Of a stretch of DNA of 33,331 nt, positions 1-33,331 are shown one piece after another. This DNA comes from a virus. Position 1 is the stretch's first letter. The number at the start of each line of letters is the position of its first letter. Location of the stretch: positions 1 through 33,331 of IMG/VR virus record IMGVR_UViG_3300021197_001839; one strand, written 5' to 3'. The translations under genes and the position numbers were made by a program. The notes under the pieces are model-generated. The model was not told where the DNA came from. It saw only the letters and a list, made by a program, of their open reading frames with translations, and made no database searches.

Positions 1-459
1 CTTGCACAAAAGGAATTTGCAAAAGCTGAAACAAGGGCATTAAAACCAGGAGGGGAACTCTATGGTTATGACACTATGGATACCTTTAAACCAATTGATA
101 TTCCAGAGGCGGATCGTCAAAATCCAATTGACCAAGCTACAGCCCTTGGTGGTAATTTAACAATAGATGCACAAACATTTGCAGACAAAAAAATCGAGGA
201 TACCATGGCTCAAATAAGGAATGAAGAGATAACTGATATGTCACTAAGTGATACTCTTAATTTAGATATTCCAAGTAAATCATTTTTAAGTGATGAAGAC
301 ATGGAAAGATTGAACACCGGATTTGATTCGAACTCTCTTCCATTGACTGGGTTAGATCCATCTGGTTTTGACATGAAAGGATCATTCCCTCAACCTGATA
401 TCGCTCCGTCTCTATACGGATCATATCCAACCGTAGATCGACCGTATTTAATGAAATAA
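1..459 (+). CDS. C-terminal part of a phage protein, 5' end outside window
   Basis: The frame is open from the first base, with no stop before the in-frame ATG at 76, so the gene most likely starts to the left of the window. The visible 152 residues begin LAQKEFAKAETRA and are acidic, with many Asp, Pro and Ser and no hydrophobic segment. I do not recognise a family. The end is rich in Pro and Gly and finishes YPTVDRPYLMK. It lies just upstream of a promoter-like box and a large virion-type gene, so a minor virion protein is plausible. An AGGAGG-like sequence at 49-54 precedes an ATG at 62 in another frame; that frame looks less protein-like. The alternative is a complete 127-residue gene starting at 76. 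Confidence 0.6.
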   Translation, partial: LAQKEFAKAETRALKPGGELYGYDTMDTFKPIDIPEADRQNPIDQATALGGNLTIDAQTFADKKIEDTMAQIRNEEITDMSLSDTLNLDIPSKSFLSDEDMERLNTGFDSNSLPLTGLDPSGFDMKGSFPQPDIAPSLYGSYPTVDRPYLMK

Positions 460-477
460 GTATAAACAGAAAGTATC

Positions 478-491
478 TACAATAGTTGTAG
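478..491 (+). promoter_or_regulatory. Late-type promoter box (TACAATAG) before the 792-aa gene
   Basis: TACAATAG occupies 478-485; its first base is 32 bases before the GTG start at 510. No TTGACA-like -35 is seen about 17 bases upstream. The box sits inside a perfect inverted repeat, CTACAA-TAG-TTGTAG (477-491). It is one of nine exact TANAATAG boxes found before genes in this window. Confidence 0.5.
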
Positions 492-509
492 GTTTACGCT
501 GTAGAAATA

Positions 510-2888
510 GTGGCTCTTGAAAGAATTCAAGCTAACAATAATGCATTTGATAGTAATGCTGCCAATGTGTCAGCTAGCACTGACCCACGTCAGATGCGGC
601 ATGACACAAATGAGATGTTAATCCGTGGAGCAGCAGCTGCTTCTGCAATGGATGAGCTGGGATTAACAGTAGAAGAAACGATGACAGCGCTTAATCGAAA
701 GAATAGGCGGAAGAATGAGCGTAAAACAAGGAATGAGGAAGAGAAAAGACGGTTAGCACAGTGGAACCAAAGCCAAAAATCAGTATTTGACCAAGAATTT
801 AAGCAAGAATTAGATGATGCCAGGGTAATTTCTAATGATGAGGCTGCTGTATTAGGGGATAAGGGTGAAATCGCCCAAGATATGCTGCAGAACTTCGGTG
901 GTGTAGACCCAATTACAGGTAGAACAAAGAGTGCAGAGATTGCTCAAGCTGAAAGAGCAGGTGCTCGTGGTAAATCCTACGCAGATCCAAACGAATTCAC
1001 AGTATTTAGAAAGCGACGTGACGGATCTTCTGTGCCAGAAACGATCTATGTACCAGAAGGGCAGAAAACTCCTAAGTCAGCCGCAGATGAAGCCATATTA
1101 AAGTCATATGGTTTACGAAAGTTTAAAACCGGGCAAGAAGAAGTACTTGATAAGCGAGGTGAGCAGGTATATGCAAAAGATGGGACACCGATGTTCCGTA
1201 ATACGTATGATGCTGCACCAATCCTTAGTGAAACAGGACGACAACAAACAAGTGTTGCTCAGAATTCACTCAATAGGATTTATGAGAAGTTAAATACTGG
1301 TGAATTGACACTTGAGACATTAATTCCAGGATCAAACGTAAGTGTTGCTAATTTAATTAGCAAACTTGAGGATGAGCTTGATCCAGGATCAACCATTCGC
1401 AATATGAAATCAGAAGCTGAGATATTAGCAAGAAGTGATCGTGCATTGCCTAGAAAAGGAGATGTAGTTATTGCAAATGAACGTGGTGCTCGTGATGCTC
1501 GTAGAAGAAGTGAACTAGTACGCCGTGTATTCCCGGATAATGTGAGTGCTATCCCACGTCAAGGTGAAACAGGTGTTGAAAGTCCTAGACAGTTCATGGC
1601 GAGGCCACAAGCAGTTCAGTTGAATGAAGATGCTGCATTAATTGCACAAGCATTAGGTGACGATGTCAGTTCATATGTCGATATGGCCTCAGGTCAACCC
1701 ATACCTGGTGTAGATCGTACACGGGATACTGGTGTTAACACACCAGATACAGCACAGCAACTAAATGCACCACAAATCGGTACTGGTGGTCAATTTGTTG
1801 CAGATCGAGTATTTGAAACGGACAATACAGGTCAATACAGACAAGTAGATCTCATAGGAACAACAGGATCGTTCCAGAAACAACTGGCAAAGCTATCACC
1901 ACAGTTGGCCGGAACTCCTGTACGAAATGTTCAGCAATTTAATGCCGCTGTTCAATCTGCAATTGGTGCAATAAGACAGAAAGGGGGTAAGGCACAGAAC
2001 TTCTATCTAAAAGATCCCAACACAGGTAGAAACGTATTTATTGCAGAACCTGGCGCAGAAGAAGTGCTTCAGAAGATGAGGTATTCAGAACCAGAGAAGG
2101 AGGTACTTGCAAATGCCTTGTATCAACTGCAGATGGCACAACAATCAGGAATTGGAGTTGGTCCACAGCAAGCTGGATCTGTTGGAGCAAATAAATCGTT
2201 ATTCTTTGTTGGAGACGGTCCTCGGACTACACCCGTATCTCAAGGAGTTCAACTTAATTATGGCGAAATGCCTGAGGAGTCCGCAACACAGTTTGGGAAG
2301 GTAGGTAGTAGTACAAGGCAAGCACAATTTCGCGCACTAGCAGATCCAGACGCACAGCAACCATTTATCGGCCTAGAACGTGGAGTTAAGGATACCCCTG
2401 CACGTCAGGTAATGAGAGGTCGCACTCCTGAGCAATTAGAAGCAGTGATGCGAGAGCAAGCAGCTGATAATAACAAACCAATTGATATGGTCAAGCTTGA
2501 ACGATACAAAAGAGAAAACGCTGAACTAAGAGCTGATCAAGGACGTACAGATGAGGATCAGTCAATCAGACGTGTGATGGCTCAAGCTGATGCTCCAATG
2601 TCACCAACACAGCAACGTGCTTATGACGCTAGCCAATACCCAGCAGATACCACTGGTGGATCAATGCCTGAAGCTGAGAGGCGTCTATTGTTCTCTTTAG
2701 ATGGTCCAGAGCAAGGGCCTAGTTATAGAGGCTCTACAGAAGATCGACGACGTCAAAATGTTATTGAGGCAATCAATACACAAAACAAACGTCGTAGAAT
2801 TGGAGGGTATTCTGCATTAGGTCTTGGAGCTAGTGCTCTTATAGGCAATGAAATTAACAAGCGTAACCAAGAGGAGATTTACGTCTAA
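510..2888 (+). CDS. Large putative internal virion protein (792 aa)
   Basis: Not recognised as a known family. The GTG start at 510 is chosen because it follows a promoter-like box by the usual 32 bases; the leader has no Shine-Dalgarno sequence. The N-terminal 130 residues are highly charged and probably helical (Lys/Arg/Glu-rich near residues 60-120). The middle is Gln/Asp-rich and hydrophilic. Residues about 770-790 form a short Gly/Ala/Leu segment (GGYSALGLGASALIG) flanked by basic residues, followed by a short charged tail. A large soluble body with one small membrane-active segment fits an ejected internal virion protein. It heads a tight run of genes to 5394, and its TAA stop overlaps the next ATG (TAATG). 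A structural protein of another kind is possible. Confidence 0.6.
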   Translation: MALERIQANNNAFDSNAANVSASTDPRQMRHDTNEMLIRGAAAASAMDELGLTVEETMTALNRKNRRKNERKTRNEEEKRRLAQWNQSQKSVFDQEFKQELDDARVISNDEAAVLGDKGEIAQDMLQNFGGVDPITGRTKSAEIAQAERAGARGKSYADPNEFTVFRKRRDGSSVPETIYVPEGQKTPKSAADEAILKSYGLRKFKTGQEEVLDKRGEQVYAKDGTPMFRNTYDAAPILSETGRQQTSVAQNSLNRIYEKLNTGELTLETLIPGSNVSVANLISKLEDELDPGSTIRNMKSEAEILARSDRALPRKGDVVIANERGARDARRRSELVRRVFPDNVSAIPRQGETGVESPRQFMARPQAVQLNEDAALIAQALGDDVSSYVDMASGQPIPGVDRTRDTGVNTPDTAQQLNAPQIGTGGQFVADRVFETDNTGQYRQVDLIGTTGSFQKQLAKLSPQLAGTPVRNVQQFNAAVQSAIGAIRQKGGKAQNFYLKDPNTGRNVFIAEPGAEEVLQKMRYSEPEKEVLANALYQLQMAQQSGIGVGPQQAGSVGANKSLFFVGDGPRTTPVSQGVQLNYGEMPEESATQFGKVGSSTRQAQFRALADPDAQQPFIGLERGVKDTPARQVMRGRTPEQLEAVMREQAADNNKPIDMVKLERYKRENAELRADQGRTDEDQSIRRVMAQADAPMSPTQQRAYDASQYPADTTGGSMPEAERRLLFSLDGPEQGPSYRGSTEDRRRQNVIEAINTQNKRRRIGGYSALGLGASALIGNEINKRNQEEIYV

Positions 2889-3178
2889 TGAAGCATAAAC
2901 ATTCCAACAGTAATATTGCAGATTCTCTAGTACGTCAGGGAAGAAATGAGCAGAGGACCGGGTCAGTAACTCCAACTAAATTTGGAAAGCTAAATAGCGC
3001 TGACAAAGTTTCTCAAGTAAAGAGGCTAGATAAAACGACAAGAATGGCAGGTGATTTATATGATACATATCCAGCAATGACTGAATATATTAAAAATCCC
3101 AATGGTATTGATACTTGGCTAGCCCTGTTTGAAAAGTCAAATGAGGGTAGAACATTTAATCAAGCTAAACTAGCATAA
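2888..3178 (+). CDS. Hypothetical small virion-module protein (96 aa)
   Basis: The start overlaps the previous stop (TAATG), which implies translational coupling to the 792-residue protein. The protein is basic and hydrophilic, with a Lys/Arg/Ser/Thr-rich first half and a more compact C-terminal half (DLYDTYPAMTEYIKN). No signal peptide, membrane segment or catalytic motif is seen. I cannot name a family. Its position in a coupled row of putative internal virion genes suggests a virion component or an assembly partner of its neighbours. Confidence 0.55.
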   Translation: MKHKHSNSNIADSLVRQGRNEQRTGSVTPTKFGKLNSADKVSQVKRLDKTTRMAGDLYDTYPAMTEYIKNPNGIDTWLALFEKSNEGRTFNQAKLA

Positions 3179-3200
3179 GGACAGGAGTAAGTAAGAGATT

Positions 3201-3707
3201 ATGATCAAGCCAGCAGGTCAGGCATTACGATGGCTCTTTAGTCGTCCAAATATGATTAAAGGGAAACCTGATGAATTAATGAAAGCTGGTGAGATTGCAT
3301 TTAGGTTAATGCCTGATACGATTGCTGCTGGAATAAATGTAGCAACAACTCAAGGTGATGTAGTTGATAAAGGACTTGCTGGTGCAGCTGATATTGTTTT
3401 AGGTGCTGGATCTGGATTACTTGCAGGTCGAATGGGTGGTAGGAATAGAGTTGTATCAGATATGTTGGATTTAAGTGCAAGTATGGGTGGAGGAATGGCA
3501 GCATATCCAGTTGGTGATGCACTTATTCGAATGAAAGATAAAGCAACAGGTGGTTTGGGGCAAACAGGTTATGAGAAGATGAGTTATCAACAACAGAAAG
3601 CATTAGAACAACAGATTACTGAGCAAGTAATGAATGCATATGGATACCTGCCTGGTACAAGGGAAATGTATCTTAACCCTCAAATGGATGATAGAGGAAT
3701 GGCATAA
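3201..3707 (+). CDS. Glycine-rich hydrophobic virion-type protein (168 aa)
   Basis: The ATG at 3201 follows an AGGACAGGAG stretch (3178-3187) that could serve as ribosome binding site, with long spacing. A TAAACTAG sequence at 3166 may be a weak promoter box. Residues about 35-110 alternate Gly/Ala with Leu/Ile/Val, including GLAGAADIVLGAGSGLLAG and a second Gly/Ala stretch (SASMGGGMAAYPVGDALI). This looks like glycine-zipper helices able to enter a membrane. The C-terminal third is Gln-rich and soluble (QQQKALEQQITEQVMN). Family unknown. A role in forming a channel during DNA injection is inference from composition and from similar segments in neighbouring proteins. Confidence 0.58.
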   Translation: MIKPAGQALRWLFSRPNMIKGKPDELMKAGEIAFRLMPDTIAAGINVATTQGDVVDKGLAGAADIVLGAGSGLLAGRMGGRNRVVSDMLDLSASMGGGMAAYPVGDALIRMKDKATGGLGQTGYEKMSYQQQKALEQQITEQVMNAYGYLPGTREMYLNPQMDDRGMA

Positions 3708-4960
3708 TGGTAACTGAGAACAGGCGGAATCAAATTGGAAAAATACTTGCAGGAATTAATCCGTTTGATCAACAAGTGCGAGAAGATTTTGTCAAAGGAT
3801 TAAAGGATGACTATTCAATTGGTAGAGAAGATTCTACCAAGATGTATTACAGACAAAGAGACCTAGAAGGATCAACACCAGAATCCACCAGAGCAGCAAA
3901 TATGCTAAATACTCATACTGGATTGATCAGGGCAAAAGAAGCAGCTGGAATGATGTCTGGTCCTGCTCTACAAGCGTTAAATGAAAGTGACATGGCCTTA
4001 CGTGGGTCACAGGCACACAAAGCAGGACAAATGGTAGGAACAGGTCTAAATGATCTTACACAGGATAGAAGCCGAAGTATTTACTGGTTATTAAATGCGT
4101 TACAGGCAACGGGTGAAGTGATTAATGAAGCAACCCTTGCCAAGTTCGCCCCAAGCTTATATCAACGAAGCACTGTCAATCATCCCACACTTCAGAGGAG
4201 AAATGATGCTGGTGTCAAAGAACCAATGCCTATGTCATTTAAGAATGCTGCTCATCGAGAGTTAATGCTTCGAAAAGGAATGGCTAAGCAGGTTGATGAC
4301 AAAGTAGTTCCTGCTCGTGGCTACAGTTCAAATAATCAAAACGAATTACAAAGACAAAACTATTCACCAGGGATGGTTCAATCCTTAGCTATACCAACTG
4401 GAATTGCAATCAACTCAGGATTGGGATTATTGACACCCTTTGGAGGAGCGGAAGGATATAAAGCTGCTTTACCATCAGAAGATGATCCAACCAAAACCTC
4501 AAACGTAATCGGTGAAGTTGGAATGAAGTACATACTGGGAAGAACAGGACAACTCTTACCTTATAACGAGTTTGTCAAAGTCAGACCAGATGTAAGCCGA
4601 GATGAGTATGAAAGGTATCAGGCATTTAAATATGACAAACGTGAAGACTATAACCCTGCCGATGGTGACATAACGATTGGCGGTGGAGCACTTAAAGCAA
4701 CTGATGAAGGCATTCATGGACCAGAAATACAGTTCCTAGGTAGAAGTCTTCCAGTAACAACTGGTATTGTTCCATATGCATCAGCATTAGCTGGAGGTGT
4801 TATTGGAGCAAGACGTGGAGTAAGAAACAACAAGGCTGCTGGATATGGTTTAATAGGAGGTATGGCAGGTTTAGCTACAGGTCAAGTAACAGGTCATGTG
4901 ATTGAAGCTGAACGGCGACGTCGCAACATTAACGAAAATCTTCAGCAGGGGACGCTATGA
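3707..4960 (+). CDS. Putative internal virion/ejection protein with C-terminal Gly-zipper (417 aa)
   Basis: The start overlaps the preceding stop (TAATG). Most of the protein is soluble and charged. Residues about 225-245 (AIPTGIAINSGLGLLTPFGG) and about 350-400 are hydrophobic and Gly/Ala-rich; the latter contains GVIGARRGVRNNKAAGYGL and GGMAGLATGQVTGHVI, followed by EAERRRR. The layout of a late Gly-rich hydrophobic stretch followed by a basic tail resembles the C-terminus of the 792-residue protein encoded at 510-2888. No enzyme motif is visible. I infer a virion protein that inserts into the host envelope on infection. The ATG of the next gene lies inside its last codons (4957-4960, ATGA). 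Confidence 0.58.
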   Translation: MVTENRRNQIGKILAGINPFDQQVREDFVKGLKDDYSIGREDSTKMYYRQRDLEGSTPESTRAANMLNTHTGLIRAKEAAGMMSGPALQALNESDMALRGSQAHKAGQMVGTGLNDLTQDRSRSIYWLLNALQATGEVINEATLAKFAPSLYQRSTVNHPTLQRRNDAGVKEPMPMSFKNAAHRELMLRKGMAKQVDDKVVPARGYSSNNQNELQRQNYSPGMVQSLAIPTGIAINSGLGLLTPFGGAEGYKAALPSEDDPTKTSNVIGEVGMKYILGRTGQLLPYNEFVKVRPDVSRDEYERYQAFKYDKREDYNPADGDITIGGGALKATDEGIHGPEIQFLGRSLPVTTGIVPYASALAGGVIGARRGVRNNKAAGYGLIGGMAGLATGQVTGHVIEAERRRRNINENLQQGTL

Positions 4961-5394
4961 CTTTTAATCCGTCAGATTATATAAGAGACAGAGGCTTTGG
5001 TGATATTTCAGCAGCTGCTGTGGATCCAAGAGTAGAAAATGCAATTTTATATGGCAATGCGAATTTATTAAAAGCAGCTGATATGGCAGATTTCTTAAGG
5101 GACTCGGCTAAATTAACTGGTTCGGCAATGAGAGAGTCTGCACAGCGAATGGCAGGTGCAAATATGTTTGATGGAGCGTCGGAAGGTCTAAGTCGTTTAG
5201 CAATGGGTGCTTCTTCTTCCTTTGGAGGAAAAACTGAATTTAGTCAACCAGTCCCTGGGAACCCTGGTGCAAGAGAAACTATTGGAGGATATGGAGGCAA
5301 TGAATACTTTACTCCAAGCGAAGTACCTGGATTCACTACGCCAGACTTTAGCCTAAACACGCCAAGAGATGTTGTTAAATATCCGTATAAATAG
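4957..5394 (+). CDS. Hypothetical virion-module protein (145 aa)
   Basis: The gene starts on the ATGA overlap with the preceding gene, so it is probably translationally coupled. The first 80 residues look helical (ENAILYGNANLLKAADMADF and following). The C-terminal half is Gly/Pro/Ser/Phe-rich and probably unstructured, ending TPRDVVKYPYK. No family is recognised. It is the last gene of the tight 510-5394 run, before a small promoter-bearing gap. Confidence 0.55.
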   Translation: MTFNPSDYIRDRGFGDISAAAVDPRVENAILYGNANLLKAADMADFLRDSAKLTGSAMRESAQRMAGANMFDGASEGLSRLAMGASSSFGGKTEFSQPVPGNPGARETIGGYGGNEYFTPSEVPGFTTPDFSLNTPRDVVKYPYK

Positions 5395-5399
5395 TAAAT

Positions 5400-5417
5400 T
5401 ACAATAATTGATACACT
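5400..5417 (+). promoter_or_regulatory. Promoter boxes TACAAT / TACACT before the S74 gene
   Basis: TACAATAA begins at 5400, 42 bases before the ATG at 5442. A second TANANT match, TACACT (5412-5417), lies 30 bases before the ATG, which is the spacing seen elsewhere. No -35 consensus and no Shine-Dalgarno sequence are visible. Confidence 0.4.
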
Positions 5418-5441
5418 AAATAAAGACTGACAACAATACAT

Positions 5442-6146
5442 ATGGCTAGAAGTTTCTCAAGTTATGGATCAGGGTTTAGTCCCAAAAGTGGTCTTGTTGG
5501 GCGATTTACGATGCCCCAATTTAGTGGTTCAGGATCAAGAGCCGGTAATGCTGCTGGTATTGTTAATCTTGGATCAACTTATGGTGCACTAAGAAGAAGT
5601 AAAACTAAGTACTCAAGTATTAGTGCAAATGCAATTGCTTCACGTGCCTCACAACGAGCAACTGCTATATCAGCTAGAGCAAGTGTTGATGCATCAAAGG
5701 CAGTTAATAAGGGTAGATTAAAGGCAGCAAAGATTCAAGCAAGCGCACAAAAATCTGCAGCAAAATCTAAAGCACGGGGATCTATGTGGGGATCTGCGTT
5801 TAAAGCTATTGGTACAATCGGCGGATTAGCTTTAATGGCATCAGACGAATCAATTAAAGATAATATTCAAACCATTGATGATGCACTCACAAAGCTACGT
5901 GCATTAAAACCAGTTACCTTTAACTACAAGGAAGAGTGGTCAACTAATCCAGAGATATTACACCACGGATTCATTGCTCAGGACTATATGAAAGTAATGC
6001 CTGATGCAACCTATTATGATGAGAGTAGTGGAAAATACTGTATTGACACTAGTGAATTAATCGGACTACTTGTGCGTGCGATTCAACAGCTTGAGGTTAA
6101 GGTCACAAGCCTCGAAGTAAAACATGCATTAGCAGGAGTTAAGTGA
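5442..6146 (+). CDS. Small virion protein with C-terminal S74 self-cleaving chaperone domain (234 aa)
   Basis: Residues about 133-234 match the peptidase S74 / intramolecular chaperone family: SDESIKDNI, then LKPVTFNYK, GFIAQDYMKVMPDA, DTSELIGLLVRAIQQLEVKV. In this family the Ser and the Lys five residues later form the self-cleaving dyad; here they are Ser134 and Lys139. Such domains normally trimerise fibres and tailspikes and then cut themselves off. The N-terminal part is unusual: about 110 residues of Ala/Ser/Lys/Arg-rich helix followed by a hydrophobic stretch, GSAFKAIGTIGGLALMA, that ends exactly at the predicted cut. Cleavage would release a basic peptide with a hydrophobic tail. No receptor-binding domain is seen. 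The call of the domain is firm; the role of the released part is inference. Confidence 0.85.
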   Translation: MARSFSSYGSGFSPKSGLVGRFTMPQFSGSGSRAGNAAGIVNLGSTYGALRRSKTKYSSISANAIASRASQRATAISARASVDASKAVNKGRLKAAKIQASAQKSAAKSKARGSMWGSAFKAIGTIGGLALMASDESIKDNIQTIDDALTKLRALKPVTFNYKEEWSTNPEILHHGFIAQDYMKVMPDATYYDESSGKYCIDTSELIGLLVRAIQQLEVKVTSLEVKHALAGVK

Positions 6147-6769
6147 TGATTTACGGGACTAGCGGTAATGCTTTATTTGGAAAGGAAGATGAGCTTCGAA
6201 GAATCTTAGAACTTGCCAAAAGAGAACAATTAAATCCAGACATTTCATTTAGAGCTAACCCAGCAAACTATCGAAATGATCCTCGGGGAAGTGTTCTGGG
6301 AGATGCAGCACTCACGGCAGCAGAATTAGGTGGAACAGCACACGGTAAGTATTTAAATTCTGTAGACAATATGTACCGGAGCCTGGGTTCGGCATATCCT
6401 GAAATGGCTACTAAAGCTAGTAATGCACAGAAAGCAATTGCTGGGTTAAAAGTAGGTGGCCGGACAGGCGCTCGATTAGCTGGCATGGCATCAAAAGCAT
6501 TACCAATTATGGGAACAGTAGCCGGCGTAACAGGAGCTGCTGATATTCTTATGGGTAAAGATAGTGCAGCAAATAAGGTTATGGACACAGCAGCAATGAT
6601 AGGAGGAGCTACCTTATGTTCTCCAGGCGGCCCATTAGCAATGACTGCATGTGCGGGCATAGCTAAATCACTAAGTGATGGGACTCAGTGGTTATTTGGT
6701 GATAAGAAGTCTCCAGAAGAACGTAGAATGGAAGAAGCATTAATTGCATTACGTGGAGGTCAAATCTGA
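6146..6769 (+). CDS. Glycine-rich hydrophobic virion-type protein (207 aa)
   Basis: The ATG at 6146 overlaps the previous stop (TGATG) and follows AGGAG (6133-6137) by 8 bases, so I prefer it to the GTG at 6143. The N-terminal 60 residues are charged. From about residue 95 the protein is Gly/Ala-rich and hydrophobic (GARLAGMASKALPIMGTVAG, then AAMIGGATLCSPGGPLAMTA), with two Cys in the second stretch. The last 35 residues are charged. Family unknown. Composition and position resemble other Gly-zipper proteins in this module, which I interpret as envelope-inserting internal virion proteins. Confidence 0.58.
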   Translation: MIYGTSGNALFGKEDELRRILELAKREQLNPDISFRANPANYRNDPRGSVLGDAALTAAELGGTAHGKYLNSVDNMYRSLGSAYPEMATKASNAQKAIAGLKVGGRTGARLAGMASKALPIMGTVAGVTGAADILMGKDSAANKVMDTAAMIGGATLCSPGGPLAMTACAGIAKSLSDGTQWLFGDKKSPEERRMEEALIALRGGQI

Positions 6770-7476
6770 TGGCAATATTTGGATGGGTTCCTGGGATGGG
6801 TGTTGAAGATGCTGCTAACAGGGAAATCTTAGCAGGGCAATTAAAGGATGATGGTACAGGAATTAAGGAAGGTAAATATAATTGGCAGGATAAATTTGGT
6901 GGATTGCTAGGAGGCTACGATCGAGAAGCAGTTGAGGCTACTGCTCAACGATTAAGAGATGAAGCTTTAAGTAAAAAATTGAATAGAGAGTATGCAATTA
7001 CTGGTACAAACTTAAAAGGACTAGGGCTAAATCCTGAGTACATAGGTAATGTTACTGGTATTGAAGAGCAGAAATTAAGTAATCAAATTAATTCAGATAT
7101 CGAGCGATTAACTGCCGCAGAAGGATACTATAATACGAAAAATGCAAAGGGGGGATCATTAGATCCGGATGCGTCAGCAAGCCAAATAACATCAGCAGCA
7201 TCCACTTTAAGAGATGCAAATGTAATAGCAAAGGAAAAAAAGATTCAACGAGAGGTTGAACGACAAGAAGGTAGATCGGATGATTTACTTACAATGCAGA
7301 TGTTACAAAATCAAGCTGAAAATGATAGAGCTTATAACTTTCAAATGAACCAAATGAATTATAATAATCGAGCTTTAGATCTTAAAGAGGCACGTTTAGA
7401 TCGTAGAGATCGTCAAGCTGCTATTGCTCAGTTAATGGCCGGATTAAGTCAACTAGGAACTTCAATTGCTGCTTAA
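6769..7476 (+). CDS. Coiled-coil virion-module protein (235 aa)
   Basis: The start overlaps the previous stop (TGATG). The first half is soluble with several Gly. The second half (about residues 150-225) is strongly helical, rich in Gln, Asn, Arg and Asp, with a hydrophobic residue roughly every third or fourth position (for example AYNFQMNQMNYNNRALDL and KEARLDRRDRQAAIAQL). This is similar in flavour to the Gln-rich rod protein encoded at 8487-9953. No known family. Its stop TAA overlaps the stop of the convergent hydrolase gene by four bases (TTAA), with no terminator between them. Confidence 0.57.
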   Translation: MAIFGWVPGMGVEDAANREILAGQLKDDGTGIKEGKYNWQDKFGGLLGGYDREAVEATAQRLRDEALSKKLNREYAITGTNLKGLGLNPEYIGNVTGIEEQKLSNQINSDIERLTAAEGYYNTKNAKGGSLDPDASASQITSAASTLRDANVIAKEKKIQREVERQEGRSDDLLTMQMLQNQAENDRAYNFQMNQMNYNNRALDLKEARLDRRDRQAAIAQLMAGLSQLGTSIAA

Positions 7477-8414
7477 ACTTGCCAGGAATAATGAAAGAAG
7501 TTGCCTTTAGGGTCAAACATAGGATCCATCATTCCATCCTTATTACCCTTATTTGAACGATGTTCTAATTGAGTTTGACCCTTAAAGTCGGTACGTCCAT
7601 CTAAAATAGTTAAGGCATTCATAATTTCCTTTTGACCGGTTGGGGATTGAAGATCAGATGATATATTTTGATCATAATTAGAAAGTCCTTTATAGACACC
7701 TTCATACTGCCCTGGTTGGTTAATAACCTCGGAAACTGTATTGGGGAAATCAGGAGAATTAACTCGATTAATAATTGATGCAGCAACAGCATATCTATCA
7801 AGTCCAGGTCCAGCTTCAGATGAAATTGCGTAAGATAATTCATCAAAATCTTTAGGTGTAAATTTAGATAATTCCACGGGTTGGATAGTTGCAGTTGAAT
7901 CCAATGAAGTATTTCCTGGTAAGTCTTCTGCACCTGGAGGTGTGCCTTGTCTACCAGATTTAATCCAGTCTATACGAGCTTCATTTTTAGCTTTAGATTC
8001 ACTATATTGACGCTGGATATCAGACAACTGCTCAGTACGTAAATTACGTAATTCAAGTCTCTCAACTCTATCTGCATCATTCATTTTCTTCGTCATATAT
8101 GCAGAGGACATAAGACCTAATCCCCCAACAACCCCCGCCATTCGTTTAGAAGGCCTAAGAATATCGCTTACTTGTTCTTTTGTCTTTGCTTGCCTCTTAT
8201 TAAGAGCTAAAGACGTGTCAACAGCATCCTTCGTCTTTTCCCCTAGTGCCTTTGCATTAGTAACTGCATTACGTTTTTTTGCTCTTGCTTGAATTGCTGC
8301 ATTAGATACAGCAGTTGTATTAAAAGAATAATCACGAGATGCTTTGAAAACAGCATTCATATTATTAACAACTGCACGGGCAGATGTTGAATAGTCTCCA
8401 ATAGGAAATACCAT
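7473..8414 (-). CDS. SleB-like cell wall hydrolase, virion-associated (313 aa)
   Basis: The C-terminal part (about residues 188-313) resembles the SleB / Hydrolase_2 cell-wall hydrolases: DELSYAISSEAG, then YAVAASIINRVNSPDFPNTV and EVINQPGQYEGV, ending FFHYSW. Glu200 in SSEAG matches the conserved catalytic Glu of this family. Such enzymes cut peptidoglycan glycan strands. The N-terminal 90 residues are a basic helix, followed by a short hydrophobic stretch MAGVVGGLGLMSSAYM (92-107). That layout, and the GGLxLMxS motif, recall the N-terminal part of the S74 protein at 5442-6146. I infer a virion-carried wall-degrading enzyme used at entry; a lysis role is the alternative. It is the only minus-strand gene in the left half and has its own promoter box. 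Confidence 0.75.
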   Translation of the reverse strand: MVFPIGDYSTSARAVVNNMNAVFKASRDYSFNTTAVSNAAIQARAKKRNAVTNAKALGEKTKDAVDTSLALNKRQAKTKEQVSDILRPSKRMAGVVGGLGLMSSAYMTKKMNDADRVERLELRNLRTEQLSDIQRQYSESKAKNEARIDWIKSGRQGTPPGAEDLPGNTSLDSTATIQPVELSKFTPKDFDELSYAISSEAGPGLDRYAVAASIINRVNSPDFPNTVSEVINQPGQYEGVYKGLSNYDQNISSDLQSPTGQKEIMNALTILDGRTDFKGQTQLEHRSNKGNKDGMMDPMFDPKGNFFHYSWQV

Positions 8415-8437
8415 TGATATGATTACTTATATATTCT

Positions 8438-8445
8438 CTATTGTA
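8438..8445 (-). promoter_or_regulatory. Late-type promoter box for the minus-strand hydrolase
   Basis: On the minus strand the sequence reads TACAATAG, first base at 8445, 31 bases before the ATG at 8414. It is back to back with the plus-strand TAGAATAG at 8454, only eight bases away, so any -35 element would lie beyond the other promoter's -10 box. Confidence 0.5.
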
Positions 8446-8453
8446 TAGTTCGA

Positions 8454-8461
8454 TAGAATAG
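8454..8461 (+). promoter_or_regulatory. Late-type promoter box (TAGAATAG) for the rod protein
   Basis: TAGAATAG begins 33 bases before the ATG at 8487 and is followed by TTTTGATAG. No -35 consensus. It is divergent from the minus-strand TACAATAG at 8445-8438. Confidence 0.5.
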
Positions 8462-8486
8462 TTTTGATAGGGACAAGAATTTAAAA

Positions 8487-9953
8487 ATGGCTGCAGATCC
8501 TGGGAATTACGAATTCATGCAGATGATGAATGGTTTTATGGCGTTGGATCCTACAGAAACGGATAGTGAAGGTAGATCATACAAGTTAGGCACTGCTGCA
8601 GATATGGTAAGTGCTGCTTTTGATGCCGATCTTGCAAAATCGATGGGCGCGGAACAGGCTGTAATATCTAAAGATTTGATGCAAGAGCAGGCAACATTAG
8701 AGCGTGAATCCGGGAATATCTCAAGGCAAGATGAGTTTGACAAAAGCCTATCAATGCTGGGTGCACAGCAAGAACTACAAAATACCTCTGCTAACCAACA
8801 ACATACACGTGACTTAGGAATGTTGAGTGCAACAGGTCAACAGGATCGAATGAATATAGCTAAACAGGGGAATCAGAATAGACTTCAAAGTATTACCGAT
8901 GGTGAACAGTCAAGATTAAATATCGGAGCCCAAGGTCAACAAACTAGATTAAATATTGGCGCCGAAGGTCAACAAACTAGAATGAATATTGGCGCCCAAG
9001 GCCTACAAGACCGATTATTAGTAAATGCTCAAGGTACTCAAGAAAGGGCTAATATCAAGACTCAACAATCAGCACAAGGAGCTAGAGAAAGGGCTAACAT
9101 TGGAGCCGAAGGCTTACAAAACCGATTATTAGTAAATGCTCAAGGTACTCAAGATAGAGCTAGTATCAATACTCAACAATCAGCACAAGGAGCTAGAGAA
9201 AGGGGTAACATTGGAGCCGAAGGCTTACAAAACCGATTATTAGTAAATGCTCAAGGTACTCAAGATAGAGCTAATATTAGAGCTCAGGGTGATCAGGATG
9301 TAAGAAAGATTGGAGATCAAGGTACACAAGATCGCTTAAGTATGACTCAGCAAGCGACAGAAGATTTACGCAGGATCAAATCACAAGGTGAAGTTGACAG
9401 TGGATTAATTGATGATCAAGGTAATGTTGATGTCACCAAAATTGAATCGCAGGGTAGTGTTGATGTAACTAAAATTCAAGAACAAGAGACTCAACAAGCT
9501 GTACGTGAAAAAGCAAATATTGATGCTCAAGGTTATCAAGAAAGACAAAATATTGCACAACAAGAAAAATATCAAGCGGCACGTGAGCTCGCTAACATTG
9601 CACAACAAGGCACAAATACCACGGATGCTATTGAAGAACAAGAAACGTTACAAGCAGATCGAGAGAAACAAAATATTGAATCACAAGGTTCTGTAGATGT
9701 TGCAAATATCCAAGCTCAAGGTACTGCAGATACCGGACGCATAACAACACAAGGAAGTGAGGATCGCTCTACAATTGGTACACAAGGGACAGAAACAAGA
9801 AAAACATTATCTGATCAAGCATCAGAAGATAGAACAACTATTGGTGCACAAGGAGATGATACTCGCAAGACAATGGATAAAGAGTTTGAAATTTTATCTG
9901 CCAAAAAGAAAGCGGATGCACATTCAGCTGCAGCGTTGCGACAAGCCTTCTAA
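8487..9953 (+). CDS. Hendecad-repeat coiled-coil rod protein (488 aa)
   Basis: Residues about 115-462 are a near-continuous run of 11-residue units of the form (A/S/T)-Q-G-x-x-(D/E/T)-R-x-x-I, for example GAQGQQTRLNI and TQGSEDRSTIG. An 11-residue period is typical of right-handed or straight coiled coils. If it were one continuous helix at 0.15 nm per residue it would be roughly 50 nm long. Within it, three successive copies of a 37-residue unit (11+11+15) are nearly identical at DNA level, with a 111-base period (see repeat entry). The N-terminus is soluble and Met/Asp-rich; the C-terminus is a short charged helix. It is probably a structural rod in the virion core, tail or ejection apparatus; family not named. 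Its TAA overlaps the next ATG (TAATG). Confidence 0.62.
   Translation: MAADPGNYEFMQMMNGFMALDPTETDSEGRSYKLGTAADMVSAAFDADLAKSMGAEQAVISKDLMQEQATLERESGNISRQDEFDKSLSMLGAQQELQNTSANQQHTRDLGMLSATGQQDRMNIAKQGNQNRLQSITDGEQSRLNIGAQGQQTRLNIGAEGQQTRMNIGAQGLQDRLLVNAQGTQERANIKTQQSAQGARERANIGAEGLQNRLLVNAQGTQDRASINTQQSAQGARERGNIGAEGLQNRLLVNAQGTQDRANIRAQGDQDVRKIGDQGTQDRLSMTQQATEDLRRIKSQGEVDSGLIDDQGNVDVTKIESQGSVDVTKIQEQETQQAVREKANIDAQGYQERQNIAQQEKYQAARELANIAQQGTNTTDAIEEQETLQADREKQNIESQGSVDVANIQAQGTADTGRITTQGSEDRSTIGTQGTETRKTLSDQASEDRTTIGAQGDDTRKTMDKEFEILSAKKKADAHSAAALRQAF
8995..9284 (+). repeat. 111-bp in-frame tandem repeat inside the rod gene
   Basis: The sequence CCGATTATTAGTAAATGCTC recurs at 9011, 9122 and 9233, exactly 111 bases apart, within nearly identical surrounding sequence. 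The period is 37 codons, so copy-number change keeps the frame. The first copy differs at scattered bases (GACC against AACC, for example), and the third is cut short where ordinary 11-residue units resume. Confidence 0.85.
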
Positions 9954-10489
9954 TGAACACTCACATTAAAACAGGAAAAGTTTATCTAACTGTTGTTGAT
10001 CAATGGCTAGATAAACTGCCAGCATCAGAAGCAGAAGACTTCAGAGAATTTGCTGAGGTAACTCCTTCTGTAATTGAAATTTGGGTATATGCCGGAATCA
10101 TCGGCTATACAGGATCATTCAACGATCTAAGTCGTTGGATCAAGATGAAATTCAAAAAACTAAATCGCCGTGAAATCCTTAATAGTGAAATTGCTGCTCT
10201 ACACTCCGATATACAAGAACTGCGAATGGCAGTTACCTCCGGTGAAATCAAGGGTTCAGATGGTGCTGCTCGGTTGGCAGCGCTTGAAAAGGAGCTTAGG
10301 TCTCATATTGAAACCTCAGAAAGAATGAACCGCACAACAGATAAACGAGGTTTGATCATGGCAGGTGCTGATCGTGTAATGCGTGAGATGACAGCAATCT
10401 TTAAAGATGATCCACAGTTCGCTGAACCAATTGATAATGCAATGAATGCTGTTTGGGCCAAAATTTATAGTGAGTTAACGTCAAGCTAA
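9953..10489 (+). CDS. Possible terminase small subunit (178 aa)
   Basis: The start overlaps the preceding stop (TAATG) and the stop overlaps the next start (TAATG). Residues 1-70 look like a compact helical domain (WLDKLPASEAEDFREFAEVT, followed by SFNDLSRWIKMKFKKLN) that could be a DNA-binding helical bundle. Residues about 75-115 form a coiled coil (REILNSEIAALHSDIQEL). The C-terminal part is helical. An N-terminal DNA-binding domain, a central coiled coil and a place one gene before the large terminase fit small terminases, but no signature settles it. The alternative is another virion-module protein. Confidence 0.5.
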   Translation: MNTHIKTGKVYLTVVDQWLDKLPASEAEDFREFAEVTPSVIEIWVYAGIIGYTGSFNDLSRWIKMKFKKLNRREILNSEIAALHSDIQELRMAVTSGEIKGSDGAARLAALEKELRSHIETSERMNRTTDKRGLIMAGADRVMREMTAIFKDDPQFAEPIDNAMNAVWAKIYSELTSS

Positions 10490-10827
10490 TGGCATACGGA
10501 TATCCAGTAACAGGGCCAATGATGATTCCCTACGAGGAATATCACAGTCCAAATGCTCCACCGATACCGGCATTAAATGAGTTACCTGGAATAGATGATT
10601 CAAGTGTATCTGGGTTAAGGTTACAAGGAACTTTAGCTAAATCACTTCCAGGTATTAAACAAGCGGGCACTATGACAAACTCTAAAGCTCAGGAAGTAGA
10701 GCAGTATGCTAGAGAAATGGGTGCCGCATTTGATATAACAAAAGCCTATCAAGCTAGAAGTAAAGCAATAGCACGAGCAAAGGATCGTATGTTAGATAAA
10801 GCTGCTAAGTATCATGGTGCAGTGTAG
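10489..10827 (+). CDS. Hypothetical protein before the large terminase (112 aa)
   Basis: The gene is coupled to the previous one by a TAATG overlap. The first 45 residues are Pro/Gly/Tyr-rich and probably flexible. The last 55 are a charged helix rich in Ala and Lys (KAYQARSKAIARAKDRMLDK). No family is recognised. It lies between a possible small terminase and the large terminase, so a packaging or virion role is plausible but unproved. Its stop overlaps a possible TAGACT promoter box for the terminase. Confidence 0.5.
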   Translation: MAYGYPVTGPMMIPYEEYHSPNAPPIPALNELPGIDDSSVSGLRLQGTLAKSLPGIKQAGTMTNSKAQEVEQYAREMGAAFDITKAYQARSKAIARAKDRMLDKAAKYHGAV

Positions 10828-10830
10828 ACT
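10825..10830 (+). promoter_or_regulatory. Weak promoter box (TAGACT) before the large terminase
   Basis: TAGACT lies 26 bases before the ATG at 10851 and overlaps the stop of the previous gene. It matches the TANACT variant also seen before the portal gene (TAAACT) and before the gene at 23038. Support is only by position. Confidence 0.25.
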
Positions 10831-10850
10831 GTATTTAAAGAGATTAATGT

Positions 10851-12389
10851 ATGGCAGTATCAAGTATTGCACTAGCTTATAGACGATCTGCATTAATGAC
10901 AGCAACGAAAGTTACTGTCAAACCTCCAAGTGAAGAAGTTCTAAAAGCGAGAGACAATTTCCAAGACTTCTGTAAAGCAATGGGGAAACCCCCTGCAAAG
11001 CATATGCTGGAGTGGCATACAGAGCTTTGTACAGGGGAAGATTCTGAATGTCTGTTAGGGGTTGCTGGACCAAATACATCGATATTGGCTCCACGTGGTT
11101 CTGCTAAAAGTACAGTCCTTGGTTTATTTGCAGCCTGGATGATTGGACGACATGCAGCTGCCAAGCAGATGTTACGTATACTATATATTGCTTATATGGT
11201 AGATATTAGTCGAGCCAAGTCAGCAACAATCAAAGGAATATTAACAAGCAAAATATATCGAGAGATTTTTCCAATGGTAAGACTCTCAAAAATTAAACGT
11301 TCAGATGAATATTGGTCAATTGATTATGAATTTGCAGGAATTGATACAGCAGGTGAAGAAGCTTTCACAGTTGCGTGTGGTGGTCTCAAAGGTGCAATCA
11401 CCTCTAAACGATCACAGTTGGTGCTTATTGATGACCCTATCAAATCTGCCGCTTCAATTAACAACCCAGACATTCGCCGTGAGATGGAGCAAACGTGGTC
11501 TAACGTTATCGCACCAACGATGTTCCAAGGTGCACGGGCTATCTGTTTGGGAACCCGCTTTCACTTCAACGATATACACGCCACATTATTTCTGCCCAAA
11601 AATAATTGGAAGCAGATAGTTCAAAAAGCTGTTATCACCGATGCTGAAGGGAGGCAACGTTCTTATTGGCCAGAGTTTTGGTCAATGAAATACTTAAATG
11701 AGCGTAAACTAGAGGATCGAGTTGCCTTCGCTTATCAATACTTAAATACTGCAGTCAAGTCAACTGATGTTGGAATCTCACCAGAGTTAATCATTAAAGG
11801 TGAAATACCTGAAGATTACGATTGCCTAGGTGTAGGAATAGATTTGAGTGCGGGATTACGTGAGAAAAACGATTGGACCGTAATGACACTCGGCGGAATT
11901 AAAGAAGGGAAGATCTATTTGATTGATCAGAAAAGAGCACGCACATTAGGTAATCTTGAAAAGATGGATGCATTGTGTGAGATGTTAGCCGATTGGAATA
12001 TCCTGCTTGAAAATGATGAAGGTCAATATTTCCCAACAATGTCACCATGCATCATTTGGCCTGAAGCGGTTGCATATCAGAACTCGTTTGAGGGAGACTT
12101 CAAAAGAGTAATGCATCAGAACCGAGCGTTATACAACCTAACTGTTTCACCAGTAAAGGGATTTAAAGGAGATAAGTTAGCAAGACTACGGGGTGTACTT
12201 GGTTTGTATGAACACAAAAAGGTTATATGGAATAAATGGCGTAAATGGAATGTACTAGAAGATGAGCTTTTAAATTTTGGTCATTCAACACATGATGATG
12301 CTGTAGACAGCATGGTATTAACAATGGGTGGATTATTAAAAAGAGGTCGCTTGCAAATTGACTACAATAGTGACAGCTTTGATTTATAA
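10851..12389 (+). CDS. terL: Terminase large subunit
   Basis: This is the ATP-driven DNA packaging motor and headful or end-cutting nuclease. The N-terminal ATPase shows Walker A APRGSAKST (residues 80-88), Walker B LVLIDDP (190-196) and a coupling-type motif CLGTRFHFND (232-241). The C-terminal RNase H-like nuclease has GIDLS (Asp331), WPEAVAY (Glu405) and HDDAVDS (Asp482/483) as likely metal ligands. At 512 residues it is complete. The style (PRGxxKST, LxTRFHxxD) recalls T7-group and other short-tailed phage terminases more than T4 gp17. The ATG at 10851 has only a weak purine-rich leader; a later ATG at 10896 is possible. The 3' end hides a TACAATAG promoter box for the next gene. Confidence 0.95.
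   Translation: MAVSSIALAYRRSALMTATKVTVKPPSEEVLKARDNFQDFCKAMGKPPAKHMLEWHTELCTGEDSECLLGVAGPNTSILAPRGSAKSTVLGLFAAWMIGRHAAAKQMLRILYIAYMVDISRAKSATIKGILTSKIYREIFPMVRLSKIKRSDEYWSIDYEFAGIDTAGEEAFTVACGGLKGAITSKRSQLVLIDDPIKSAASINNPDIRREMEQTWSNVIAPTMFQGARAICLGTRFHFNDIHATLFLPKNNWKQIVQKAVITDAEGRQRSYWPEFWSMKYLNERKLEDRVAFAYQYLNTAVKSTDVGISPELIIKGEIPEDYDCLGVGIDLSAGLREKNDWTVMTLGGIKEGKIYLIDQKRARTLGNLEKMDALCEMLADWNILLENDEGQYFPTMSPCIIWPEAVAYQNSFEGDFKRVMHQNRALYNLTVSPVKGFKGDKLARLRGVLGLYEHKKVIWNKWRKWNVLEDELLNFGHSTHDDAVDSMVLTMGGLLKRGRLQIDYNSDSFDL
12363..12370 (+). promoter_or_regulatory. Late-type promoter box inside the end of terL
   Basis: TACAATAG encodes part of DYNS in the last codons of the terminase and begins 35 bases before the ATG at 12398. 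It is an exact copy of the phage box, placed within a coding region because the gap is only a few bases. Confidence 0.42.
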
Positions 12390-12397
12390 ATAACCTG

Positions 12398-13021
12398 ATG
12401 TTTCTGTCACAAGAAGAGCGGTTAGCTCGGCGCAAACGTAATCGCATGGCTGGCGCTGCCTTAAATGAAGGTACAAAAGAATCTGCTGATGCTTTAGAAG
12501 CGTTAAGTCAATCTGAAAGAAATAAAGAAACTCGTGAACGTATTGGAAATAATCCTGAACGTTTAGCAGAACGAATTGGTGTTGTTGATCGGGATAAGTA
12601 TGATTTATCAGGCTTTAGTGATAAAGAAATCAACATGGCCCTACAAGGTGGCACGTTCGATAAGAACGATTATGCGCGTCTGACAGGTAAGCCAATTGGT
12701 GGTGGAGATGACGACAATTCAATTCCTACACCAACTCCAGAGCCTGAAATGGATGCTCCAAAAATTGCACCTCCAAGTAATGGTGGTGGAGATGGTCCCA
12801 CACAAACAATTAATCCTCCTGGCCTGATGCCTGGCATTCCTACTGGTGGCGGTATGGGTATCAACTTCAATCAGATCCAAGACAATGATCAGACCATTAC
12901 TAATAATGGGGATAATAATGTTAACAATCAGATCGCAGATAATAGAAATACAATTAATCAAAGCGGGGCTGCTGGCTTCTCTAAAGATTGGATGAACAAG
13001 TACTTTAACTTCGTAGGCTAG
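12398..13021 (+). CDS. Asn-rich protein, paralogue of the next gene (207 aa)
   Basis: The N-terminal 60 residues are basic and helical (SQEERLARRKRNRMAGAALN). The middle (about 105-150) is a Pro/Gly-rich linker with TPTPEPE. The C-terminal part holds NFNQIQDNDQTITNNG, then Asn-rich sequence and a last short segment SKDWMNKYFNFVG. The Asn-rich block closely matches one in the next gene (DFNQVQDSDQEIVNNG), so the two are at least partly paralogous. Its regular spacing of I, N and D could form a beta-solenoid or trimeric stalk. Its site between terminase and portal is unusual for a fibre. Function unknown; a head- or vertex-associated protein is a guess. Confidence 0.6.
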   Translation: MFLSQEERLARRKRNRMAGAALNEGTKESADALEALSQSERNKETRERIGNNPERLAERIGVVDRDKYDLSGFSDKEINMALQGGTFDKNDYARLTGKPIGGGDDDNSIPTPTPEPEMDAPKIAPPSNGGGDGPTQTINPPGLMPGIPTGGGMGINFNQIQDNDQTITNNGDNNVNNQIADNRNTINQSGAAGFSKDWMNKYFNFVG

Positions 13022-13025
13022 AGAA

Positions 13026-14105
13026 ATGAGTAAAGTATCTGAAGCAATCAAAGCAAAGCGTAAGCAGCACCGTCAGGATCATTTCACCGATGCCGACCGT
13101 GAAGTAATTCGAAACAATAGGGGTGACCAACAAGGTCGCAAAGCTGCACGTAAAGACAATTTTAGTGCTCAAGGTAATAAAGGTGCCTCTGACTTTAATT
13201 TTGATCAACATGGCAAAGGTCACATAAGCCAGCAAGAGATCACACACTTGCGTGAATCTGGTCAGTCAAAAGATCAGATTATGGCTGCCGTTAATGCACA
13301 TGGTGGAGAGCTTAGTGAGCGTGTACAGAAAAGGTTTGACCGCTGGGATGCACGCGCCGCTGCTAAAGAAAAAGCACAGGCCGTAAAAGATAATCCAGTA
13401 GCTCCAACTCCAACTCCAGCTCCAGTGACTAATAATAATGGCAGCAATAACGATGTAGATGGAACTGGTAATGCTGTTGGTGTTGGAAACACTGCTACCA
13501 CTGGTAATACTGGAGATGTCACAGATTCACCAGGAGCTGCTGTTGGTATTGGAAATGCGACCAATAAGCAGCAGGTAGATAATACGATAGACTTCAATCA
13601 GGTCCAAGACAGTGATCAGGAGATTGTAAACAACGGAAATAACAACTATAACGATCAACGTATCGATAACTCAAATCGTATTTATGGTGCCAGTACTAAC
13701 GTATTCAACTATCAAGGAGGCAGCGGTGAGAATTCACTCTATGATTCTCCAGTATCAGCTGCAACGATGGGTGGATTTTATGATGTCGATGATAGTCCTG
13801 CAGCTCAAGCCAAATTTATGGGCTTACACACTGATTTAAATGCAGACGCTCAAAAACGTTTTGCTGGTGATGCAATGTCAATTGTCAATAAATACAAAAC
13901 AATGGGTCAAGGCACGCGAAAGGATTATGAAGCAGAGAATCAAAAAAGACTTCAGGCGTCTAAGGATGCAGCAGCAATTGCAAATAATAATATTTTTGGA
14001 GATCAAGCACTTTGGAGGGGTAACCTTGGAGAATATAAATTTGGTGCAAGTCCAAAACCAATTGATGACCCATTTGAAAAAGACAAAGATGACGATGATG
14101 ATTGA
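13026..14105 (+). CDS. Asn/Gly-rich protein, paralogue of the previous gene (359 aa)
   Basis: The gene starts four bases after the previous stop, with a purine-rich leader (TAGAGA). Residues 1-115 are highly charged (KAKRKQHRQDHFTDADREV). A Pro-Thr linker (PTPTPAP, about 128-134) leads to a Gly/Asn repeat region (GNAVGVGNTATTGNTGD, later AAVGIGNATN), then the shared block DFNQVQDSDQEIVNNG. After about residue 235 a separate soluble domain follows, ending in a very acidic tail (DPFEKDKDDDDD). The shared block and linker mirror the 207-residue neighbour. No family is recognised. A two-protein virion appendage or portal-vertex component is conceivable, but this is inference only. Confidence 0.6.
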   Translation: MSKVSEAIKAKRKQHRQDHFTDADREVIRNNRGDQQGRKAARKDNFSAQGNKGASDFNFDQHGKGHISQQEITHLRESGQSKDQIMAAVNAHGGELSERVQKRFDRWDARAAAKEKAQAVKDNPVAPTPTPAPVTNNNGSNNDVDGTGNAVGVGNTATTGNTGDVTDSPGAAVGIGNATNKQQVDNTIDFNQVQDSDQEIVNNGNNNYNDQRIDNSNRIYGASTNVFNYQGGSGENSLYDSPVSAATMGGFYDVDDSPAAQAKFMGLHTDLNADAQKRFAGDAMSIVNKYKTMGQGTRKDYEAENQKRLQASKDAAAIANNNIFGDQALWRGNLGEYKFGASPKPIDDPFEKDKDDDDD

Positions 14106-14120
14106 TTCTTAGCCTAAGAA
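14106..14120. repeat. Palindrome upstream of the portal promoter
   Basis: TTCTTAG-C-CTAAGAA is a perfect inverted repeat around a single base, directly after the stop of the preceding gene. As RNA it could only form a five-pair AT-rich stem with loop AGCCT, too weak for a good terminator, so a protein-binding site is equally possible. Confidence 0.4.
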
Positions 14121-14134
14121 AATAATTGACATAC

Positions 14135-14150
14135 TAAACTATAAGGAGGA
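14135..14150 (+). promoter_or_regulatory. Portal promoter box (TAAACT) and strong Shine-Dalgarno
   Basis: TAAACT (14135-14140) begins 29 bases before the ATG at 14164. AAGGAGGA (14143-14150) is the strongest ribosome binding site in the window, 13 bases before the ATG. A TTGACA at 14126-14131 is too close to act as the -35 for this box. Confidence 0.4.
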
Positions 14151-14163
14151 ACGCTAAAGCATA

Positions 14164-16422
14164 ATGGACAATAGCAGTATTCAAGGGCAATTTTCACAGA
14201 TACTTACAGCTGCTAAACAACGTCGTGGAGATTTATCAGTAGACTCAATGATTGTCTCGTCTCATCTTGCACAGATGAGGACATTCATGTTGCGCCGTGG
14301 AGTTGAATTTTACGCAAAGCAAGATTCATTCGGTACTCGTAAAGAATTCATCAGTAAGGTTGTAGAAGACAACATGCTGGAAATGAAACTAGAAAGTATT
14401 GTTGATTACTTCTTATGTGATGGACAAGGGTTATTTTATTTCAGACCAACAGGAGATAACTACCAATTACTATTTTTCCCCAAAGATAGTTACCGTGCAT
14501 ATCGAGGGCAGAGTGGTGAACTAGAATCAGTTGTATTGATCTATTCATTTAATATTCAACGATCAAATGTGCTCAATAGCTATCCATCACAGAATGGAAG
14601 AGGTGGAACCAAAAAATGGATTCAACTAAAAGTTTTTAAAGACAAGATTGAACAGACGATATCAGATGAAAAGATCGAATTTGATAACAATATGAATGGT
14701 GGTTTAATGCCATTCAAAATGCCAGGATCAACTGAAACGCTAGTAAACACTCTAGGTTATATTCCAGCAGTAGAAGTATTCAATCATATGGATTGTACTG
14801 GTGAATCTACTGGTAATGGAGAATTTGACTGGTTGGCAAATCAAATTCTTTATCATGATGAACTTGTAAGAAATATTCGTAAGAACTTAAAGTTCTTTGG
14901 TAATCCCACATTGGTATCTAGTCGTCCCAAGCATGACATCGTAGAAAGTGGGGATGAAAGTACCTTCCGCCCTACCATTAGTTCTCAAGCAGGATTTGCA
15001 CCAATAGCAGGATTAGGTGGAAGCACTAGAACAAGTCAGCCATTTGGTACTAGTGGTATTGATGGACAGATCAAAGTACCAAGAGTTATTGCTAATTTAG
15101 AGCCGACTGATCGTGTTCAGTATATGACACCTGACTCAGTATCAGGTGATCAAAATTTATACGTGAAGCAGTACCGATCTGAAATACGCCTAGCCCTCGG
15201 AGGAGTTGATGATATTGACATTACTACAGCACAAACTGCTTATGAGATTAAAACACTTTATGGACGTGTAGCTGCAACAGCAGAGAAGAAAGCAAGAGCA
15301 TTATTTACCTACGGGTTATGTCGTCTATTCTCAATGATGATCTATACAGAGGAAGAATTATTTAAAAAGTCATTTGCAGCAGCAGAAGGATTAACTGAAC
15401 CTCCAATTCCACTACAAGAAGACTTTCAAGATGTAAATGAATTTGAAATTGCAAGTGCAGATTATCAAGAAGCAATCGCTATATTTACCAAAACTAGGGA
15501 CGAATTAATGCGTGTTAAACTAGATTCAGGAGAAATCCCTGCTGGAGTCACAGGATTAATCCCCGATGGCAGCTCAAGTGTTGACTGGCGTTGGATGGGA
15601 GAAGTATTTGAAGAAAGTACAGACGATATTCTAAACAACAGTATTGTCGTTCGAAATCTTCAAGAATTAGGTGTTGATTCAATTGAAGCACTTAAATATT
15701 TATTCCCAGCAAAAACCGATGAAGAAAGAGCCGCCATGTTAAGTGGTTATCCTTTCAGAATGGTTCAGCAGACTCAACAAAGTATTAACAGTTTTATTGG
15801 ATTACTTGGTAATCTATATCAATTGCCACATCCACAGATGCCAGATAAACCATTGGCAGCTGACCCGAATCTTGATCTAACAGGGTTCCTTTATCGATCT
15901 TTAGAATTCTTACGTAAGGAGTTAAGTTACAGTGGAAGTTACAAACCAGACAGCGCCGGTCCAACCCCAACAGAGCTCAGCGCCGCAGACCAGTTACGCG
16001 CCGCAAGGGGTACCCCAGTACGCGACGAACCAGAGCTCAGCATCCCAGGCATCAATGGCACAGCCGGTGATTCCTCAAATGCCGACTTACCAGGCACCGG
16101 CCCAGGCAGCGCAGGCTTCGGCTCCGGCGGGGAATCCATGGCAGCAGGCGTTCCAGGCACTCAGCGCAAGTTTGAATACAAGCAGCCCCTCCCAGGCCCA
16201 GGTTTCACCCTCCGCATACCAGACAACTCCAACACCGCAGGCCCAAACGCAACCCAATTGGGCTTCAACGGTTCCTTCGGCAGCCCCGACTTACAGTCCC
16301 CAAGTTTCAACCCAGGGTTACTCGGAATCGGAAGTGAGCCAGCTGGTTCAGCAGGCAGCTCAACAAGGAGCAGCACAGGCGAGCGACGGGTACCTAAACG
16401 GAGTAAGCGACGCAAGTCTTGA
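14164..16422 (+). CDS. Portal protein, with long C-terminal extension over the scaffold gene
   Basis: The call rests on position after the terminase and before a scaffold-like gene and capsid genes, on length, and on portal-like character. Residues 1-590 are a mixed helical and beta protein with long helices near 375-410 (TAYEIKTLYGRVAATAEKKA) and an acidic wing. Portals form the twelve-subunit ring through which DNA enters. From about residue 590 the sequence turns into a disordered Gly/Pro/Ser-rich tail ending in a basic cluster (RRVPKRSKRRKS). This tail is encoded by the same DNA that encodes the N-terminus of the next gene in the +1 frame. The tail may be functional, or just an unchecked readthrough of a frame kept open by base composition. 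Confidence 0.75.
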   Translation: MDNSSIQGQFSQILTAAKQRRGDLSVDSMIVSSHLAQMRTFMLRRGVEFYAKQDSFGTRKEFISKVVEDNMLEMKLESIVDYFLCDGQGLFYFRPTGDNYQLLFFPKDSYRAYRGQSGELESVVLIYSFNIQRSNVLNSYPSQNGRGGTKKWIQLKVFKDKIEQTISDEKIEFDNNMNGGLMPFKMPGSTETLVNTLGYIPAVEVFNHMDCTGESTGNGEFDWLANQILYHDELVRNIRKNLKFFGNPTLVSSRPKHDIVESGDESTFRPTISSQAGFAPIAGLGGSTRTSQPFGTSGIDGQIKVPRVIANLEPTDRVQYMTPDSVSGDQNLYVKQYRSEIRLALGGVDDIDITTAQTAYEIKTLYGRVAATAEKKARALFTYGLCRLFSMMIYTEEELFKKSFAAAEGLTEPPIPLQEDFQDVNEFEIASADYQEAIAIFTKTRDELMRVKLDSGEIPAGVTGLIPDGSSSVDWRWMGEVFEESTDDILNNSIVVRNLQELGVDSIEALKYLFPAKTDEERAAMLSGYPFRMVQQTQQSINSFIGLLGNLYQLPHPQMPDKPLAADPNLDLTGFLYRSLEFLRKELSYSGSYKPDSAGPTPTELSAADQLRAARGTPVRDEPELSIPGINGTAGDSSNADLPGTGPGSAGFGSGGESMAAGVPGTQRKFEYKQPLPGPGFTLRIPDNSNTAGPNATQLGFNGSFGSPDLQSPSFNPGLLGIGSEPAGSAGSSTRSSTGERRVPKRSKRRKS

Positions 16423-16918
16423 AGTTCTTGAGCACTTCGGTGCTGAAGCACCTGCCCTTCTCAATACATATGCTTGTGCCGTAGAAGATGCACTAATTGA
16501 GCAAGTCCAGCGTGGTAATTCCATGACTCATATGCTTGAAGCAGCATCAGAAGAGCGTGGTGCGATGAACATCATGTTGACCAATCCTGACGTTCTTGCT
16601 GATTACGTTAATGAGTTCTTTGGTCCTACAGGTCCATACCCAACAGAGACTGCTGAAGAGACACAAGTCCGTCAGCAACATGAAGCCCGTGCTCAATTCG
16701 AAGCTGAAATCGAAGCCCAAGAGCAAGGTCGTGTTCCTCAGCAATTCCAACGTCCACAGATGGAAATGCCTACACCAGGTCGTCAGGCAAGCGCTGTAAA
16801 TGATTTCTGGGGCAGCTTTAGTGAAATGATGGATTCATCTCCTGAAAACGCTTGGAAGTATCTCTCCCAAGCTCCTCAGGGTGCATTGCAGGCTAAGGCT
16901 TTAGTTCAAGACCTCTGA
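15932..16918 (+). CDS. Scaffold / capsid assembly protein (328 aa)
   Basis: The GTG start at 15932 follows AAGGAG (15916-15921) by 10 bases, inside the portal gene. Residues 1-130 are Ala/Pro/Gln/Ser-rich and disordered. Residues 130-235 are helical (SEVSQLVQQAAQQGAAQA, LEVLEHFGAEAPALLNTY). The acidic, Gln/Glu-rich region near 235-265 could be a coiled coil. The end (about 285-328) is compact. An acidic, helical, Gln-rich protein between portal and capsid genes is typical of internal scaffolds that guide procapsid assembly. The first 491 bases overlap the portal gene out of frame. If the overlap start were wrong, an ATG in this frame (about residue 43, MAQPVIPQ) would be the next candidate. 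Confidence 0.72.
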   Translation: MEVTNQTAPVQPQQSSAPQTSYAPQGVPQYATNQSSASQASMAQPVIPQMPTYQAPAQAAQASAPAGNPWQQAFQALSASLNTSSPSQAQVSPSAYQTTPTPQAQTQPNWASTVPSAAPTYSPQVSTQGYSESEVSQLVQQAAQQGAAQASDGYLNGVSDASLEVLEHFGAEAPALLNTYACAVEDALIEQVQRGNSMTHMLEAASEERGAMNIMLTNPDVLADYVNEFFGPTGPYPTETAEETQVRQQHEARAQFEAEIEAQEQGRVPQQFQRPQMEMPTPGRQASAVNDFWGSFSEMMDSSPENAWKYLSQAPQGALQAKALVQDL

Positions 16919-16926
16919 TAAATAAT

Positions 16927-16955
16927 GTAGGGGGATTCATTAACGAATCCCCTAC
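16927..16955. terminator. Strong hairpin after the scaffold gene
   Basis: The arms GTAGGGGGATTC (16927-16938) and GAATCCCCTAC (16945-16955) pair over eleven base pairs with one bulged G and a six-base loop (ATTAAC). No T-run follows on the plus strand, so it may be an inefficient terminator, an RNA processing or stability element, or both. Its right arm overlaps the TACAAT box of the next gene (16953-16958). Confidence 0.6.
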
Positions 16956-16960
16956 AATAT
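16953..16960 (+). promoter_or_regulatory. Promoter box (TACAATAT) overlapping the hairpin
   Basis: TACAAT begins 30 bases before the ATG at 16983, the usual spacing. Its first three bases belong to the hairpin's right arm. Confidence 0.42.
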
Positions 16961-16982
16961 AAATAACGCTTGAGTGTTAAAG

Positions 16983-17456
16983 ATGAAATCAAACTTAGGA
17001 ATGAATCCTTTTGCAGAAGAAGCCCTGCATCTAGCAGCAATGGGACAAGGTAATGCTGGAATGTCACGTACAGCAGCAGCGGTTGGCCCTAATCTAGCGG
17101 TTGGTGGTCCATTGTCTCAACCCTTAGTTAATGCTCAGGGATATTCAAATGATGTTAAAAGGCAACAGAATATTCAACAAAATGTAAGTACAGCCATTCC
17201 TCAATCGCAGGCACAGGCTCTTGGACAATTAAAAATAGCTGAATCCGCATCATCCCAGGCTGATTATAAAGCTCAAACAGGTTTACTGGAAAAGATTTCA
17301 CTAATGATGTATGCCAATGATGCTGGCAATGCAACATTTCAGTTAGGTATTCCAGAGGTTGCACAGCAAGTGAAGCAACATTTAGCTGAGCAAAAACTTA
17401 TGGCATACGGAATCAATCCACAGGTTCCATATACGTCAAACAATTTTGCTGCTTGA
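16983..17456 (+). CDS. Hypothetical head-module protein (157 aa)
   Basis: The ATG at 16983 is preferred to the GTG at 16974 because it lies 30 bases after the TACAAT box; neither has a Shine-Dalgarno sequence. The protein is Ala/Gln/Asn-rich and helical with moderately hydrophobic patches (EEALHLAAMGQGNAGMS; VAQQVKQHLAEQKLMAYGI). There is no membrane helix, catalytic motif or recognised family. It lies between scaffold and sigma factor genes with its own promoter box, so it is expressed with late head genes. A minor capsid or core protein is possible. Confidence 0.58.
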   Translation: MKSNLGMNPFAEEALHLAAMGQGNAGMSRTAAAVGPNLAVGGPLSQPLVNAQGYSNDVKRQQNIQQNVSTAIPQSQAQALGQLKIAESASSQADYKAQTGLLEKISLMMYANDAGNATFQLGIPEVAQQVKQHLAEQKLMAYGINPQVPYTSNNFAA

Positions 17457-17464
17457 TACAATTA
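17457..17464 (+). promoter_or_regulatory. Promoter box (TACAATTA) before the 100-aa gene
   Basis: TACAAT starts 32 bases before the GTG at 17489, immediately after the previous stop codon. No -35 consensus is visible. Confidence 0.42.
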
Positions 17465-17488
17465 AGTGAGGTAACTTGATAATCTAAA

Positions 17489-17791
17489 GTGGCATTACGT
17501 AAGGCTGGATGTGCGTGCAGCCAAGATGAAAATCCTGAAGTTTATCAAGCTATTTGGAAGCATCTGCGTTCTGATGGCATTCCTGATCAAGCTGCCAATC
17601 AAATGACAGCAGAGATGTTGACGCATGGTGATGATTTCGAAAGCAGTGTCGAAAAATATCAACAGTACGAAGAGTTATATAAATCGAAAGGGTTTAACGA
17701 ACATGCTGCACAAGCGATGGCCGTTGAAGCATTAGAAGGTAGAGAAGAACCCCCTTCGCAATCAACTAGATACGCAAGAGTATTCATGTAA
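17489..17791 (+). CDS. Small helical protein with internal duplication (100 aa)
   Basis: The GTG start lies 32 bases from the TACAAT box; GAGGT is present 17 bases upstream. Two stretches resemble each other: GIPDQAANQMTAEML (about residues 30-44) and GFNEHAAQAMAVEAL (about 67-81). Both have the pattern Gly, hydrophobic, acidic, Ala-Ala, Met, Glu, Leu, reminiscent of small three-helix (UBA-like) folds, though this is only a visual resemblance. A CAC dipeptide pair of cysteines lies near the N-terminus (GCACSQDE). Its neighbour is the sigma factor, so a regulatory partner is one possibility and a minor virion protein another. Confidence 0.6.
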   Translation: MALRKAGCACSQDENPEVYQAIWKHLRSDGIPDQAANQMTAEMLTHGDDFESSVEKYQQYEELYKSKGFNEHAAQAMAVEALEGREEPPSQSTRYARVFM

Positions 17792-17803
17792 GTCAACATT
17801 AGT

Positions 17804-17815
17804 TCAATTAATTGA
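17804..17815. repeat. 12-bp palindrome abutting the sigma-gene promoter
   Basis: TCAATTAATTGA is a perfect palindrome ending on the base before the -35 hexamer TTGACA (17816). Its position suits an operator or activator site, but its AT-rich composition makes chance possible. Confidence 0.35.
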
Positions 17816-17845
17816 TTGACAAAGTATTATCTAACCATTTATGAT
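17816..17845 (+). promoter_or_regulatory. Classical sigma-70 promoter of the sigma factor gene
   Basis: TTGACA (17816-17821) and TATGAT (17840-17845) are separated by 18 bases; the -10 box begins 30 bases before the ATG at 17870. It is the only promoter found in the window with both hexamers near consensus, so the host primary sigma should be able to read it. Confidence 0.68.
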
Positions 17846-17869
17846 TAAGTAATAAAAGTTGCTATTGAT

Positions 17870-18811
17870 ATGCAAAAAAATAAAGTTTCAGGTGATTCAG
17901 TAAGGTCATATTTACGTGATATCGGAAGAATCCCTCTGCTTGAACATGATGAGGAAATTCTATTAGGCCGAAAAGTTCAACGCCTAATGGAAATTAAAGC
18001 AGTAGAGGTATTACTGAATAATCCATCAAGTGAAGAGTTAGCTCAATCACTTGATATCTCACTAAAGGAACTTAAACGTGAACTTCGAGCAGGTGAAAAA
18101 GCGAAAGATCAGATGGTTACGGCTAACCTTCGTCTCGTGGTTTCAGTTGCCAAAAAATATACCAAACGAAACATGGAACTACTGGATATCATCCAAGAAG
18201 GCACCATTGGCTTGGTCCGTGGTGTGGAAAAGTTTGACCCTGGTCGTGGTTACAAGTTTTCTACTTACGCCTACTGGTGGATCCGTCAAGGGATCACTCG
18301 CGCGATCGCTGAAAAGTCGAGGGCGATCCGCTTACCAATCCATGTTACTGAGAACCTCAACAAACTTAAGAAAGCCCAGCGTGAATTAAGTCAAATCAAC
18401 GGTGAAATCCCAAATGTATTTCAGTTAGCAGAACATCTATCTTTTACGATTGATGAGATTAAGGATTTAATGTGCAAAGCACGTCAACCAACATCTTTAG
18501 AAATTAAAATAGGTGAGAACAGAGATACTGCTTTAATCGATCTGCTTGAGGATGAGGACCAATTACCAGACAGACTTCTTGAACAACAATTCATCAAAGA
18601 AGATATTAGAGAGTTAATTAATGACCTTCCAGAAATGCAAGCAGCAGTAGTAAGTATGAGATATGGGATTGGCAATGAAATGCTTGAGCCAATGTCAATG
18701 ACAGCTATTGGTCAAGTATTGAACATGAGTAGAGATCGTGTGCGAACGTTAGAGAATAAAGCTCTTAAAACACTTCGCTCTCAATCCAGTTCAATTAACG
18801 AATATTTGTAA
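17870..18811 (+). CDS. RNA polymerase sigma factor, cyanobacterial group 2 type
   Basis: This directs RNA polymerase to promoters. Region 1.2 (residues 9-40, DSVRSYLRDIGRIPLL), region 2 (about 80-158, with LLDIIQEGTIGL and KFSTYAYWWIRQGITRAIA), region 3 (158-235) and region 4 (245-305) are all present. There is no long region 1.1 or non-conserved insert, as in group 2 sigma factors. The -10-reading Gln140 and Thr143 (E. coli Gln437 and Thr440) are kept. In the -35 helix, SRDRVRTLENKAL replaces the usual S/T-RERVRQIE-KAL: Asp289 for Glu585 and Thr293 for Gln589. The middle of the gene is more GC-rich and contains a HIP1 octamer, pointing to a cyanobacterial donor. It has its own classical promoter and lies within the late genes. 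Confidence 0.93.
   Translation: MQKNKVSGDSVRSYLRDIGRIPLLEHDEEILLGRKVQRLMEIKAVEVLLNNPSSEELAQSLDISLKELKRELRAGEKAKDQMVTANLRLVVSVAKKYTKRNMELLDIIQEGTIGLVRGVEKFDPGRGYKFSTYAYWWIRQGITRAIAEKSRAIRLPIHVTENLNKLKKAQRELSQINGEIPNVFQLAEHLSFTIDEIKDLMCKARQPTSLEIKIGENRDTALIDLLEDEDQLPDRLLEQQFIKEDIRELINDLPEMQAAVVSMRYGIGNEMLEPMSMTAIGQVLNMSRDRVRTLENKALKTLRSQSSSINEYL
18302..18309. other. HIP1 octamer GCGATCGC
   Basis: The palindrome GCGATCGC is highly over-represented in many cyanobacterial genomes (HIP1). I saw one copy in this window, inside the most conserved part (region 2.4) of the sigma gene. Confidence 0.75.
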
Positions 18812-18813
18812 AT

Positions 18814-18821
18814 TACAATAG
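18814..18821 (+). promoter_or_regulatory. Late-type promoter box (TACAATAG) after the sigma gene
   Basis: TACAATAG begins 31 bases before the ATG at 18845 and continues TTATATAAC. No -35 consensus and no Shine-Dalgarno sequence. Confidence 0.5.
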
Positions 18822-18844
18822 TTATATAACTTGTTAATTGCGAT

Positions 18845-19528
18845 ATGAATGATAGTGTTAAGGACATATCACAACAGATCCTTGATAGGCACATAATCTA
18901 TGGTGGAAGTGATAACACAAACCCTAGATATGCATCGGCAAATAAGTCGTTAAATTATGGAGGCGGCAGCTCAATAACTAAGCCAGAGCAAGATAAAGTA
19001 TCGATCATTCCTTTCACTCTAAATTACAATGACACCGTAGGCTTGTTTGGGTCTGAAAATCATTTTGTAAAAGTCACTGTAAATATTGATCCTAATAATT
19101 CAAATAAATGCTTTGAAGAGATTGATTGGGAATGCAGTGTTATTACTGATGCTGATTTAACTACGGTCAACAGTTATGCCCCAGTAATAATTGATACAAC
19201 AGCTGATTTAAGTGTAGTCAATACATATGAACCAGCGCAGTTGATTCAGAATAATCTTGGCAATCTGTTTGATGCTTTTATTAGCGTAGATCTATCCAAC
19301 TTGAAGACCAATAATAAATTCATTGATAATTGGTTTGACGTTAGACTTTACAACAAAAATAGACAAGAACATCCTTACGATAAAATGTATGTCAGATTGA
19401 CTGACTACTTTTATATAGGATTTCATGCACGTAATACAAGACGATTGCCCTATAACGTACAGTGTACTATCGGGCAAGAATATATTTCAGGGCTAGATGA
19501 ACAAACAAGGAGATATGAAAATATCTAG
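18845..19528 (+). CDS. Hypothetical beta-rich head-region protein (227 aa)
   Basis: The ATG is positioned 31 bases from the promoter box. From about residue 50 the sequence alternates polar and hydrophobic residues as in beta-sandwich proteins. A short internal duplication is visible: DADLTTVNSYAPVII followed by TADLSVVNTYEPAQL (about residues 100-133). It ends with a basic, aromatic region (YFYIGFHARNTRRLPYNV). No family is recognised. It lies just before capsid genes and converges on the Ig-like protein gene with a four-base overlap (CTAG). A minor head or head-fibre protein is likely, but inferred. Confidence 0.58.
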   Translation: MNDSVKDISQQILDRHIIYGGSDNTNPRYASANKSLNYGGGSSITKPEQDKVSIIPFTLNYNDTVGLFGSENHFVKVTVNIDPNNSNKCFEEIDWECSVITDADLTTVNSYAPVIIDTTADLSVVNTYEPAQLIQNNLGNLFDAFISVDLSNLKTNNKFIDNWFDVRLYNKNRQEHPYDKMYVRLTDYFYIGFHARNTRRLPYNVQCTIGQEYISGLDEQTRRYENI

Positions 19529-20208
19529 ACAGGTGAGACCTTCAACGAAGAAGTAATACGTCCATCAGTAACATCTTTATCTGTTGATGAAATTACACAC
19601 ATAATTGAACTGACTGTAGTTTTGGTCCAATCAATGTCTACAGTACTTCCAGTATTATCACCATTAATAGAACCTGCTTTGTTGACAGACCAGACATAGC
19701 TGAGATTACCAGCATCACCACTAATTGATACAGTATATGTTTCAGTTTCACCCTTATCTGGTGATTTATTTCCAGTAATAGTTGCCGTACCAATTGTTGT
19801 AGGAGTTACAAGAGCTGGACGAATAGCAGCATTGGCAGGAGTAACGACCATAGTTTTTCCACCGCTAATAGCTGGGAAAACATAATGCTCAATCAATTGA
19901 AAATCTGCTGTGAATAAAGCAGCCCTACGAATATTACTCATTCCATAAAACATAAAGTTAAAAGATCCATCGTGATCTACACGAACATTAGTCCCTCTAG
20001 ATGCACCTAAAGCAAGCTTGACAGTACCTGCTTCAGTAGTCACATTGAATACTGTGAATTCCGAATAACAAGTATTCGAACCATTTCCACGCCACCATTC
20101 TTTTAATTGATGTGTAACTCCACCACGCTTTGAACGAGTTAAAGCCATTTCACTACCAATATGCTTTTTTACTGTTGATTCACCAGAAAGCACAAGACTA
20201 TCAGACAT
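19525..20208 (-). CDS. Virion surface protein with C-terminal Ig-like domain (227 aa)
   Basis: Residues about 139-227 look like an immunoglobulin-like (PKD/Big-type) beta-sandwich: a run of beta strands including ETYTVSISGDAGNLSYVWSV and SSIMCVISSTDKDVTDGRI. Such domains decorate phage capsids and tails and are thought to give weak surface adhesion. The first 135 residues are beta-rich with conserved-looking aromatic and Gly positions (FNFMFYGMSNIRRAALFTAD) and may hold the virion-binding part. Next to the major capsid gene, a head decoration or head-fibre protein is the best guess. It is on the minus strand, with a TAAAATAG box inside the HNH gene. Confidence 0.66.
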   Translation of the reverse strand: MSDSLVLSGESTVKKHIGSEMALTRSKRGGVTHQLKEWWRGNGSNTCYSEFTVFNVTTEAGTVKLALGASRGTNVRVDHDGSFNFMFYGMSNIRRAALFTADFQLIEHYVFPAISGGKTMVVTPANAAIRPALVTPTTIGTATITGNKSPDKGETETYTVSISGDAGNLSYVWSVNKAGSINGDNTGSTVDIDWTKTTVSSIMCVISSTDKDVTDGRITSSLKVSPV

Positions 20209-20212
20209 GTAA

Positions 20213-20617
20213 TTAATTATCGCTTTCTTCTATTTTAGTCCATTTAAGATTATCAACTTTATTGTTAGTTTTAACTCCATCAAGGTGCTGAATTCGGCTG
20301 CAACCCTTTAATTTTCCTGGATTAGCAAGGGGTGTATCAAGAAACGCAAGAGCAACTAATTTATGAACAGTAGTAGTAATAGTTTGTTTTCTACCGATGC
20401 GTTGCGTAAGGTTTACTTGTGCATAGCCATTTTTATTCACACGTTGCTTTAATAACCGCTCAATAACACCTTTGGTGCTTTTAACTTGACCGGCATCATT
20501 TATATAGTATTCAATACAGCATTCAAACCCTGCAAGAGTATGAATAGGCTTCCATATATCATCATTAATAAAATCCATACCATAAGATATTAGGGTACAT
20601 ATGCATAAGTATAACAT
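20213..20617 (-). CDS. HNH homing-type endonuclease with NUMOD4-like N-terminus
   Basis: Residues 20-50 (DDIWKPIHTLAGFECCIEYY) resemble the NUMOD4 DNA-binding motif, and residues 80-126 are an HNH nuclease: VHKLVALAFL (His85), IQHLDGVKTNNKVDNLKW (His111, Asn118/119, Asn123). All key residues are present, so it should be active. These genes often act as free-standing mobile endonucleases that cut phages lacking them. The ATG at 20617 gives an odd Cys-rich start (MLYLCICTLISYG); the ATG at 20578 (MDFINDDIW) may be the real start. Neither has a Shine-Dalgarno sequence. It sits directly upstream of, and divergent from, the major capsid gene. Confidence 0.88.
   Translation of the reverse strand: MLYLCICTLISYGMDFINDDIWKPIHTLAGFECCIEYYINDAGQVKSTKGVIERLLKQRVNKNGYAQVNLTQRIGRKQTITTTVHKLVALAFLDTPLANPGKLKGCSRIQHLDGVKTNNKVDNLKWTKIEESDN
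20230..20237 (-). promoter_or_regulatory. Late-type promoter box for the Ig-like protein gene
   Basis: The minus strand reads TAAAATAG, first base at 20237, 29 bases before the ATG at 20208. It lies within the last codons of the HNH gene, so the surface-protein gene can be transcribed independently of the endonuclease. Confidence 0.45.
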
Positions 20618-20638
20618 TTAATATTAACATCGATATAT

Positions 20639-20664
20639 GTGACTAAGTCGAAGTCACTTATAAA
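20639..20664 (+). promoter_or_regulatory. Capsid promoter: inverted repeat plus TATAAA box
   Basis: GTGACT (20639-20644) and AGTCAC (20652-20657) form a perfect inverted repeat with a seven-base spacer. One base later TATAAA (20659-20664) begins 33 bases before the ATG at 20692. The repeat occupies the -35 region, as expected for an activator or operator site. No TTGACA is present. Confidence 0.45.
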
Positions 20665-20691
20665 CCTTTTAGCTTACGGAGTTACGATCCA

Positions 20692-21840
20692 ATGTGGATT
20701 GATAATGATTTTCCGAAGCTTCTTGGTGCTGAACTTTACCGTCCTCATCCTGCCTACATCATTGAGATGGCAGTTGAGCCAGTGGTAGTACACGATTTCT
20801 CTAAGCAGCCTGGTCAGACAGTGCAGCTGGATCGTTACCGCTTCTGGGGTAAGCCAGGTACTAAGGAGTCCCGTGAGCGGACTGCTGATCAAACTCTTGG
20901 ATCCGCCTCCGCACGCAACATCGTCAAGGACAAGGTGCTCGTTACTCTGCGTGAGTACACCGGCCCCGCTGATTCCCGTGACGCATCTCAGCCTTCCACC
21001 TTCAAGGTGGCTCGTGAAACCCTGATCACTGCTCAGCGTCTGCTGCTTGATACAGGCAACCTTAATGTTTTCCACCAATCCATCGGTAGCCTTACGCTGC
21101 TTGATGACTATCGCCGCTGGCGCGATCGTGTGTTTGCCAACGAACTTCTGAAAGCAGAAGCAGCTGGTCAAGCAACTTCTGATCAAGGTGGTTATTACTT
21201 ACCTGGCGACAAAGCCAAAGGCGGATCTGGTGGCACCCTTGGTGTTACTTACGCTACTGGTGAATCCGGTAAGTTCGATGTCAAAACTGACCTTCTCGAA
21301 GTAGTTAAGGACATGCGTAAGCGCAACGTTCCTACCTTCGCTGATGGTTACTACCGTTGCATCGTGGATCCAACCGCAATGATGCATTTGCGTCAGAACT
21401 CTGACTTCCGCGAGATCGCTCGCTATCCGGGTACTGGGATGGTTAATCCTATGAACCCTGCGGAAGCTCCTAACGCCAACTTCTATCAAGGCATGGGTCC
21501 CGCTTACGGTCAAGCTGGCTTTGTTGCTGGTCAACCCGTGATGCCGACTGGCTTCCTGTTTGAGGGTGTCCGTTGGTTCGAGTCCACCAACCTGCCTGAA
21601 ACTTCCTACAACTTGATCATTGCCGACCAAGCTGCTGGTGCTGCTGATTACGGTGCAGCTCAGTTAGTGTTCTTCGGCCCACAAGCTGTTGGTGTTGGTA
21701 TTGGTGGTAACAATGCTCAAATCTTGCTGAATAACAACGACGACTTCAGCCGTTTCATCATCATGATTTGGAGCTTGTTCGCCGGTTTTGAAACCCTTAA
21801 TAGGGATTTCATCACGGTTGGTTACTCCTTCGTATATTGA
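20692..21840 (+). CDS. Major capsid protein (HK97-fold-like)
   Basis: It builds the icosahedral head. The 382-residue protein has features of the HK97-fold capsid families, perhaps the N4 gp56-like branch: an N-terminal region with EMAVEPVVVHDFSKQPGQTV, a central helix (FKVARETLITAQRLLLDTGN), DGYYRCIVDPTAMMHLRQNS as the usual substrate-like strand and loop, and a late PTGFLFEGVRWFEST and GAAQLVFFGPQAVGVGIG. Codon third positions are richer in C and G than in surrounding genes, as expected for a very highly expressed protein. ACGGAG ends 10 bases before the ATG. A decoration-like gene follows 11 bases later, and a terminator closes the unit. Confidence 0.88.
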   Translation: MWIDNDFPKLLGAELYRPHPAYIIEMAVEPVVVHDFSKQPGQTVQLDRYRFWGKPGTKESRERTADQTLGSASARNIVKDKVLVTLREYTGPADSRDASQPSTFKVARETLITAQRLLLDTGNLNVFHQSIGSLTLLDDYRRWRDRVFANELLKAEAAGQATSDQGGYYLPGDKAKGGSGGTLGVTYATGESGKFDVKTDLLEVVKDMRKRNVPTFADGYYRCIVDPTAMMHLRQNSDFREIARYPGTGMVNPMNPAEAPNANFYQGMGPAYGQAGFVAGQPVMPTGFLFEGVRWFESTNLPETSYNLIIADQAAGAADYGAAQLVFFGPQAVGVGIGGNNAQILLNNNDDFSRFIIMIWSLFAGFETLNRDFITVGYSFVY

Positions 21841-21851
21841 GGTAACTAATC

Positions 21852-22493
21852 ATGAGTACTATTTTTCCCGGTAACTACGTAGCCCACCTGAACGCATATC
21901 GCGAACAGGGTGTTGTGGCTCTTCCTGGTGTTGAGTTCTACCGCATCGTCGGTGCTTTAGTTCTTAACCCAGACAATGACAGTAATCTGTCAGGTGGTTC
22001 TTTATCCGCCGCTACTTACAATCTGAAGGTGCTGTCTCCTGACATGCGCCAAGATGACAAGCCACGTCTGGATAAAGCATTTGAGATCCCTGCAAATTCT
22101 GTTGTATATCGCACATCTATTTCAGCACCTGGTGTCAAAGCCAATGCTGCATCAGATACCATCAAAATTGTTGCCCTTGGTGCAAACGCACCTGGTAACA
22201 CTGGAAGTGAGATCACCCTGACTGCAGGTGCAGATAAGTTCTACCCTGCTAATGGTTCAACATCACCAATGCTCAGTCTGCTGAATGGAACTCCCATCAG
22301 TACTTCTGCAGCTACTGCTGTTCAAGTGATTACTTCTGCCGCTAATATCGCAGAACAGAATCCTTCTGTTGGTGCTGATCGTTTGTCACCTTCTGCCATC
22401 TTGGTTGAAGTTTGCTACTATCGCCCCGCAGCAGCTCCTGACATTGAGGACGCACATGTTCCTTATGCAACAGAAGCTGGTCAAGGCACCTGA
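21852..22493 (+). CDS. Probable capsid decoration or minor head protein (213 aa)
   Basis: It follows the capsid gene by 11 bases with a GAGG ribosome binding site, and shares that gene's GC-richer codon choice, so it is probably made in large amounts. The protein is beta-rich with Ala/Ser/Gly/Asn, including YNLKVLSPDMRQDDKPRL and SEITLTAGADKFYPANGS, and has no membrane segment. I do not recognise a family by motif. Co-expression with the capsid protein and a terminator right after it suggest a stoichiometric head component such as a decoration protein. Confidence 0.62.
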   Translation: MSTIFPGNYVAHLNAYREQGVVALPGVEFYRIVGALVLNPDNDSNLSGGSLSAATYNLKVLSPDMRQDDKPRLDKAFEIPANSVVYRTSISAPGVKANAASDTIKIVALGANAPGNTGSEITLTAGADKFYPANGSTSPMLSLLNGTPISTSAATAVQVITSAANIAEQNPSVGADRLSPSAILVEVCYYRPAAAPDIEDAHVPYATEAGQGT

Positions 22494-22512
22494 TATTAAA
22501 TTATCAGTAACT

Positions 22513-22540
22513 AAAGCGTCTCTAACGGGACGCTTTTTTT
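22513..22540 (+). terminator. Rho-independent terminator after the capsid operon
   Basis: AAAGCGTCTC (22513-22522) and GGGACGCTTT (22527-22536) form a ten-pair stem (one T-G pair) with a TAAC loop, and the T-run extends to 22540. This is the clearest terminator in the window. Confidence 0.9.
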
Positions 22541-22545
22541 GTGCC

Positions 22546-22551
22546 TATAAT
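22546..22551 (+). promoter_or_regulatory. Promoter box (TATAAT) immediately after the terminator
   Basis: TATAAT begins five bases after the terminator's T-run and 28 bases before the ATG at 22574. No -35 consensus: the region is occupied by the terminator stem. Confidence 0.5.
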
Positions 22552-22573
22552 GAAAGAAGTGTACCCTAAAAAT

Positions 22574-23008
22574 ATGGCTGATCACAAATTATACCAGGAT
22601 TCTAAAACAGGTAAACTTGTAGAGTTCGTTAGCAAACATGATAAAGAATTTGCAATGGTAAAAGATGCTGCTGGTCTAGTAACCTTTATGACACTGGAAC
22701 AGCTAGTACCTTATGACAAAGATAAAGGACGTATGGCAAAGATTGTTGCTCCCGAATTAGAAGTGATAGAAGAAGAAATCCCTTCTGCTGTTGTACCAAT
22801 TGAAGATACACGGTTGAACTTGAATTCAGCACCTGCAGAACAGATTGCCAAACGTCTACCTGGAGTAGGATTTGCCACAGCTAAAAAGATTGTTGAATTA
22901 CGAATGTCGCTAAGTGGCGAGCGTTTCGCAAACCTCAAGCAACTAGAAAATATTCCACGAGTTAATTGGGATCAACTTATTGAAGAAGACTTAATCTTTA
23001 TTAGTTAA
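22574..23008 (+). CDS. Head-region protein with ComEA-like helix-hairpin-helix domain (144 aa)
   Basis: Residues 80-142 match the helix-hairpin-helix style of ComEA and related DNA-binding proteins: LNLNSAPAEQIAKRLPGVGF, then ATAKKIVELRMSLSGERFAN and LKQLENIPRV. HhH hairpins bind the DNA backbone without sequence preference. The N-terminal part (residues 5-48, KLYQDSKTGKLVEFVSKHDK and following) looks like a small beta-barrel. The ATG at 22574 is chosen because the GTG at 22541 lies in the terminator and promoter, leaving no leader. Placed between capsid and connector genes, it may plug or complete the DNA-filled head, or bind DNA during ejection. The domain call is good; the role is inferred. 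Confidence 0.75.
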   Translation: MADHKLYQDSKTGKLVEFVSKHDKEFAMVKDAAGLVTFMTLEQLVPYDKDKGRMAKIVAPELEVIEEEIPSAVVPIEDTRLNLNSAPAEQIAKRLPGVGFATAKKIVELRMSLSGERFANLKQLENIPRVNWDQLIEEDLIFIS

Positions 23009-23011
23009 ACT
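23006..23011 (+). promoter_or_regulatory. Weak promoter box (TAAACT) before the gene at 23038
   Basis: TAAACT overlaps the stop codon of the previous gene and starts 32 bases before the ATG at 23038, like the portal gene's TAAACT. Confidence 0.3.
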
Positions 23012-23037
23012 AGGAAGAGTAACGATAATAAATTGCA

Positions 23038-23472
23038 ATGGCTCCAAGCATCGAAGATATTCTGTTAGCTAGGGCGCAGCAAAAGGAGGAAGAACAACTT
23101 TCCCCAGAAACTGCTGCAATTATTGGAGCTGGCTTAGGTGGTTCATTAGGAATCACAGGCGGTCATGTATTACATAAAGGTGGTAAATTAATAAACAAAA
23201 TTAAAGATGGACTTGCAGCAGGGCAAGGATTAACACGTAGTCCAGGTCAGATATTACGTACTGCAGTGAAGCCGGGTCCAAGGTTTGCTGGAGGCTTGGT
23301 AGGTGCAATCCTTGGTGGAGCATTAGGCCCAGGCACAAGAGATCTAATGATTCAGGAATCACCAGAAGCTCAAATGCTGGCAAAAATTCAAATGGGTCAG
23401 GAATTAGATGATGCAGAAACTCAGGAATTAGAAAGACTTTTAACTACTGCTTACACCAACACCATAGGTTAA
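23038..23472 (+). CDS. Glycine-zipper hydrophobic protein (144 aa)
   Basis: Two Gly/Ala/Leu stretches stand out: AAIIGAGLGGSLGITGG (about residues 25-42) and FAGGLVGAILGGALGPG (about 82-98), separated by a basic segment (KGGKLINKIKDGL). The small-residue spacing (GxxxG) is typical of glycine zippers that pack in membranes. The ends are acidic and helical. No family is recognised. It lies among connector genes, away from the other Gly-zipper proteins at 3201-6769, and may be another virion protein that enters the envelope during DNA delivery. A holin is an alternative, but the long basic loop and acidic ends do not favour it. Confidence 0.6.
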   Translation: MAPSIEDILLARAQQKEEEQLSPETAAIIGAGLGGSLGITGGHVLHKGGKLINKIKDGLAAGQGLTRSPGQILRTAVKPGPRFAGGLVGAILGGALGPGTRDLMIQESPEAQMLAKIQMGQELDDAETQELERLLTTAYTNTIG

Positions 23473-23476
23473 AAGA

Positions 23477-23974
23477 ATGGAACTTGATGAAAATCTAAAA
23501 TCAAAAGTACGTTATCACTTGGGGTTTAATGCAGGTGCTCAAATCCCTGCTGGTGATCGATCACGAGTAGAGGAAGCAATGGCGTTAGTGCCTGATGAGC
23601 TTTGGTACAACGAGATTGTTTATCACGTTAAACGCTGTGACATTGCATGGAAAGCAAGTGCTGCAATACCCGATGATTACTTTGAGCCTGGAGGCAACAG
23701 AATTCTTAACCCGTCAAGACAGGAACTAATTAGTGGTGACGTTGAACGGACAATCAGCACATCGGATCCGCTCAAAGGTGATGAGTATTTTAGGGAAATC
23801 TACCTTAGAGAATGCGATCGTTTGGCAGAGACATTATATGTACCAAACTACAGACGACCCGAAGTGCGACGGTATGCATTTGAAAGAGCTGGTGCAGAAT
23901 TTATATTAGCTGTACCAGGTCCAGCAGACACGGCTGTCGGAAGTAGAATGTTCCTTAATACTAATTGGCGTTAA
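23477..23974 (+). CDS. Possible head-tail connector/adaptor protein (165 aa)
   Basis: The gene starts four bases after the previous stop. The protein is helical in its first 60 residues (SRVEEAMALVPDELWYNEIV), followed by a loop with Pro and Gly, then a second helical part (EYFREIYLRECDRLAETLYV) and a conserved-looking end (ADTAVGSRMFLNTNWR). Size, helical content and place after capsid and before tail genes fit head-completion or adaptor proteins that dock on the portal ring. I see no diagnostic motif, so the role is from position. Confidence 0.55.
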   Translation: MELDENLKSKVRYHLGFNAGAQIPAGDRSRVEEAMALVPDELWYNEIVYHVKRCDIAWKASAAIPDDYFEPGGNRILNPSRQELISGDVERTISTSDPLKGDEYFREIYLRECDRLAETLYVPNYRRPEVRRYAFERAGAEFILAVPGPADTAVGSRMFLNTNWR

Positions 23975-23977
23975 GTG

Positions 23978-23985
23978 TAGAATAG
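23978..23985 (+). promoter_or_regulatory. Late-type promoter box (TAGAATAG) before the tail genes
   Basis: TAGAATAG begins 32 bases before the ATG at 24010 and continues TTGTAG, as at 478-491. No -35 consensus and no Shine-Dalgarno sequence. It heads the run 24010-27251. Confidence 0.5.
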
Positions 23986-24009
23986 TTGTAGAGAATTTAA
24001 TAAGTCATT

Positions 24010-24438
24010 ATGAGACCAGTAAGTGGTGGAACTCAAAAACTCACCATGGATAGCCAAGAAAGAGATTATCAACAACGTAAGCGGCAAGCAATTGCTCAAG
24101 GTGATGGTAATCCTTCTGTATTTGGTATCCAGGGAGGATATGGTGATGCAGTAAAACAAAGCCGTAATCAGCAATACGGTAATGTGAATAACATGCCACA
24201 GGACTATGAGTCTGATAGTAACTTCTCTCAAGGGTCAGAAGTAGCTAATAATCCAGCCAGTCAAGAGAGGAATCAAACAGGTTCTATTGAATCAGGCACC
24301 TCTCAGACAGATACTCCACAGGAGAATCCTGAAGATATGGCAACTGATGCTCTAGAAAGGAGATTAGCTTTATATCGAGAAGCAGGTAATGCTGCAGCTG
24401 GGAACAACAATCGTGCACAAACAATGAGGATGAGCTAA
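24010..24438 (+). CDS. Disordered hydrophilic tail-region protein (142 aa)
   Basis: The protein is rich in Gln, Asn, Ser, Glu and Gly with almost no hydrophobic core until a short helix near the C-terminus (MATDALERRLALYREAGNAA). It is probably largely disordered. No family is recognised. It is the first gene after a TAGAATAG box and is coupled to the next by a TAATG overlap, so it is made together with tail genes. A flexible linker or assembly factor is possible. Confidence 0.55.
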   Translation: MRPVSGGTQKLTMDSQERDYQQRKRQAIAQGDGNPSVFGIQGGYGDAVKQSRNQQYGNVNNMPQDYESDSNFSQGSEVANNPASQERNQTGSIESGTSQTDTPQENPEDMATDALERRLALYREAGNAAAGNNNRAQTMRMS

Positions 24439-24989
24439 TGATTAAAGGAGGAAATCACGGACTAATGGGACCAAACTTTGAACTAGGGAAAATTGTTAAA
24501 TCAACAGCTATGATCCCAGGTGCTCCCGGTGGTATGGGAGGAGATTCAAACAATCCTTATCCAGTACAGCAAGCAACAAGTGCACCTGTTAATCCAACAA
24601 GTCTTTACGGAGACTTAAGCTTAAACAACCTTACTCAGGTTGGAACGGGAATTTTAGATCCAGAAGGAATCCCCCGCTCGCCGCTCCAACAAAATCAACC
24701 ACCAGGTATAGGGAATAATGCTGGTGCTCAATATGGACTTCAGCCACAAAACATTAGTGGTGACATCCCAGCAGCGATGGAAAGTGGCCGATTAGCTCAA
24801 ATACCTTCCTTTAAAGGAATGCCTGTAGGACCCATGGGGATGACAGGACAACCAGCAGTTCCAGGATCATTACCTCCCAATATGCCAGGGACAACAGGTG
24901 GGCAAATGATGGCAAATCTAAATATAACACCTGGAACTGATCTATTAAAAACTGGACAAAGAAAAAAACCAAACAAAGGTAAGGCATAA
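24438..24989 (+). CDS. Pro/Gly/Met-rich disordered protein (183 aa)
   Basis: The start overlaps the previous stop (TAATG), and ribosome entry may use AAAGGAGG just inside the gene for the next reading. The sequence is dominated by Pro, Gly, Met, Asn and Gln (MIPGAPGGMGGDSNNPYPVQ; GMPVGPMGMTGQPAVPGSLP) and ends in a basic cluster (GQRKKPNKGKA). It appears unstructured. Similar Pro/Gly-rich proteins occur as minor virion parts, but I cannot assign a family. It is coupled to the next gene by TAATG. Confidence 0.55.
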   Translation: MIKGGNHGLMGPNFELGKIVKSTAMIPGAPGGMGGDSNNPYPVQQATSAPVNPTSLYGDLSLNNLTQVGTGILDPEGIPRSPLQQNQPPGIGNNAGAQYGLQPQNISGDIPAAMESGRLAQIPSFKGMPVGPMGMTGQPAVPGSLPPNMPGTTGGQMMANLNITPGTDLLKTGQRKKPNKGKA

Positions 24990-25456
24990 TGGCTTCAACT
25001 TCTACAAATAAACAACCTTTACTAGTTGACCAGGTTCTACATTATGTAGTTCAGCTGGATAGCTCAATCAACAATGGATTAGATATTGTTGGTACAAACA
25101 CTGCTTTGTTATTAGTAGATGCTGTATCAACCGATGGTGCAATCATTGAAGATATTTATGCTATTGCTAGAAGCACAACAGCCTATAAGATTAATCTCTA
25201 TATTAGTTCTGCAAGAGACTACTTACGTCCATCTGAAGCTAATTATATTGGCACCTTAACTTCTGCAACAACGATTGGAAACGTTGTTCGTTATGCTGAC
25301 ATGCCAAAGACACTAACTCCTGTACCTCAGGTAGGAAGTGACGCACAAAATCGCGCTTTGTACCTTCCCAAAGGTTACTCACTATGGGCAGCACGTGACT
25401 CTAATAGTAATGTCACAGATGGTCCACTTTTAGGATGCCAGGGCGGCTGGTTCTAA
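24989..25456 (+). CDS. Beta-rich tail or collar protein (155 aa)
   Basis: The start overlaps the previous stop (TAATG). The sequence reads as a beta-sandwich: alternating hydrophobic strands such as ALLLVDAVSTDGAIIEDIYA and AYKINLYISSARDYL, an internal NYIGTLTSATTIGNVV, and a final LYLPKGYSLWAARDSN. This style is common in phage tail-tip and collar proteins. Family not named. With the disordered partners upstream and the large tail protein downstream, I infer a tail or neck structural role. Confidence 0.6.
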   Translation: MASTSTNKQPLLVDQVLHYVVQLDSSINNGLDIVGTNTALLLVDAVSTDGAIIEDIYAIARSTTAYKINLYISSARDYLRPSEANYIGTLTSATTIGNVVRYADMPKTLTPVPQVGSDAQNRALYLPKGYSLWAARDSNSNVTDGPLLGCQGGWF

Positions 25457-25463
25457 TTAAGCC

Positions 25464-27251
25464 ATGCCACGTAAGCAGAACGGTTTTGGTAATTCCAAGG
25501 CGCTCAGTTTTAAAGGAAGTGGAAGAGTAGATAAAGGAAAAGGAGTAGGTGCGCCAGGTACTTATCCAAGTAATCGACAATATGGTACGTCAGTTCATAG
25601 AACAGTCATCGAAAAATATAACTTGGATAGCGACTGGGTTAAATGGCGTAAGGGATTTGAGTACTATGTTAAAACAGCATGGTCAAAGCTGTTGACATAC
25701 AACAAAAAAGAGAAAACATATTCTGATACTAAAATTGAAACAAAGCTGTATCAAGGGACAGACTATGAAATAGATGTAGAGTTTGAAGGCTATAAATTTT
25801 CAACTAAAAATGCAGACAGTAACAACCATTATGTACTCAAACGTACAACAGTTTCTCAACCAGATATTGGACAGATTTCTGCGGTTTACAATGACACAAC
25901 TCAATATGTTCAGCAGAGAAAATACAGAGAAATATGGGCAAAGTTTACAGCAGGTCAAGCTGCTCGTTTATTACTCAGGATGAACGGAGAGCGATTGACA
26001 GATGGTGAAACTGAGGCAACATTAAAAAATGTACTTACCTCTGTAAATCATCCTGCTGTATTTATTGGTAAAAGTGCTAATAAATCATCAACGGTTAAAG
26101 TTACGATACCTAAGTCAAGTCTGACGTATGCCGCAGGCGTGACACCACTTAATTCATATCAATCATTGATTGATAAAATTATATACGTCAACAACTTCTA
26201 TAAAGAAAAAAATATCAGTTCGATCAGCTCATTGAATTGGATAGATAGTGATTATTATTTTGAGACAGATGTAAGTGACACAACAACTTCTCAAACAATT
26301 GACATACTTGATCCAGGTACTACAGAACTAACAACTGCTCTTTATGACATTGCTGAACTTCCAAAGATAGTTTCGTCGTCAAATGGAGTATGTGAATTAA
26401 AAGGCAGATACTCTTTTCAAAAAGATGATTACCAAAGATTCTATGGCCAACAGTATTTAACAGCTGAGGTTGTACAAGCTGAGGTTTCAACAGCGTCATA
26501 CACAGTGCTGCCATTCACAGTTCTTGGAGTAGAGGAAACATCTACAGATATTATATTGACGTCAATTCCATTTAAATCTGAGTTTAGAGTAACCTCTTCA
26601 ATCAATAATGGGACATTGATATTTGCAGATTGGAGTTTCACTAAAAAATCAATCGACTCATATGACGGCAACTATTATCACCCTCCCGGTGCCCCTGGCC
26701 TTGCTTCATGGCAAAGGATTGATACTGATATAAATCCTTGGATGGATGAGATATTTACAGCTGGTACAGCACTAGTACCCGCAACTGTTTACGCTTGTAG
26801 TTGCCCAAATCATTCACAGGCTATTTTGCGAGCACCTCAGTCAACTCAGGACGAAGGTCTGCGTAAAATAAATAGACAACGGCAGTACCCTTTACCTACT
26901 GTAATGGGAAAATCAAACTATGAAGGTTCAGGCATTTTTAAAGCAGCTGGTTTAATAGAAAGTTGGGAATCGAACGAACATAGGATGAGTTTTAAAATGT
27001 GCAAGCATAGTATTGCATCAATGTTTATTGAACGAATAAAAATAAAAGAGCCAAGCAGTTATCCAACACTTGAAGCAAGAGAAGAATTTGAAGAAAAACT
27101 AACATCAGAAATGAATGATGTCAGTGACGAATTTAACCTTTCTTATAAACGCGGAGGCATCACGGGATTAGAAATTATCTTTGCATTAGCTCAAGGATTA
27201 AATCTGGACGACGTAGAACTTGCCTATGTTGTTTTTAACAACCACTTCTAA
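25464..27251 (+). CDS. Large tail protein with split SWIM-like zinc motif (595 aa)
   Basis: The first 50 residues are basic and flexible. Residues 55-430 alternate beta strands and polar loops with many Tyr and Thr, like tail tube or tail-tip proteins. Cys445-Ser-Cys447 (YACSCPNHSQ) and Cys513-Lys-His515 (SFKMCKHSIASMF) form the CxC...CxH pattern of a SWIM zinc finger, but with 65 residues between the pairs instead of the usual short spacer. The remainder is helical and acidic (REEFEEKLTSEMNDVSDEFN). SWIM domains bind DNA or protein. A tail protein that contacts DNA or stabilises itself by zinc is inferred. No enzyme motif is visible. Confidence 0.68.
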   Translation: MPRKQNGFGNSKALSFKGSGRVDKGKGVGAPGTYPSNRQYGTSVHRTVIEKYNLDSDWVKWRKGFEYYVKTAWSKLLTYNKKEKTYSDTKIETKLYQGTDYEIDVEFEGYKFSTKNADSNNHYVLKRTTVSQPDIGQISAVYNDTTQYVQQRKYREIWAKFTAGQAARLLLRMNGERLTDGETEATLKNVLTSVNHPAVFIGKSANKSSTVKVTIPKSSLTYAAGVTPLNSYQSLIDKIIYVNNFYKEKNISSISSLNWIDSDYYFETDVSDTTTSQTIDILDPGTTELTTALYDIAELPKIVSSSNGVCELKGRYSFQKDDYQRFYGQQYLTAEVVQAEVSTASYTVLPFTVLGVEETSTDIILTSIPFKSEFRVTSSINNGTLIFADWSFTKKSIDSYDGNYYHPPGAPGLASWQRIDTDINPWMDEIFTAGTALVPATVYACSCPNHSQAILRAPQSTQDEGLRKINRQRQYPLPTVMGKSNYEGSGIFKAAGLIESWESNEHRMSFKMCKHSIASMFIERIKIKEPSSYPTLEAREEFEEKLTSEMNDVSDEFNLSYKRGGITGLEIIFALAQGLNLDDVELAYVVFNNHF

Positions 27252-27255
27252 GACA

Positions 27256-27269
27256 AGTATTTAAATACT
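27256..27269. repeat. 14-bp palindrome in a promoter gap
   Basis: AGTATTTAAATACT is a perfect palindrome that ends 17 bases before the TAAAATAA box (27287), so it covers the -35 region. It could be an operator or a chance AT-rich palindrome. Confidence 0.35.
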
Positions 27270-27286
27270 CTCCGCAATATTGTGTC

Positions 27287-27294
27287 TAAAATAA
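27287..27294 (+). promoter_or_regulatory. Promoter box (TAAAATAA) before the 75-aa gene
   Basis: TAAAAT starts 36 bases before the ATG at 27323. In contrast to most box-led genes here, a purine-rich ribosome binding site (AAAAGGAAAGG) lies just before the start. Confidence 0.38.
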
Positions 27295-27322
27295 TAGCAT
27301 GATATAAATAAAAGGAAAGGCT

Positions 27323-27550
27323 ATGTTTAATCCAGATGATTTTATAATGCCTCTTGAAAAAGAGTTAAAGCTCAAAATTATAAACACAGAGGTTGATGAA
27401 TGTTCAGATTTGGATGTATTAAAAGTAAACTTAAAAAGCTGCGCAAAAAGCTTACTTCATTATCAACATCTTCTAGCAAAAATATGTGAGCGTCAATTAG
27501 AAGAAGAAATACTGCTTGCGTTTATCGATAAAGACATACATAACCATTAG
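27323..27550 (+). CDS. Small acidic helical protein (75 aa)
   Basis: The ATG follows AAAAGGAAAGG at short spacing. The protein is mostly helical and acidic, with three cysteines (ECSDLD, KSCAKSL, AKICERQ) and heptad-like Leu positions, and ends HNH. No signal peptide or membrane segment is seen. I do not recognise it. It stands alone between a tail gene and the fibre operon, each with its own promoter box, so it may be a chaperone or small regulator of fibre assembly; this is speculation. Confidence 0.55.
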   Translation: MFNPDDFIMPLEKELKLKIINTEVDECSDLDVLKVNLKSCAKSLLHYQHLLAKICERQLEEEILLAFIDKDIHNH

Positions 27551-27551
27551 C

Positions 27552-27559
27552 TAGAATAG
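27552..27559 (+). promoter_or_regulatory. Late-type promoter box (TAGAATAG) of the fibre operon
   Basis: TAGAATAG lies 26 bases before an ATG at 27578 (a nine-codon reading frame including its stop) and 57 bases before the TTG start of the fibre gene. No -35 consensus. Confidence 0.45.
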
Positions 27560-27577
27560 TAAAGTGGTTTATTAACC

Positions 27578-27604
27578 ATGATCAAGCTTTTTAGCTGGAG
27601 GTAG
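27578..27604 (+). other. Possible leader micro-ORF (MIKLFSWR) overlapping the fibre Shine-Dalgarno
   Basis: ATG at 27578 opens eight codons ending TAG at 27602-27604. The start is at the distance from the promoter box normally used by full genes. The reading frame runs through GGAGGT (27597-27602), the ribosome binding site of the fibre gene, so its translation could modulate fibre output. Purely positional evidence. Confidence 0.25.
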
Positions 27605-27608
27605 AAAA

Positions 27609-28724
27609 TTGAAGATTCAACTAAAACGTAGTAATGTCCTAGAAGGTAGTGTTGCAAAACAACCTTCATCTGACCAAATGGAGTATGGTGAAGTAGCAAT
27701 TAATTATAGTCAGACAGATCCTGCAATTTTTTTAAAAAATTCGAACAACGACATTATTAGAATCGCTGGAGCAGGTCCTAAAATTGGTGATCTGACTGGC
27801 AATGTTACAGGTAATGTAACTGGTGCTTTAACTGGCAATGCAGATACAGCTACAAAATTAGCAACTGGTAGAACAATTGCTATTTCAGGTGATGCTACAT
27901 ATACCTCAGCTGCATTTGATGGTTCAAGTAATGTAACTGGTGCACTAACACTAGCAAACAGTGGCGTGACTGCCAATAATTATGGAAGTAGTACAGCAAT
28001 CCCAGTTGTAACAGTAGATGCAAAAGGTAGAGTTACGGCAGCAACTACAGCAGCAATTAACACATCATTTACTTTAAGTGATGGTACAAACACTCAAACT
28101 ATTAATGGTGGAGACACTTTAACAGTGACAGGTGGAAGTAACCTTACTTCAGTAGTAGGAGCAAATGACACAGTAACATTAAACTTAGATAGCACATTAA
28201 CTGGCTTAACAAGCATTACTTCAACAAACTTTGTTGGTAATCTTACTGGTGATGTTACTGGAAGTATTGATCTAGATTCAGATCTAGATATGAAAACATT
28301 TTCCATAATTACATCGCAAAGCAATAGGGACGTTAATTTAAATCCTCATGGATCAGGTGTAGTAGTAATCAAAGGTAATGCAACTAGAGGTTCAGGACAA
28401 TTAGCTTTAAACTGTGAAAATAATAGTCACGGTGTTAAAATCAAGGGACCAGCACATTCAGCTGGAGCGACATATACATTAACTCTGCCGACTGCTCTAC
28501 CGACCGTGACAGGTCAATCACTTGTTAGTGATACAAGTGGAGTTCTATCATTTAGCACTATTGATACTGGTAATCCAGGCTTTCTGGAAACACCAGCACT
28601 TCTGTCAACAAATACAACCATATCTGCAAACGTCAATGCAGGTGGAATGGGAACAATGGCTATTGCATCTGGAATAGTTTTTACAGTTCCGTCAACATCA
28701 ACTTATACAGTAATCAAAGGTTAA
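27609..28724 (+). CDS. Tail fibre protein (371 aa)
   Basis: The TTG start at 27609 follows GGAGGT (27597-27602) at good spacing. The N-terminus (IQLKRSNVLEGSVAKQPSSD, then MEYGEVAINYSQTDPAIFLK) is a widely shared fibre start in phages of aquatic bacteria and probably attaches to the tail. It is followed by repeats rich in Thr/Gly/Asn (GDLTGNVTGNVTGALTGNAD) and by VDAKGRVTAAT, a motif frequent in fibres. The rest is beta-structured, ending STSTYTVIKG. It probably forms a trimer stalk. Receptor specificity may lie in downstream proteins, which follow within four bases or overlap. Confidence 0.8.
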   Translation: MKIQLKRSNVLEGSVAKQPSSDQMEYGEVAINYSQTDPAIFLKNSNNDIIRIAGAGPKIGDLTGNVTGNVTGALTGNADTATKLATGRTIAISGDATYTSAAFDGSSNVTGALTLANSGVTANNYGSSTAIPVVTVDAKGRVTAATTAAINTSFTLSDGTNTQTINGGDTLTVTGGSNLTSVVGANDTVTLNLDSTLTGLTSITSTNFVGNLTGDVTGSIDLDSDLDMKTFSIITSQSNRDVNLNPHGSGVVVIKGNATRGSGQLALNCENNSHGVKIKGPAHSAGATYTLTLPTALPTVTGQSLVSDTSGVLSFSTIDTGNPGFLETPALLSTNTTISANVNAGGMGTMAIASGIVFTVPSTSTYTVIKG

Positions 28725-28728
28725 TTCA

Positions 28729-29307
28729 ATGGCTTACGGAAAAATTAAATCAGATGTTATTATCTACGACAATAGTGGAAGTGATGTTGAAATTGCAGTT
28801 AGTGGTATTCCTTCAGCTACAGATGTAGCAGCAAAAGCACCACTTGCTAGCCCTGCATTTACTGGTATTCCCACTGCACCAACTGCAACAAGTGGGACAA
28901 ATACAACGCAATTAGCAACGACAGCGTTTGTTCAATCTGCATCTGGTGGAAGTGGAAGTGTTAGTTCAGTTAATACTTGGACCGCAGGCCAACGTGCAGA
29001 AATAACAACTGTAACCGATGCTACTAGTCTCGATATTAACTTAGATGATAGTAATAATTTCCAAATTACGCTCGGTGGTAATCGTACATTAAACGCTCCT
29101 ACAAACCAAGTAGCAGGGCAAAGTGGATCTATATTTATTATTCAAGATAGTACAGGTAGCAGAACATTAACCTATAACACAGCGTGGGATTTTGCAGGAG
29201 GAGCTGCGCCTGTATTAACAACAGCAGCAGGATCATGTGATCGTATTGATTACATCGTTAAGGCTTCTGGTGATATCCATGCAGTATTTACTGGTAATTA
29301 TTCATGA
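28729..29307 (+). CDS. Short tail fibre / fibre-tip protein (192 aa)
   Basis: The gene begins four bases after the previous stop. The block PLASPAFTGIPTAPTATSG followed by NTTQLATTAFVQS is a signature repeat of many phage tail fibres. The C-terminal half (DINLDDSNNFQITLGGNRTL and following) resembles the beta-structured tip region seen in marine phage fibres. No chaperone domain is present. It probably assembles with the 371-residue fibre. Its end overlaps the next gene's ATG (ATGA at 29304-29307). Confidence 0.75.
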   Translation: MAYGKIKSDVIIYDNSGSDVEIAVSGIPSATDVAAKAPLASPAFTGIPTAPTATSGTNTTQLATTAFVQSASGGSGSVSSVNTWTAGQRAEITTVTDATSLDINLDDSNNFQITLGGNRTLNAPTNQVAGQSGSIFIIQDSTGSRTLTYNTAWDFAGGAAPVLTTAAGSCDRIDYIVKASGDIHAVFTGNYS

Positions 29308-32300
29308 GCTTTGTAGGAAGCAATATACTCGCTGGTGCCTCAGGACAAGGAGGTGGTGGCCACGAGATTGAACGTAGTCTTAGGTTTAACTCGGGAGACT
29401 CAGCTTCACTTTCAAAAGTTTTTGGAGTTGGCAATAGAAAAACTTGGACTTTATCCCTCTGGATTAAGCGTAGTAGTATTGGATCTAATCAGACAATTTG
29501 GGCTGCAGATGATTTAAGTACCATTAGATTTAGTGGTGGAAATATGATTGAATGGCTTGTTGCTGGTAACTACGGCCTCTTAACCAGCCAAGTTTTTAGA
29601 GATACCGCTGCTTGGTATCACTTTATGTTTGTTCTTGATACCACTCAAAGTACAACAAATGATAGGATGAAAATCTATATCAATGGTAGTTTGGTTGATT
29701 CTTATGGACAACGTACTAATCCTAGTCAAAACGCTGATTTAGCTTGGAATAATTCATCAACACATTATATTGGTCGAAAGCCTAATAATAGTGTGTATGT
29801 TGACTTAATGCTAGCCGACGTACATTTCATCGATGGTCAAGCATTAGCACCAACAGATTTTGGTGAGACTGATGACAACGGTGTCTGGCAGCCAAAGGAG
29901 TTTGCTGGGACGTATGGAACAAATGGTTTCCACCTCGACTTCAAAGACAACAGTTCATCGGCTGCTCTTGGGTATGATGCTGCTGGTAGCAACAACTGGA
30001 CTGTTAATAACATAAGTGCAATAGCACCTGGTCTCTCGACTGCTAATCAAGGGATGGATGTGGTTACATATACTGGCAATGGTGGAACGCAGTCAATATC
30101 ATCGCTGGCTTTCCAGCCAGATTTTGTCTGGACATCCGTCAGGGACCAAACTGGTTATAACAAGTACTTAGTTGATTCTGTTCGTGGCTCTACTAAGGTT
30201 TTAATTAGCCACAAAGCTGACGCTGAGTCAACTAAGTCTACTGGTATCACTTCATTTAATTCTAATGGTTTCAGCATAGGGAGCGACGGTCAGGTCAATG
30301 AAAGCGGTCGGAGCATGGTTGCATGGTGCTGGAAGGCCGGTGGCGCAGCGTCGTCAAATACCGACGGAAGTGTGACAAGCCAAGTATCTGCAAATAGTAC
30401 TTATGGGTTTAGCATCGTTTCCTATGTTGGCGATGGAGCAAACCCACCGAGCACTTTGGGGCATGGTCTCGGAGCAACGCCTAAAATGATATTTTTCAAA
30501 AATCGTACCGATGCAGACGATTGGATTGTTTATCATTCCGCCATTGGTGCTACTAAAATTCTTGAATTAAATCAAACTGCAGCGGCGTCTACAGAGTCAA
30601 ATCCTTTTAATAATACTGCACCAACAAATAACGTATTTACAGTAGGAGGCGAAAGTCGAAATAACGGTCCAAATGACAATATTATCGCATATTGCTGGGC
30701 TGAAGTTGCTGGATTTTCTAAGTTTGGATCGTACACAGGTAATGGTTCTGCTGATGGTCCTGTAATTACAACAGGATTTAAGCCAAGATGGATAATGGTG
30801 AAAAGTTCAAGCAATGCCAGACACTGGGATATTATGGATTCCGCTAGGAGCCCTACTAACCCTCAAGATAAAACGCTACGTGCTGATTCTAATAATGCAG
30901 AGTTTTCGGATACATCCTCTGGATACGGAATTGTTTGGGAGGTTACAGATAACGGTTTTAAGATTCTTAGAGGTGGTTCTAATCACGATATAAATACAAC
31001 TGGCGAGACCTACATCTACGCAGCATTTGCGGCTAAGCCTGATGAGTCTGGCATTGATTCATTAGTTGACTCACCATCACAAACTGCAACTCCTACAGAC
31101 ACTGGAGCGGGCGGCGAAGTCGTGGGCAATTATGCGACTCTCAACCCATTAAATATTCACTCTGGTTCTGATACGTTTTCAAATGGAAATTTAGAGAATA
31201 CTGTTTCATCGGGTGCCGGAATTAATGAGTCAACTATCGCAATGTCGTCTGGCAAATATTATTTTGAAGTTGTTTTTTCTGGCGGGCAAGGCACTGGTCA
31301 GTTTGCAGGTATTCGTAAACCCGGAAGTCGAAACTACAATGATTCATACCTATACGTTGGCACTGGAAATAAATACATTAATGCTGCCAGCGGCGCAAAC
31401 TACGGAGCAACTCTTTCTAATGGTGATGTAATCGGTACTGCTTTTGATGCAACAAATGGAACGCTAACTTTTTATAAAAACGGAGTAAGTCAAGGAACAG
31501 CTTATACCGGAATTACTGGAACCTATGCTTTTGTTGTTGGTTCGTTTAGTACTGCACCTACATATATTGTCAACTTCGGCCAACGTGCTTTCGCGTATAC
31601 CGCACCAAGCGGCTACAAGGCTTTAAACACCGCAAACTTACCTGAGCCAACAATTGCGGATGGCAGTCAGTATTTTGATACGAAGTTATACACCGGCAAT
31701 GGCTCTACGCAAACAATTAGCGGAATTGGTTTTAGCCCTGATCTTGCATGGCTAAAGTCAAGATCTGAAACTGGCCGTAGTCATTCTCTTTACGACACTG
31801 TTCGCGGAACAACAAAAGTTCTTAAGTCTGACAGCACCGACGCCGAGTCGACGATGTCAGGACTTACAGCATTTAACTCTGACGGGTTTGCTCTAGGATC
31901 TCACGTCAACTCCAACAACAATAATGTCACTTACGTTGGCTGGGCGTGGGACGCCGGATCTTCCACGGTATCTAACACTGACGGCAGCATTGCTTCAAGC
32001 GTAAGAGCCAACCCAAGTGCTGGGTTCTCGATTGTGTCCTACTCAGGAAACTCAACATCTGGAGCAACCGTCGGCCATTCACTCAACAGCAAACCGGAGC
32101 TAATTATTATCAAGGCGACCAACACCGCACAAGGTTGGGCTACATACCACGGATCAGTGGGAGCTAATAAGTATTTACAGTTAAATGCAACTGGAGCTGC
32201 AGCTTCATATAGTGGTTTCATGAATGGTACAGAGCCGACAACCTCTGTATTTAGCCTGGGTAACGACAATTTTGTCAATACTGGTTCTAATTACATCGCC

Positions 32301-32660
32301 TACTGCTTCGCACCTGTCGCGGGCTACAGCGCAATGGGTAGTTACACCGGCAATGGATCCACTGATGGTCCGTTTGTGTTCACCGGAATGCGTCCGGCCT
32401 TTATCTTGGTCAAGTCTTCTACAAATGCTGAGCATTGGGTAATTTGGGATACAAGTCGCAGCACTTTTAACCACGCCGATGATATTCTCCGACCCAACGA
32501 CAGTGCTGCTGAGCTTTCTAATTACTCAGATGGAGAAGTTGACATTTTGTCTAATGGATTCAAACTTCGCGGAAATTGGGGAGCTACAAACGGCAGCGGA
32601 CAAGCGTATATTTATCTCGCATTTGCCTCTCACCCCTTTAGAACTGCACGCGCACGCTAA
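29304..32660 (+). CDS. Giant tail adhesin with LamG-like, SPRY-like and duplicated modules (1118 aa)
   Basis: Residues about 20-205 look like a LamG/concanavalin-type sugar-binding domain (TWTLSLWIKRSS; WYHFMFVLDTTQS; MKIYINGSLVDSYG). A first module (about 248-580) contains VVTYTGNGGTQSISSLAFQP, DSVRGSTKVL and GFSIVSYVGDG. A SPRY-like domain (about 640-765) has GKYYFEVVFSGG and DATNGTLTFYKNGVSQG. A second module (about 790-1118) repeats the first: LYTGNGSTQTISGIGFSPD, DTVRGTTKVL, GFSIVSYSGN, SYTGNGSTDGP. Proteins of this build are common receptor-binding or adhesion proteins in aquatic phages. The second module is visibly GC-richer than the start of the gene. It probably binds host surface glycans; the receptor is unknown. 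Confidence 0.82.
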   Translation: MSFVGSNILAGASGQGGGGHEIERSLRFNSGDSASLSKVFGVGNRKTWTLSLWIKRSSIGSNQTIWAADDLSTIRFSGGNMIEWLVAGNYGLLTSQVFRDTAAWYHFMFVLDTTQSTTNDRMKIYINGSLVDSYGQRTNPSQNADLAWNNSSTHYIGRKPNNSVYVDLMLADVHFIDGQALAPTDFGETDDNGVWQPKEFAGTYGTNGFHLDFKDNSSSAALGYDAAGSNNWTVNNISAIAPGLSTANQGMDVVTYTGNGGTQSISSLAFQPDFVWTSVRDQTGYNKYLVDSVRGSTKVLISHKADAESTKSTGITSFNSNGFSIGSDGQVNESGRSMVAWCWKAGGAASSNTDGSVTSQVSANSTYGFSIVSYVGDGANPPSTLGHGLGATPKMIFFKNRTDADDWIVYHSAIGATKILELNQTAAASTESNPFNNTAPTNNVFTVGGESRNNGPNDNIIAYCWAEVAGFSKFGSYTGNGSADGPVITTGFKPRWIMVKSSSNARHWDIMDSARSPTNPQDKTLRADSNNAEFSDTSSGYGIVWEVTDNGFKILRGGSNHDINTTGETYIYAAFAAKPDESGIDSLVDSPSQTATPTDTGAGGEVVGNYATLNPLNIHSGSDTFSNGNLENTVSSGAGINESTIAMSSGKYYFEVVFSGGQGTGQFAGIRKPGSRNYNDSYLYVGTGNKYINAASGANYGATLSNGDVIGTAFDATNGTLTFYKNGVSQGTAYTGITGTYAFVVGSFSTAPTYIVNFGQRAFAYTAPSGYKALNTANLPEPTIADGSQYFDTKLYTGNGSTQTISGIGFSPDLAWLKSRSETGRSHSLYDTVRGTTKVLKSDSTDAESTMSGLTAFNSDGFALGSHVNSNNNNVTYVGWAWDAGSSTVSNTDGSIASSVRANPSAGFSIVSYSGNSTSGATVGHSLNSKPELIIIKATNTAQGWATYHGSVGANKYLQLNATGAAASYSGFMNGTEPTTSVFSLGNDNFVNTGSNYIAYCFAPVAGYSAMGSYTGNGSTDGPFVFTGMRPAFILVKSSTNAEHWVIWDTSRSTFNHADDILRPNDSAAELSNYSDGEVDILSNGFKLRGNWGATNGSGQAYIYLAFASHPFRTARAR

Positions 32661-32683
32661 CTAATTAATTAAATTTAAAACGC

Positions 32684-32691
32684 TAAAATAG
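32684..32691 (+). promoter_or_regulatory. Late-type promoter box (TAAAATAG) before the last fibre-region gene
   Basis: TAAAATAG begins 27 bases before the ATG at 32711. No -35 consensus and no Shine-Dalgarno sequence. Confidence 0.45.
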
Positions 32692-32710
32692 TAACATCAG
32701 AGAAATTGTC

Positions 32711-33283
32711 ATGCTTATCTTAGACGGACGTCCACTATCTTACGATCGTGCATTCACACATGCAGGTATTCAGTATCCAGCCAATTGGCTTAGGTTATCT
32801 TCATTTGAAGAAAAGACAGCTATTGGAATTTCAGAAGTCCCAGGACCTACACCTTTTGACCAACGCTTCTACTGGGGACCAGATCTTCCTAAAGATCACG
32901 AAGGTTTAGTTACTCTTTGGATTGATAACACCAATCAAACAGCATATACATTGCTTGCTCCTAGCGATTGGTATGTCATTCGTAAGCAAGAAACAGACGT
33001 AGCAGTCCCTCAAGATATCCTTGATCGTCGCGGTGAGATTCGTACTTACTGTGACACCAAGCGTGAAGCTATAAATGCAACAACAACTACTGATGAACTA
33101 GCTGTATATATTACATCTGCTGCTTATTCAGAGTGGGAGCCGCCCGCACCTACACCTGAACCAACACCAGAAGAAATCGTTGAAACTCCTGAAGTTGAGG
33201 ATAGAGTGATCTTGAGTGGTGGAGTTACATCAGATGTTCTTATTGATTCATCATCCAGTGATACTCTTATTTCCTTTGACTAA
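32711..33283 (+). CDS. Putative tail fibre-associated protein (190 aa)
   Basis: The N-terminal 100 residues form a compact domain (MLILDGRPLSYDRAFTHAGI; LVTLWIDNTNQTAYTLLAPS). Residues 100-140 are helical with DRRGEIRTYCDTKREAINAT, similar to short helical segments in phage tail assembly proteins. A Pro/Thr/Glu linker (PAPTPEPTPEE) is followed by an acidic, Ser-rich C-terminal tail. I cannot name the family. Following the adhesin, a fibre chaperone or tail accessory is likely. The stop overlaps that of the minus-strand gene at the edge by four bases (CTAA). Confidence 0.6.
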   Translation: MLILDGRPLSYDRAFTHAGIQYPANWLRLSSFEEKTAIGISEVPGPTPFDQRFYWGPDLPKDHEGLVTLWIDNTNQTAYTLLAPSDWYVIRKQETDVAVPQDILDRRGEIRTYCDTKREAINATTTTDELAVYITSAAYSEWEPPAPTPEPTPEEIVETPEVEDRVILSGGVTSDVLIDSSSSDTLISFD

Positions 33284-33331
33284 TCACCAGGATACGGTAG
33301 ACCTAGTACTTCAAAAGCTTTCTTAGAATAC
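33280..33331 (-). CDS. C-terminal fragment of a minus-strand gene, 5' end outside window
   Basis: Read from the right edge on the minus strand, the frame is open for 16 codons (YSKKAFEVLGLPYPGD) to a TAG at 33282-33280. The residues look protein-like. Its stop overlaps the plus-strand stop at 33281-33283 by the same four-base arrangement seen at the two other convergent junctions. The product cannot be identified from so little sequence. Confidence 0.45.
   Translation of the reverse strand, partial: YSKKAFEVLGLPYPGD

Follow-up and report, generated by a model that had tools for sequence, protein, structure and literature searches.

The window, meaning the whole stretch of DNA analysed, is a 33,331-base IMG/VR record. 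The ORF at 5442-6146 (+) lies within a tightly packed gene run, starts with ATG and is a real gene of 234 amino acids, identified as encoding an S74-capped small virion-like protein by the ORF list, a Pfam S74 match and a 90% identical homologue (L001/L010). The surrounding genes include: 3707-4960 (+), a conserved neighbour used as synteny anchor and tree gene; 6143-6769 (+), a neighbour with Gly/Ala-rich hydrophobic segments, whose synteny is conserved; 9953-10489 (+), another conserved neighbour; 10851-12389 (+), the terminase large subunit (phrog_38, E 2.7e-66); and 14164-16422 (+), a probable portal protein (phrog_20475, head and packaging). The single relative of the portal-like protein among 50,697 phage records was Synechococcus phage S-EIV1 (KJ410740), to which the window shows 56% identity in TerL, 46-50% in the portal and 60% in the C-part of the MCP. 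On these identities, the phage belongs to the S-EIV1-like cyanophage lineage. The genus-level group containing S-EIV1 ranked in the top five for cyanophage abundance in a marine survey (3.3%; PMC5332604). The S74 domain of S-EIV1 itself is carried by a beta-rich 601-aa protein encoded elsewhere in its genome.

Three other features of the window were observed: a sigma-70-type RNA polymerase sigma factor at 17870-18811 (+) (313 aa; phrog_351, E 1.5e-78), which looks full-length and host-like; a 488-aa product of short repeats (e.g. NIGAQGQQTR) at 8487-9953 (+), just upstream of the terminase cluster, whose length varies among relatives; and an overlap of about 490 bases, in different frames, between the ORFs at 14164-16422 and 15932-16918 (+), the true start of the second being probably downstream.

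The C-terminal part of the protein (residues 134-234, 5841-6143 (+)) is an S74, or intramolecular chaperone, domain. Pfam assigned residues 134-189 to Peptidase_S74 (PF13884; E 1.6e-16, 60.8 bits against a cut-off of 22). The domain opens with an SDESIK motif (5841-5858 (+)) holding the predicted nucleophile Ser134 (codon 5841-5843) and Lys139 (codon 5856-5858); the arrangement S134-D135-E-S-I-K139, with Asp following Ser and an S-x4-K spacing, has the spacing of the dyads known from endoNF (S911/K916) and MyRF (S587/K592) (PMC8326128). In an AlphaFold model built on 40 homologues, residues ~141-230 had pLDDT values above 80, mostly above 90, and the only PDB fold matches with E below 1 were ICA/CIMCD structures: 7dc3 (MyRF), which was the closest, 3gud and 3gw6. 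PDB profile hits for the domain were 8jov and 7dc3. The model ends in a helix (residues 203-231, 6048-6134 (+)) predicted to form a trimer coiled coil, in which I207, L210, I214, L217, V221 and L224 fall at 3-4-3-4 spacing. An internal start at Met132, yielding S74 alone, was considered and rejected: Met132 is not conserved among relatives.

Relatives were gathered by anchoring on the neighbour gene and on the S74 protein, and gene order was conserved among them. The family comprises 45 distinct S74-bearing proteins, typically of 210-241 aa, in which the nucleophile position is Ser in 42, Cys in two and lost in one, and Lys is present in 44. In alignment A3, the Asp and Lys are invariant and the Ser is kept in at least 90%, with a family mean column identity of 49%, a pattern that puts the S74 dyad under strong constraint; the initial annotation, which had the domain retaining its Ser134/Lys139 dyad, was right on this point. 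Comparing the window with its closest relative (L010), dN/dS was 0.032 for the S74 domain and 0.146 for the N-terminal part. Since 45 distinct homologues keep the dyad, with few exceptions, together with a hydrophobic junction before it (described below), the arrangement is not due to chance.

Some members depart from the family pattern. Natural Ser-to-Cys nucleophile variants (CDERTK) occur in L064 (487-1149) and L075 (5722-6435); in L053 (5914-6579, on a contig shared with L266) the SDExxK motif is lost (LLTTKYDVKRI) and the remaining S74 domain is intact, which makes it a natural candidate for an uncleaved family member; and the S74 gene of L021 (7845-8392) appears to be split by frameshifts, through either sequencing error or decay. 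The family gene also occurs on two contigs that were binned into bacterial MAGs (L110 and L111; TMED88, Rhodobiaceae) and that are probably of phage origin.

Whether S74 cuts at all has to be weighed at this point. Cleavage of endoNF uses an Arg supplied by the upstream beta-helix (PMC8326128), and such a beta-helix is absent from the 234-aa protein; this, together with the motif-less L053 and the two Cys members, would fit an S74 that never cuts and remains attached to a helical structural protein, keeping it trimeric or soluble. We consider this unlikely: Ser or Cys is kept in 44/45 proteins, and Lys in as many, in a family whose mean column identity is 49%; sister phages do without S74; and MyRF cleaves without any stalk residue. 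Indeed, MyRF is cleaved independently of the upstream stalk and is trimerised mainly by its C-terminal coiled coil (PMC8326128), so that the stalk-less arrangement in the window protein is plausible.

The part preceding Ser134 can be divided into three segments: a variable Gly/Ser/Asn-rich start (residues 1-56, 5442-5609 (+); alignments A1 and A2), an Ala-rich segment modelled as a single long helix (residues 57-113, 5610-5780 (+)), and a hydrophobic Gly-rich stretch immediately before the predicted cut (residues 114-133, 5781-5840 (+)). Outside the helix, including the variable start, the AlphaFold model of this part is of low confidence. Residues 1-133 gave no Pfam match and contain no beta-rich fibre sequence. 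S74 normally serves trimeric fibres, and a trimeric rod of helices is known from the P22 tail needle; the protein might accordingly be a fibre, needle or spike component, an alpha-helical trimeric rod that owes its folding to S74 as in the classical case. This is very improbable, as the helix lacks heptad periodicity (power ratio of 1.04 at 3.5 residues), the protein is short and devoid of beta-rich repeats, its S74-free homologues (see below) have no trimeriser of any kind, and the phage has separate fibre-like genes at 27609-32660. The isolate S74 matches inspected from the search with the window protein were long fibres or very large proteins; the window protein has no beta-rich part. The partner of S74 is therefore not a fibre, as had been proposed from the sequence at the outset.

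The same first reading described a basic Ala/Ser/Lys/Arg-rich helix, release of which would give a peptide resembling a membrane-active or DNA-binding one. The composition holds for the window, whose N-part is rich in these residues (21 K/R vs 1 D/E) and ends in the uncharged hydrophobic stretch abutting Ser134, but not as a family feature: net charge of the N-part averages +3.3 across the family (range -5 to +20), the window (+20) being the extreme. This lack of conservation weakens the DNA-binding or cationic-peptide reading. Moreover, hydrophobicity showed no period of 3.5-3.6 residues along helix 57-113 (power ratios of 1.04 and 0.76 vs shuffles), and a reading of this segment as an amphipathic or coiled-coil helix was discarded. 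An effector acting in the infected cell, e.g. a membrane-disrupting or nucleoid-binding peptide freed from the precursor, would account for the basic charge and hydrophobic end of the window protein, but the unconserved charge, the absence of amphipathic periodicity, the position of the gene in a terminase/portal-side cluster and the occurrence of the same module in the lysin and in another gene of the cluster render it distinctly improbable. The gene context agrees better with a role in the virion or in ejection than with a free effector.

The hydrophobic stretch at the predicted cut, also noted in the initial annotation, proved to be conserved. Positions ~-18 to -1 before the Ser are nearly uncharged and hydrophobic, with a mean Kyte-Doolittle value of 1.44 (sd 0.21) in 43 members, vs -0.08 (sd 0.55) at 63 other S74 junctions, mostly of fibres and bacterial surface proteins; the sequences are related, and the p-value of this comparison calls for caution.

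S74 is an optional part of the protein in this lineage. A census blind to S74, anchored on the gene at 9953-10489, covered the position in 25 loci: 18/25 have S74 and 7/25 have the N-part alone, as a protein of ~137-160 aa at the same position. Most of the S74-less proteins can be aligned with the N-part as far as the predicted cut, beyond which they run on as a Gly-rich hydrophobic tail (e.g. GAIGTIGGAAIGGPMGAMIGGGIGSSVGGLIG); this fits a mature product without S74. In the neighbour-gene tree, two changes of S74 state are forced by well-supported branches. The modelled structure of the S74-free N-module had a pLDDT of 43.5, too low to be used, and the PHROG matches of the S74-free proteins were weak and mixed.

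The N-module is shared by two other genes of the window: the upstream gene at 4957-5394 (+), whose family matches the N-module profile (hhalign 95.5; HMM matches in relatives, the window copy being placed by synteny); and the lysin at 7473-8414 (-), whose first ~110 aa (8085-8414 (-); hhalign 92.8; direct BLAST E 2e-4) are a third copy of the module, followed by a lytic domain (Pfam Hydrolase_2 at residues 207-274). Control hhalign values were at most 43 for block-shuffled profiles (7-column blocks), at most 16 for column-shuffled profiles and at most 17 for seven other cluster families; both types of shuffle and the unrelated families of the same cluster rule out composition bias as the source of the sharing. 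From phage to phage, one lytic domain takes the place of another (in Pfam: Hydrolase_2, SLT_3, Phage_lysozyme2 and unassigned types); lysin homologues with a constant N-module and swapped lytic domains were found in L010, L017, L023, L042, L045 and L051. Since the partner of this one module can be a self-cutting chaperone, an enzyme or absent altogether, the module may serve to target or package virion proteins. The same sharing could be taken to mean that the module is a membrane anchor of the lysis system, by which the lysin, the S74 protein and the S74-free protein are all held at the host membrane, with S74 cleavage timing the release; the lysin does carry a hydrophobic Gly-rich stretch before its swappable lytic domains. 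This is quite unlikely, given that the hydrophobic stretch of the S74 members is just ~15-18 residues long, that neither a holin nor a spanin family turned up nearby and that the genes lie amid packaging and head-side genes in conserved order.

The search with the window protein had suggested that no isolate has such an architecture, a conclusion overturned by a generic S74 consensus query, which revealed podophages whose S74 lies on small proteins other than fibres. Gp17 of Pseudoalteromonas phage H6/1 is annotated in its record as 'putative ejection protein; pfam13884', and the gene order there is a gp14-like head assembly gene, one gene, the S74 gene and two more ejection proteins; similar genes are present in the Pseudomonas phages PAE2 and AH02, in Mae-JY35 and in Sulfitobacter, Rhizobium and EBPR podovirus genomes. 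The N-parts match phrog_598, 'DNA ejection' (PAE2_13, 5.7e-30; AH02_11, 1.1e-14; H6/1 gp17, 3.7e-16), of which P22 gp7 is a member (2e-95), and other P22-like S74 proteins match phrog_4287, 'DNA ejection protein'. These proteins (H6/1 gp17, PAE2_13, AH02_11; phrog_598/6121/4287) have in common with the window protein a C-terminal S74 with S-D-x-x-x-K on a small Ala/Gly-rich non-fibre partner, a hydrophobic Gly-rich stretch preceding the Ser, and the absence of S74 from relatives such as P22 gp7. They differ in their N-part, which has no detectable homology to the N-module, and in their gene order: none of the families of the gp14-gp7-gp20-gp16 order was recognised around 5442, and no gp20 or gp16 homologue was found near the gene. 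Furthermore, S74 domains in the gp7 position stop shortly behind the Pfam core; they have no counterpart of the predicted coiled-coil helix at the C-terminus of the window protein, and may therefore not trimerise as the window protein would.

P22 gp7, of which there are ~12 copies, is ejected together with the DNA or ahead of it, and is apparently the primary portal binder (PMC4992974). It has no S74, and is, like the S74-free marine proteins, small, Ala/Gly-rich and provided with a Gly-rich hydrophobic C-terminal tail (SAIGGGASGAIAGAGLAKLIGSSTPWGAAIGGGIGLLGSLF); it differs from them in length (229 aa vs 137-160) and in losing its N-terminal 20 residues to the host protease OpdA. Homology of the N-module to gp7 is unsupported (hhalign probability of 6.6% and no phrog_598 match), and the likeness is one of layout. 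S74 is thus, in two families that show no detectable homology, an optional cap behind a hydrophobic stretch. The use of S74 in the window protein is thus non-classical, in line with the contrast to the tailspike role drawn in the initial annotation, but it is not unique, since P22-like podophages have it too.

With moderate confidence, we propose that the product of the gene at 5442-6146 is an internal virion protein, most likely a DNA-ejection protein, made as a self-cutting, S74-capped precursor. In this mechanism, the N-terminal part would be a phage module consisting of an Ala-rich helix and a hydrophobic Gly-rich stretch, and the C-terminal S74 would be a removable intramolecular chaperone that trimerises via its C-terminal coiled coil and shields the aggregation-prone hydrophobic end during synthesis. 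The Ser134/Lys139 dyad would then cut before Ser134, freeing a fragment of ~133 aa that ends in the hydrophobic stretch; the mature product would resemble the S74-free N-module proteins encoded by sister phages, and its layout would be like that of P22 gp7. We infer the cleavage, the trimerisation, the location in the virion and the ejection of the S74-capped protein from these comparisons.

S74 is usually presented as a domain that helps beta-helical tailspikes, and in animals MyRF, to fold. The S74 of endoNF (3gw6), GA-1 gp12 (3gud) and T5 pb1 shares with the window domain the Pfam assignment, the Ser-Lys spacing and the predicted fold, but it follows a triple beta-helix stalk, whereas no such stalk lies upstream of Ser134 in the window protein, where S74 comes after an Ala-rich alpha-helix and a hydrophobic junction. 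The MyRF ICA (7dc3), besides being the closest fold match, is self-cleaving and frees a non-fibre N-terminal fragment; it differs in its beta-helical stalk and in the membrane anchor that follows the ICA, whereas the hydrophobic part of the window protein lies before the cut and would stay on the freed fragment. The T7 core proteins gp14/gp15/gp16, compared by function only, are likewise an internal set that includes both an ejected protein that is small and helical (gp14) and an enzyme with lytic activity (gp16).

In this lineage, the presence of a known domain on an ejection-like helical protein had not been annotated, and the combination is unusual but not unique. More tentatively, S74 might be a cap that recurs on DNA-ejection proteins and can be swapped, taking the place of the second half of the Gly-rich hydrophobic tail in two or more unrelated protein families; it would act as a self-removing safety cap that keeps the membrane-inserting end harmless until assembly and then cuts itself off to arm a membrane-penetrating alpha-helical protein, rather than as a folding aid for beta-fibres. 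We regard this generalisation as possible, although rather doubtful. No paper linking S74 with internal virion or ejection proteins was found in the open-access literature searched, although such papers may exist. If S74 does cap helical ejection proteins as well, it would be a general self-removing chaperone for virion parts that are hard to fold. Because small ejection proteins are hydrophobic and have diverged beyond recognition, an S74 tag beside a Gly-rich hydrophobic end would then offer a sequence handle, which could find ejection proteins in phages with none annotated, e.g. in the widespread S-EIV1-like marine lineage. Existing names are mostly 'tail fiber domain-containing' or 'hypothetical', and are likely misleading. 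In the podophage records L268, L269 and L271-L276, the S74 ejection-like proteins are annotated as 'tail fiber domain-containing', 'chaperone of endosialidase', 'virion structural' or hypothetical, labels that likely hide ejection proteins.
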